Below are positions 1-64,000 of a DNA stretch of 64,000 nucleotides, piece by piece. A program made the position numbers and the translations under genes. Position 1 is the stretch's first letter, and each line of letters opens with the position of its first letter. The DNA is from Cliona cf. orientalis (taxonomy: Eukaryota; Porifera; Demospongiae; Clionaida; Clionaidae), in the NCBI GenBank assembly GCA_963930775.1, contig OZ005690.1, positions 6,928,225 through 6,992,224 of the forward strand. The letters run 5' to 3'. Under the pieces are notes generated by a model. That model made no database searches and was not told where the DNA came from. It saw only the letters and a program-made list of their open reading frames with translations.

Positions 1-110
1 ATCTACCGACTGGTTGTGCTTACAGTACGCACAGACGCCTAGAACGCGAGATCTGGCGATTTTTGTGCCGACAACGACGACAACGACGACAGACGGACAA
101 ACCGATTGCA
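1..110. repeat. Dispersed repeat, left part cut by window edge
   Basis: This stretch is about 90% identical by eye to 31232-31332 in the same orientation (both read ATCTACCGAYTGGTTGTGCT, then CAGACGCCTAGAAC). It has CGACAACGA-type simple repeats near its right end. It has no open frame of interest and is presumably part of a transposon or its flank. Confidence 0.7.
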
Positions 111-112
111 TA

Positions 113-765
113 ATGTGTGATTCTAAATATGTGTGCTAGAAACCTTTATCTACATGTATGTAAAATACATCATAAAAGATACATGTACATGTAGGGGCAC
201 TGACTTACACACTTTTAGTGAATATAAAGGAGACAACTATAGAGCTTATTCTAAAAGAGTGACTTCACTACTCTTTCAAAAGAAAGATGCCAGGGAAGCA
301 AAACAGGTGTGCCCCAGCATCCATCGGATTTTTTCGAATGACGAAAAAATGTTTGACACCCGGCAGGATCATTTGAAGTAAATGACGGTTGGTGCTCCAT
401 AGAGTAGTTGACCTCCAGTACGATACAACTAGGCTACTAGTTATCATTACAGAGATGGAAAACATCCGAGTCATATGTGCCTGACATGCTGGAGTTGATG
501 GAAGCCGTTTCGGAAGGATAGAACCATGCATAAGGAGCTAGCTGTTGACTCTCCTTGAAAAACCTCGCAGAATTAGTACTCTTATAGGTTATCATAATTT
601 CACCATAGGTTACACCATAATTACCTCATAACCCACTCTGCTCATAACCACAGAAATAAATTGCTACTGAAGATATCTGGGGGTGGGCACTACTAGACCA
701 GAGTAGGATCCAAGAGAACTGCTTCGATTCTTCCTGATGTAGCTTCACCTCTGAGCCGAGCCAGG
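113..765 (-). pseudogene. Truncated duplicate of TPRKB exon 1 (3' part) and intron 1
   Basis: The stretch matches 40298-40950 at roughly 95% by eye, apart from two indels of about 60 bp. The source region is intron 1 plus the 3' two thirds of exon 1 of the TPRKB gene. Read on the minus strand, about 690-757 still encodes the end of exon 1 (...RGEATSGRIEAVLLDPTL), but the start codon and first ~25 codons are missing. The splice donor is also damaged: the GTTAGT seen in the parent is changed here by a small insertion. It is a dead segmental duplicate, not a second gene. Copying of intron sequence shows it arose at the DNA level and not by retroposition. Confidence 0.85.
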
Positions 766-784
766 TATAGTCAGAATCCAAATA

Positions 785-1475
785 TGGATGAAAATGTCCA
801 TATAAAATCATCCATGTTTGGATGATTATTTACTGGTATGTCAGAATCATCCAAATATGGATGATTATTGTATAGCTCTCTCTATAGAGAGGCTGATGTC
901 ACCTATAATCATCCAATATTGGATGATTCTGTTCATCCAATATTGGATGTGGCCTGTTTCATCCATTATTGGATGCTTTATGTCATCAGTTTCTGGATGA
1001 AACTTATATGATACAATTATAATCCATTGTTGGATGTAACTTGTCATCATTTTCTGGATGAAAATTATATGAAGAAACTATCATCCCTTATTGGATGATT
1101 CTTGCCATCACTTTCTGGATGAAAATTATACAGTACAATTAGTTATCATCTTTTTTTGGACGATTCTTGCCATCACTTTCTGGATGAAAATTATACAGTA
1201 CAATTATCATCCTTTTTTGGACGATTCTTACCATCACTTTCTGGACGACAATTATATGAAGAAACTATCATCCCTTATTTAATGATTCTTTCTGGATGAC
1301 AATTATATGAAGAAACTATCATCCCTTATTGGATGATTCTTATCATCACTTTCTGGATGAAAATTATACAGTATAATTATCATCCATTGTTGGATGTAAC
1401 TTGTCATCATTTTCTGGATGAAAATTATGTGAAGAAACTATCATCCCTTATCGGATGATTCTTGGATGGAATGGT
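785..1475. repeat. Minisatellite built from GGATGA/TCATCC units
   Basis: About 690 bp of degenerate tandem units of roughly 60-70 bp (for example the successive copies beginning GCCATCACTTTCTGGATGAA at about 1106 and 1170). Each unit carries facing TCATCC and GGATGA motifs, so single units can fold into small hairpins. The open frames across it are products of the repeat and are not genes. Confidence 0.85.
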
Positions 1476-1883
1476 CCATCCTCTTCCTCTCCTCCTCTCC
1501 CCTCCCTTCCTTCCCATCCCTCCCATTCTTGGATTGGATGTTATCTTGTTTGTTAATATTTTTAAAAGGTATAGTGTGCTAAGATACACCACAATCATGA
1601 ATAACTCAACCCTGATTGTGGCAACAGATGAAAAAGAAAAGTGTAAACCTCAGAGGGTGAGCCCCACCCCCTGGCTTGTACAGCAGTCTAAAAATCAGAG
1701 GGGCTCTGCCCCCCCAATCTTATGACTGTGGGGGCAATTGCCCCCCCCCAGCCCCCCTGGTTCTTACGCCAGTGAGACACACGCACACGCGTGCACCGCA
1801 CTAGCGAGCTAGCCAATCCCCTCTTCTTAAGATCTTGCACACTCGAAGGAGGCGGGGCTAGCTTGCTAGACTACACATGCGCA

Positions 1884-2225
1884 CTAGTAAGCGCAAGGAG
1901 GTACACACCTACTGACTTTTGACCTTGCGGCATCCGACCTGTACCTAACGGGAACCTTAAATCTATACTCCCTACTATACTGGTGATGCTCAAGAGCGCT
2001 GTCGTCGTCACTCAATTCAAGGATGACATCGCTATCACTGTCATCCGCGCTGCCTTCACTGTCAGTGGCCGTCAAATCGATTACTGGAGCATCCATGGGA
2101 TAGGCCATGCCGGTACAAGTACAGAGAACAGCAGGTAGCTCCTCACAAACTGGATCAAACAGCTCTCTTCTCGCTGGACTGCTTGCCGAAAACTGCCAAG
2201 AGAATCCACCGCACGCACCGCGCAT
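1884..2225 (-). CDS. Hypothetical small acidic ORF with a VIDLT SUMO-interaction-like motif
   Basis: A 113-codon minus-strand frame. From the internal Met at about codon 44 it reads MDAPVIDLTATDSEGSADD, followed by a Ser/Asp/Glu-rich stretch. Hydrophobic V-I-D-L-T followed by acidic and serine residues is the usual look of a SUMO-interacting motif. There is no splice-verified continuation and no known domain, and the frame ends in a Cys-rich tail. It could be an exon of a gene, a transposon accessory fragment or a chance frame. Confidence 0.2.
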   Translation of the reverse strand: MRGACGGFSWQFSASSPARRELFDPVCEELPAVLCTCTGMAYPMDAPVIDLTATDSEGSADDSDSDVILELSDDDSALEHHQYSREYRFKVPVRYRSDAARSKVSRCVPPCAY

Positions 2226-2289
2226 GCGCCGATCATTTCCATTTCCTCATTTCTCATTTCCCCGTTCCCAAACCCCTCCTTTTGGGGGT

Positions 2290-2400
2290 GGGGTCTGGGC
2301 TGCGAATTTTTTTTTGGGCCCACTTTCGACTTAGACTTTTCGCGGACTTCAGGGTCAAAGGTTAAATTGGTGTGTTTAACCCTTTGCTGACTTCAGTGCA
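2290..2400. repeat. Dispersed repeat, inverted copy at about 12760-12865
   Basis: The segment with GAATTTTTTTTTGGGCCCAC and TCAAAGGTTAAA reappears in reverse complement at about 12760-12865, where it reads GTGGGCCCAAAAAAAAAAAA and GTGACCTTTAACCC. It has no coding content. It abuts the left end of the MITE at 2408. Confidence 0.6.
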
Positions 2401-2407
2401 ACACGGG

Positions 2408-2729
2408 TAGTCTCGTCCCCAGACCCCACCCCCAAGAGGAGGAAAGGGTCTGGTACACATCAAGCGCTTTTTGGGGCGCATAGATTGCAGCATGTCATGT
2501 GATCGTCATGACAACGCATCGTATAGGCATGGCAACACATCAGCGGCTCTCACGTGCAGCAATAGGCGGCTAGTGCGCGGTGTCACATGATAATCACATG
2601 CAAGCCACATCCCGTGAATCTGATTGGTGCGACAGAATTCAGACATGCCAAGTCAGCAAGACCCAAAAAGCGCTCAATGTGTACCAGACCCTTTCCTCCT
2701 TTTGGGGGTGGGGTCTGGGCACGAGACTA
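2408..2729. mobile_element. hAT-like MITE with ~65-bp terminal inverted repeats
   Basis: The ends read TAGTCTCGTCCCCAGACCCC and, reverse-complemented, TAGTCTCGTGCCCAGACCCC. The pairing continues for about 65 bp through GGTCTGGTACACAT and AGCGCTTTTTGG. It is flanked by the direct repeat CAACACGGG at 2399-2407 and 2730-2738 (8-9 bp). An 8-bp-class duplication with a TA-starting inverted repeat is typical of hAT-superfamily non-autonomous elements. It has no transposase. Confidence 0.9.
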
Positions 2730-2744
2730 CAACACGGGCAGAGC

Positions 2745-3236
2745 TAGTCTCGCGCGCCAGCCCCTCCTACCCAAAGAGGGAGAAAGGGTCTGGTAAATAA
2801 CGTACCATCCGCTTGTCCCCGTGGAATGCACATGACATCATAGAAGTGACATCATTAACCGCAAACATCACGACCGGACAAGAGCGAAGTGATAACTTCT
2901 AGCTGTTTCTCCTTCAATAACAAATAGCCTAACTCAGCGCTTGCTGTCTTCACTGCGTCCTCGAGTTTCTCCATCATAGCCAAGATAGAACGTGACTAGT
3001 CTCGCGGGCCAGTGACCGCGAACTTTATTGTATACGCGTACACAGCTACTTCGCGCGTTGCGCATGTCCCGGATGGTCATGTGACTAGATACTGCCATTT
3101 CATTGGTAGTTCATATAGCCTACACAGGGACAAGCGGATGGTACGTTAGTCTCGTGCCTGGGGACGAGACTCATGGTAAGTTATTTACCAGACCCTTTCT
3201 CCCTCTTTGGGTAGGAGGGGCTGGCGCGCGAGACTA
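2745..3236. mobile_element. Second hAT-like MITE, with exact 8-bp target duplication
   Basis: The terminal repeats TAGTCTCGCGCGCCAGCCCC...GGTCTGGTAAATAA pair over about 75 bp; a ~33-bp extra segment interrupts the right arm near 3150-3180. The target duplication GGCAGAGC is exact at 2737-2744 and 3237-3244. That target overlaps the duplication of the MITE at 2408, so the second element landed within a few bases of the first. Confidence 0.92.
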
Positions 3237-3403
3237 GGCAGAGCTGTATGAACTTTCACCTCGACTCGAGTTATCAGCTCAAAGACATGAAATGGCTGCT
3301 TTTTCACGCTGTGTGGGACTGACTTAAGTGAGTATTGTTTGAAATTTACCTCAAATAATTAAAGCTTTGGTCCTAAATTTGAGGGGGGTGATTGGGCTTC
3401 AAG

Positions 3404-4404
3404 GTATTGCCCCAGGTAGCTACCACCCCACGGGCAAGGGTGGGGGATTTGACCTATGTGAAATCAATTGCCTCTCCTCTGGAGCGAGTGCTAGGATCAA
3501 ATGCCACCATTAGGACTATATTTCCCCCTACCATCCGTGATAGCCTCGTGCCCATCCCTATTCCCACCTTTTCAATGTTGCACGCAGAAAAGGGGGAAGG
3601 TCTGGTCGATTTGGTGATGTCAGGATGATGTCACATGGACGTGGTTTGAACTGACCTGGTCGTGGTCTGGACTTCCTGGTTACCTCGCGCTTGCTGCCCA
3701 CGCATGCACGCGTGCGTGCGCTAGCGCTTCAGCGCGAGCGCGTGCACAAGTATAAGCAAATCGACCTTCAGACCTGCCTTGTCAGCACTTTTGCGAACTA
3801 AACAGAAGCATTACCAGAAAATGAATGAAGACGTCTCAGGGAGTTGGAGACGGCCGTTTCTGGCTATGTTGGATTTTATTTCGGGTAAGATATGTATGAT
3901 ACTTGCATACTGAGACCAAGTGAGTGTTATCTCTGGAAAAAAAAACTGGAAAAACTGGGCAAGAACAAGCTAATAACAAATCCTGTGGGACACTGACTTG
4001 GTGAAAGACGATTCCTGGACAAGAAGACAACAAACGCTATACCGATCGCAAAGGTGCTGACAAGGCAGGTCTGAAGGTCGATTTGCTTATACTTGTGCAC
4101 GCGCTCGCGCTGAAGCGCTAGCGCACGCACGCGTGCATGCGTGGGCAGCAAGCGCGAGGTAACCAGGAAGTCCAGACCACGACCAGGTCAGTTCAAACCA
4201 CGTCCATGTGACATCATCCTGACATCACCAAATCGACCAGACCTTCCCCCTTTTCTGCGTGCAACATTGAAAAGGTGGGAATAGGGATGGGCACGAGGCT
4301 AATCCGTGAATCATTGATCGAATCCCCTGATCCGGGGCATGTTTATTGGTCAAACACAGTCAAATCCCCACCTTTTGCTAGTGGGGTGGTAGGTGGGGCA
4401 ATAC
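3404..4404. mobile_element. Outer MITE with GTATTGCCCC ends, split by a nested foldback element
   Basis: The left end GTATTGCCCCAGGTAGCTAC and the right end (reverse complement GTATTGCCCCACCTACCACC) form about 45-bp inverted repeats that continue into a TGGGGATTTGAC-like segment. Removing the nested element at 3541-4301 leaves a short element of about 240 bp. It has no coding capacity. Confidence 0.75.
3541..4301. mobile_element. Foldback element with ~255-bp arms, nested
   Basis: The arms 3541-3800 and about 4045-4301 are near-perfect reverse complements around a ~245-bp spacer. They start TAGCCTCGTGCCC and end ...GGGCACGAGGCTA. The 8-bp target duplication ATCCGTGA is exact (3533-3540 and 4302-4309). 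The TAGYCTCG terminus is shared with the MITEs at 2408 and 2745, so all three probably used the same hAT-type transposase. A CG-rich alternating CGCATGCACGCGTGCGTGCG block lies inside each arm. Confidence 0.92.
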
Positions 4405-5247
4405 ATTGATGGGTGCATTATTTACAGAGATGATATCAGTGTTGATAGCCAAGTTCATATAACCTTTATGCAAATTGCAGGGGCAAAAGCCTCATGGATT
4501 GAATAATTCATTATTCATGAAGATTTTTATGCAAGGAAAACTTGACACCACGCCATTAAAATGTCTCTTCACAAGTGATGACTATTGACAGTCTAGTACC
4601 CAGTGGCTCTTCACACCTGTAGGCTGGCCCTCTGAGACTTGGTCAGTAGATGCACACACTGAGGATTGCCTTGCATTTCTCGTGTACACTCTCATGTTGT
4701 ATTTGCTGTCTTCTTGCTGCTTCTGTCAATGCAACTTGCTATCATTGCTTTACTATGATGCCCCTAGTTGAAAGTGTATTAAAACTGGCAGTCTGGTAAA
4801 CCATAAACAGATTCACATTGAATATGAATGTATCTAGCTCCACCCTAATATATAAAGTAATGGTGGCAATAAAGTATAAATGTAATATGTTGAAGGTATA
4901 GTAGCTGCTTTTCGATGATTTTTTTTCATGATCTGCCAAATTATCCACAGATTCCAGAAAAATTATCATGATCGATATTATGGTTGAAGTGGCTAGTACA
5001 TGCTAGTATTGTTGTGTTAGCCTACGGTCTGGGTGCCCGCCCCTACATTGAATCAACATAACAATCCAGGCTCTACGAGTGTTGGTGCTATAAGCTTCTC
5101 GCAAGTGTGCACTGGCATAGGAAGGTCTACACACAGTGTAGGTACAAGCATAGATTATATATAATCTATGGTACAAGTATGTTTAATGTCACAATCATGA
5201 GATAGTGTGGCTAGCATGCATTATCATCTATTAACAGTACATAGTTC
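4405..5247. other. Non-coding stretch, nothing recognised
   Basis: AT-rich DNA with many stops in all frames. I see no domain, RNA gene or paired terminal repeat; a short TATATATAATC palindrome near 5155 is the only local feature. Confidence 0.5.
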
Positions 5248-6010
5248 ATGCACAAACAGTATCCTGCCTGGGCAAGATTGTCCATTGGTACCGTACGCAT
5301 GCGCAGATGGAAGCGGTTGCAGAGGCCACACCCCTTGGCAAAGCAAGCAAGTGCAACGTTCTCGCTCTGCTCGAACGTTGCTACCAACTACCGACAGGTA
5401 TGAACAGACCTCGTCTCCCGCTTCGCTCGAGGCTCAGTGGCTAGCGCCAGCGCCTGCTTAGCAGGCCTTTCGAAACGCGCGGCGCTTCGCGCCGATCGTT
5501 CGATCGACAATGCGTCGCTAGCTGTAGCTATGCCCCGAGGCATCAAGGCTACTCTTCTTTGTGCATACGGCCCTACAGTTCTGACCAATCCTGAGCCTTG
5601 TAGTGCGGCTCGTTCATAGCAACCGGGCGCTTCCAAGACGCGTATTCATGCCCTCATGTAATGACACGGACTATATAAGAAAATTGTCGCTCTGAAAAAT
5701 ATTTTTCGTTGTATCAGTAATAGTTATATCACGGGCGCGAGGGATGTATGGCATTTATTGCACCGAAGCACGAGGGCGCAAAGCGCCCGAGGGTTGAGGG
5801 CAATAAATGCCATGCATCCCGAGTGCACGTGATATAACTAGTTTATATCCCGTGGGCATAGCTACCATAGATACGCATAGAACACTAGAAAAGAAAGAAA
5901 AGATAAGGCTATCTTACTCAAAATGGACACACAAAGCCGCTCTCTGAGTCAAGTTCTCGAACGTCAATCGAACTTCTGAACGTCTCGTGATCGAGGGGTG
6001 TGGTCAAATC
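5248..6010. repeat. Composite dispersed repeat with a central palindrome
   Basis: The first half (to about 5720, with CTTATATAGT-type and AAAAATATTTTTCGTTGTA segments) recurs inverted at about 51524-51857. The second half (5830-6010, GAGGGGTGTGGTCAAATCCA) recurs inverted at about 48840-49147. A third short piece is at about 26935-27000. The central palindrome about 5720-5840 pairs GTTATATCACGGG...GGCATTTATTGC with GCAATAAATGCC...GTGATATAAC. It is a mobile or structured repeat of unknown class. Short open frames inside are not supported as genes. Confidence 0.75.
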
Positions 6011-6570
6011 CACACAGCTTGCTACAGCCATCCGACTCTTGACGATGAATTACCATCGTTAGCGTGACCTGCAACGTCGAGCTCAGAAGCCGAGAAACGA
6101 AGCTCGAGCTGTTGACTATCCAAAAAACAAGGCTACGTGCCTACGCAGTAAGCTTACCTGGATACGCGTACACTGCCAGTGTTGACTAGCGATCGATCGA
6201 TCGACGACTCCGCCCGCTACCATTCCCGCCATACGTTCCATTTAGTCTCGCGAGACGCTCCATTGATAATTTTTTTTACTTTTGTTGCTACCAACATGTT
6301 TATTGTTCAAGGCCTGCCTGAGGCTACTCATATTGCACAGTTACCAGTGCAATATGGCTAATATAGCACATAGCAACAACATAGCAACGGGATATAATAG
6401 ATCATATAGACTTACGTACGTACACGGGATTGGAAACCGCTCACGTGAGCAATAGAACGCGTACGCGCACTCCGTGTTATAGTTTGCGAATTTAGCGCAG
6501 CTGCAAGCGCTTATGCACACTATCTAAGTGAGTGTGGTTTGAGCTTTACTACTGCTTCCCACAACCACTC

Positions 6571-8009
6571 ATGGCTACCGCTAATTGCTCCAGAGATAGT
6601 GTAGTGGTCAATGAATATAATCACATGCATGACTGGTTTGCATCAACTTATTTACACAGAAAACATCCACTCCAGCAAATCTTGACTGACCCTGACTTTG
6701 ATATTCCCTCCCAGCCAGCAATAGCTGCTAGGAAATCAGCCAGCCTCATTTTATCATGGTGTAGTACTCATCATGATGAAACAGCCGCTTTCTTAACCAA
6801 GCTACAAAGACAACTTTTGACATGCTTCACTAGTACAGCCAAAAAAATGAGCACAAGAAAGGAGAGGATGTGGGGGCTCTTCTTCACGCTACGTAGTTCT
6901 CCTAGTTTTGAAGCCATGTGGAAGGAGTTCCTTGTTGGATGTGGTACAGATGCTTCTGTTACTGTTTATCAGCATGTCACTGACATAATTTTCAAGGATC
7001 TTCTATCGAAGCCAGTGTTTCATTTAGAGGGGGGGGGTGCCCTGGGATTTCCCCCTCCTAGTGACCAGTTTCCCCCCCTAAAATATTGAGAAATTTTAGT
7101 ATAGTATATAATACTAAATAAACAAATACCAAGGTTTAAATGAGTGATTCGTCGGTTTGACTTTGAAAATGTCTAATATCGAGTCTGTGCTCTATTTGGG
7201 AAAGTTAATCTATAATATGTACTAATTTCACACTTACTTAGTGGGTATGTATTTGTCAATCACAATCTATCAGCACTAATTTTTGATCAAAATAGCTGTG
7301 CCTAAGATGCAATTCTTTATTCCTGGGGGGGGGGGGGGGGGGGGGGGGGCGCACCGACATATAGTTCCCCCCCCTAACAAAAAATCCTGTATGAAACCCT
7401 GGAAGCAATTTCCAACGGCAGATACTCGAGAAATGGTAGCCAACACGCATACTCAACTCGACTACAACGAAAAGAATACGTTGAGGTATGTGGGTGGCTA
7501 TGTGACAAGAGTATTTATACCAGAGACTGAAGAAATCCAAGCACGAGAAAAAGCACGAACTTTGTACATGCCTATCTGAGATGAATGATGTGGACGGTGA
7601 CGAAATGCATGATGATTCTGACGACTGGATGGACTCCATCGACAGGGGGGGCTTAAAACACATCACACAGATGGTTTATTTGCTGTTCACAAGCATTGAG
7701 CTGGCCCTTAGAAGCTATCTTGGACAGGATCAATCATCTTTGACTGCGATGAAAGACAAGATCATTGATGATGAAGGTATCCAATCGAGCTGGTCCACCA
7801 TTGCTGTTGACTGGGAGGAGGAGACGGCCACACTGCTCTTGAATATGATTGTGGACACATGGATTAAAATCAGAGGTCACTCAACAGCTAGAGCCTGGTT
7901 AGAATCATACAAACTGCAGCAGAAGAAGTCAGTACAGAAATCAAAAGGAATCCAAAAGCAGCTGATTTCTTCAACCTCAAGCACCCCAGCTTCCACTTCC
8001 AGCGAGTAG
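6571..8009 (+). pseudogene. Accessory gene of the P-like element, interrupted and frameshifted
   Basis: The frame starts MATANCSRDSVVVNEYNHMH and runs to about 7028, where a G-tract MITE (7016-7398) is inserted. Coding resumes about 7400 (TADTREMVANTHTQLDYNEK, NTLRYVGGYVTRVF), shifts frame near 7560, and ends with a 142-codon stretch (WEEETATLLLNMIVDTWIKI, then KKSVQKSKGIQKQL) at 8009. I do not recognise a named domain. It faces the transposase gene tail-to-tail inside the same terminal repeats, so it is probably the element's second protein. The insertion and the frameshift make it non-functional here. Confidence 0.7.
7016..7398. mobile_element. G-tract MITE inserted in the accessory gene
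   Basis: The ends resemble GTTTCATTTAG...G(n) on the left and, reverse-complemented, GGGTTTCATACAGGATTTTT on the right. It contains a run of 25 G at 7325-7349. A related start (AGGGTTTCATTTAGGATTTT) is at about 45458. Its insertion breaks an otherwise continuous reading frame, which fixes its boundaries to within a few bases. Confidence 0.65.
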
Positions 8010-8287
8010 CTAGATGTCATGTTGTATTGCTGATATCACAATATCTATGCTCTTTGATCATAATCATAGGTTTGCAGGGAGGTATCCAGCCTACTGGAAT
8101 CATCTAGATCTCTTCTTGTATGATTATACATATATGTAGTCGAGTCCAGGGTGATAGGGAAAGGGTCGTTGCAAAATTATTTCTATTTGAAGCTCACTGT
8201 CATGCATGTCAAGTCAGCAAAATTTGTATGGTGGCATGGTATACTGGCAAGGAAGGGTACAAAGACACAAGAATGTAAGTTAGTAAT

Positions 8288-11255
8288 TTAATATGATTTC
8301 GATTTAGGCCTCTTTGCCAAAGGAGCGATGTTTTCTTTGCAGTCAGTGGCACGCCCTTTTATCTTCCTGCAGTTTCCTCTGACGGGACCACGACAGAACG
8401 AGTCCACCACCCTCAACGCCTGCGTGTTCTTGATGAACTCAGCAACGCTGGGATTATCACTGGTCCCCCCACTTTGCCGCTGGCAGCCAAAGAATTGCTC
8501 CAGTGGATCCTGGCATAGATTATTGCTGAGTAGCACCAATTTTTTCTCTTTCACCACCGGCAGAGAGTAGAGATAGCGCACAAGGCCGACAAAAGAAAGT
8601 GCTGAGTATCAAGAGATTTATTGTGAGTACATGAACTTGTTTTTTTAACATAAATTTCTTTACCTGTCATACGTAAGCCCAAACGTGTTTGTGAGCTAAG
8701 GAGCATTCTGTTCCTCTCATCTTTGGTGAATCCAACCCTGTGCTGCACACTCTTCTCCCACTCGTCCAAGTATGGTAAGAAGGTCTCTTCTATCCACTAT
8801 TATAATGATGAATTTGAATGTCCCCTGTTCCACACGTAATAGTGGTACTGAACTACTTACTGTTAATCGGAAGTCCTTATCTGAGCGATATGGATTTTGA
8901 AACGGCTTCCTGTTCTTCTTTCCATTGGTGAAATTGGACACGTTCAGGGCATCAAAAAACTTATCCATGTGATCCACAAACTTGACCGTTTCTCCAGCTT
9001 GTTCTCCTTGGGTCAGCTGTAGTGCTTTACTCACAGTCTCGCTCAGGACCTGGATGATATTGTTATCTCTATACTCGAGTGAGGTGAAATGTACATGTAC
9101 GTACCTGAGCAGCAAGGTCAACTCTCATCTTCGAAAATGTGAGATGTACATGCTCATACTTTAATTTAGGAACAAGTGCGAGACCAGATGCCTTTCCCAC
9201 ATCTCCCCTATACAGCTGTACGATGTGCTCCCAGCGTATCTCTCTGCCATTACACTGCATATATATATAGGTAGAATTTTTGATACCATACAAATGTAGT
9301 ACATTCTTTACCTACCCATAGGAAGCGACATTTAGAAGCCAAGCAATTCCTGGCAGTCTTGATGAGATGTGGTGGATCAGAGAAGGAAAAGAGGTCTCTC
9401 TTCCCATCATTTGCATGGATGTTGGGTACCTTGTGTGTGAGTGTACCCTCGGAGCTTTTGTGGAGCTGGACCATCCTTCGATTGTTTGAAGCTCCATCAA
9501 ACGTTGCTGCAAGTACCTGTAAGTATCTCATTAATGTTTAAAGTATCCAGCTAAGTATATAATATTCTACCTTCAATCCAATCCTTTCCAATCGTTTCAC
9601 TACGTCCCAAAACAGGGGAAAGATGTTGTCTCCAGTTGTCTTTGTGCCCGAGAAATGGACATAGGGGAACTTGAAGGAAGTGAACAAACCTTTGACCATG
9701 AACGTGAGCATGGACTTAGCTGGCTCCTTGTGATCCGTGGTACCTTTCACCACAGATTGCTCAAAAGCTAATAGGTGGTTGTTCACTTCACCCAGATCAG
9801 TGTAGCCAATGAGGGTCCCTGTTTCGCCATCATACACCAAGTCTTCTCTGTGCATGTGAGTACATTGAAGTATTATAGTTACTAATGCATAATCACTAAT
9901 AGTAGAATTTACACATACCTGACATGCATTTCATCGATGAGGACAACCATGTAATCTTCCCATTCTTGACAGGTCAGCACTTTTGATGCAAGCAATAACT
10001 GCTCGTCTACACTACTGGAGAATCCTGTCACAGACTTGGTGTAGTACGTGTAATCCCTCAGCGTTCTTTGGGATGGCAGAAAGAGTCCAGCATCACGTAA
10101 CACTTCGTATGCTTTGTTTGAGTGATGTCGGAGGTATAGACACCAGCGTATCATCATTGGGTGCCATCTCATTCCCCTAAGATCTTTCTTCCCAAGGGCT
10201 TCTCTCTGCTGCTTCCAAAACAGGTACATGAAGGAATCTCTGGGATATTGTGTCTCGATTTGCTCATTATTCTCCTCCATGATCTGTTTCAGATCCAAAC
10301 TTGTTTCTTTGTCCATCTGCTCGCCTTCATCTTCAATCCTCTCTCTGAGCTTCTCCTCTAGGTGTGCCATTCGTCTTTTGGCATTCCGGTTCTCACGGTG
10401 CAGTTCTTTAAGGCGAGCATTCTTTTCTGAATCGGAGAAGTAGCGGTAGTTGGTGTGGCTGTGTGGATCGCTGCTGTCCTTGAATTTTCCCAACCTGCTC
10501 AATAGGACATTGAGTTGCACATGATAGGATACACATCTGGCACATTTGTCACAATCTTCTTCCAGCAGTAGTGAGCATTCTGCATGCCTGATGGTTGGAA
10601 ATGGCAGAACTCGTGTATCCTTAAATGCTACAATGGCTTGACCTGAAGTTAAAGGTCATGAATATGTATTATGTAAATACATGACATTGTATATGGTATG
10701 ATACACACAAACTGTACCTGTCTTATCCATGAGGGGTCCCTTCTCCTCTTCCAGCCTTAGGTATTGATCCTCTGGATTTCCTACACAGAGGTGCACAGAG
10801 TCTAGAATATCCAGCAGTGACAGAACCTCTGGGACACTCACAAGCCTAGTGGGAGTTGCAAGTCTCGGAACCTGTGATGGCAATATTGGAAGTGGGCCCA
10901 AGTTCAGAGCCCATGTCAGGTCTGTGTGGACAGTGATAGAGTAGGTGACTTCAGGAACAAATGGTGGTTTGGTACATTGTACAGTGTAGAGACTGAAGCA
11001 GGGAGATGGAGATGGAGTGTTACTTTCGGAGGAGACGGTGATGTTTACCAGAGACCAATTGGTTGGAAGCTGACATGTGCGTAATCTCGCACGTAGTGTA
11101 TCACCATTGGTGGCCGGCGCATGTGTATAGTTACACAGGGGCAATGACACTTGAAAGAGCTTCGTAAGCTTTAATGGTATACGCACATTCAGCTTGAGGT
11201 ACTTCTTTCGTTCCCAATTCTTTCGCACGTCACAAGTTAGCTTCGTTTTCCCCAT
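8288..11255 (-). CDS. P-element/THAP9-like transposase, 8 exons, 849 codons, intact
   Basis: Exons (minus): 11255-10718, 10642-9919, 9847-9571, 9516-9316, 9254-9105, 9073-8861, 8796-8664, 8601-8288. Every junction is GT-AG, phases match, and the joined frame has no stop until codon 850. Residues ~202-216 hold a C-x7-C-x2-C-x2-C cluster, and 250-309 a charged coiled coil. The RNase-H-like core shows LIDEMHV (D416), ATFDGASNN (D520), FSDPPHLIKTARN (about 558-570) and QDPLEQFFG (D777/E780), the usual landmarks of P/THAP9 transposases. The basic C-terminus (KRPKSKSY) could be a nuclear localisation signal. There is no N-terminal THAP zinc finger; the first 179 residues are unrecognised. It should cut and paste the flanking element. 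Small introns (30-75 bp) contrast with the long introns of the host genes. Confidence 0.9.
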
Positions 11256-11918
11256 GCTGTAGCATATTATTAAAATGTTCATGTGAAATATTACATCATT
11301 TTTGACTTCAAAGTACACTCTTACAGTTAGTACCTGCCCTCCCAATGTCAGTGAACCATCTATGTAGACTACTAGCTAACTGATTATATCTAATGTTTAC
11401 ATGTGTATTCATATCATTTGTCAACAATGCTACTCAGGCCCACAAATTAGAGTATTATTAAGTGTAAGTTGCAAAATATTATTTTTTTGTGAAAAATTGA
11501 GACTAAAGTGCCATTTAATATCCCACTCCCGGTATCCCCACAGGTCACCAACATTCTGAAGCTATCACTGGCAGAAGCTACCATTGATGGCACAAGCTAC
11601 AGTCCTACAAAGTTCTCTAGCCTAGCTACTTACTCTTTGTATGTATTATTTCTTATGAAATATCATGTTGAAATTATTTTGAAACTCGATAGTGCTATAA
11701 TTCATGCATAGATATTGTGTTCTGTGGGGTGGAGCTCACCTTCCGCGACTTCCTGCGTGCAATATCCTGGTTCTTGGTTTGCGGTCGTCTTTGTGTGGGC
11801 ACAGCTGCTTCCAAGGTCGCGAACTATAACACGGAGTGCGCAAAACGCTTGTACGCGTACGCGCGTCTATTGCTCACGTGAGCACTTTCCAATCCCGTGT
11901 ACGTAAGTCTATATATAC

Positions 11919-12435
11919 CTCACTTACACAAGCATAGGGTATAACTCAGTTTTCGGCTCCCGTCACAAGAAGATCTACACAGATCAAGACAGTCTTTGTG
12001 CTAATTTTATACGAGATGTCAGACTGGCACCAGACCTGAACTCTCATTTAAGTGAAGAAATTTTCTATATCTGTTCAGCCTAACATTTCATTTTCTTTCT
12101 TTACTTTACCTTATCATCCTATAATATCTATTTTATTTATACTTTAATTTATATGCTGCACCTATGGTGGTGCGTTTATCAAATCAATAATAATAATAAT
12201 AATAATATGCATATGATCTATGGTTGTATATATATAATAACAATTCTAGCCCGTTGCTATGTGGTTACTAAGGTATACAAGGTACTGTATATGTGATACA
12301 GTCCCTCCTTGTAGGGCTCATGTCCATATGTTTACTATTATACAGTTCCTGAGGGCCAGGGCAAACATTCATACAGTTCTTGGGGGCTAAAAACATGTTT
12401 ATTGTATCCATGGAAACAATGGGCTAGAAAATAGT
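11919..12435. other. Non-coding stretch with (AAT)n
   Basis: No supported gene. It contains a short AAT microsatellite at about 12186-12207 and is otherwise AT-rich. Confidence 0.5.
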
Positions 12436-12551
12436 TATTGACCAATCCCTCGCTTTGTATGCAGTATAGAAGCACTCATCCCTCGGGCTTTGCCCTCGGG
12501 ATTTGTGCTTCTATACTGCATACAAACCTTGGGAGTTGGTCAATAACTATT
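12436..12551. repeat. 115-bp near-perfect palindrome
   Basis: TAGTTATTGACCAATCCCTC...GTATGCAGTATAGAAGCAC pairs with GTGCTTCTATACTGCATAC...TTGGTCAATAACTA around a CCCTCGGGCTTTGCCCTCGGG hairpin top. It is similar in design to the palindromes near 5780 and 49085 (CCTCGGGC-type tip and flanking arms), though the arm sequence differs. It is a cruciform-capable repeat, probably a MITE. Confidence 0.85.
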
Positions 12552-12936
12552 ACGCATAGACTATGGTACAAGGCAAATCATGAGATCAGATAGATCTGTA
12601 TAAATTTGGCGAGGCCGTTTGTACCTGCAATTATGCATAAGCTTACGTGGCCCGATTGATCTGATTATCACAAGATAAACCCTTCTTTTCTTTCCTGCTG
12701 CTCAATCAGAGCACCATATGTAGTCAAGGTCGAAGTTTATGCTGCAGGCGCACTTGCGTCAGCAAAGGGTTAAACTCACCCACCGTGACCTTTAACCCTG
12801 GAATCTGCAGTCCAAAGTCAGTGGGCCCAAAAAAAAAAAAAATTCGCGTCCGGGCTCGTCTCTCGATCTCCTCCTTGTCCTCCGCGTTGAAGTGTGTCCG
12901 TCTCAGTGGCCGGTAAGTAATACTGTTACCTATAAT

Positions 12937-13126
12937 CAGGGTTCTCCCCAGGATATTCTGAGTGATGGTTAAACTTGAGCAATAGTACTGTCAAATTGCA
13001 TTAAACATAGATTTCAGCACCGTTTACCATCTATGAGTGGTGATGAATCAAGCCTGAGAGGTGGTAAAAAAATTGCTGAGAGGTGGTTGGAGCTGACCAC
13101 TCCAAACCAGTGTGAGGAGAACCCTG
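12937..13126. mobile_element. Small MITE with CAGGGTTCTCC ends
   Basis: Terminal inverted repeats CAGGGTTCTCC / GGAGAACCCTG are 11 bp and bound a 190-bp non-coding segment. There is no target duplication I could confirm. Confidence 0.6.
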
Positions 13127-13153
13127 CTATAACAGTGTGAATAATTTGAATAT

Positions 13154-13156
<3 letters not shown>

Positions 13157-13192
<36 letters not shown>

Positions 13193-13206
13193 GCGCGTGC
13201 GTGCGT
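13157..13206. repeat. (TG)n/(CG)n alternating purine-pyrimidine tract
   Basis: A run of GT repeats passes into GCGCGCGC and CGTGCGTG. A second TG run lies at about 13959-13978, on the other side of the MITE at 13209, so the MITE appears to have inserted in a dinucleotide tract. The sequence type favours Z-DNA. Confidence 0.85.
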
Positions 13207-13208
13207 GC

Positions 13209-13957
13209 ATAGATCATATAGACTACGTAACCAGGATTGGAAACTGCGCACGTGAGCAATAGAGTTACTGCAAGCCATGGTGGGCATTCCGTGTCCCTAT
13301 GACCGAGGCAGCTGAACATGGCTCTACTGCAGCCTGTGTTGGTGCTGTAGCTAAGTGGAGGTAACGAAAGTAAAGCTCAATGATGGAAGAATACTACTAC
13401 CAAAAGCTTTTGAAGAGCGCAACTATCTACGGCAGTCTTTTCGGGGTACAAAGTTGTTCACTGCTATTTCAGTCATCTTCGTCCATACTTGCCCCATAGG
13501 ATGCTGTATAAACCACTTTCGGGACTGTATCTCGATTCGCGTGGCAGCAGCTACCAAAAACCGAAGCTCAAAGTCAAAATATGGTGCCTCTACACTAGGA
13601 TAGCCACTATTAGGAGGATATACTGCTGCGGCTGAGCCAGAAACCGCCAGAAGCACAAAAAACCGATGCCATCTTGAAGTCGCCTCGTTGTTGGAACTAG
13701 AACACCTCAGATACTGAACTAAGGAACTTCTCGTCACTACAAATAGTTAGAAGAAGGATAGCTAAATTATAAGGTTGTAAGTGTTTCTGTTTAGTAGCTA
13801 TTGTCAAAAGTATTGGGAAAATGTGTGATTTTTGGCCATTTTTTGTGTTTTTTTCGCAATTTTTGTGGCTTTTTGTGCGACACGGATTGCACCAATGGAC
13901 TCTATTGCTCACATCAGCAGTTTCCAATCCCGGTTACGTAGTCTATTTGATCTATGG
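13209..13957. mobile_element. MITE related to the P-like element
   Basis: The ends ATAGATCATATAGACTACGT...GGATTGGAAACTGC and the inverse GCAGTTTCCAATCCCGGTTA...GATCTAT resemble the P-like element's terminal repeats (TATAGACTTACGT..GGGATTGGAAA..GTGAGCAATAGA). It is about 750 bp and lacks a transposase. Open frames inside do not show conserved features. It is probably mobilised by the 6404-11918 family. Confidence 0.75.
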
Positions 13958-14146
13958 TGTGTGTGTGTGTGTGTGCATGCATACACTGTAGATTGTAGAG
14001 GAGGAGGGGAAAGGGATAGGAAACAGCGGATTATAATCCTCACTCCATGTCCAACACGAAGTCACAGGCCTGCACCTGTATAAGTATTCTGTACCAAAAG
14101 GGGTAATTAATAACTAGTGGTGATGAACAGATGAAAATCATTAGTG

Positions 14147-14375
14147 TGGGGCGCCCTACTGTATAAAGTGGACTGGACTCACGGACTCATGGACTACAGT
14201 CCGGGAGAGATAAATCCGAGTGTGATATAACCAGATATGTATGAAGTGACATCGTTCTCAGTAGCAATCTGCATGAATAAAAACTCAGGATGACTAGAGC
14301 GTCTAGTCGAAACGTCGGCAAGTTTTACCGAACAGTTAAGTTGTCCACAAAGAATCTTAGTTTTATTCAACCAGA
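14147..14375. repeat. Two dispersed repeats: TATAAAGTGGACTGGACTCA piece and GTCGAAACGTCGG piece
   Basis: The first part (14147-14200) recurs inverted at about 26683-26740. The second part (14226-14375) shares TAGTCGAAACGTCGGCAAGT and TTTTACCGAACAGTTAAGT with 18550-18601. Its left side (GTATGAAGTGACAT...) recurs inverted at 18625-18665. A hairpin GACTAGA-GCG-TCTAGTC precedes GAAAC. It is a retroelement or SINE-like remnant of uncertain class. Confidence 0.65.
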
Positions 14376-14940
14376 TATGTGCCTCAACATTGAATCTTGA
14401 GCGCTCTCATCGTCATGAACATGCCTTTGAATTTAGTACATGCCAATACTTGTTGGGCACATCGTATATTATTACACTTTCGAGGTTACGCCCCGCCCAA
14501 TTTAACTATATAGCCTCCTTCATAGACATGCACTTGTTTATAAACGAACTTTACCAACTAGGACCAATGTACTTGTTACAGACAAATATTGATGTCTTAC
14601 ATAGAGATCAATATAATAATGGTGATTGTTTTCCTTATGAATGCAATTAATATTAAATTTTGTGTCCAAGTTCAAAGTTCATCTCATCCTTGACTAAATA
14701 CCATATACCGGTAGCTCCTAATTTTTGTGGCACAATAATTTTATGAATTTCGTGATTTGCCTTCTGATCACGAAAATTTTCCTCACGAAAATTTAGTACT
14801 ATTGTGTGCGTGGCTATGTTGTGTGCGTGCACATGCGTATCGCGATTGAAATGCATACAGCAAAGATACATGTACTGGCGAACGTGTGAACTAGCGAACG
14901 TGTGAACTCTCTGAAATGAAGTGTTGAATCGCTGCTGAAA

Positions 14941-15234
14941 ATGTCTCAGACTCTGTATGCTTACCTTCAGAAAATGAGCGCGAGCAAAACCTGCCTACCA
15001 AATCCACAAGGACCTTTGTCGAAACAACTTCCTTCTTCTTGCATCGAATCAGCCAACAACCATGTTCAAAAGGTGACTGAACAGACGGCAGAAGGCAATA
15101 AAAGAAGAAGGAGAGGCCCGTATATTAAGTACACCTCGAAAGACATAGCAGAAGTTGCCAATTGTGACCGGATTTGGCAAAACCCTCCATATGGGATTTT
15201 TTTAAAGAATCGCGATCGCTACGCAGATTGTTAG
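14941..15234 (+). pseudogene. N-terminal fragment of a pogo-like transposon protein
   Basis: A 97-codon frame with MSQTLYAYLQKMSASKTCLP and then KRRRRGPYIKYTSKDIAEVA. A basic K/R block followed by GxYxxYT is the pattern seen at the start of the pogo-like copy at 20353 (TRGKY). The DDE part is absent downstream, so it is a truncated relic or a separate small exon. Confidence 0.4.
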
Positions 15235-15680
15235 TATGACCTTTGAACTGATCACCCAGCAAATTTGAATCCGCTCGCATGCGTAGTTGTGAAGTTATGA
15301 GCGCTTTTATGTGCTTGTGCTGGAATTATTGAATTCGAGAAATCATGCCCCAAGCGTGTTGCTATGCACGTCACGTTCAATCTCCATTATTATAATACTA
15401 TTTGCATACGTACGCACGCGCATTGCACATTGCGTAATGTAACGTGACAATCAGCTGACTTTGATGTTAGTAAGTGAAGCATAGCCAAAGATCGAGAAGA
15501 AAAGCAGCCAGCGAGAAATCAAGTGAATGGACAGACAAGGTAAGTAAGTACCATGTTATATAGCTGTACTAGAGGGGAACCTTGTCCTTCTTTTTTTATT
15601 TTTAGCTTTTAGCTCGCTTCGTACTCTGTGTACGAAGCCAAGATAGATATGTATACAGCCATACAACAAATAAAAGTAAC

Positions 15681-17090
15681 TACAGTAGCGGTCAATAAAA
15701 AGTTAACGTTTTGTACCGTTCCCACGATCGTTCAAGCGTAGCAACGAAATGGTTTTGTCACCGTCCGTCACCGTCCGTTCTTCTTGTTCGTCTGCGTAGA
15801 AACGATAGTGCGCTTAGCTCGCGCGGCACATATCGTGTTAATACGTACTGACGTAATGTAGAACGGTACGCGCACGCGCGTACGCTCGTACGCCAATAGC
15901 CCAACCTACAATGATTAAAATTCATTCGAAGTGTGAAAACAATGGTGTTCAGTACCTACAAGAAGCAACATATTCTCCATTTTGCATCGCTAGGGCTCAA
16001 GCCTCCTACCATCGCGAAGGAGCTAGAAAAGGAGAAGTAGAAGTGTTCGAGAGTCGGCATCTACAAGTTTTTGAAGCAATACCGTGCAACGGGTTCGATA
16101 GGGAGAAGAGTTGGCTCGGGAAGACCGTCTAAAGTAATGGCCGAGATCAAGCAAATAGTAGAAGAACAAATGAGGCTTGATGACGAAACGACAGCTCACC
16201 AACTGCACCGGCTATTGATCGAGAAAGGCTATTCAATCAGCCTGAGAACAATCCTCAGATGCCGGACGGCTTTGGGCTGGACCTTTTGAGGTAGCGCCTA
16301 TTGTCAACTGATTCACGAGGTGAACAAGGGAAAGCGACTGGCTTGGGCAAGAGACCACCTTCACGATTCTTTTGATGACGTTATTTGGAGCGACGAATGC
16401 ACTGTACAAATGGAGAGCCATCGACGATTTGCCTGCCGAAAGCAAGGAGAGGCCCCTCATCCAAAACCCAGGTACCTGACAGGGTACATGTACATGTACA
16501 TAGAGTATGTGCACTCCAAAGCTTAACAGTAGTACAGTACATAATATCATAGGCAAGTAAAATAGTTTCTTATGTGCCCAATAATATACATGATTGCATG
16601 TCCCTTCTAGACCCAAACACCCAACTAAGGTGCACGTGTGGGCCGGTATATCGAAGAAAGGAAGGACTGGGATATGCATTTTTGAGGGAATCATGAAGAA
16701 GGAGCTATTTGTGAGCATCCTCGAGGGCACGCTTGTACCATTCATCACTGATATTCTTCCTGAAGAGCACAGATTTATGCAAGATAACGACCCTAAGCAC
16801 ACGTCTGGATACGCTGCCGATTGGATGAAGGACAATTCCATCAATTATTGGTGGAAGACTCCAGCCGAGTCGCCAGATCTCAATCCTATTGAGAACCTCT
16901 GGCATGAGCTCAAGGAATTCATTCGCAGGGAAGCTAAGCCGACAACTAAGGACCAACTAATTGAAGGAATAATACGATTTTGGAGAACTGTAGATATAGC
17001 TAAGTGTTTAAAGTACATAGGCCATCTGAAAAAAGTCTTGCCTAAAGTCATAGAATTAGAGGGAGCTGCAACAGGTTATTAGTATTATTT
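15681..17090 (+). mobile_element. Tc1/mariner-type element, left end and body
   Basis: The left terminus TACAGTAGCGGTCAATAAAA has TA at its border. It matches the ends of the non-autonomous element at 27681-28289 (CAGTAGTGGTGAATAAAAAG; inverse GTAACTTTTTATTGGCCAC). The transposase pseudogene follows. I did not find the matching right end after 17082, so the element is truncated or rearranged there. Confidence 0.75.
15942..17082 (+). pseudogene. Tc1-like transposase with two in-frame stops and one intron
   Basis: From ATG 15942 the frame reads a helix-turn-helix N-terminus (MVFSTYKKQHILHFASLGLK..), GRPSK linker, then the DDE core: WSDECTVQM, HVWAGISKKGRTG, QDNDPKHTS and SPDLNPIENLWHELK. Apart from a TAG after ..KELEKEK and a TGA after ..ALGWTF the frame is continuous to 17082. 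A 139-bp insert at 16472-16610 has GT..AG borders and restores the frame exactly (CCC AG/A CCC), so it is an intron. The enzyme would have been a DD34E-class TA-specific transposase; the two stops make this copy dead. Confidence 0.88.
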
Positions 17091-17319
17091 CTGATGTATA
17101 TTATGTACTATTTTGTTAATTACAATCTTTACCTTGAACTGGAGATGTATATGGATTATGTTGCACTATTGTGTTTACCTACATGTACATTGATTGTACT
17201 CATGCCACAATGTACTATACAAACCTAACTAGACCAACATGGATAGGAAAAATATATTATTACATTATGTACATGTACACTATAGTAGACATTATGTGCT
17301 TAACTTTGAGTGTACACTA

Positions 17320-18057
17320 TCACTTAGCGTCCCTACGAGGTCTTTTGCATCCCTGCCCGATAGACTTGGTGCACTTGATCCACAATGGCTCAAACTCGAC
17401 GGGAGAATTCCAGTATCCAGGAAACAAAGTCAATATCTGATTCTTCAGAAGTTGTACTTCATGCTCCGGAAGGCCTGGGAGTTCTCGGTCACCTGCAACA
17501 GTGCACTTAAGCATGACAGCTTCACCAAAGAACGATTCTCTTGCTAGTTTGAGTGCTAGTGTTGATACTTTACTCTCACTAAGTAGCTTTGGGTTTCTGT
17601 CGATGACCACCTTAGCTGGTACAAGTTTTGTACAGTCAATTGCAGAGGATGGCAGACATTCTTGAGGCTTTGAACGCTTCCCTCTTCAACATGAGGTTGC
17701 TTGAGCCTCTGTTCCAAGATCTTGCGAATTCAGTGGCCGAAATGGGGGACGATACGGTGTATTCTGTTGAGAGAGATGGGATGAGTTAGACTGTAGACCA
17801 GCTGCGTGGTTCTCATTGCTGATTGGTGATAGTGGCTGTAGAAGCTGTGACGACTGGGTTGGTGCTGGCTCTTCTGATGAATGTGGCAGTACCAACGGTT
17901 GCTGGGCTGATGGTGGATGTAGTGGTGGGGGTATGTGCTATAATGGCTGCTGATCTAGTGGTGGGGGCTGGTGCTGTCTTGATGGTGGCTGCTTTTCCAA
18001 AGGTGGATATAGTGGATGGCTTTTTATTGGATGCACTTTCTTTCTTTTTGGGGCCAT
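17320..18057 (-). pseudogene. BEN-like, Pro/Gln-rich protein with two in-frame stops
   Basis: One minus-strand frame from ATG 18057 (MAPKRKKVHPIKSHPLYPP, basic start) runs through a Pro/Gln-rich region into a conserved-looking C-terminus (KVSTLALKLARESFFGEAVM, then TLFPGYWNSPVEFEPLWIKC) and ends at 17320. A TAG lies at about residue 40 and a TGA just after ..EAQATSC. The C-terminal block resembles BEN-domain or similar transposon-linked DNA-binding modules, which is an inference from pattern only. Its place among dead transposons suggests an element-borne gene. Confidence 0.55.
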
Positions 18058-18086
18058 TTTGCTTTCTGTTTGCAGTTAATTAGTAT

Positions 18087-18200
18087 TTATTGACATTTTT
18101 GTGGGTGTGGTCGCACCACGCGTGTGCATATTGTTGCACAACACGTTTCTGGGTGTGGCGGCACCACGCGCATGCACGTTTCCAAATTCACGTTGTTGCG
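18087..18200. repeat. Two tandem ~55-bp copies with GGGTGTGG..GCACCACGCG
   Basis: GTGGGTGTGGTCGCACCACG at about 18100 and CTGGGTGTGGCGGCACCACG at about 18150 begin two similar units containing GTGCATRTTG/GCATGCACGTT. They are short, non-coding and immediately upstream of the hAT pseudogene. Confidence 0.6.
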
Positions 18201-18509
18201 CAATATCACTCGTGCTTCGTGGTATCTAGTAAGGATGGCAGCTACTAGCCAGACGACTGTTGATTTATTTTGGTGGAGCAACTACATTGTACATCAACTG
18301 GAGAAAAAAAGGCCTCCTCCCACTGCCGGAAGAAATCCAGGTGCTTTGAAGCATCAAAGGACAGGGATCAACCCGTCTTGGGCGAGCAATTTTCCGTGGC
18401 TGGTGATATCCGAAGATGACAGTATTGAAGCACGCTGAGATACCACCTTGCTTCTCGACTAAAACACGAGTGCTCTCCACACGCATAACTTCCTTATGGC
18501 AGCTACTCT

Positions 18510-18665
18510 CTAGTCATCCTCAGGGCAAAAGGCACTTTTGCCCTGAAGATGACTACAGCATCTAGTCGAAACGTCGGCAAGTTTTACCGAACAGTTAAGT
18601 AGTCTGCAAAGAATCTTCATTTGTTTCATGCAGATAGCAACTGAGAATGATGTCACTTCATACTC
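18510..18665. repeat. Hairpin plus GTCGAAACGTCGG repeat inside the hAT pseudogene
   Basis: TAGTCATCCTCAGGGCAAAAG pairs with CTTTTGCCCTGAAGATGACTA across a 3-nt loop (18511-18555). Next comes GACTA-CAGCATC-TAGTC and GAAACGTCGGCAAGTTTTAC, shared with 14290-14335. It lies between the N-terminal and core parts of the hAT pseudogene, so it is probably an insertion. Confidence 0.7.
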
Positions 18666-20352
18666 TCTAGATGCTCTTTGAGACTTTGTCACATTATTAT
18701 AGTTTTACATGGGACTTTGACCCATACAGCCTTGCCAAGCGGCACTCGTACCGGTCTACAGTTAGTCTTACAGCAAATGCTACACAACATCCCCTGCTCA
18801 CCATAGTAGTGTCAATACAAAAAGAAGGCTTTCATTGGATGCACTTTCTTGCTAAACAAGAAATTGCCCACACAACAAATTTTACATCCTTAGTTAATTT
18901 GGCAAAATCTCTTGGAACTACTTACCTGGGGGAAACAGCCGTGGGTCAGAATCAGAAGTATACGTCAGAACGCTTTATGCAGGAAATAGCCTTAGCTATG
19001 GGAGAAGCTGCGCTGGAGCCAATTAAGGAGGAAATAAAAAATTCTCCTGTATTTGCCCTTCTCATTGATGAAACAACAGATGTTTCAATTATAAAACAGA
19101 TGATAGTCTATGGCCGTTACATATCAAATGGAGAGACTAAGACACGGTTTCTTGGGATAGTTGAGCTATCTGATGGTAGAGCAGTCACAATCACAGGTGT
19201 CCTTATGCATATCTGTGGAAAGATGGAATTGACATATGCACTTAGCTCTTTGCTCTAGGTAGTGATGGTGCTAGTGTAATGCTTGGATGTTGGGGAGAAG
19301 TTTTTACACTGATGAAGGAACATGTACCTTACCTTATTGCTAATCACTGTGTTGCCCATAGATTGGCATTAGCTTGTGGGCAGGCCGCAGACGAGATATC
19401 TTACCTTAAAAATTCAGAAGCAATCTTGATCAACTTTATAGATTCTATCAGAACCCTGCAGTGAGGATGGCTGGGCTCAAGTCAATACAAGAAGTTGTTA
19501 ATGACCCACAATTGAAACTTGCACAGGCTAAAGACGTCCAATGGCTTTCTCATGAAAAAGCTGTAAGGAACCTTCGGCAGTGCTTGCCTTCAGTTGTGAC
19601 TAGCTTAGAGAGAGAAGCAACTGAACGAAACGATGCTCAAACAAATGATTTAGCTATGTTTGTTAAAGACTCGTTTTTGTTTACTTCCTGTCTGACATCC
19701 TTCCACCTTTAGCTCAACTATCCAGAGCATTCCAGAAAACCTCAATTGACTTCTCCATAGTTAAGCCCCTTGTACAGGGAACCAAAGGTTGTATAAAGGA
19801 GCTCATTGCTAATCACGGGGAAACTTTTTTAAGACCTTGCCTTCAGCAATGGAAAACTTAACTACTTATTGGTTCCAGGAATTGACGACAAAATGAGCAG
19901 ATTTAAACAAAATATTTACCATCCATACCTCACAGCACTAGGTCAACACTAAATTAGTCTTGGACTCACGATTTCCCGATGTTGGTCTTTTGGAAGCATT
20001 CAGCATCTTTGACCCCAACGTTATGGAACAGCAGACACAGCCTCAACTGCTTGAGAACTGGACTATGGTCCCCATAATGTACTGGAGTCAGATACAACCA
20101 TTTATGAATACCAGTGCTTTTCAAAGTCAGTGTTGTCCACTGCACACTTAAAGGATACCGTATAGCTGGAAATATTGGCGGGGAATTAAATTTGGAGGTT
20201 GACGCTAAAACTGCCAAATTTAATTCCGCCAATATTTTTGCACGCCCAGTACTTGAATGACGTCAGCTATAGCTGGCTCTGCCCATATCGCAGTCGCCGC
20301 GCCGTTGACGTCCCTATAGCCTAGTCGTGTTTGTTTTTGGCATCGATATGCG

Positions 20353-21760
20353 ATGGCGCTGTTGAAGTACTTGAAGAGAGAAAAAGATCCGCTTCCAGAC
20401 AAAGAGAATTGCCCGTTGTTAACAGAAAAGGAGCTAAAATCGGCAAATGAAAAGGTGAAAGACTGCCTCAAAAGAAAATTGAGTAAGGCCCGAACACTGA
20501 TGACAAGGGGAAAGTATATAACGACTACACACCAGAACAAAGAGCTCAGATTGGAAAATATGCAGCAGAAAATGGGCCCACCAGAGCCGCCAAGCACTTC
20601 TCTACGCTTATGAGTAGAAACATTCCCCTAACTAACAGCAAGGAGATTGAAAACTGAGTACCTGAGCAAGTTGAAAGTTTACAGTTAAAAGTTTGCCCAC
20701 TAAGGAGCAGGGAAGACCACTGCTTCTTGGCCAAGCTTTGGATAAAGCTGTACAAGACTACATCACGTCCATGAGAACTGTAGGAGGGGTTGTAAACACG
20801 GCCATCATAATGGCAGCTGCAGAAGGAATCATAGCTGCTCGAGATCGGAGTCTACTGGTACGGCATGGTGGTCATATTAAGATCAAGAAATCATGGGGTG
20901 AATTTCTTCTAGGAAGAATGGCTATGTCAAGAGAAAATGTCTCAATGCAGGAAAGATATCTCTTCCCCATTTTAAGGAGATTCAGGAAAACTTTCTTGCT
21001 GACATCCAGGCCGAGGTAGTGATGAATGAGGTGCCATCAGAAGTGATCTTCAACTGGGATCAGATGGCACTCCATCTCGTGTCAACAGGTCAGTGGACCA
21101 TGCATCGTGCCAGAGAGAAGGTAATTACTATCTCAAATAGTGACGATAAGCGTCAAGTTACAGCTGTTTTTGCTGCTACCCTGACTGGTGACTTTCTTGC
21201 ACCCCAAATCATCTACAAAGGGAAGACACAGTGCTCACATCCGAAAGTTTCTGTGCCCAGTGGCTGGGATCTTTGGCACAGTGACAACCACTGGTCAAAC
21301 GAAGAGACCGTGAAGCGGTACGTCGAAAAGACTTATCTTGATGCAAAGAGGGTTATTTTAAGGCTCAGCAAGTCACACCCAGCTCATGCAATTTTTGATT
21401 GCTTTCGTGGACAAGCCACCCCCGAATTCTTATCTTTGCTCAAAGTGCACAATATCGTCTCTGTGCAAGTTGCAGCCAGCTGCACTGATAGGCTGCAGCC
21501 ACTGGACGTCTCCGTTAATATGCCTATTAAAGATGACTGAAAAAGAGCTTTCGTTCATGGTATGCAAATGAAGTACAGAAACAACTGAAGTCAGTTCCAG
21601 TGCACGAGGTAAAGGTGGACATGTCAGCTGCTGTTATCAAGATGAAGAGCGTTAGCTGGTTCATTTCTGCTTGGGAATCGCTTCAAGGCCGTCCCGAGAT
21701 CATCATCAATGGTTTCAAGAAAACTGGAATCCTTGATGCTGTCACAGCTGCTACAGAAGC
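20353..21760 (+). pseudogene. Pogo-like DDE transposase, frameshifted
   Basis: The start MALLKYLKREKDPLPDKENC leads into TRGKY and a helix-turn-helix region; then frames switch several times. The best block (21019-21540) holds the DDE superfamily core: VIFNWDQMALHLVSTGQWTM, SDDKRQVTAVFAATLTGDFL, IYKGKTQCSHPKV, HSDNHWSNEETVKRYVEKTY, HAIFDCFRGQATPEF and TDRLQPLDVSVN. NWDQ, FDxFRGQ and LQPLD are the landmarks of the pogo/Tigger/Jerky-type (DDE_1) enzymes. A C-terminal tail continues to about 21760. Frameshifts at about 20600, 20690, 21019 and 21535 mean it is not translated as one protein. Confidence 0.88.
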
Positions 21761-21986
21761 TTAAGACAAGCCTTGTTATGAGATTCCTACGTTTCTCATG
21801 CACACACACTTTCATATCCTCTCCATGCACACAATATCATACTATTATCATGCCATTGGATCATCCGTTATCCTCGTATTACTTGCATGTCTGTCTCATT
21901 TTAATGTTCATCGTAACAATCAATTTTACTCATCACACTATTATGTCTAAAAGAATTATGGATTAAAAGATGTACATGTACATTAT

Positions 21987-22969
21987 CTAATTGTGTGGAA
22001 ATGGAGTGAGCTGAAAGGTTTCAAAACATTTAACTAGATGTTCTCGCATAGCCTGTTGGTGGTAAGTCACTGAACCTGGATTTGCACCACTCGCCAATAG
22101 TGTAGCTGTTTCGATTGCATATACACCACAATCCTTGACACCTAACTGCTTCGGCCCGTCTTCAACCTTGACAGCAGATCCATACAATGAGGAAAGAAGC
22201 TTCTGCGTTGGCAGCTTGATGGATGCATAAAGGGAATCAAACACTTTTGGTGAGCCGATGGGGTATTCTAATGTAGTAGCAACGATCCAGTGGTTTCTTC
22301 TAGTGTGCAAGATCTGTAGAGAAGGCGCAGAACTGGCTAGATTTCTGTGATTGGCCAGCAAGAGGGTTGAGTTAAGTCCAGTGAGTTCTTTGTGATGCTT
22401 TCTTAGAAGAGCCAGAGCAAAATCGATGTGTTTGTCAGATAGAAGATCGCGGAGGTGGTAATACATCTATCAACCATTGTCAATTCTATATTAGCACAGG
22501 TTAGCCATGGAACCGGAGCCTTGGAAAAAGAGTCTGGCATATCCAGTTCATCGACATTGATAACATCCAACTTTCTCTTTTTAGTTGGCTGGCTCACTTC
22601 AGGTTGCTTTTCATGAGAGAGTATGAAAAGCTTCATCACTTTTTTAACATCTTTGGATTCTCCCTTTAACTTTAAAGTACAGGGCATTTCCAGCACTCCT
22701 TGAGGGAGATCAGCAGAGAATCGTCTCAAGCCTGTGATCATGCGATCTATCACGCCTCCTCTACGAAGAGAGAGTGAGCAGGCATCTGATATTCGCCGAG
22801 GGATGTGACCAACAATGTCATCCTGCTTCATGACTGCAACTGCGTATGGGTCACTATCGTTGGAATCTTCTGTTACGCACTGTAGCTCCTTGCCAAGTGT
22901 AGGAGTCCATATACGATCGTAAACGTGATGTCCCCGAACGCAGCTGGCTAATGCAGGTCTCCATATCAT
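21987..22969 (-). pseudogene. HIRAN-domain plus Ulp1-like (C48) protease, one frameshift
   Basis: The N-terminal half (22969-22440) has VRGHHVYDRIWTPTLGKELQ...DPYAVAVMKQDDIVGHIPRR, a HIRAN-like fold signature, ending with a basic KKRKLDV tract. The C-terminal half (22466-21987) has LSDKHIDFALALLRKHH, NHWIVATT (catalytic His), VFDSLYAS (Asp) and QLGVKDCGVYAIETATLLAS (Gln, Cys), the Ulp1/SENP order of active residues. The two frames overlap around 22450, implying a single frameshift or a missed tiny intron. It is convergent with the transposase inside the same terminal repeats. A DNA-end or ssDNA-binding role for HIRAN and de-SUMOylation by the protease are known for those families; their role in transposition is my inference. 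Confidence 0.8.
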
Positions 22970-23629
22970 GTCAGCAGCTGTTCACTCCTAGATCCTAGCG
23001 CTAACTTGAATAGACCCTGCGTACTAGACTTAGTATGTACGTATGTACATTGTACATATGTGGCCGGCCGTGCGCGCACGCGCATAGCGCATAATTAACA
23101 CTGCGACCTTGGCTAGGCCCACCGCCAAATTTAAATTCCGCCAATATTTTTAAATGCCCAGTTTGGAGCCAAACTGCCAAATTAAATGACCGCCAATATT
23201 TCCGGCTATACGGTACGTTAACACATGAGTTAATGGCCAAACTGACATCTAATGCTCAGTTATTGGACATGTTTCCCAATCTCACAAAGCTAGCTGGCTG
23301 ATTGTGAAAGATGCTTCTCTGCACTGGGTAGAAATAAAACTGATTTGTGTAATAGACTAAGTTCTAAAGTATTGAATGCTCTTATTACTATTTCAATCGA
23401 AAGACCAGTTCAAACGAACATGTGCAACATGGTCCGGATGGAGAAACCGAAGAATTGTATTGTGACTTATTTTTTTGAATACATACGAATATCAAATGCA
23501 AGTCATCACTGTGAATAATAATATACTATTTTATAGTAATACATGACATTGTATGTGAATATTAATTAGGGGGTGGGACATACAAATTTAATTAGCCCCT
23601 CTCCCTTGCGAAATTTCTGGGGAAAACAC

Positions 23630-24829
23630 TGTGCATTTCAAGGCCCACTTTCCTGATCTCAAGTGGACAACTGTCAACGACTGGAAGAAAGCGATGATAA
23701 AGGAAACCAAAAAGATGATCAGCTGGAGAAGATCGTTGTATTGGAGGAGAAAAAGAGAGGTTGACCTTTGCTTCCAGATTCAGTGATAGCTGATACAAAA
23801 TTCTACATTCGTGCCCTTAGATGTGATCGAGGCGTGGTCAACATTGCCATTGTGTTAGCAGCTGCAACTGGCATTATACAGAGAGAAGATCCTACTTCTC
23901 TTCATTGTAATGGAGGTCATATTATCCTCGAGAAGAGCTGGGCAAAGTACCTATTGAAGACGATGGATTTTGTCAAACGCCATGCGACAACCAAACATGT
24001 GTCAAACTTACACCAATCTGATGACTTATGGGATCTGTATTTGCTCAATATCAAGGCTGTAGTTTAGCTAGAAGAGATCCCAGACAGCCTGATTATCAAT
24101 TGGGACCGAACAGGAGTCAACTCTGTTCCTGTATCCGAGTGGACAATGTTCAAAGAAGGATCAAAAAGGGTGGAGGTTGTTGTCTGAAAGGATCAAAAAG
24201 GGTGGAGATTGTTGTCTGAAAGACAAGAGACAGATCACAGCTGTTTTTCGTGGCGACTTCCTACCCGTGCAATTAGTCTACCAGGGTAAGACTACAAGGA
24301 GTCTTCCTACAGTGGATTTTCCCAAGCAGTGGCACTTGACCTTCACAATGAATCATTGGTCTAATGAGAGCACCATGATCGACTATGTTAAATAAATCTT
24401 CATTCCTTCGTTCAAAGCAAATGAGAAGACCTCGGCTTAGATACTACACACCCAGCACTTGCCATTTTTGATGAATTTAATGGCCAAACAACTGATGCTG
24501 TATACAGCCGACTTGAAAAGAATGACATCTACTACGTCATAGGACCACCGGACTGCACTGACAAACTACAGCCTCTGGATGTGAGCGTCAATAAGCCTGC
24601 AAAAGCTTTTCTTTGCAACGTACTGCTTCCAAGCATGGTATGCCGAGAAAATAGCGTCACAAATGGAAGAGAATCCAAGCCAGTTCAAGCCTGTTGATCT
24701 CAAAGTAAGTGTAATGAAGCCCCTGGGAGCAAGATGGATGATCCAACTCTATGACTACTTCAAGAGTACTCCTGAAGTCATTGTTAATGGCTTCAAGGCT
24801 ACAGCAATATTTGACTGTGCTAAATCTTA
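23630..24829 (+). pseudogene. Second pogo-like transposase copy, more decayed
   Basis: From about 23630 (HFPDLKWTTVNDWKKAM) through FYIRALRCDRGVVNIAIVLA (23768-24067), LIINWDRTGVNSVP (about 24085), TAVF..GDFLPVQLVYQGKT, TMNHWSNESTMIDYV and LQPLDVSVNKP to ARWMIQLYDYFKSTPEVIVN near 24800. It parallels the 20353 copy but has more frameshifts and a 32-bp tandem duplication at about 24155-24220 (GGATCAAAAAGGGTGGAG repeated). It is dead. Confidence 0.85.
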
Positions 24830-25049
24830 ATCTCGACCTTGTTTTTAAAGTTACCTTTAAATCTTGATTTCATCTCTTGTTGAGTTTAAGTTACAAATTT
24901 TGTTGTGATTTATTATTACACTGCACTTTTCAACTGTTCTGAATAATGTATATACATTAAGGATGACTTTACTACTTGCATGACATTGTATATGTACGTC
25001 AATATTATGTATAAAAATGGGCTTTAGGTACATGTGGGATAAAAAGTGA

Positions 25050-25345
25050 CTAAACATGCGTTATGCATGATGAACTGTCTACTTACATAGGAACGGTGAA
25101 ACATGAACTTCTCAAAACATGAAATAAGCTTTGGGCGTAAAAATGACTGAGAAAAATTCATGGATGATCTGTGTAGAAGAGACTCACATACAGCAATACA
25201 ATAAACCCCACAATCCATACTTCCCCTATGCTTTTCTAAACTGGGGTAAACTTTCAGTTCAACAGACTGGTCGAACATGCCACTAAGTATAGCTTCAGTA
25301 TTCTCTTCAGTGTTCGAGTACACACTGTCAACGATACCCTTATCT
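25050..25345 (-). pseudogene. Ulp1-like protease, C-terminal fragment
   Basis: The minus frame contains VDSVYSNTEENTEAILSGMF and then EKHRGSMDCGVYCIAVCESL: the catalytic Asp, Gln-equivalent and Cys blocks of a C48 protease. The open frame beyond about 25345 on the 5' side runs into AT-rich MITE-like DNA and does not look coding. It faces the pogo copy at 23630, as in the better preserved element. Confidence 0.75.
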
Positions 25346-25639
25346 GTGAGGATGACATGAAAAGAGTGTTGCAACCCCCGCACTTTCAGTTTCTGTGGGA
25401 TACCCTTGGACTCAGTATCGTATAGCTCCAAATTTCTGTGGTTCAAAATTTTTGTGAAACTGCTGAAAATCCCATAAATGAAAATTTTCGTGATAAAAAT
25501 TTTGTGATCGCTACATATTTTCGTGATTACCGCCGCGCTGCGGCGCCCGTGCGGACAATTCATGTTGTCACCCCGCCCACAATTGCACGTGGCTTGGCGT
25601 TGGGCTAGGCTATAGGCGCTAGGCTACAGTGTGAAGAGA

Positions 25640-26640
25640 AAGAAACAAGATGACATGATTCGAGTCCCAGTCATGCGTCAGAGGCTTTCATATCTACAAG
25701 TCTATCTGGACGCCCTTCATAGGAGAGACACTTTCGTGTTCTCAGGAGACGACTAATCTTCACGATCCATTTGCTGTGAAGGTGCTGAAGACGGACAAGA
25801 TAGTCGGTCATTTGCCAAAAAGGATCAGTTCTACGTGCAGCATATTCTTAAGAAAAGAAGGAATGATATCATGCACAGTCTATGGAGAAAGAAGGTACTC
25901 GAGGGATTTGACAGAGGGTGGACTAGAAATACCATGCCTGCTAACATTTGAGATCAACAAGTCTCTGATCAGCAAGATAAAGAAGATGCTTGACCAGTGC
26001 AAAAAACAAGAGGAAGAATCAGAAGTACCGTATTTCTTCTAAAAATTCGGCCCTACTAATTATTCGGCACCCTTTACCGAATGATTGAAAATTGTCTCTA
26101 ATATTTCGGCAAAGGTCATCATGCGCATATGCTATAAACGGGAATGGAATGCGCACGCAGACAGAATGTTGAATATTAACCTCTAAAAATTCGGTGAAGC
26201 TAAAGCAATATTTTTTCATGCCGAATTTTTAGAAGAAATATGGTACCAGCAAAAAGAATCAAGCTAGATGGTAAAGAAAATGACAGAAATGAGACCAACG
26301 CTGACAAGGAAATTTTGCACACTGTGTGGTTGAGTTCAAAGGAAGCTCACACTACTCTCTACAATAGTGACAAAGAAGCAATCTTGAGAGGAGAGAGATT
26401 GAATGACATACACATTTTGTTTGCCCAAGCTCTCCTGAAACAGCAATTCCCTGGAGGTCAGGGTTTGAGCTGCACACTGACTAAAGACCGTCTTAGACTC
26501 GACATCGACAAGGACATCGTTCAAGTCTGCCATGTTTGAAATAACCATTGGATTGTGGTATCGAACATATTGTCAGAGGCAAAGCAGATTACAGCTAAGA
26601 CCAGGGCAAAGATAAGGCTGATAGTTACACACGCGTGGGA
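25640..26640 (+). pseudogene. HIRAN-Ulp1 N-terminal part, opposite orientation, interrupted by a MITE
   Basis: A frameshifted HIRAN region (AVKVLKTDKIVGHLPKRISS, RRYSRDLTEGGLEIPCLLTF) is cut at 26031 by a 210-bp MITE and resumes with AKRIKLDGKEN and LNDIHILFAQALLKQQFPGG. It ends with a C48 His block (HWIVVSN) at about 26550. It lies on plus although the matching protease end at 25050-25345 is on minus, so this copy has been rearranged by an internal inversion or comes from a different element. Confidence 0.7.
26031..26240. mobile_element. MITE with TATTTCTTCTAAAAATTCGGC ends
   Basis: Exact 20-bp inverted ends (ATTTCTTCTAAAAATTCGGC / GCCGAATTTTTAGAAGAAAT) with TA at both borders. It splits the HIRAN-Ulp1 frame (..QEEESEVP / VPAKRIKL..), which confirms the insertion boundary. 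Confidence 0.92.
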
Positions 26641-26682
26641 CTGGTCATATTAGTTATGCACATACGCATTTGGGTCGCCATG

Positions 26683-27000
26683 CCCAGTCCGTGAGTCCAG
26701 TCCACTTTATACAGTATAGGCCTTCCAGGGCGAGCCTTTGTGAAATTATAAGATTTTTTTGAAAGCACAAAAGCATGAGCTGGTACCCCAAACTATAGCA
26801 GAGTGTCAGTCACTGAGTTGCATGAGTAGTAGCATAGGTCTGTGAAGCTACCACTATAGATACCACGAGAGTGAAAATCTGCTAGCTAGTAGTCCAATGA
26901 TGTTGATCACACATATTTTATGCCCTCCAAGTTAAGACACAGACTATATAAGAAAGATGATCGTCTGAAAAATATTTTTCGTTATATATAGTATAATAAA
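26683..27000. repeat. Dispersed repeat pieces
   Basis: 26683-26740 is the inverted partner of 14147-14200 (CCAGTCCACTTTATACAGTA). 26935-27000 matches part of the repeat at 5670-5715 (ACTATATAAGAAA..GAAAAATATTTTTCGTTAT). There is no gene between them. Confidence 0.6.
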
Positions 27001-27241
27001 ACCGTTTCCTGTCTCTCATGTATTCGGGGCTTGCTCAGGCTCATGACGTAATACCACGTAATCATATACCAAAACGGTTAAGTATTACCGCCACACTGCT
27101 GAAAACAACTTCAATAAGATCATGGCCTCAGCAGAGCTACCTAATACTTGTGCTGCTCAGAATCAAATTATTGCTCTTCGCATTCATGCATGCATGCAAA
27201 TACAAGTCTGGATTATAAGATACATTTTATTTAGTTTCCAG

Positions 27242-27606
27242 GTACAGTGGAACCTCCTTAAGATGGACAAGTTGGTGCGCCTATGCATGACGATTTGTCC
27301 GCTATTCGGAGGTGTCCTTTATTGAGAGGTTTTATCATAATAATGTATAGATGGTTCAATGGGTTATACATTCAAAATGAAAACTGACACATAAAAGAGA
27401 TCATGTATAGATGGTTCAATGGGTTATACATTCAAAATGAAAACTGACACATAAGAGATCATATATGATCTCTTTTATGTGTCAGTTTTCATTTTGAATG
27501 TATAACCCATTGAACCATCTACACATTACGATAAAACCTCTCAATAAAGGACACCTCCGAATAGCGGACAAATCCGTCATGCATAGGCGCACCAACTTGT
27601 CCATCA
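27242..27606. mobile_element. Large palindromic Tigger/pogo-type element
   Basis: The left terminus ACAGTGGAACCTCC is followed by GGACAAGTTGG..TTTGTCCGC..GGAGGTGTCC and is mirrored by GGACACCTCCGAATAGCGGACA..CCAACTTGTCC. The centre is AGAGATCATATATGATCTCT. The left arm holds a 62-bp tandem duplication (27342-27403 and 27404-27464) that the right arm has once. The right arm lacks the last ~25 bp of the terminus. Confidence 0.9.
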
Positions 27607-27680
27607 GACAGCTTCTTGATTTTCTGCCTCATCTTTACTTCATGCCAAAGACCACCTGGGTGCAGAATGCGAATCCCACT

Positions 27681-28289
27681 CCAGTAGTGGTGAATAAAAA
27701 GCTAACACTCAGTTCCATTGCACGATCATTTTGAGGTGAGAACGTTTCCAATTTCATACCGTTCCATGGTACGGGAGAGTACGCACGCATGTGCATCCAT
27801 CGTTTTTATGTTCGCACAAATGCTTAATTGGTAGGCGTGACCATATTGCAATAATTGACCATTCTCGATGTCGCGTGGAAGAAACAAGCTTTTTGGAAGC
27901 CGTAACGACGGAGAAGCACAACTAACCCTTGTATAGACTCGATAATGTAGCAGACGTTGAAAGAAAGCTGTATCTTTGTGTCATGTCGATTGTCAGGTAC
28001 GTTTCATTCGAGTAGTTTGAGCAATCGCCTCGAGCAAAAAAAGCTATTGGCTTGGCTTCCAGGGAGCGGCCGAGTAGAGCTGCCTAGCAGTCGCAATTGC
28101 CAGTGCAGCAGGCAACTAAGGCTATTTTAGTACACATTGTGCTCACTAAGAATGTTTCTCACCTGCCAAATGAACACTTGTCACCTTTTTGTCCATACTA
28201 TTCAGCTATTGTTTCGTTCTCGTTTTCTCACCATTCAACAATCGTAGAATAGGAAATGGAATGGTAACTTTTTATTGGCCACTACTGTA
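27681..28289. mobile_element. Non-autonomous Tc1-like element
   Basis: Inverted ends CAGTAGTGGTGAATAAAAAG and CAGTAGTGGCCAATAAAAAG (reverse complement) match the left end of the Tc1-like element at 15681. The 600-bp interior has no transposase frame. Confidence 0.85.
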
Positions 28290-28625
28290 CATATAGCTCA
28301 TGTGACCGCTGTTTCCCATCCCTTTCCCCTTCTCCTCTACAATATATGGTGCATGTGTGTTCGTGTGTAGTGGTACATATGAACTTACTTATGTTCATGA
28401 CGTCATGTAACTGTGGTTACATGACACATGACATGTGACTCAATCACATTTAGTACCCCAAAACCCTTTCAGTGGTCAAATTTTAAGATTCTAGTCAATA
28501 GTTCACAAGTTTTATGGCCACTGAGTATGTACATAATCATGTCAGTTGTCACAAGTGTCTGTCTTTTTCATGTTTCACGGCAACTACCCTGTTGTATGTA
28601 CTGATTCTCACATACGCAACTTTAG

Positions 28626-29690
28626 ATGGCAACCTCGAACCCAAAATGTCCTCGATTAGATACACATACAGGTTTGTGCTACTATGTGGATATCAACTAT
28701 CCATTTGTATGTACAACGAAGGATGAAGCAGAAGATAAATTGGAATGGTATAAAGGACTACAGGGTGGTAAAGTTCCACAAGGAACATGGATTCTAGCTC
28801 GTGTGGTTGATCCAGTCTATTATTACAAGTTTTTTTCCTCAAGGGCAGCCAATAAATCCAAGAGCGTTGATTTCATAGTCGCAAACCTTCCTGTTGATAC
28901 TGATAAGATTTTACCACGAGCTCAAAAAGGCTATGTAGCTATACAATTGAACTTGTATACCGAAAATCAGTTGCAAGACTACTGCAAATGCCAGTTGCAA
29001 GACCACTGCAAATCACTACTGAGCACAATCCAACAATCAGCACCGGACCAAGTGGGCGAAGTTCTCTTGCAACTACAAAAGGAACTCAAAGATACCGCTC
29101 AGGGTGAAATACCAAATTTATCGCTAGCACCATATCCACAACCATACAATTATCCAGAAACTGCATTGAACGTAGTCTTTACGAATACTATTACTGAGTT
29201 TTGTGAACAAAATGGATATAAAGTCTATGGTGATCAGAGTAGAATTATTGAATGCAATAACCCGCAGGCATCTAAGTACTTTGCATCAAGGCCTGATCTA
29301 GTTCTATATAACCCACGCAAATTACATGGTGTCATCTGTGTGCTTACAGTGGAAGAAAGTGAACAAGAACCCGAACCAGAAGAAGCTCTTATCGGTGCAA
29401 TTTCTGAAAGTAAACTTAATGCGAAGGAAGTCATGGGGCAATTACTTGGTGGAATGGAAAAGGTTGCAGGGGATTTAGCGTATGAATACATACGTAATAG
29501 TGCAAACTTTCGACAGTTTAACAAGATTCAACTTACTGGGTTAGTGATGGATTACAAGAAGGACGAGTGTGAAGTACATGAGCTAATCATGGATTTTGAG
29601 AAAAATTCGAGCAGATTGTATAGTGGACAACAGAAGTTACGTATATCAGATGCCACCAATAGACTGATTTCAAAACTGGAATCAGCATAA
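28626..29690 (+). CDS. Unassigned intronless gene with PD-(D/E)XK nuclease-like signature, 354 aa
   Basis: One uninterrupted frame from ATG 28626. I recognise no named family. The second half fits the PD-(D/E)XK core: a helix with E191 (TNTITEFCEQNGYKVYG), P223-D224 in SRPDLVLYNP, then E261-S262-K263 in GAISESKLNAKE, then Q272 in MGQLLGGMEKVAGDLAYEY. This is the usual order of metal- and DNA-binding residues (E..PD..ExK..Q). Residues 1-110 are Cys/Tyr-rich with YVDINYPFVC and RVVDPVYYYKFF and may form a separate domain. A short duplication QLQDYCK/QLQDHCK lies at 115-129. No signal peptide or membrane segment is seen. The ATG follows a CTTTAG that could be a splice acceptor, so an upstream 5' exon is possible. 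A MITE lies 188 bp downstream. Confidence 0.75.
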   Translation: MATSNPKCPRLDTHTGLCYYVDINYPFVCTTKDEAEDKLEWYKGLQGGKVPQGTWILARVVDPVYYYKFFSSRAANKSKSVDFIVANLPVDTDKILPRAQKGYVAIQLNLYTENQLQDYCKCQLQDHCKSLLSTIQQSAPDQVGEVLLQLQKELKDTAQGEIPNLSLAPYPQPYNYPETALNVVFTNTITEFCEQNGYKVYGDQSRIIECNNPQASKYFASRPDLVLYNPRKLHGVICVLTVEESEQEPEPEEALIGAISESKLNAKEVMGQLLGGMEKVAGDLAYEYIRNSANFRQFNKIQLTGLVMDYKKDECEVHELIMDFEKNSSRLYSGQQKLRISDATNRLISKLESA

Positions 29691-29877
29691 AAATGAACAT
29701 AAACCATGATGTGCATGATTTATTACTATAATTCTGAGCTATGCAACTGTTTCATCATACAGCTAATATAATAGTATATCCTTTTTATGTTTACAACAAT
29801 ATAGTATGATACAGCATGACTTATCACAGCTTAAAGATGCTCTAAAACGAAAGTCATTACGTAATTGAACAGCATGC

Positions 29878-30544
29878 CAGGGGTGGATACAGTGGGGGGG
29901 GGGGGGGGGGGGGGGGGTTGGGGTGCTCAAGCATCCCCCTCCAGCAAAGACAACGTACAGGCATACAGGGATACAAGCTTCTATAGACATAGCTAGCTCT
30001 AGCACCCCCCTTCTAGCAAAAAACCTTGATCTGACATACTGTAGTTAATCGAATACAACACATGATCCAATTTTACGCAATAAATTAGCATTTTACAAAT
30101 TCTCAACGTTTATATATGGAGCGATTGACGACCTCTACCAGAAAACGCACGTTTTTCAAAGTTGAAATTATTTCAAAAACCTTGATCTGACATACCGTAG
30201 TTAATTGAATACAACACATGATCCAATTTTACGCAATAAATTAGCATTTTACGAATTCTTAACGTTTATATATGGAGCGATTGACGACCTTTACCAGAAA
30301 ACGCACATTTTTCAAAGTTGAAATTATTTTTTTTCCATGCGTAGTATTAGATTAAGTACGGTACTGATAAATCTGTAAGGAAAATTTGAGTTCCACTGAC
30401 TCCTCCATGTTTTCTGGTTGTTGCCTCGTTTGCGGCAATTAAGTGGGTGTGGTTTCGAAAGGGGCGTGGTCAAAATTTTTCGCACCATTAGCGCGCAATT
30501 ATTTTACATAGCACCCCCTATTGGAGGCTCTGGATCCGCCCCTG
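29878..30544. mobile_element. G-tract MITE with internal 156-bp tandem duplication
   Basis: The ends CAGGGGTGGATACAG and CTGGATCCGCCCCTG are inverted repeats. A run of 24 G lies at 29894-29917. Inside, a 156-bp unit starting CCTTGATCTGACATAC is tandemly repeated (from 30024 and 30180) with few differences. Ends of this kind (CAGNGGCGGATC) recur at 58935. Confidence 0.85.
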
Positions 30545-31231
30545 CACGCATTGTGTATTATCATAGCATAAGTTAGCGAGCATGAGGCCGAGTAATCTCG
30601 GCCCCTAGCCCCCTTTCACGCACATGGAGAGAAGGGGTCTGGCCAAATGTGTATAGGACCTGTGTCACCGAGGAATGCATGATGTCACGTATTTCTGGTG
30701 TGCGTGAATAAGAAACGCAAAATTAAATAAATTAACAGGAGTGCAGAACCCTCACCACTACACGCATGCATGACTCATGCACATGTAGATCTATAGCATG
30801 TCTCAATGTGTACACCTCAATATCAGGAGTATTGAACGAGCTACATACCCTGCACCTGAGGTACTCGAGTTTTCTTCAGAGTCAGTGCATGATATAGGTG
30901 TAGGGGGAAGGCACCTGGCTATGTCACTGAAAGCCTCTATGATTACTTTAACTAAACTAGAGCTCTGTAGAGCACATACCCCGCGCGCCCTGTAGCCACT
31001 ATAGCGTAGTATTGCAACACTATGAGGCACACATGTAGCGGTTTCATGACGTGACGACCCTTTCCAACACAATGCTTGAGCATGCGCAGTCGCATACCAT
31101 TATGCTAAAAGAGTGGGTGTGATCGATAAACCACAGGCATGCTGAACAGAAAATGCACGATTTATAGCACTAGTACTAGTAAGCCCTTTTGAGAAATTCG
31201 AAGCGCGTATAAACCATTTTTTTTCACTGAT
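30545..31231. other. Non-coding, with a solo hAT-like end
   Basis: A solitary segment resembling the hAT-MITE subterminal GGGTCTGG (about 30630) is present without its partner. Short open frames show no conserved content. Confidence 0.4.
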
Positions 31232-31332
31232 ATCTACCGATTGGTTGTGCTTATAGCATGCACAGACGCCTAGAACTCGAGATCTGACGATTTTCGTGCC
31301 GACGACAACAACAGACATACAAACCGATTGCT
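31232..31332. repeat. Dispersed repeat, copy of 1-110
   Basis: Direct copy of the window's first 110 bases with scattered changes (ATCTACCGATTGGTTGTGCT). It is followed by a GC-rich GCGCATGCGCGCGGGGTAA stretch and, at 31572-31594, a short GGAC-type tandem. Confidence 0.7.
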
Positions 31333-31713
31333 TTACCCCTTGCGCATGCGCGCGGGGTAATTATGCACTTGACAGCCACTGCCTGTTTACACTGTCACTG
31401 CATTGACAACTGACCAGCAAGGCACAGAATGGCAACCACAGCTGCACATTACTACCTACACCACTGGGCGGGACTTAATGTGACCACTCTTTCTGTTTCA
31501 TATTTCCTTGATATTTGCATGGGTAATCCTCGGATGAGTACTTTCTCTCAGACGACCCTTACCATACGGATGGACAGACGGACGGACGGATGGACAAAAT
31601 CGCCCAACGATTGCAGTAACCCTCCGCCTATGCTTTGTGGTGAGGATTAATTAACATTAATATTGCACTGTACTAGGTAAGATCACGCACGTGCACAATC
31701 ATTAATTTTTAGG

Positions 31714-32197
31714 CTGTGTCTACCGTACCGGCACCGGTACTGATAATTTAGCGCTTCGAGTACCGGCATAATAGCCCGCCAAAAAACTTAGAAAATTTTC
31801 GAAAGTGGAAGAAAAAAAAAAAATCCAAAGATCCAAGCGGGATTCGAACCCACGACCACCGCTCCACCAGTCCCAGCCCTAGCCCACTGTAGCAACCCGG
31901 CTCGCCGCTGCTGGATACCGTTTTTTGCCACCTTTATACACCTTGTCACTATAATACTAACCCTTGGTCAACAAACATACCCTAAAACCAAACCCCCCTC
32001 GTCTCCTACCGATTACCGAAACCCAACCACGCGCTACTAGCCTCACTAGCCGTCTAGCGCTCAGTATTTAATAGTGGCTATTAGTATAGCTATAGATCCC
32101 AGCCCCCTTCGGGGGCTGGGATCTATAGCTATATAATATAGTTGCCGGTACTCCAAGCACTAAATCTTGGGTACCGGTGCCGGTACGGTAGACACAG
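31714..32197. mobile_element. MITE with exact 27-bp ends carrying a tRNA-like segment
   Basis: CTGTGTCTACCGTACCGGCA... at the left is the exact reverse complement of ...TGCCGGTACGGTAGACACAG at the right. An inner hairpin CCAGCCCCCTTCGGGGGCTGG lies at about 32099-32120. The tRNA-like segment at 31831-31916 lies between the arms. Confidence 0.9.
31831..31916 (-). ncRNA. tRNA-like (SINE head-like) segment with Pol III B box
   Basis: On the minus strand a perfect B box GGTTCGAATCC sits in a paired T arm (GTGGG-TTCGAAT-CCCGC). An A-box-like GTTGCTACAGTGGG lies about 40 nt upstream. The outer ATCCA/TGGAT can pair as an acceptor stem of an 86-nt class II-like molecule. The anticodon arm is not convincing, so a tRNA-derived SINE head or tRNA pseudogene is more likely than a working tRNA. 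Confidence 0.5.
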
Positions 32198-33141
32198 TGT
32201 AATTTTTATTCTTTTCATGCCCGCACAGTCATGTGACTTCATTTAATTTGTGCATTTGATTGGCGCGCACTATACAGTGTGCGGGGACACGGGCCCTATA
32301 GGCGTTTGACCAGACCCTTTCCGAGGCCAATCGACCTATCATGACAGCTGCCAGCAACATAGTAGCATTTCTCTGGCTGCAACTCAAGCTTCATCAATTA
32401 CTTTTGGCTGTAAGAACAGCTGCCAGAGAAAATATCCTTGCCGTACTGCCAATGCTCAGAGCACAGAGCTGGTCAGGGGCCAGGTGAGAATGAACCAAGA
32501 TCCAATAATTCACATGCAGAGCACAGCATCAAACTCCTGGTTATACATAATCAGAATAGCAATACATCATTGGCTATGATATTCATGCTGCATGATTATG
32601 TGTATCATAGCAATAATCCTAGTGATATAATTATACTTCAGAGATTCTGGATACTTACGAACAACATGGTCAGTTAACAATGCAGTATATGCCTTTACTC
32701 AGATAGCAGAGTTCAAAGTATAAATGAATACGTAATAATAACTGCATTCTCTGTTATGAAACTCCACATACCCTTCATTCTCCTGCCTTTTTTCTTGCTC
32801 GAGACAGCAGTCATCCGATTTTGTGGCAGAATAAGGTTTGGCAGTTTTACCCGGGCAATCCACTCAGCGTGATTGAGAAATGATTGTGGAGGAGATGCTC
32901 GACAGTCTCATGAGAGATGAAGAAGCATGCAGACGCGTGCGAGAATGGATCAAATAAAAAACCAGTCCAGAACAGCTCAGGAATCAAGATGATACAGCAA
33001 AAGTGAAGCACCTTCATCCGAAGATAAGGCAGGAGCCTCTTCCTCAAACAGACAGCTGTTCAAGGAAGAGTGGAGACAGGAACACCGTCCAGCTTGGTGA
33101 GAACCAGGCGGGTTGTGGCCGCTCTCAGTATACCCCAATCT
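32198..33141. other. Non-coding or relic stretch
   Basis: No supported gene. From 32881 a short frame (MIVEEMLDSLMRDEEACRRV) ends at a TAA after 29 codons and could be a relic of a transposon coat protein; the evidence is too thin for a call. Confidence 0.3.
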
Positions 33142-33344
33142 GGTACCGTAAAGTGACATTTTTTTCTGCACGAGTTTTATTTATGCGAAATACGCAAGTC
33201 AAGCGGCTGTCGCATAAGTTTGTATTTAATTATTGCGCCATATGTTTGTAATGCATGCAACGTTTAAACGCATAAATAAAAATCATAAATTTTTCGAGGG
33301 GCCCGTTTTGACTGATTCGCATGCAGAAACATGTACCTTTACAG
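33142..33344. mobile_element. MITE with TACCGTAAAG..TTCTGC ends
   Basis: The left end TACCGTAAAGTGACATTTTT is mirrored imperfectly by GAAACATGTACCTTTACAGTA. About 200 bp, non-coding. Confidence 0.5.
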
Positions 33345-35884
33345 TAGTCACACACCCCAAGGGCCAACAGTAGGTACCACCTGTAGTACCGGAAGGGGCG
33401 AGATTTGCTCTCGGCAGACCCCATCCAGAGTGTCAACAGATGAGTCTAGGGCTCAAACAGGGTCCCATGGCAAATGACCACTTGATAGACCACAAAGGTG
33501 TGTGTCCTAATGACCAATTAGTGGGCATCACTAACTTTCGGCGCATGGGCGAGGGTTATGGTAGTCTGTTACTGTGCTAGCTGCTACATACCTGTTTTAT
33601 ACTTGAAAACAAGGTGCCATTAGGCTTTTCGTGGTACTAAGATACAATAATAAATTATTGTATGCATTGTATGTATTTCATTGAAAATGCTTTGTTCAAA
33701 ACTTCTCGCGACATTTTCTGACCGCCACGGTCTTCTTCGCTTCTTATCGAGCTCTCACTCAATGAAAGAGACAGTAGCCACTTCCTCAGTGTACTTAAGG
33801 CCAGGTACCAACTGGAAACTACTGCTGAAATGGGCATACTTCAAAGGCTGGTGCTGCCTCTAAACAGAAGGATAGAGGCCTCATCATGGTGTTTAAATGA
33901 AAGACTAACTTAAGTACTTTGATATTCATAATTAATCAACCGCAACCAATTAACTAATTAAGCGCTATGCACGGCGTTTAGCCACGCCCTCTAGATTGCT
34001 AAATCGCGAGTTCCAACCTTGAAGCAGCAACTTTCAGCTGACCTTAACTATGAAGAAAGAAGCCTAAGACAGTGATCTAAACTTTCATCGGAGGGATTGT
34101 GAAAATAGCGTTCTGGTCGAGTTTTATTCCACGTAGACACTGCTTTTGGAGTGCTGACGGCCTAATCTTCCTCATGTAAGTTCAAAACGAACAAATTTAT
34201 TCGTAGTCCCTCCGACAGATCCTCGAAATCCATCTCAACGGTCACCTTCTTGCTGTCAGACCTGCGAAATGTTGGGTAGAACAGAACAACCCTGGACGGC
34301 TTTTGCTCGAGATATTGAGCTCCAATCTGCAGCTATGCGGCCCCAACACCGTGGCTTGTACGTGCTCGATATGATATGACGTCACAGTACAAGTGCTAAT
34401 TGATCGCAACCACGAGCGATATACGCGACAAGAGGCCGTTAATCGGGCGCGCGCTAAGCGTTCAGAACCTGGTCATTTCAAGATTAATGTGTAGCTCAAG
34501 TGATAGTAACTTGACTGACTCATGCATCACTAGCTATCATCTATGCTTCTTGGCTTACTTTGTACTAGATCTGCTGATCAGGCATGTACGTGGTACTATT
34601 ACGTAATACCGTGCAGCCAGTAAGGCATTCTTGTGGTTATAGCATAGATAATAGAAGGGGGAGGAGGGATTGGAAACGGCGGCGGATGCGTGTCATGGTA
34701 AGTGCTCACACCCCCTTTTGTGAATTTCTTTGTTCCACATGAAAACAACTAATGCATTCTACAGGTTAAAGTTAGTAGTTTCTAATCTTGAGAGTTCTAT
34801 TGGTAGCTTCTTTATGACCACAAAAGGTACACAATGATGGGCACAAGTGTAGCAAACACGATAAGAAAGAGCAGGTTGAAAATTATGTTGCTATGGTAAC
34901 TGCTACCAATGTTTCATAGCACTGTGAGTTTAGTATTCATTGTTATAATTATGTATTGTGGTACATAGTAATTAATATTAGAAATAAAATACCAGGGATT
35001 CAATTTTGGAGGAGAAAACTGAAAGCACCCCCAATCATCCACCTCTAGGAAGGTTCAACTATTGGGGGGGGGGGTCTATATTTATCCTTTTATACAGCCA
35101 GGACAAACTCCTCAATTGAGGGTCAGTCGTCACAACCAGAGGAGGGTCAAAGAGATCTCTCGAGGAGGCACGACCAGCTTGTAATATGTACATGTATAAA
35201 CGGGGCTTAATACATGTAAGTGTTAAGTATAGCTACTATGCTGAAGATTGCTTCATCATACAGCTTATGATAGCAGAGTATATTATTACAGAGATTACCA
35301 ACAATTAAATCTATAACATTGTGAATCTCTAATTATTATTAATCTAAGTATATTATTGCTATCGTAAGTGGGCCTGGACACTACATACACACCACTTCTA
35401 TTTTACAGCAAATCCAGTACTAGATTCCAAACAGTCTGTTATTGATTCAAAGTTTCGTACTTGAATGCTGCTTTGGTGTCAATATCATGTCCGTTGCCTG
35501 TTCCCAGATAGCTATTAATCCTATAGGACCATGAGTCCATCCATGCATTAACCTCAGGGTAAGGATAATACTCTTCCCTTTCCCCCAGCTTCCTTCTCCA
35601 CACTTAGTCTATACTCTACCAAAACACATCAATTTTATCCATTTTTGGTTATACTACTAGTTTTAGATTGACATCAAGAATCGGTCTAAGTTCAACAGTG
35701 TCATTAACAGTTAGATGTCTGACTTAATAATAATAATATTAATAATAATTATTGTGAACTGTATCCTCACACCTGAGCATACAAGTACGCATGTCATGGT
35801 GGAGAGACATGGTAATATTTGGAACTATTTCTCTTTTATCTTCCTCATTAAAACCCGGCCCTTACTATATTATATCTATGTCAG
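33345..35884. other. Non-coding stretch
   Basis: No gene, RNA or paired element that I can support over 2.5 kb. A G run lies near 35065, and a segment at about 34640-34690 vaguely resembles the P-like subterminal GGGATTGGAAAC. Confidence 0.4.
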
Positions 35885-35960
35885 CCTGAAATGTTCCAAG
35901 AACATTCAGGAACTTCTACTTGATCTGAGCACAAACCTACCAGACATGGACCTCCCTTTG
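35885..35960 (+). CDS. Possible isolated exon
   Basis: CTATGTCAG/CC ... CCTTTG/GTGAGT gives good splice borders around LKCSKNIQELLLDLSTNLPD (then MDLPL), a helical-looking peptide that stays open past the donor for 19 more codons. I found no neighbouring exon that joins it. It could belong to an unseen plus-strand gene or be chance. Confidence 0.2.
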
Positions 35961-36627
35961 GTGAGTAAGGCTTCAGTACAAGGGTTGAACTTTCTACTGC
36001 AATTATTGCATGACTGACCCTTGCAGATATGGGTGCATGGCATGTGGCCAGATGCTACTTGGTTGACCAAGGAATATCCCAAAGGAAGTATACAAAGTGC
36101 ATGATACCCACCAAAAATTTTTCTTGTGTCTGTAATCCATTTCACCAGCTGTCTAGATCTATACATCTGGAAGAATCTGTTTGTAGGGTTATTCTAGCAT
36201 GGGCTATAATAAGACTCTAATGCAAACAGAAAGCTAACACTTCACCAAAATAATTACACAATGTCATACTTGTATAATACAACATTATACCATTCGTACA
36301 ATAATTAAATATCTGTGCATGATACAAGCGGGACGTGACTGGAAGCCATTTGACTTGAGCTAAAATGCAATCTCATCCTGCCCTGCCGTCTTTGGGACGC
36401 TACAGCTTACTGTATTATTATACGTACAAGCTTCATGTAAGTGAGGGTCTATAGCTATTACACAACGTCATATACACAGCACGATATTACTGACCGACCA
36501 TTGCATAGTCCCTTGAATTATCAAGTTGAAATTAACTAACAGATTACTATCATGACATTGTAAGAGTTAAATTAAATGTTTTTATATTATGCTATTCTTG
36601 AAACATAAAACTAAAATTTAAGTGTCA

Positions 36628-39600
36628 TCATGTGATGTCTTTGACTACCAGCCTAGTTACAATAGAGTTTTCTAAAGAGCTGATTGCAGATTCGTCCACT
36701 GAAATTCTGTAAACCTGCAGTGTATTGTAGTTCAAAAATGGAAGCCATTGATAATTGCATAAGAAAAGTTTATGCAAACTAAAAAATTAGGGCATTTCCA
36801 TAAGGGTGTGGTCATAGATCCATAAGACGTAGGCTGAAAATTAAAAAAATTGTTTGTAAACCAAATTCTACTAATCATCATCTTCATTTCTTTACACTAT
36901 GCACTAGTATCATTCCTACATCCCCAAACATTTGATAAATGTTCACTTGCTAAGATTAGGGAAAGCGCATTTCTCGGGGAGGACAATCCCAAGGGGAGGG
37001 AGGGAGGGAAGGGGTAAAAGCACCCCTGAGATAACCAGTACACTCTGCCACATTACACTTACACTTACAAGCACTAACCTTTGTTATTTCTTCATGATCA
37101 TTGAGCTCTGCTAGGTCTGAGAGTGAAGTCAATTGACCTTTGACTTGAGTTTTAAATCTTTCAATCTTCAAAAATAGAGCATTAATTTATTACAGTCGTA
37201 CTAAAGTTATACATATAATATGCGAAGCTCCAACATAAAGTTATTAACATGGAATTATAAAGTAGATATGATGGCCAGAGCATGCTCAAATGTAGCCTCA
37301 TCCCCAGGCCTTCTGAGAGGGGAGGGGGAAAAGGAAGGACTGGTATCCACTGCATGCGCATACGCTACATTTTCCGTATAATTTACCGTAAAAGTGTCCG
37401 TATACTAATTCCTACCACGTGCTGACAACTGAAACGGTCTGTGTGTCAAAGAATATGGGATGACCTCCTGACCTTTGTACTAGCGATCGTGCTGAACGCG
37501 TGCCCATGCTGTTCAGAGATTTTTGTCAGTCAATGGACAACGTCACTCGGGCTACCTCGAAATCTCACTCGAAATTCAAATTATCTAAGCCTGCAGTTTC
37601 TAGGTATGTTGAGCATGACGCATTAAGGTCAAAGGGCAAGTATACTAGGCAGTATCCATACGTAATCGGATTATTCAAAATCTGAATAATCCGACTAAAT
37701 CTGAATAATAACAGCGCATGCGCATGCAGTGGATACCAGGCCTTCCTTTCCCCCTCCCCCTCAGAAGGCCTGGGGACGAGGCTAACTCAAAGCTAAATCC
37801 CCTAAAACTCAAGGACCCCGGATGATATAGGCCATGGTACTAAAAGTAACCAACTTCTGGTGGCATTTGTACATGTACATGTACATGTAGCTTAATGCAA
37901 TTACAAAATTTGCCATAATATGTCACTCAGCGCATGCTTTCTCTCACGAGTTATTGTTTATTCTTTGCTTTAGCATACCATTTTCAGTTCCCAGTGCCAT
38001 AATCTAGAGCAAGTCCACTTCGTATACTACTTGCAGTAACGCCTATAAATAGCTATTATATGGCTACAGGATATACGGATAGCTATAGGACAAACTCAGA
38101 AATGTATGTACTAGTGCATGCTCAAGTGCTCACGCTCATGTGGGCGCGGTGCCGAGGTGCAACAATATTTACGTCATAGTGGTTGACAGTTTATTAACTT
38201 TTATCATATTTGCATCCTTGCGGGGACAGTCGAATTCTGACTGTCCTGTACGAGTACAGTATAAGCTTTAGACCAGACCCTCCTCTTCCTGCGAGGGTTG
38301 GCTACGCCAGCCCGCGTGGTATTCGACGGTCGGTAATGGTTGTCACACGGAAATGTAAGGATCCCATGTATAAGCCCCCTCCCCACTTTTGCCCAATCCT
38401 AGCATGCAAAAAAGGGCGGGGGCATAATCACAGGATTCTACAGTAATTGAATGGGTGGAACAAATGATTGTCAAGTCAGCAGTAGAAGATGCACTCTAAC
38501 TTCGAGTTGAAATCAAGACAGTGGCGATATGGCCGGCCTTTTGTATGCAGTGACGATAGTATTGTGGTTCTGAATGTCAAGGAAGAAGCTCGAGTTGGAC
38601 AGAAAACGGCGTCAGCTTACTACATGTGTATGCATCAATGTCTAGTGTCAATGGTTTGAACTGTCGCTAGGTACAGGCTGGAGCCTTTTATGGCCGGCAC
38701 TGTAGTTGCTAGGCCATAGGTGCATTGTCAGGGCCACATAGCCCATGGTACATGTACAAGTCTGTCACATCACCCAGTTTGGTCTCTATGTGTGTAAATC
38801 CCTTAGAGATCTGCAACTCATGATGTACATACAAAAAGTGACAAATGATAGTAACTGTCTGTACACTTTTGTTTGCGGGTACTAAATTTAGCGAAATTAG
38901 CGATTTGCCTAATTATATTTTCGCTAAAAATTGTACCCGCAAATATTAAAAATTTCAAAATTATCGAATAAATAGAATGTTAAGTTTGAAAAACACGAGT
39001 ACCTGCTAAATGCGAAATCCACTAAAATTTGTACCCACAAATAATCGTAGCCCTAAGGTATATGTATAGTCTAGCAACTTCAATGTAGCACAAAAATATC
39101 AAACACAAAATAACCCTGATTCACAATCGCAACCATCAACGTTACTTCAGTGCTTTCATTATTTACATAAATTTCCAGTTAGGTATGCACTACTAACCTG
39201 TGACTGGTAGTCGGAAGATGGTGTGATCCATACAATAAGCAAATTCTGTGATGAATCTTTAATGCCAAACTTCTTAAATGAATCAGAAATCTACATACAT
39301 GTACATATTATCATAGACTACACATATAATCTTTCTTGTGTTGTATGCAAAATTTTGCAGCAATAAAATTAATATAAATACAGATCTTCACTTTGGGCTG
39401 GCAAAATGCATGAAGAGCTTAAATTAGCGATTACGGACCTCCAAGGGCCTGCAGTAAATCGTGAATATCTTGGCTCTGGCTAGGAGTACTCTCACGAAAC
39501 AAATTGCAGTAGATAGCTCAATGAAAAAGCTATCTATCGAGGCCTTAACCTTACAAATCGGTTGCACAGAATCGTTTATTTTTGCTTGTATTAAGTTTCT

Positions 39601-41025
39601 ATGGAGAAAGTTTAGGTGGGCGTGGCTTCATAACGGTTTGGCTACGATCGCGTTACAAGCGCCGTTGGATAGAGCTCGTGGAGAGCTACCTTCTGATACT
39701 CGAACACTGATATCCCACTGGGAGAAGTTCCGCAGAAAAACTGGAAAAACATGGAGGTCCGTAATCCGTAATCGCTACTTAAAATTAATGGCCTGAAACG
39801 GCCCTGGAGATGAGGCTGCAATGTTTTATGCTATGTCATGAATTGTCAAACCTTGTATTCACTGAACTACATTATACCGTTGTTACGTGAAATTTTTCGC
39901 TGGATAAATAATTTCATCAAACCCAGCCACCTTTATATTACAGACAAAGAAAAAATGCCAAAGTGATAAAGGTTGCCATATCCACCATGCAAATTTTGAA
40001 CACACGACAAAAATAAAATGTCCACCAATGAGAGCAGGTGGTGAAATTGGTGAAAATTTCTACATGGTACATGTATATGCGAATTCATGGATGTACATGA
40101 ACATGTAAGTAGTGGCAATAGTGTATATCCCAATGTTCCAGGTAGGCTTACGTTTGTTGATGGAGACAAAGAGAAGATAACTTCAGAGTAGATGTTCTTA
40201 GTTGTCATCTGTCCGCTTTCTTTATTCACAATAGCTTTGTTGGCAGCTGCCAAAATATGAAATGGACTGACAATCTATATGTATAATAATTATTATATAA
40301 TGTGTGTTTCTAAATATGTGTGCTAGAAACCTTTATCTACATGTATGTAAAATACATCATAAAAGATACATGTACATGTAGGGGCACTGACTTACACACT
40401 TTTAAAGGAATAGAGAATCATTCATAATTCAAGGGAAGACTGAAGGCTACTGAGCACTGCCGTGGTGAATATAAAGGAGATAACTATAGAGCTTATTCTA
40501 AAAGAGTGACTTCACTACTCTTTCAAAAGAAAGATGCCAGGGAAGCAAAACAGGTGTGCCCGAGTATCCATCAGATTTTTTGAATGACGACAAAATGTTT
40601 GACACCCGGCAGGATCATTTGAAGTAAATGACAGTTGCTGCTCCATAGAGTAGTTGACCTCCAGTATGATACAACTAGGCTACTAGTTATCATTACAGAG
40701 ATGGAAAACATCCGAGTCATATGTGCCTGACATGCTGGAGTTGATGGAAGCCATTTCGGAAGGATAGAACCATGCATAAGGAGCTAGCTGTTGACTCACC
40801 ATAATTACCTCATAACCCACTCTGATCATAACCACAGAAGTAAATTGCTACTGAAATTAAATTTTATATCTGGGGGTGGGCACTAACCAGAGTAGGATCC
40901 AAGAGAACTGCTTCGATTCTTCCTGATGTAGCTTCACCTCTGAGCTGAGCAGCATTGGAAACGTTAGTGAACAACGCTATTGATATCCAGCAGTTTAATG
41001 CAGGAACCTCGTGAGATTCCGCCAT
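36628..41025 (-). CDS. TPRKB: TPRKB/Cgi121-like subunit of the KEOPS (EKC) complex, 5 exons, 175 aa
   Basis: Exons (minus): 41025-40888, 40274-40152, 39290-39198, 37165-37079, 36714-36628. All introns are GT-AG and all junctions phase 0; lengths give exactly 175 codons, the length of vertebrate TPRKB. Recognisable blocks are SIALFTNVSNAAQLRGEATS, DPTL/IVSPFHILAAANKAI, MTTKNIYSEVIFSLSPSTN, ISDSFKKFGIKDSSQNLLIV, QVKGQLTSLSDLAELNDHEE and the end SSLENSIVTRLVVKDIT. Cgi121-family proteins bind the Bud32/PRPK kinase and the tRNA 3' end in the complex that makes N6-threonylcarbamoyl-adenosine at tRNA position 37. Introns 1-3 carry repeats or MITEs. A broken copy of exon 1/intron 1 is at 113-765. Confidence 0.95.
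37293..37784. mobile_element. hAT-like MITE in TPRKB intron 3
   Basis: TAGCCTCATCCCCAGGCCTT and the inverse TAGCCTCGTCCCCAGGCCTT bound 492 bp, with about 70-bp arms that include GGGGAGGGGGAAAAGGAAGG. The flanks share only CTCAAA, so the target duplication has decayed or was imperfect. Same TAGYCTCR terminus as the elements at 2408, 2745 and 3541. Confidence 0.85.
38872..39060. mobile_element. MITE-like repeat in TPRKB intron 3
   Basis: TTGCGGGTACTAAATTTAGC has an imperfect inverse at CTAAAATTTGTACCCACAAA. An inner copy GCTAAAAATTGTACCCGCAA gives a nested hairpin. Non-coding. Confidence 0.55.
39418..39790. mobile_element. MITE in TPRKB intron 2
   Basis: TTAAATTAGCGATTACGGAC with GGACCTCCA is mirrored by TGGAGGTCCGTAATC..AATCGCTACTTAA. 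The 111-codon frame across it shows no conserved content and is treated as chance. Confidence 0.75.
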
Positions 41026-41608
41026 GCCTCACCATCAAGTTCGCCAATTGGCGACCTTTACCTCGCCAGTCAGAAGATAGGAGGGGCTGCCCCGCGATAC
41101 TTAATAATATCGCGCATGCGTGCTCTCTGGCTTCGATGATGCGCGCCCTTGGTTTACGGTGGTGAACCCCCTTGGCCTTTACCGCAGCTACGTATCAGCC
41201 CTAGTGGTCACTCTACAGTCGGCACCTCCCTCAGGCTGTTAAATATTTTCTCGGCTAGATCCAAAGTGTTGCAGTACATGTGCAGACAGTAGTGGTAAGT
41301 TGCAGACATTATTATTATGTATCCGGTGCCAATTTTGATTAAAAAATAATGCGTCAGGGCTCTTCTTATACTAATATTTAATATCCAGCTTATTTTCTAC
41401 TCTGCAACACTCTATTAATCAAGCCATCAGAGAAAGTTTGGACTCAGAACACCGACTTTAATAACGGTATGACTAGTACTAAAACACCTCAAGATTAATG
41501 ATTGAACACGAGTAAACCACATCAATAATTATTATGTGGTTTTTTTTATGTTTGTGGAAATGGAAATTATGTCATACATGTACTACCACTCATACACTGG
41601 CTTGCAAA

Positions 41609-42482
41609 TAGTCTCGAACCCAGACCCCTCCCTTTCCCACAGCGCTGGATGTATTGCATCACCAGCACGCGGAAGGAAGGGTCTGGCAACTCTTGCACGG
41701 TTTTCGTGTGCGTTTGGTATGCAATTAAAGCCATAGTCACATGATTGGAATTTTATTATAATTTAAAAATTTGTTCTTTGGCCTTATTAAAATTCGTGCG
41801 ACTCACATATCGACTTCACAGCCATGAAATGGTGCTCGCTACCGTAGGCCGGGTTTTAATTGCGAGTATCTATTAAATGCGAATCGTGACGCTCGCAATC
41901 AATAGATTCGCAAACATCAATATTCGCGTATACCGTAACATGGTACAGGGTCGACATTCGCATTTGTTAGATGTCGCAATTTTTAAAACTGCAATCATTA
42001 AACTACGCAATTAAAACCTGGCCTACGGTATGCTATTGCTCGCCACCTGAAGACTCGAGCAAGCATAGACAACTAACACAGCTCCTCGTTGAGTCAGGAC
42101 CATCGCTAACTCTGACACAGACACAAAGACGTCTTTTCCTAGAAAAACAGCTTCTTTCTCGGGCTTATCACGGAGTGCTGTGTAGCCCATCTCCTTCGCC
42201 GTGTTCTCTAGTAGTCTACTGCGTCGATAAACTCAGCCATATTAAACTTCACTTACAGTATTCAGGTATTGCCATATCAATACATGCCATGTCAACTGCG
42301 ATCGCACGTTCCTGCGGTCCATAATTTGAAAGTCACATGACATCTCGCACCCCATTGGCTCTATGCAAATTCCTCTAGAGAACACGAAAACCGTGCAAGA
42401 GTTGCCAGACCCTTCCTTCCGCGTGCTGGTGATGCAATACATCCAGCGCTGCGGGAAAGGGAGGGGTCTGGGTTCGAGACTA
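41609..42482. mobile_element. hAT-like MITE with 100-bp arms and 9-bp target duplication
   Basis: The arms TAGTCTCGAACCCAGACCCC...GCACGCGGAAGGAAGGGTCTGG pair over about 100 bp, extending to TTGCACGGTTTTCGTGT. GCTTGCAAA flanks both sides (41600-41608, 42483-42491). Within it a second MITE lies at 41840-42030. The plus frame at 41971-42324 spans the junction and is not supported as a gene. Confidence 0.92.
41840..42030. mobile_element. Nested MITE with TACCGTAGGCC ends
   Basis: TACCGTAGGCCGGGTTTTAA and the inverse TACCGTAGGCCAGGTTTTAA, about 26-bp ends with TA at the borders, 191 bp in total. Confidence 0.85.
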
Positions 42483-42545
42483 GCTTGCAAACTGGTTCCA
42501 AGTGACTAGAATATTGTTGTGTTTTGACATGTCGCATAGTATTTG

Positions 42546-42967
42546 CCCCCCCCCCCCCCCCAACAGAGCCGGGAGACTATCCCTGCAACGATTTATACCC
42601 AGAACCCAGCCCCTGACCCCCCCCCCCCCGGGGCGTAGCCAGGATTTTAGGTAAGGGGGTGCTGAAGTACGCGTGCAAAAATTTAAGCCACGCCCACTTA
42701 TTAACCGCCAAGGTCGAAGTTCAAATTGTTAAGGAGAACGCGTTCTAAATGTAGCTAGCGAGCTAGCTCAAGGTTTTCGGTCAAATCTTGGGATAAGATA
42801 AGTTTCTAACTGTCTTCTAAGCTGTTTTTTGTAGTAGATGATAGTTTGGGGTAGCCAAGGGGGTGCTGGATAAGGCTGTTCTATGGACTATGTGAACAAG
42901 GCATGACTAGGCCAAGAGCAGAGGGGGGTGCTCGAGCCCCCTGAGCACCCCCCTGCCTACGCCACTG
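42546..42967. mobile_element. C/G-tract MITE region
   Basis: Runs of C at 42546-42562 and 42617-42629 precede an element whose ends are GGGGCGTAGCCAGGATTTTA and the inverse of CCCTGCCTACGCCACTGCCC. GGGGGTGCT..GAGCACCCCCC pairs inside. A further G run (about 43028-43041) lies just beyond. Confidence 0.6.
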
Positions 42968-43849
42968 CCCCCCCCCCCAAATCTCTACTGTAATTGATCA
43001 CATGCAGGGGGGTCCATAAATATAAAGGTGGGGGGGGGGGGGTCCAAATATTTGGACCGGGGGAACATAAAGTGGGGAGGTACATCAAGGATACATTAGT
43101 AGTACTCTTGACTGCATTTCCGTAGTCACATGCCAGCAATAATATCGCGTGCCTATTGCAAGCATGCTGCACAATAAAACTTAACATAAAGTGACCAATT
43201 GTTATATGAATTACTCACCCCCACAATCTAGACTAGAGTTTGAGGTTGTGACCAAAAGGATTTCCTGCATTCTTTTGGTTGCCCTATAGATGATGACAGA
43301 CCGGTGATTTTTCTTTATGATAATTTATGCATAAGTATGCAAGGGAAACATAAAATAAAAACACTAGTACAATGTATGTATCCATGAGAGTATGATAATA
43401 ACTATTATTATGACATGAATGACATACAATAAATTATATTAGCTAAGATTTAATGAAATGTGTGTTAACTGCCTTTTGAAGGAGGGTAGGGATGTGGTAG
43501 TAGCTAGTTACTGATGCAGGAAGAGAGTTTCACAATGAGATTGCATGATGAAAATATGAGCCCTGGAGCAAGTTGGTATATGATTACTAGGACCACTTGT
43601 AACTTCTACTAGTTGAGTCAACATAATATTAGTGGCATTCATTTAAAACTTGCCTGTGTCATTTCAGGAACAAAATTTAGTTTTGTTATGGCGGCCTTTG
43701 TACCAGTTTTGGTTACATTACGTTTGATAGAGGAGGTGAATGAATATAAGCAATGCTTTCAGCCACAAATAATCTTGATTACTGTCAAAGTTGGGACGTC
43801 CTATATTTCCCACACCATGAATAACCTTATGTATGCATGCCATAATAAT
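42968..43849. other. Non-coding stretch
   Basis: AT-rich sequence with no supported gene or complete element. Confidence 0.4.
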
Positions 43850-44023
43850 AAATAGCGGTAAACTTTCAAGGCAAAAACCTTCATGAATTTCGTGATTTAA
43901 AATCCACCTGCTCACGTTTCTCCACGGCATTCCACACCAATTAAGTGATTAGTCCGTGAAAATTTTCTCTGCAAGATGTACTGATCCATGATAGTTTTCT
44001 CCCTCGAAAGTTTCCCACTATGC
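43850..44023. mobile_element. MITE sharing ends with the pogo-like element
   Basis: AATAGCGGTAAACTTTC at the left and the inverse TACCGCATAGTGGGAAACTT at the right. The TACCGYATAGYSGGAAA terminus is that of the pogo-like element at 20156-23215 and of the MITE at 54650. Confidence 0.7.
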
Positions 44024-45925
44024 GGTACACTGATGTATTCAAATGTCAAAAACTGAACTGGCCAGATGCTAGATCCTCAAGAGAGCCTCTAAAGAAGTAT
44101 GTCGACTTACAGTTGGCTTTTAGTTTGACTTGTGTACATGTATACCCTTAATTTTGACTACTACCTTCCATTACTTCAGAAATTTTATGTGTATATAGTA
44201 CTAATTAAATTTTGCTACACATCGTTGGTCAAACATCCCAAGTAGTTAATGGTAGAAATTGGTGTGGTAGCTAGTGCTATTGCACTTGTGATAAGTGATT
44301 AAGGTGCACACATGGTCAGTTAACTCAACTATTTCAGGTGGCTGCAGAGCAGTCTGCTTTAACTGAGCACACTGAAGCCTTGCAAATTATATGAGCATTC
44401 ATGTCTGGAAGATATTACTTCCACTGAACAGGCATTTGACATTGATCAAGACAGTGTACAGAGGAGGTGAGACAGGATCAAAAGGTCACTATCGGCTAAT
44501 CACCTGCACCTGCATAATATTTGTATGGAAGTACTGTTTTCACTACTGTACCCTGGCCAGTTATCTAATTGCGAAAGTATCTTTATCGTGTTTTTGGTCG
44601 TATCTATTAGTAGTTTGAGCCCTAGCTGTACCCTTTGTAAACAATTTTCTAGGCTACCATTTGGTCGACCTTTGGACAGTAAGGTAAGCTGCTGTAGTGA
44701 GAATAAGGGCATAGAAAAGCCACCGATTACTTCTATCGCCTGCCTTGGAGAAAGTAGTACCTGTCAGAATACTAAAAGTACAAAAATGCTTGTTACTAGG
44801 GGTTATTGCTGACCTTTTGACCCTGTCAAACTTCCTCTGGGTAGTATATAGGTCTCGGGTACATGAGTATTCTAAACAGGTATGTGTAACATAGCTGCCG
44901 TGTACGTCAGGTGGCAATATTCTCTTTGAATGTGAGTTAAGAGATTGATTAATTTATAGACTGAATAATAACAGATTCTATGGCCTTAATTATATAGAAA
45001 TCAATAGCATGTAAGAGGCATAGAGATGCGGCATTAGGACGATCGAGACACAAATTAGATACAATAGACAACATGGACATAACATCAATAGTGTACATAA
45101 TAAACAGAGTCAGTCAGGCACACGTTACATATGATTATGGCATACGCTCATTACTATCGTGGTTAATACTCTAATGAAAGCTGACCTAATGTGGCCGACA
45201 GATTAGTTTTGTCAGGCACAATAATAGTAAGGTTCTCAGATACCAATCGTAGCTAGGACTGATATGCCTCAGGCATAGTGTGTGTACACAGTTAGCTCAA
45301 CTCACCAACTCCTGCCTGATATTCTGTATGGGCTTTCAGATACCATCTTTTAGATACTATAGTCATCCAAGCACAATAATGTTTAGTTGTGTCAATGCCC
45401 CGTAGAAATATATGATTGAAAAATCAGTTGTCACACTTATCAAATAGCTGCATATTCAGGGTTTCATTTAGGATTTTGTCAAGGGGGGACAAGCATGATC
45501 ATTTCAGAGTTAAAGGGGGGCAGACTATAGTAATATTTCAAGTGTTTTTTCATCCACAAAGAATGACATACAATGTAGTGATCATCAACTGGGGGTCTGG
45601 GGGTATATGCTCCCCCTGGAAAAAAATTTTAACTCTTCAATCTCTGCTACTGTTTGTGGTGGCTTCTGAGCACCCAGTTGGGGAGACGCCTGTCAGTGAT
45701 ATCCACTGGTTCCCCTTAAGTTTAATAGTTGAATGTTGGATGTGTCTCCTACATGTACGTACAGCACGGAGCTTCAGCTAGTTTATGGGTTAAAAATAAA
45801 CAAAACTGCCGCTTTGGACTCTCACCATTCAAACTTTTTACATGCAAGTGTATTGCATGTATCGATGGTGGCTATACTGTCAAGGGAGGGTAGCCAGCTT
45901 TCAAGGAGGGAGGGCTAGTGCTCGC
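44024..45925. other. Stretch without a supportable gene
   Basis: Several gene-like peptides occur (about 44050, 44385-44466, 44649-44682 on plus; 44520-44690 on minus) but none join across splice sites in one frame. A G-tract MITE end (AGGGTTTCATTTAGGATTTT) starts at about 45458. Confidence 0.35.
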
Positions 45926-46281
45926 TAGTCTCATCCCCAGACCCCACCTCCATGGAGGAAAAGGGTCTGCTGAACTTTGGCAGAATCCTTGGGCCTGCGC
46001 TGAGGAATTTCCACGTGCCAATGAGATCGCAGCTCTGCTCAGTCACATGACAAACTTACTGCAACATTGCTGTATAGCTGTATGAGCTATTCAATTTCGC
46101 TGATCAATCAGGTTCAAGGTTTGGTTTACAGCCGGTTGCAATCACATGCAAACACAGCCATAGCAACCAATCAGAACCAAGCTTTGCATGGCCTTGCACG
46201 CCATAGATTGAGAACCAAGGATTCAGCCCAAGTTCATCAGACCCTTTTCCTCCTTGGACGTGGGGTCTGGGGACGGGACTA
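45926..46281. mobile_element. hAT-like MITE upstream of the NLR gene
   Basis: TAGTCTCATCCCCAGACCCC and the inverse TAGTCCCGTCCCCAGACCCC pair for about 60 bp (GGAAAAGGGTCTG..CAAGGATTC). The right flank runs straight into a C run, so the target duplication is not readable. Confidence 0.85.
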
Positions 46282-46469
46282 CGCCCCCCCCCCCCCCCAA
46301 ACTGTGCGTATTACCTTTTATGATGTGGCTACGTACACTCTAAGTGCATGAGAAAAAGATGCGAAAATAACAAGCCTGCCCTAGAGTTCACACCCCACAT
46401 GCACTACACGAGTGTCTCACTCTGTATAACAATTTATCACGGCAAATTGTAAGGATATATAGCGGAGAA

Positions 46470-46760
46470 TAAGGCCAGACCAATTTAATTTGTTGTTGCT
46501 CGGATATTGTGAGGTAAAAATTGGACCGAGCGATTGAAAAAAAAAGGAAAAAAAGCAATTAATTGGGGTGTGGTTATAGACCACAATCTAATTAAGACAG
46601 ACTAATGTGATTATCTAGGACCAAGGAATCAAGATAGAATACAAAAACCACTCTACTGTACATAAGCTCCACCCAACTTAATTAATTTTTTTTTTTTCTG
46701 TTTGCCCAAAAACTGGAGCGAGCGAATCCGTGCAACAACTTATTTAATTGGTCTGGCCTA
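46470..46760. mobile_element. MITE 116 bp upstream of the NLR start codon
   Basis: AAGGCCAGACCAATTTAATT..TGTTGTTGCTCGGAT is mirrored by ATCCGTGCAACAACTTATTTAATTGGTCTGGCCT: about 35-bp ends, 290 bp. It probably supplies part of the NLR upstream region. Confidence 0.88.
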
Positions 46761-46807
46761 ACTTTCAAAACTTGTGTACTTTTGCTGCTGCAGCCTTCAA
46801 CAACATC

Positions 46808-46814
46808 TATAAAG
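46808..46814 (+). promoter_or_regulatory. TATAAAG, possible TATA box of the NLR gene
   Basis: TATAAAG lies 62 nt before the proposed ATG (46876), between the MITE at 46470 and the first exon. Position and sequence fit a core promoter, but no transcript start is visible from sequence alone. Confidence 0.3.
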
Positions 46815-46875
46815 AACAATCATAATTTTGAAGTGGACAGGTTTCTATAGACCACATCAATCTAGTTGCATAACT

Positions 46876-49800
46876 ATGCCCCTCTGGAATAATGAAGAAT
46901 GGAGAGCCCGCATTGGGTCATCATGGTGTGCCATCGGTCGGCCTTTTAAGTGCAAGTCGTCAACCAACCATCAAGGAAATCTATTGGGACATCTGCTGCT
47001 CAGTATAATATCTGCTGAAAGAATCTTGCAGTGTGGATTTCTGATGACTATGTTAGCAATAATTACTGGATATAACCTTCTCACAAGATTGATTAAAAGA
47101 TGCAAAGGGGCTGCAAAAGGTAATTATGGCACTAGTTTATTCAAATGAGCCTTGCCAATGTCAGTTTTTACTGCCCTATAGCTAAAGGATTTTGTTATTC
47201 ATTCATACTTAAATCTGCCAATAAAACTTTCATACTTATATTTAATTAAAGCCTACGTACTACATGGGTGAATCATAGTGCTATACGGATTTTCGCTATA
47301 ATATGCCGTAAAGCTGAAAAAGGCGAGGGTAATATACAGGATGTGGTTAGGGTAATCAGAGTATTGCCCGCTTCCCTAGCTAACTAGACCAGTTATATCC
47401 AAAGTATCTTATGCAGGGCCGTACTCGGGGGGGGGGGGGGGGGGGGGGGGGTGGGCATGCATGGACACACTTGCCACCCTACTAATGCTCATGCAGACAA
47501 TACTAATCATTCTAGTTCAAATTAGTCCTCTTTAGACTTACTAGGTCAAGTGCTGCATGTAAGCAGCTATACACTGGGACCATGCAAGACAAGTTGATCT
47601 TCCTATTAGTGCGCCCACCATCACATGATCGATCAGCTGACAAGCGCTCAATCATACCACATGGATTCCTGCCCTATGAGCCTAACGCCTAGGACTTAGC
47701 CGCATACCCAGGCCCTTTGATCAAGGGGGAGGATCCGAGAAAGGGTCTAGCTTGTATTCCTAGGGTACGAAGCGATGTCATATCAGTGTAGCCTCGTACC
47801 CTAGGCCATGGGAGGAGGGCAAAAAAGCGTACAGTCGTTCGCGGCACCGCAGGTTTCTTGGGGTAATGCACCCAGAATACATTTCTGAGCACACATTAGA
47901 TGGGGTTTTGATGTTTTTGGCTGTATTGACTAGCGACTTAATCGCTAGTTTTATAAGAGGATTCATAATCCGATTAGCTATACTGCCACCAGGATACACG
48001 CCTACACCATACATATAGATCATAGCTAGCTTGTGAATACAATCTGAATCTCTACCATGCACTGAAGAACGATTGTATAAGCCCAGTAAGCCTGTTTGAA
48101 CTAACCCAACCATCTCTAAATTTTAAAGCATCCAATATATTAAAGCTGAGTTTATGTATTAGTGGGTGTTAATTTGTGCAGACTGATGCAGGCTGCAGAT
48201 GTGGTGTACACAGTAGGAGCTCTAGTACAATATTATCATGATAATAATAATGAGGTAATGACTTAGGCTGAACATTTCTATTTGCTGTAGGAAATTTTCA
48301 TCATACTACTACTGTAGCAAAAACTCTTATCACAGTCGTAATCCTACTACAAGCTTTCATGGCAGTCCAAACATCACTGCTTATGCGGTCAGGAGATGTA
48401 GAGAAAAATCCTGGACCTGGTAAGTACATCCTTTGACAATCATTACCTACACTTATTACACTAGGCCAGTCATGTACATGAGCAGAAAGCACGTGGCCTA
48501 CAGAAGGCACTCTCAATGGGCATGACTAACAGAATTTGCCACACTTGTAGGTCTTGCCTAATAATTTGAAGCATAATAAAGCCAAATATTAGCCGATTTC
48601 TACATGTACGTACATAGTCGTGCAGTTGCTCAGTGCCTACGTCCAATTTACATTCCAGCGTTGTCAAGTAGTTGCCACTATGCAGGTTCTCTGCCTTTAA
48701 CCAAAATTGAATAATATACATGTAAGAAAAATAAGAATTTCTCAAGTTCATGGTTCTATAGCTAAACATTCGTAATTAAGGTCATCACCATAAGAAGAAT
48801 TCTAATTTCCAGTCATCATATTGAGCAGATCAAGTTTATGGGGAGGCGTGTGTGGATTTGACCACACCCCTCGGTCATAAGACACTAAAAAGTTTGATTG
48901 ACGTTCAAGAGCCTGACTCAGAGAGCAGCTCTGTGGTAAGACGAGCTTATCTTTTTAATGTTTTATGCGTATCCATGCACAGTATATAGCTATGCCCATG
49001 AGATATAAACTTAGTCTAGTGGTTATATCATGCGCACTCGAGATTGATGCACGACATATTAATTTTATTGCCCTGAGCCCCTGGGCACAAGGCCCTCAGG
49101 CTTCAATGCAATAAATGCCTTACATCCCTCGCATGTATATACATGATTGTGATTGATTTGAGAGAAGCCACTTGTGCAGATTATAATTCACTTAGATGTA
49201 ATATCCATACATTGCAGTAGTGCTGTGAGGTAGGTACATGTACATGTATAAACAAAGATTTTCTGATAACATCTTGACAGTTACATAATCGTGGGTGTGT
49301 ACGGTGCATGAACAATTGGGTGTGTTCGATATACCATTTGTGATATAATGTGTTGCCATACGTCAGCGGCGCACGCCACGGCATAGCTCTAGCCAGCTAT
49401 ATTATCCCTATGTGGATATAGCAGCATTATTTACAGGCCGGCCCCATCCCTTTCAATGAAATCATGCCCACATAATCACTACGAACGTGACAGCAGCAAG
49501 ATGCCACCATTGATTTCGAGCTTTTATGCAAACCGGTATTTTAGTCACATTTGGTAGTTCATGGTAGATACAAGTTTCCTTGGCCTGGAGGAGGTGCGTA
49601 CTTAACTGTCTGGCCAAGGTCTTTCATTGAATCTATCATGATCTATCAAGGTCTTTCATTAAATCTGTCATGATCTTCATTGGCGCCTAGGGTGGTGCCC
49701 AGGCACACTAGGTACCACCCCTGAATCCACCACTGCAGATATGTGCTTGTTATTATTAGAAAGCGATATACCGTCAAATTTCAGTTGCACTACTTAAATG

Positions 49801-52800
49801 ATATACTGCTCCTTGGTTCTCCCAACTCCCAGCAAGGAGCAGTCACTTACAGAGCAGTCACTTAACAAACCTGGAATCCTGATCGCAGTGCATAAAACAG
49901 AGGGGCTGGCAACAACCCTGACCTGGTTCCAGGTGCAATAGCCGGTGGACTGGCATGCTTTTCATATCACAGCCAAGGATATGAAAAGCGTACACGCATC
50001 CACACTGTGAAGGGAGACCTCTATGGACTAGATAGCAGATCATCTTTAGGTCAGACAACATGTGTGGCAGTACTAAAGCTTCTTAAATCCTGTACCTCTC
50101 CCGACCAATGCATTGCTTATGCACATGTTGCATTGTATAACTTGGCATAATATTATTTGCTATCAAATTGGCAATGGCATTGAAGATCTTCAGTACAGAG
50201 CATAAACCGAATGAAGGTGGCTGGTTAATAAAGGGTGGAAGTCTCCTATACTACATTGCATAAAAGATCTAGTGAAGGGGGTTGGCTAGCCACCCTATCC
50301 ACTCCCCCTGGATCAGCCCCTGATCATCTACTTTGACATAATGCAAAGAGTATAAATCTGAAGAAATACCCATTAACCACCCTTCAGCACTCGGAACAAG
50401 GTTGTTGACGAACGAATTGCAATTGAGCTAGCAGAGGGAAGATTGCTGGGACCAGTTCCTACACACCATAGGCCACTGGTTCATACCAGCCCACTGAATC
50501 TAGTCCCCAAAGCACACCAGTCTAACTAGTGGTGCATAATTTGTGACCTCGCATCCCCACTTGGTGGCAGCGTTGGTTGTGCAGGATCGTATGTGGGCAT
50601 GGTTGTGGCTGTAACCTATTTTAAGGCCCATTAGGAGGCTCTTGTGGATATAAGATACCAAGGCTTGGTTAGGGTGTCTATTGAGGAATGCTGCGAGCTC
50701 CTCCAACTTACCGTATTTCCTCGAATAAAGGCCGCCCTCGATTAGTAGCCGCACTTGGAGCTTTGCGAAAGAAATAGTAGCCGCACGCATGTGCGAACAC
50801 AATTTTTGTCTGTGAGTCTGAAGTGACTCTTCCTGATACTATCTAAGAGTGCCGTACTGGTGGATCATTGTATAGCCATTTTGTTTTATACCTTTGCATC
50901 TACTGACCATCAGGGACAAGCTACAAGACCATAGATAGAGACTGTATGTACCAAGCTTAGTTTGCAACCTAATTGAGAGCAGGTGATACATGTAATGCAC
51001 ATGACTAATATTTTTGAGTATTTGTAATGTATCACAGACACTGATTGTTAAGTGATTGTGCTTGCAGCAACAGTGCGCTTTTCAAACATTGCACTCAAGT
51101 AAGAGTACGTGTAGAAGGCGTGATGTGCAAAATGATAGAGGGAAAATGAACAGAGCTTGCTTCTCAAAAGTCTTTACTACTAGCTTCCAATTTCCAAGTC
51201 ACAATCAATCATAGATTGTATAGTCCATTCAGAGGCAGATTCAGGATTTCTTGAAGGGGATTCTGTTATACTCTTGTGCGCAAAATTGTTAGGTGCCGCA
51301 CCCACTTTGGAGCAAAACCTCTCCCATTTCTGTTGTTTCCCCTATTTTCTTGTTTAGCATCAACAACTTTAGTTAATAAATAACGTACACAAGCATTCAA
51401 GGCTCAAGTCATACATGTATAACATCAGTGTTACTCTCAGGACACTTATTACCTTTATTATAAAGACTGTATTAACTGTTGTATTTATTCAATACTACTC
51501 TTCCTCTCCCACATTATTATACTATATACAACGAAAAATATTTTTCAGACGATCATTTTTCTTATATAGTCCATGTCATTACATGAGGGCATGGATACAA
51601 GCGGCCTGCTAAACAAGTGCTGGCGCTAGCCACCAAGCCTCGAGCAAAGCGAGAGGCGAGGTCTGTTCTTTATCATACCTGTCAGTAGTCCAGTAGCAAC
51701 GTTCGAGCAGAGTGAGAACGTCGCCATTGCACACTTTAATAGTTGGAGCCAGAGCCGTTGCTTGCTATGAGGGGAGTGGCCTCGAGTTCTGCAACCGCTT
51801 CAATCTGCGCATGCGCACGGTACTAATGCCCATGCAGGATACTGTTTGTGCATGAATTACGTCTCTATGTTTTGTTGCATGCTAGCCACATTATCCCATG
51901 ATTGTGACATTAAACATACTTGTGATCAAACTTAATAATTATTTACATGTACATGGATGATTTTTAATTTTGTGATATTTATTATATATTCTCCGATTTT
52001 ATCATTGAATCTAGACTACAGCTCTGTTGATAATGACACCATTTTAGGTGAGTAAGATATTTTTATTATATTTAATATGTTTAATATCTGTACAGTTCAA
52101 CCTCGATTATTGATTATTTGAACCCCCAATTATCCCAAATTCGAGGTGCAACACGTGCAGGGTCAAAGTACAACTAGTGACCACCCGGACATTTGCGCAT
52201 GCACAGTAAACCTACGTCACATGGTTGCCTTGCAAGAACCAGCTGCTGCACGACTGCCAAGTCGAGTTCAAATGCTCAATAAAATAAATGCAAGATAAGT
52301 ATTCTATTTATCGAGGACTAGATTATAATCATTGAAATACCATGTTTATGATAGTAGAATACAAGCTAAAAGAATAATTACGATTTATCATGATTTTCTG
52401 GTAAAGGTCGTCACACTCTACATTATGATGTGCCGTATCCTTGCGAAAGAGGGCCCACTACGGAATGTCGGCCCACCCCCATACTTTGGGCTCTATTTCC
52501 TGCTAAGGTCTAGTGTTTACTCAAATATGCACCCATGTGTAGCTAGCCTTGAAAGCGCAGCTCAAATGCATGAAATGGCTAGACTGAACTTCGAATAGTC
52601 TATGTAAGATCGATAAGTAACGTGCTAAATAGCCGTAAAACTAAGCCTAGCTAACTTGATGCCATGTACGTTTCAGCACAAATAAACTATCATACATGGC
52701 TGGCGATCGTAGCCACGCCCACTGAATACAGCTACACTCAACGATACACGGTGAAGTATCGTGGCCGCCCTTGCTCTGGATTGATAACCGTGCTTGAATA

Positions 52801-55800
52801 AGGCTGAAATCAATAGTAGCCGCTGGTACTATTCAAATTATGAAGCTAGCGTGGGTAACTTACCTGGGCGCTCTTTCGAGCATAAACGCGATATAGATAC
52901 CTCGAATATCGGCCCATCCCCCAATCTTGGCCCAACGTAAGGTGCACCGCCCATGGGCCCTCTTTCGCGAGGGTACGGTATTATGAGTCCTAGAACGTGA
53001 ATTTTCTTGTGCTAATTAGATCTTGTGTCTTATTTGCATAAACACAGTACTCGATATCTGTGACATGCACACGTTCTTGCGTGCAAAATTGAATTCGTTG
53101 ATATGGCTTGGGCATGGTCAACATCATTCCAACTTCTTGCTTATTCAAACTTTCGATTTCTTCTCATGGCCAAAGGGGTTTGGATAATCAAGGTTGGACT
53201 GTATAATATGTATGGCATGTGATTTTTAGTTGTGCTAACTCTATTTGTGGTCAGCTTAGCAGTAACCAAAGTCCCCAAGAATGTTGCTCAACACGGTCAC
53301 CCATGAGGGCAGCAATTAGTGGGCCCTCTTTCACGAGGGTATGGTAAATTTTTAGCAGAATCTTTGCCACACTCGTTCTCTGTTCTTGCTCTAATTTGGC
53401 TTTCAATGTCATGACTGCTCTCGGCATGTATATACTGCTATATATGTGGTCAATTATCGCTGAAACCTCTGAGCTTAATTAAAACCATGGCAATTACTTC
53501 TATTGAGTGTCTAGTCTAACAAAATTATAGTGGCATATCCAAAAATTATCTGTATTTTGCTTAATATGTAGGTGAAGATGACTTCAGTGAAGTATATGGA
53601 GAAGTATTCAAACTTACAGGAAACTACTATACGCTTGGTATAGTTCTTGGGTTACCAGTGCAAGAGCTAAGCAAGATTAAGAAAGGGTTTCCCAGTGATT
53701 TAGAACAGGCCTTCACTGAAATGTTGTTAGTTTGGCTGAGGCATAGCTACAATATTGATAAACATGGTCCTCCAACATGGCGGAGACTAGTGGAAGCAGT
53801 TGACAATGATGCTGGTGGAAGTAACCCTGCACTAGCAAAGAAGATAGCATCTAATCATCCAGCAGGTACGCTTTATAATAATAATTATGATTAGCTTAGA
53901 GATCATGGTTACCAACTATAGTGGCTCTATTCAAAGAAACACTCTCTATGTTATATATTGATTTATAGCTGTCGACTCTACATGTGGAGTATTACTGGCA
54001 CAATCGATGCGTGCTCATTCTGCCCACACCAGTAATAAGCAGGGCTACGAGTGTAGCAGGATGATGAGATAATTATCATACTAATGTTGTACTTTCCTAA
54101 AGACGAAAATTTAAAAAAGCACAATAATAATTATTATGGTCCCTTGATTTTCTCATAACCTATTGCATTATTCAGCTCTTAATGAGGCAATATGATCAAT
54201 TAAATACAGACTCATATTAGTTATATGAGTTACTACCAGTGAGATCAGGGGAAATTCCCAAGTACATATACGTATGCAAACTAGAACTATTATAATATTA
54301 TCTACATACATGTACATGACACTGTTGTTCTTCAGTTGTAGAGCCAAGTACAAACAACATTTTGCCATCTAAGATGCAAGTAGTACCTTCAAGGGATCGC
54401 AAAAATGAAAAATCATTGGAAGAAACAGATGAACCCAATGGTATATAGTCAAAGTTTGTCAAAATCTAAGATTGTAAAATTGGTGATTACTGACTTGAGG
54501 GTGATGCATAATAAATTTTAATCCTTTATACATCACTCTCAAGTTATTACGTCATTAATAAGGGAGTTTATGAACTGGTATAATTATTAGTAGGTCTGTA
54601 GTAATATTGTTTAGCAAGACATGGACATTAACTTTGGAAATCAGAGGATTACCATATAACGGGTAAATTTGGCGAAATGGCTCTCCATTGGTATTGGAAA
54701 AGTTTAATTTTTCACAATTTGAAAGCTTGCCGCCCTAGGTATGCGTGCATTAATTAAGTGAGTTTTTCTTTGGCAATCTATACCGAATTCACCAAGTCGC
54801 CAAATTAAAACCTCACCAAAGTTTCCCGCTATGTGGTATGTATATTAAGGCACCATAATATTTCAGGTGCAGAGGTGAATGTACCCAACGTTGGTCGTAG
54901 ACGCACCCTTCCATTAGCAGCACAAAAAGTACGAGGACGAACTCTGTCTACAGTATGTGAATATTCAAGTAAGTATTAAATTTTGGTTGACTACCCTTTA
55001 TTATACACTGCTCCTGGTATTTTGTACATTTGGGGCTTGCACAAGCTAATACAGTGGAATTTCTCATAACGGACCCTCCCAGGAGCGGCCACCCACTATA
55101 TTAAAACTGACAACCGCTATGAATTTGCCATAGACTTAGTACATTTCGAATCTCCGAGGAGCGGACAACCTCCCAATTCACTATAATGGACGGATTATTC
55201 AGACCTGATTGAACAATTTAATAGCGGGTGGCCAGGAAGCCACACCCCTTTTTGTAGCCAGTGACGTAATTGCCGACGCCATGGATGGCCGGCCAGCCTG
55301 GGTACTGCACACGTGATACCGCTGGACATTACGCAATCCTGTGTATTGTACATTGAATTCTTGTTACTCTTTTGACTCTCTGGCTAAGCTTGTGACATAA
55401 TAATAAGCATAAGCTTGGATCCATGTGAGCATCTTGCAGTAATGTTGGACTTGCAATAGCTACCTCTCAGTGCTTGCTGACTGAGGGTTTTAGACTATAG
55501 TGCTTCATTAATTGTATTGGTCCTCATCCTCATACGCTTTGTGGCTTGTGCTCCAGTATTTAATAGTGTTAATATCGTAAAGAATATCAATGGCTTAACA
55601 TAATGCATGCATATTCTTGTACTCAGCAGGATATGTGCACCATTGTAACAATTATCGTAAATCTAAAGCAGCCTCTACCTGTAGTAATATAATTATGTAT
55701 TTTAGACCTCAGAGGATATGTGATCAGTGATTTACAGTATGAATTGATTCTATAGATGATTGGGAATCAATTGTCCACAAATTTCGTGACACACTGGCTA

Positions 55801-58800
55801 TGTACTACATAAGACAAGTTGATGATCGTGCCTGGCCACCTGTAAAGGTAACAAATTTCATAAATCTGGCACTTATCAAAGATAGATGTGGCTGGCGAAA
55901 AACTATTCGTGGAGCTGCTGATAAGACAGTTAGTGAAGGAGATACTGCTTCTTATAGTACTATGTTCAATGACATAGAGGCTGAGAGGTTTATTCTTTTT
56001 GAGGGGCGGCCAGGTAGTGGTAAGACCACTCTCATGAATAAGATCAGTCGCGACTGGGCATGCAGAGAAATTTTGACATCTTACCTACTTTTACACATTC
56101 CCCTTCGAAGACTCAACATTAAAGGAGACCGCAATATTCAAACAATTCTTCAAGTAGCTTATCCTGGTCTATCCGAAAGTGATTTAGAGCAGCTGGCAGT
56201 TTATATTGAACAAAACCAGGGTGAAGGTGTTGTATTTGCATTTGATGGGCTCGATGAATATGCTCCCCACTTTTACGATCCAATAACAAAATTAAAAGAA
56301 GAGCTACCTTACGGCAGTAAAAAGCCCCTCAGGAGACAGCTGACAGACTTCTTTGCAAGTAGTAAGAAACAGGCGATTGATGATGTTTTTCAAATTGTGT
56401 ATGGAAAGAGCTTTACTAAAGCATTAGTAATCGTCACTTCTCGGCCTTCTGCATGTACACAATTTCGTGAGTATGCCAAGAAAAGGATTGAAGTCCTTGG
56501 ATTCTTGAAAGCACAGATTACTGAATATCTTCTCCACTATTTCGATAAGGATGAACATAAAGCTAAGCAATTATCACTGCACTTGGAACAACGTCCAAAC
56601 TTATTAAATATGGCATACCTTCCTCTTCATTGTGCTATGCTAGCATTCCTTTATGAAGAAGACACACTCCTACCTGAAACAGAAACTGAGTTTTACAAGT
56701 TCTTCACGATATCGACATTATTGAGAGACATGCGCAAACGGCAAGGTGGGGTTGAATTTTCACTGAAGTCTTTTGATTGTCTTCCTATGAGTGATAAAGC
56801 CATCTTTGATAAAATTTGTCAGCTGGCATTCACTGCTACAGTGAAATCTAAGCAGGTCTTTTCAGCTGATGATGTAAAGAGCATATCAACTTTCACTGAT
56901 GATGGAGGTTCTCTTGGATTAGTTGTAATTGATCACTGTTTCACAAGATACGGACTGGATGACACCTATACATTTCTACATCTGACATTCCAAGAGTACC
57001 TGGCAGCAGTTCACATTACTGGATTGACTGTTGCTCAACAGCTGGAGCTCATTAAGAAACATCGTAATGATAAACATCTTTCTGTAGTTTGGAAGTTTCT
57101 GTGTGGACAGATTAACTTCTCCAATCCTAATGCAATGGATATTTTCAAAAGCGTGCTTGACACAGCTGCAGCTAAAGATAAACTCATTCAGTTACAATGT
57201 TGTCATGAGTCTCAGAACCCACTGGTATGTAAACACGTGATTACTGCTTCCAAAGCACAGCTCAAGTTCAGATCTACCAATTTTACTCCATCAGACTGTA
57301 CCGCTATTGGATATGCTGTCCATGAATGTGACGTTGAGCCTGTACAACTAGTATTTCAAGACTGCAACTTAAGTTATGAAGGAGCTACAGCACTTTTGAA
57401 GAAGATCGAAGACCACCCTGTGTCACTTACACTCAAGTAAGATTCATTAATATTATTTATCTCATTCTAAGTACGGACGTAAAATTCATCATTATATTCA
57501 TGTTATAGGAAAGGACCAGCTGTAAAGTCTTTATTGCAGGCTTTAGCAGAATGTACCACTCCCGGCTTACATTACTTAATGTGAGTTTACATTTCTTACT
57601 CGATAGCTAAATTTATGTTATGGGAGGGAATCCCCATTGATGAACAAGATAGTATGCTACCACGGTGATCACTATTATACTTACCACATAGACTGGATGT
57701 TCAAATTACATGTATGGATAAAATTTTACTCCTTAAGTTTGAGCATCTGATCATAGGGTCTGATCCAGTTCTCTGAATGTATACTGAGCAATTATCTCGA
57801 GTTTTGGTGACTAATAGGTGTTGTATATAATCGAACAATTAGTTGCTAGCATGACCATACATTATGTCCTGTAGGTTTTTAACTCCTCAATTCCCTCCAA
57901 GCAATGTAGTCTAGAGGGAACTTTATATAAAGCATTGAAAATTCACACAGATAAACTGACCTGAAAATTTGAAATTCTCACAGATGGTGATCATGTACAT
58001 GTAGTTTGATGTCCATTTATAAACAGGTCATGATTTTGATTACCACTTTGTCTTGCAGACTTAGTGGTAACAACATTGATTGTGAAGATGCTGAACTACT
58101 TGGGAAAGGCCTCAAAAGCTGTACCAACATCATCAAGTTGGAGTAAGTTATGTTTTCGGGTAAATGCTTGGCCTGATTAATAGACCTTTTCGTTATAGGC
58201 CCTAAGAAATACAGGTTACGTTTTTTGTATAATTATGACATACATTTCTATGGATCATATAATTAGAGCCGGCTATTCAGGCATAATAATAATAATATTG
58301 TAATGTTTGCAAGTTCCAATGCGTAGCTATAGCCCATGAACGACTCCAATATTTAGTCCAATATTTTATGTAGTCATCCAACAAACAAGTAGAACAGTAG
58401 CTTTTTATCAAGATTCAGACCCAGAAGAACTCCAATCTTACCTCTTGACTTTAAACTCATAGATCTTCCAAATTTAAACATTGATGGGTTTTTTGTGGAC
58501 TATCAAATCTATACATCTACTAGTTAACATAATACTATGCTCTTAAATGGCACACTGCATGTAGTGCGCCAACTGCCCTGTATTCCCTCATTATTAGAGC
58601 CAGACCGATTAAGGTAGCTATGATGCCCTTTCGGCTTAAGATTATAGGTGTGGCTGTTGGGTGGAGCCAGCTCGTGCCGTCTTGGTGTAAGCAGTGATCC
58701 ACATACAATGTACCCAAGCTTAATTACCATTCCAAGCTAATTAGCACCTATTTTATCCTTGGGTAAAATCCCTGCCCACGCCACCACAGCTTACACCACT

Positions 58801-61800
58801 TCTTCCCTTTTGAAACTTCTCCACCCCAGTGTAGGTATAAACCGATGCTTGATGATGACAATGTGAATGATATTATGATTATTTTATTGACTACCGTCTG
58901 AAATGCTGTGTATAGTGTTTCCTAGGCGGCTGGACAGTGGCGGATATAGGGGGGTTTCGGAAGTTTCGACAGAACCCCCCTTTTGGGCCGCACCTAGTTC
59001 TAAGAAGTACTGATGATAGGCTAAATGAAATCCCCTCTCTGGCTAAAGAACTAAGAAAACTGCTGCTATGGCTCACCTTAGCATGCTTTAGCAGAAAATT
59101 CGTTCAAAAATCCATCGATTGGACTGCTTGGGCTGGTAGTTATTCTCAAAACGATAAAAAAATCGGAAAAGTGGGCGTGGCTTCTAAAATTTTGCACGCG
59201 CTTCACGGCACAAGAGTATAACAGAACCCCCTTCAACAAATCCTAGATCCACCACTACTGGAGTAGGACACCAAGTGTTTCCGTGGTGTCTTGATGTAGA
59301 CCTGATAGATGCTACTTTTCCACCTACCCAACATCTTGCTGATTCCCCATTTAGCAGCAGTTGTGGCAGCCCTGATGCAGAAGCTGTACCCAGAATAAGC
59401 AGTGCATGCAGTCCACTCCCGTTAAGGAGAGAGCCTTGCTCCTTGACCTTGTCCACAACTTCATGCGAGTGAGAGGGGTCCCGTTCTTAATTTTGAAAAA
59501 CAGACCACTACCCTGCCCTCTTGCCACCATAAAATGCAGCACAACCATTACCAGGCAAAGGGTGTTTCCTGTCCTCCCAACGTAGATATGTACCCCCACC
59601 ATGAATTGATCTGCCTTTGAAGCTTTTAGATGCACTTGAAGGATGCGCGGAGTGTGCATGCCACTGCTATATCATTGAAGCTGAGGTGAGCCCCCTCATC
59701 ATAGGATGTGGCAGAGGGGATAGTGACCACATAAAACCGAAAAAGCATAGTGAGGCTGTAGCAAAAAGCATTTGGCCATCAAACTTGCTCAACCAGCTTG
59801 ACCATACCACCTTGCGTTTAGCCAAGTGATTTGGAGTTTTCGGCAGATGTTCCCTCTTCTTTGGGGTCCTTTGATTGAACCATTTTAATCCTCTTCAAGA
59901 CTTGCTCTAGTCTTGCCATGGTATGAATATGAGGATCCCCATATCCCTCTGCTAGTCTCGCATTGCACTCCGCAGCGTTTAGTTCTTTCAGGATAAACAC
60001 GCGGGGGGGGGGGGGGGGGGGGGGGGGGGGTGGGGTCTGGCACACTGCCTATGCCCATTTGGATCCATGATTGCGTAGCATTTTGACACATGACGTTCAA
60101 CTGCATGCAAAATCTTGCTTGAAAATGGTAGCCACAGAAGCACAAAGAAACAACTTGAACAAGCGACACTATTGTTGTTCAGGTGCTGGTATAGGGAGAT
60201 AGAACCTTATCGTAACAGAACTGTAGTGCTCCACAGCTCTATCCAACATTTGGACAGAATATCAGATGGTCCAGCAGAGACTGGGGTACTGATCCTGGTT
60301 GGCTTGGGGATGTGGCGGAATAGGGGGAGATTTTCCTGAGATAGTGAATATGCTTGTATATTGTGAGTTCTTTTGATGTGGGTAGCTGTGATAAATGATA
60401 GACATCTAGCCAAGTGAATCACTTCCTGGTTCTTTGACGCCCCGTGGTTGACAATGCTGATGACTGCTAAATTGTCGCACTGGGCTAGTACCGTAGCCCC
60501 CCGCCACAGTGGTCCCATATGGCTCCTGCTGTCACAATTGGGATGAGCTCTTTTACTGTGATAATATGGTAATCTGCGTTTAAGCCAGACCACAGAAGCA
60601 TGAACCAGTTTGAACCGTAGTGAGCTCCACATCCCCAGTTGCCTGATGCATCGAATGTGAGCACTGCTGCTGGAGAAGTCATGTTAGGGAGATGCATCAT
60701 GGCATTCAATGTCTGATCTAGCTTCTGAGTTGAAGCGATAATCGTCTGGTAGGCCATTAATTTTGGCAACCTCGGTGGATACTTTGCACTGAGAGTTGTG
60801 ATGTAAATTGAGAAACACTGCATCCAGGTGGCCAGACCTGGAATATTCTTCCTTGTCTGCAACAGCTCGGCCGGCCGCCTGGACCACAATAGCATGGCCC
60901 TCGAGCGATTGTGGCATAGGCCTTCCCTTGACCTTCACTGGAGGCACCTCCGAGAAGTCGATGTTCTCATTGGCCAGCACTCTTACAATCAGCTTCTTGA
61001 GAAGGGCTGGCAATCCTGTCCCTATAGTCACCGGGGGCTGTGAGCTGCTCCTCACCTCGTTGCTTTCAAGCTTGCTCATGAGGGCGTCAATCTGCACAGC
61101 CAGATTCTTAGGCTTAGTATCATTATGCAGGTCCTTGCCCTTGTCCTCGCTGCCATAGCTTAGGACCCCTGCATCCCGGAGAGAGTCTTCCTCTGGAGGG
61201 TCAAGTAGTGTTCCTGCATATTTGGCCATGTGCAAACAATTATATTATTAACATCAGCCACTGCATATATGATACCTCTTTACAACTTGTACCCTCAACA
61301 TGCTCACAGGGTCTAGTTGCCAGCACCTGCTGCCCCATTTTTTGCTAATGGGCTGCATTTGCATCAAGATAACTTTCTAGGGGCCACTGCAACCCCCCCC
61401 CCCCCCCCCCCAGCAACTCTGCCGAGCAATTTATACCCAGGCAAGTGTCCATTCTCCATGTGAATATCACACCCGAGCAGGTGGAGAAGGGATTATTGGA
61501 CTTGTTCAAATAGTTCTGGCAGATACTCACCTTTGCCTGTGCTAGAGGACCCACTGCCCTCGTTGAGTCACTTTTTGGGTGGCCTCTCCTGAAGTCTAGC
61601 CACAACTCTTTCGATGATCACATCCAAAGACTGCTGTACAGGCTCATCTTCTTCCTCGTCGGATATCTTGCCTGGCGATTAGAGCGGATAGAGAAAGAAG
61701 AGCTGCCTGGTTCATCTGCTGTTGAGAGCCGCATGACTAGAACTGACCAATGTGCATGTCTAAACCAAACACACTGTCTCCTCCCTCTTAATTGTCTGCG

Positions 61801-63293
61801 CATCGGTCTATAATACTAGTGACATGCAGGGCCTGTTTGGGGCGAGCCTGAGCTGAGCCTCTGAAAGTCTCTGTCAGTAGCTGCTACTCGAAAACTTTAA
61901 TAAAGCCATAGCACGATAAATCTTGAAGACTACTGGTACAGATCCAAGCAAACAATGACAGACAGTCTCATAGTGCCGTGTAGGCCTGTAGGTCTACAGC
62001 TGCATGATAGTCCCCTTCCATCCTTCAGTACCGACAGTCAATACAAAGTTTTACCAGAGTCATCAGTGAGCAGTACGTCTAGTCTATCTTTATCGTATTC
62101 TTAGCTGGTCCTTGCGCTATTGAGCTGATGACAGGCTCTATCTCGCTCAGAGTGTCCTCCTTTGGAGCCTTCTGCTTGCTTCTGTACGGCGCACGATGCG
62201 CTCTCTCTCTTTCGCGCCTTCTTTGAAGCCTTTTCTCTCTCTTCGCTTCAGCAGATTGAGTGTTAGTAGAACTCATACTAAAACAGTAGCAAAGAACAAG
62301 TATAGTCGTAATAAAGTGGCCTTTGAAATAATTCAATGTGTCAAAAAAACACGTGACTATGCTGACGCAAATGTTTTCATGCGGCCTTTTGAAATATACC
62401 GCGCAGCGCTGTACAATATCTATGGCGGTTTGCGCGTGACGGACGTACCATACATAACAATAATAATAATAATAATAATATATGGATTGCGAGCGTTCAC
62501 CTCGTCTATGTGGGGCTCGCTCAGGCTCGCTCAGGCTCGCTCAGGCTTGCCCCAATTAACTCACATTAGACTATTTTGCTGTAGATGACATTAACTCTTA
62601 CTTTTGATTTGTATAGTCTTAGTGATAGTAAGATTGATGCTGATGGAGCTCAGGAACTTGCTTATGGTCTTGAATTCTGCACTGAATTACAGGAACTTGA
62701 GTAAGTATTGTATGAATATTAGCTGTGTCTGTTATCGCTCTGTGCTTGATATCCAAACACTACTGTAACATGTACAAGAGTATCTCTATTTGCGTTGATT
62801 TTTGTAGCATGTTCATGAAGTTAAATCATCTATAGTATCTCGTGCTTGTATTCATGTTGCTCTTTGTATAATTGCAGTCTTAGTAAAAACTATCTTACTG
62901 ATGAAGGAATTATGGCCTTATCAAATGCTATCGGAGAAATGGAGAGCCTTCAAAAATTGAAGTAAGATATGAAGCAATTATACGTGTGTAATAGCAAATG
63001 GCCTAATCTTTTGAGCAAAGGACTACTTAATCGTCCGCTCTTAATTCTTTATAGCCTTAGTAAGAATGACATTAGTAGTAAAGGAGTGGAGCCTCTCACT
63101 GAAGGAATAGAGAAATTAAAAGCTCTTCAGCAATTGAGGTAAAACATGCAGTTACTGTACCAATTATTATTTCTGAAATTTCATAAAATTAATGATATTT
63201 TACCAATAGCCTCAACAAGAATTTAATTGATGATGAAGGAGCTATAGCACTCGTTGAAATGATTGAGGAAACGACATGCCTTCAATGCTTAGA
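46876..63293 (+). CDS. 2A-leader DEATH-NACHT-LRR receptor (NLR), 13 exons seen, 3' end beyond window
   Basis: Exons: 46876-47119, 48291-48419, 52015-52047, 53572-53865, 54336-54440, 54867-54968, 55756-57436, 57509-57580, 58059-58142, 62617-62700, 62878-62961, 63055-63138, 63210-63293. Every junction is GT-AG and all phases agree, giving at least 1026 codons without a stop. Order: leader 1-81; hydrophobic segment and 2A motif 82-124; short linker; DEATH 136-233; two basic/polar linkers 234-302; NACHT exon 303-862; LRRs from about 863. NLRs of this layout sense danger signals in the cytosol and signal through DEATH-domain adaptors. The last visible exon ends with donor GTGAGT, so further LRRs follow. 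Introns carry transposons; no exon is interrupted. The weakest link is exon 1, supported by phase fit and a hydrophobic, basic leader. Confidence 0.93.
47427..47451. repeat. Run of 25 G in NLR intron 1
   Basis: An uninterrupted G homopolymer preceded by GGGCCGTACTC. It is one of at least four runs of 24-28 G in the window (7325, 29894, 47427, 60003). Confidence 0.95.
47778..48113 (-). CDS. Hypothetical antisense ORF in NLR intron 1
   Basis: An open frame of 111 codons (MVGLVQTGLLGLYNRSSVHG...) with moderately protein-like composition. No domain is recognised and there are no splice partners. Part overlaps a hAT-MITE-like GGGTCTAG stretch, so it is probably a relic or chance. Confidence 0.15.
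   Translation of the reverse strand: MVGLVQTGLLGLYNRSSVHGRDSDCIHKLAMIYMYGVGVYPGGSIANRIMNPLIKLAIKSLVNTAKNIKTPSNVCSEMYSGCITPRNLRCRERLYAFLPSSHGLGYEATLI
48291..48419 (+). other. NLR exon 2: hydrophobic segment plus 2A ribosome-skipping motif
   Basis: The phase 1-1 exon encodes VAKTLITVVILLQAFMAVQT, then SLLMRSGDVEKNPGP. D-V-E-K-N-P-G/P (residues 117-124 of the protein) matches the D(V/I)ExNPG/P consensus at every position, and the upstream LLMRSG is of the usual kind. Known 2A sequences stop peptide-bond formation between the last Gly and Pro; the downstream chain would start with Pro124, then DYSSVDNDTIL. An alternative internal ATG at 48359 would give a 20-residue leader. Published sea-urchin NLRs carry N-terminal 2A motifs that double as signal sequences; the same use here is inference. 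Confidence 0.92.
48840..49147. repeat. Inverted copy of the 5830-6010 repeat with palindrome, NLR intron 2
   Basis: TGTGTGGATTTGACCACACC, GACTCAGAGAGCAGCTCTGT and TATGCCCATGAGATATAAAC match the reverse of 5850-6010. The ATAAATGCC palindrome follows at about 49022-49147. With 51524-51857 it may be one element split by later insertions. Confidence 0.75.
49148..50393. other. Intronic DNA, nothing recognised
   Basis: Within NLR intron 2. A local direct repeat GTCTTTCATTGAATCT/GTCTTTCATTAAATCT lies at about 49620-49665. No gene. Confidence 0.4.
50394..50710. mobile_element. DIRS-type reverse-transcriptase fragments, head-to-head rearranged
   Basis: The plus strand (50394-50525) encodes ELAEGRLLGPVPTHHRPLVH, then TSPLNLVPKAHQ: the start of a DIRS-type RT. 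The minus strand (about 50710-50540) encodes ELAAFLNRHPNQALVSYIHK, then SLLMGLKIGY, the region that normally precedes it. The two pieces are contiguous parts of one protein but now point at each other, so one was inverted. Confidence 0.65.
50711..51523. repeat. MITE end CCGTATTTCCTCGAATAAAG and non-coding intron DNA
   Basis: TTACCGTATTTCCTCGAATA at 50710 is a typical terminus of a widespread MITE class. The repeated GTAGCCGCAC units follow at about 50738 and 50770. I did not find its right end. Confidence 0.45.
51524..51857. repeat. Inverted copy of the 5248-5720 repeat, NLR intron 2
   Basis: CGAAAAATATTTTTCAGACG..ACTATATAAG, GAGCAAAGCGAGAGGCGAGG and CATGCAGGATACTGTTTGTG correspond in reverse to 5250-5715. 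Non-coding. Confidence 0.75.
52091..53203. mobile_element. MITE in NLR intron 3 with nested MITE
   Basis: TACAGTTCAACCTCGATTAT and the inverse TACAGTCCAACCTTGATTAT bound about 1.1 kb with TA borders. A second element at 52431-52980 (TGCCGTATCCTTGCGAAAGA / TACCGTACCCTCGCGAAAGA reversed) sits inside. A solo end of the latter (GGGCCCTCTTTCACGAGGGT) is at about 53319. Confidence 0.85.
53572..53865 (+). other. NLR exon 4: DEATH domain
   Basis: A phase 1-1 exon of 98 residues. It reads EDDFSEVYGEVFKLTGNYYT, LGIVLGLPVQELSKIKKGFP, SDLEQAFTEMLLVWLRHSYN, PPTWRRLVEAVDNDAGGSNP and ALAKKIASNHPA. The six-helix spacing, the central LLxxWL and the PxTWxxLVxAV signature are diagnostic. It would bind DEATH-domain adaptors by homotypic contact. 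Confidence 0.93.
54650..54838. mobile_element. MITE in NLR intron 5, pogo-like ends
   Basis: TACCATATAACGGGTAAATT and the inverse TACCACATAGCGGGAAACTT. The terminus is close to that of the pogo-like element at 20156. Confidence 0.75.
55050..55235. mobile_element. Tigger/pogo-type MITE remnant in NLR intron 6
   Basis: TACAGTGGAATTTCTCATAA..GGACCCTCC..AGCGG is the CAGTGGAA-type end also seen at 27242. An inner mirrored part (GAGGAGCGGACAACCTCCCA) follows. The right terminus is missing. Confidence 0.6.
55756..57436 (+). other. NLR exon 7: NACHT NTPase
   Basis: The 1681-bp exon, entered in phase 1, adds 14 codons (NDWESIVHKFRDTL) before the first Met of the frame, so that Met at 55800 is not a start. 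Walker A GRPGSGKTT is at residues 386-394, Walker B FAFDGLDE with D466, sensor TSRP at 530-533, then a winged-helix region ending LHLTFQEYLAAVHI. All the key NTP-binding residues are present, so the NTPase should be able to switch states. The last codons (PVSLTLK) begin the first LRR. Confidence 0.95.
58935..59257. mobile_element. MITE with CAGTGGCGGAT ends in NLR intron 9
   Basis: CAGTGGCGGATATAGGGGGG at the left and the inverse CAGTAGTGGTGGATCTAGG at the right. ACAGAACCCCC occurs near both ends. Same class as 29878-30544. Confidence 0.7.
59260..61800 (-). mobile_element. DIRS-type retroelement remnant in NLR intron 9, RT missing
   Basis: Read on minus: a gag-like part (about 61620-60720) with ENIDFSEVPPVKVKGRPMPQ and SLEGHAIVVQAAGRAVADKE; RNase H at 60700-60210 with LTFDASGNWGCGAHYGSNWF, VKELIPIVTAGAIWDH and AQCDNLAVISIVNHGASKNQ; then tyrosine recombinase pieces (about 59960-59270) with IKMVQSKDPK, YDEGAHLSFN, ILQVHLKASKADQF, HIYVGRTGNTLCLV and a frameshifted HSFRIGAAT-like end. 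The reverse transcriptase that should lie between gag and RNase H is absent. A 28-G run interrupts it at 60003-60030 and a 19-C run at 61393-61411. Many frameshifts; not functional. Confidence 0.82.
62079..62336 (-). CDS. Hypothetical Arg-rich ORF in NLR intron 9
   Basis: From the internal Met the frame reads MSSTNTQSAEAKREKRLQRR, then RERERAHRAPYRS: a strongly basic helix like those in some transposon-linked proteins. No second exon or domain. Probably a transposon relic. Confidence 0.25.
   Translation of the reverse strand: MNYFKGHFITTILVLCYCFSMSSTNTQSAEAKREKRLQRRRERERAHRAPYRSKQKAPKEDTLSEIEPVISSIAQGPAKNTIKID
62458..62560. repeat. (AAT)n and CTCGCTCAGG tandem
   Basis: An AAT microsatellite (about 62458-62480) is followed by three direct copies of GGCTCGCTCA and one GGCTTGCCCC variant (62513-62552), just 60 bp before the splice acceptor of LRR exon 10. 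GGGGCTTGCTCAGGCTC at 27026 is related. Confidence 0.8.
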
Positions 63294-64000
63294 GTGAGTT
63301 AACAATCAGATCCTTCTGCATGCTTACAATTAACATAAAACTATCAGTGTGATACGATGTGCATACTATAACATACTATAGTGTAGAGTCCATGCAGCTA
63401 ATTGACATTTTAGTGGTTATACTAACATGCTGTTATAATAGCCATAGGAGCAAAAGTTCGTATTATTAATGCTCATAATAATAATCTAGTAAGCAAAAGT
63501 TTGTTATTATTGCTCATATTTAGTCTTACACAATGTAGACATTTCAGTGGTGCAATAATGCTTGCCCCAGTCTTTTGCATTGATTTTGTGCTGTATCTAA
63601 TTGGAGTTGTACTACAGTGCTGGGTGCATCAACGTGTTCATCTAGCAAAACACACGCCAGGTGTAGTCTAACTGCCAATTAGGACTACCCTACATCTCTA
63701 CACATACCACATATCCATGCTTTAGCTCCTGATACACATTTGATTTATCAATTTCATAGTCAATAAAATTTATAGCCAACATCATTAAAAGAGAGTTTCC
63801 AACATACGTATCATCTTGAAAGCATTTGGCTACAACCACTTCGCTGCTCACAGTCCATCGCAGTCCAGACAAGTAGCAGCTACTGTTATCTGCTAAAAGA
63901 AGAGGCTAATTTTCTATTATACAAAGTTTGCGCCTAAATTTGTCTATATGAGGTATAAATAGATCAGGTATATCACCTCAAGAGTCCATACAGCCCAGTA
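63294..64000. other. NLR intron 13 start, no further exon seen
   Basis: From donor GTGAGT at 63294 to the window end no LSxN-type exon with phase-2 borders is visible. Contains a local repeat of ATTATTA..GCTCATA segments (about 63455-63520). Confidence 0.5.

What the first reader, a model, noticed from the sequence alone, without database searches (positions are those of the whole stretch)
46876..53865. NLR immune receptor with an N-terminal 2A ribosome-skipping leader
Seen: a perfect D-V-E-K-N-P-G/P motif on its own phase 1-1 exon, preceded by a hydrophobic stretch and an 81-residue leader exon, and followed in frame by DEATH and NACHT exons. Known: 2A motifs cause translational recoding at Gly/Pro, and N-terminal 2A sequences that double as signal peptides were described for sea-urchin NLRs. 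Inference: this sponge-type gene makes two products, a free leader peptide plus a cytosolic receptor starting at Pro124, or an unskipped leader-tethered receptor sent to membranes.
Basis: partly seen in the sequence, partly recalled or inferred. Interest (0 to 1): 0.93.

Follow-up and report, generated by a model that had tools for sequence, protein, structure and literature searches.

The report
Ribosome-skipping leader on immune receptors
This gene looks like a NOD-like immune receptor whose first two exons end in a perfect 2A "ribosome-skipping" signal; the same leader stands in front of dozens of receptor-type genes in this genome, so one message probably makes a small hydrophobic leader protein and a separate receptor.

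Summary
Exon 1 (46876-47119) and exon 2 (48291-48419) splice in phase 1 into a 124-residue leader ending GDVEKNPGP; a 33-nt exon, a DEATH-like exon and a NACHT exon follow in frame. It is neither chance nor unique. The genome has 153 D-x-E-x-N-P-G-P sites with V/I/L/M/F at x (152 V or I) against 0 for the reversed pattern. Leader exon 1 has 47 copies; 45 have an intact 2A within 9 kb. At least 81 of 148 listed 2A sites have a DEATH-like exon downstream on the same strand, 0 on the opposite strand; others include retroelements. The leader's first 25 codons are constrained (median dN/dS 0.15), and relatives occur in public ORFs. N-terminal 2A on NLRs is known from sea urchin (Roulston 2016). Different here: a two-exon leader with its own conserved block, an exon cassette shared by several architectures, tandem 2A sites, natural losses. 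Skipping and targeting are inferred; no RNA or protein was tested. Against: the gene's own twin (NACHT 96%) shows no leader or 2A in the sequence read.

The parts
46876..47119 (+). Exon 1: leader, MPLWNNEEWRARIGSSWCAIGRPFK block plus a hydrophobic stretch
   Evidence: Open frame and phase-1 donor; 47 copies in the genome counting itself; 13 relatives in public ORFs
48291..48419 (+). Exon 2: hydrophobic stretch ending in the 2A motif GDVEKNPGP, phase 1-1
   Evidence: motif at 48395-48417; 57 relatives, 56 with the strict motif; acceptor and donor
52015..52047 (+). Exon 3: 33-nt exon, DYSSVDNDTIL
   Evidence: Phase 1-1; similar exon read by eye in L036 and L037; present in both close relatives L070 and L071
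53572..53865 (+). Exon 4: DEATH-like domain
   Evidence: label is weak for this exon alone
54336..54440 (+). Exon 5: linker, phase 1-1
   Evidence: Open frame and splice sites
54867..54968 (+). Exon 6: linker, phase 1-1
   Evidence: Open frame and splice sites
55756..57440 (+). Exon 7: NACHT exon; frame open to a stop at 57438-57440, candidate donor at 57437
   Evidence: PF05729 E 9.5e-21
58060..63310 (+). Four candidate LRR-like exons (near 58060, 62879, 63056, 63211)
   Evidence: Pattern search; LRR_6 below cut-off for three, none for the first

Best explanation
A DEATH-NACHT receptor gene of the NLR kind that carries an exon-encoded StopGo/2A leader cassette. Shown here: the anatomy, the recurrence, the splice context and the conservation. 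Inferred: ribosomes on the spliced mRNA skip the Gly123-Pro124 bond, releasing a 123-residue hydrophobic leader and then making a separate receptor that starts at Pro124 and stays in the cytosol. Where skipping fails, a minority product stays fused to the leader and goes to the ER or another membrane, as shown for a sea-urchin NLR 2A. Because the leader's first 25 residues are under constraint of their own, the freed leader is probably functional, not only an address label. That the motif is a selected, working 2A is the firmer part (about 0.8); dual targeting is less sure (about 0.4).
For: 153 motif sites against 0 reversed, 152 of them V or I. 45 of 47 leader exons have an intact 2A within 9 kb. 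70 of 148 2A sites have a listed DEATH relative within 6 kb downstream on the same strand, 5 upstream, 0 opposite; 81 of 148 with further loci. Phase-1 GT(A/G) donor within 16 nt after the motif in 48 of 50 distinct non-repeat sites. Constraint on the leader block. Motif kept in 13 of 14 single-exon leader ORFs of public assemblies. Sea-urchin precedent with about 80% recoding in vitro.
Against: No RNA, protein or translation data. The window gene's closest relatives (DEATH 90-91%, NACHT 96%) show exon 3 but no leader or 2A in 9.2 kb read upstream. Only 16 of 78 scored NACHT relatives have a 2A within 12 kb. Acceptor scores of the 2A exon fit the phase in only 8 of 16 leader loci. The window's own exon-1 hydrophobic stretch is the weakest of 16 (1.53, under the usual 1.6).
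Confidence: 0.7

Rival explanations
1. The leader is an ordinary anchor or signal region and the 2A is weak or inactive in this animal, so the gene makes mainly a membrane-tethered receptor.
For: Two hydrophobic stretches; a natural D-to-N motif variant persists in an otherwise similar gene; engagement with the translocon can inhibit a 2A in artificial polyproteins (PMC2978324); membrane-bound sponge NLRs have been proposed (PMC12909245, passages).
Against: The motif is kept far better than its surroundings and in 13 of 14 ORFs of public assemblies; an inactive motif would be expected to decay. The motif comparison within the genome is partly built in, because many loci were found by the motif.
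Confidence: 0.15
2. Leader and 2A exons are not usually part of the receptor mRNA; the receptor starts from another promoter downstream, and the 2A exons belong to short separate transcripts.
For: The twin keeps exon 3, DEATH and NACHT without a leader or 2A in the sequence read. Here the 2A lies 5.2 kb from the DEATH exon, at the long end of the list.
Against: Leader, 2A and DEATH in this order on one strand in 41 of 47 leader loci; phase-1 donors right after the motif; 12 of the 14 NACHT loci most like this one have the 2A and 13 the leader.
Confidence: 0.1
3. The cassette is the 5' end of a 2A-bearing non-LTR retroelement, inserted or recently captured.
For: Such elements exist here: L040 (2A, PHD finger E 1.5e-7, reverse transcriptase E 3.8e-37) and L052 (2A, PHD finger).
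Against: The 2A frame here ends five residues after NPGP, at a splice donor, with no long element ORF behind it. The EWRARIG leader was not seen in the L040 or L052 frames printed. No relative of the single-exon leader alignment in viral or prokaryotic contigs. An ancient capture is not excluded.
Confidence: 0.05

Closest known systems
Sea-urchin NLR N-terminal 2A sequences, SpNLR2A (Roulston et al. 2016, PMC4981915; abstract, four sections and passages seen)
   Same: 2A consensus D(V/I)ExNPGP at the N-terminus of DEATH-NACHT receptors in a large family (85 of 241 there); hydrophobic run before the motif.
   Different: There the 2A is a 26-residue stretch that is itself the predicted signal sequence (12 of 14). 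Here it ends a 123-residue, two-exon leader with a conserved hydrophilic block. That text has no mention of sponge, Amphimedon, Porifera or exon.
Viral and biotechnological 2A/StopGo elements (PMC12846837, passages; PMC11512398, passages)
   Same: Core motif and the expected Gly/Pro event.
   Different: Cellular receptor genes, motif at the end of an exon. Activity not tested here.
2A-bearing non-LTR retroelements, such as L040 and L052 in this genome
   Same: 2A near the start of the frame with a hydrophobic run before it.
   Different: Those continue as one long ORF with PHD finger and, in L040, reverse transcriptase; the receptor 2A exons stop at a phase-1 donor.
Sponge DEATH-NACHT-LRR receptors, NLRD (Dysidea avara, PMC12909245; passages)
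   Same: DEATH plus NACHT order and gene expansion; transmembrane segments reported in some NLRs.
   Different: No mention of signal peptide or ribosome in that text; '2A' was too short to search.

Membership tests
2A/StopGo recoding element | D(V/I)ExNPGP motif in an open frame | tested here: met
   GDVEKNPGP in frame
2A/StopGo recoding element | Hydrophobic run just upstream of the motif | tested here: met
   19-residue hydropathy maximum 2.09 in the window; 14 of 17 distinct 2A segments reach 1.6
2A/StopGo recoding element | Gly-Pro bond is skipped during translation | not testable with these tools
   Needs a translation assay
Sea-urchin type N-terminal 2A NLR | 2A in the N-terminal region of a DEATH-NACHT receptor | tested here: met
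   Gene model of 863 residues; DEATH label weak
Sea-urchin type N-terminal 2A NLR | Short (about 26 aa) 2A at the very N-terminus that is itself the signal sequence | tested here: not met
   Motif ends at residue 124, behind a separate leader exon; signal-peptide prediction not available
NLR (bona fide: NACHT plus LRR) | NACHT domain | tested here: met
   PF05729 E 9.5e-21
NLR (bona fide: NACHT plus LRR) | LRR repeats | tested here: inconclusive
   LRR_6 at E 0.05-0.14 for three short exons, none for a fourth
NLR (bona fide: NACHT plus LRR) | DEATH-fold N-terminal domain | tested here: inconclusive
   E 0.11 alone, 5 of 6 relatives match; Foldseek E 0.35
2A-bearing non-LTR retroelement | 2A followed by a long element ORF (PHD, endonuclease, reverse transcriptase) | tested here: not met
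   Frame ends five residues after NPGP at a donor, unlike L040 and L052

The most novel reading that the evidence does not exclude
The leader is a translocon-gated switch with a product of its own. When Gly123 is at the peptidyl-transferase centre, the exon-2 hydrophobic run (about residues 88-113) lies in the exit tunnel and the exon-1 run (about 37-73) at or in the translocon. Engagement with the ER would suppress skipping and give an anchored receptor; no engagement would allow skipping and give a cytosolic receptor plus a free leader that acts in trans. One genome would use this switch in dozens of receptors, and the tandem-2A genes would make three products.
Probability: 0.15. Interest if true: 0.85.

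Novelty: new variant of a known kind. Interest (0 to 1): 0.64.

Why it matters
If active, it shows that recoding at the front of immune receptors is not a sea-urchin oddity, and adds a conserved leader protein that a plain signal peptide would not need. It may bear on reports of membrane-bound sponge NLRs (PMC12909245, passages). It also offers a natural panel for testing what a cellular 2A does: paralogs with an intact motif, a D-to-N motif, two motifs in tandem, and none.

Tried and rejected
Rejected: chance motif; element ORF at this place. Led nowhere: viral contigs (95 pattern matches, 0 relatives) and prokaryotic genome contigs (83 pattern matches, 0 relatives), both asked with the single-exon leader alignment A2, not with exon 1; Rfam over 44000-64000, 0 matches. 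Not tested: which organism this is.

Literature: the listings showed no title on 2A in sponge NLRs; only the top rows of long result lists were seen (20 of 173; 15 of 2,971; 15 of 1,099), and most subscription papers are not held, so this is no proof of absence. Odon et al. 2013 is not held.

Limits: 100 of 105 DVE sites were listed, so 148 of 153 sites were used. DEATH relatives: 150 scored of 510 candidates. NACHT relatives: 78 scored of 477 candidates. The 32 loci were chosen by me to cover the clusters, not at random. In one search I put 8 loci in the repeat class by hand; the other 50 sites include some with no DEATH hit. dN/dS kept only pairs with dS between 0.1 and 2; pairs share ancestry. 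Splice matrices and the hydropathy scale were recalled.
Full report
OBSERVATION. Exons 1 (46876-47119) and 2 (48291-48419) give a 124-residue stretch ending GDVEKNPGP, and five further exons, all joined in phase 1, extend the frame to 863 residues with no stop and with AG/GT at every internal junction. The window has one match, and none in 100 shuffles. NACHT is clear (E 9.5e-21). DEATH is supported mainly by the family: exon 4 alone E 0.11, 5 of 6 relatives match, best 4.5e-6; PDB profile hits to PIDD and FADD at E 0.01-0.04; model pLDDT 76; Foldseek top hits RAIDD and FADD at E 0.35 and worse. LRR-like exons match below cut-off or not at all.

A GENOME-WIDE MODULE. The genome (216.8 Mb, 149 contigs, unnamed) has 105 DVExNPGP sites and 0 for the reversed pattern. 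With V, I, L, M or F allowed there are 153, again 0 for the control: 105 V, 47 I, 1 L. Exon 1 has 47 copies counting itself, each aligned from its Met. Exon 2 has 57, of which 56 coincide with a strict motif; some of these are retroelement-like sites. The exception reads GNVEENPGP. Of the 47 leader exons, 45 have an intact 2A within 9 kb, 43 a listed DEATH exon within 12 kb, 41 both. The two without an intact 2A are L020 (the D-to-N case) and L018, in whose 1.5 kb of flank no 2A exon was seen.

WHAT FOLLOWS THE 2A. With 148 listed 2A sites and 150 scored DEATH relatives, 70 sites have one within 6 kb downstream on the same strand (64 within 3 kb), 5 upstream (0 within 3 kb), 0 on the opposite strand. 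A small HMM made from six such exons found 11 more in fetched loci, 81 of 148 in all. Of the 32 further loci that I chose, 18 have a DEATH match downstream on the motif's strand and 14 have none in the stretch held. Among these 14, L040 is a retroelement (PHD E 1.5e-7, reverse transcriptase E 3.8e-37) and L052 has a PHD finger; L062, L064 and L067 look alike by eye, L058 and L059 are repeats of one another, L056 has no Pfam match, and L038, L045, L053, L054, L063 and L066 stay undecided. Architectures read: L035, leader, 2A, three Death matches (E 5.7e-4 to 0.039, below cut-off) and NACHT (E 4.7e-16); L037, leader, 2A, DEATH-like exon, NACHT (E 2e-16) and weak LRR_6; L036, two 2A exons (DVERNPGP, then DVEMNPGP), several DEATH-like exons (three with weak Pfam matches), SPRY (E 3.5e-12) and a Roc match below cut-off.

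SPLICE CONTEXT. After the motif a GT(A/G) donor lies within 16 nt in phase 1 in 48 of 50 distinct non-repeat sites, in phase 0 in 0, in phase 2 in 10. In 8 repeat-type sites the counts are 2, 1 and 2. So in receptor-type genes the motif sits at the 3' end of an exon. At the end of exon 1 the best donor is in phase 1 in 15 of 16 distinct leader loci. The best acceptor of the 2A exon is in the right phase in 8 of 16, the window among them with a strong score (my counts from the rows).

SELECTION. Among 18 distinct leader exons 11 of the first 25 positions never vary. Median dN/dS (Nei-Gojobori) is 0.15 for that block (130 pairs), 0.23 for the last nine codons with the motif (160 pairs) and 0.53 for the 23 codons before them (137 pairs). 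Pairs are not independent. The motif value is partly built in, since many loci were found by the motif; the leader value rests on loci that match the leader and does not depend on the motif.

HYDROPATHY. The 19-residue maximum reaches 1.6 in the exon-1 stretch of 15 of 16 distinct leaders, the window's (1.53) being the exception, and in 14 of 17 distinct 2A stretches, the window's being 2.09.

OTHER ASSEMBLIES. Exon 1 has 13 relatives among public ORFs, the best 80% identical; all 13 have EWRARIG or, once, EWKARIG. The related single-exon leader of L046 has 14, one identical; 13 of 14 keep NPGP, one reads NPRP. Equal contig lengths suggest that some of these leaders share a contig with a NACHT ORF (7,197 bases: P0137 and P0089; 319,019 bases: P0122 and P0008), but contig identity was not checked. 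The hosts are unnamed.

AGAINST. The nearest relatives of the window gene are DEATH exons at C2:7025084 and C2:7039554 (90 and 91%) and a NACHT exon at C2:7047050 (96%). Upstream of both DEATH exons exon 3 is present, but no leader or 2A exon was recognised in the 9.2 kb read, and neither the leader search nor the motif lists show another one of this kind on C2 (C2:1359903 is far away, a different leader). These copies lost the cassette, start elsewhere, or are spliced from elsewhere. Of the 14 NACHT loci most like the window's, 12 have a 2A and 13 the leader; of the next 64, 4 have a 2A within 12 kb, one doubtful at 11 kb. The cassette follows one clade and a few others; it is not general to NLRs.

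MECHANISM. Roulston et al. showed that a sea-urchin NLR 2A recodes (about 80%, qualitative, cell-free) and sends the unskipped product to the secretory path. De Felipe et al. showed that the sequence upstream of a 2A, when translocated, can inhibit the reaction in artificial polyproteins; they give 30-40 residues in the tunnel and 65-70 in the ribosome-translocon complex (abstract and passages). In this leader the exon-2 run would be in the tunnel at the decision point and the exon-1 run just beyond. In a 26-residue form nothing would have emerged. This geometry is my inference; it makes the translocon-gated reading testable.

COMPARISON. It works like the sea-urchin system and shares its main feature, a 2A at the front of a DEATH-NACHT receptor. 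It does not meet the feature of a short 2A that is itself the signal sequence. Hence a new variant of a known kind. Roulston et al. call polyphyletic origin of such short sequences feasible, even probable; common descent was not tested here.

Noticed in passing
L036 126-148 and 496-518 (C10:760125, C10:760495); also C10:773803 and C10:774007: Two 2A motifs about 350 bases apart in one leader region, each followed by a phase-1 donor in L036; the gene may make three products, or choose between the exons. A mirror pair lies about 13 kb away on the other strand.
   Followed up: partly
L020 (C1:1619299, minus strand): A leader gene whose motif reads GNVEENPGP instead of GDVEENPGP, a natural change in the 2A core.
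   Followed up: partly
L070 and L071 (C2:7016200-7025400, C2:7030700-7039900): Close relatives of the window gene with exon 3 and DEATH exon but no leader or 2A seen upstream; how they start is unexplained.
   Followed up: partly
L001-L003, L008, L041, L051, L057, L068: Other, longer leaders without the EWRARIG block in the frame printed, also ending in a 2A with a DEATH-like exon downstream: several unrelated-looking leaders share the 2A-DEATH arrangement.
   Followed up: partly
L040, L052 (also L056, L058, L059, L062, L064, L067): 2A motifs at the front of retroelement or repeat frames in the same genome; PHD finger and reverse transcriptase confirmed in L040, PHD finger in L052.
   Followed up: partly
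window 9909-10655 (-), 18671-19255 (+), 20902-21537 (+), 21990-22466 (-): Transposon-like ORFs: P-element HTH, DUF4371 and Ulp1 protease below their cut-offs, DDE_1 above it.
   Followed up: no
window 46286-46300 and 47429-47454: Runs of C and of G flanking exon 1 on the + strand.
   Followed up: no
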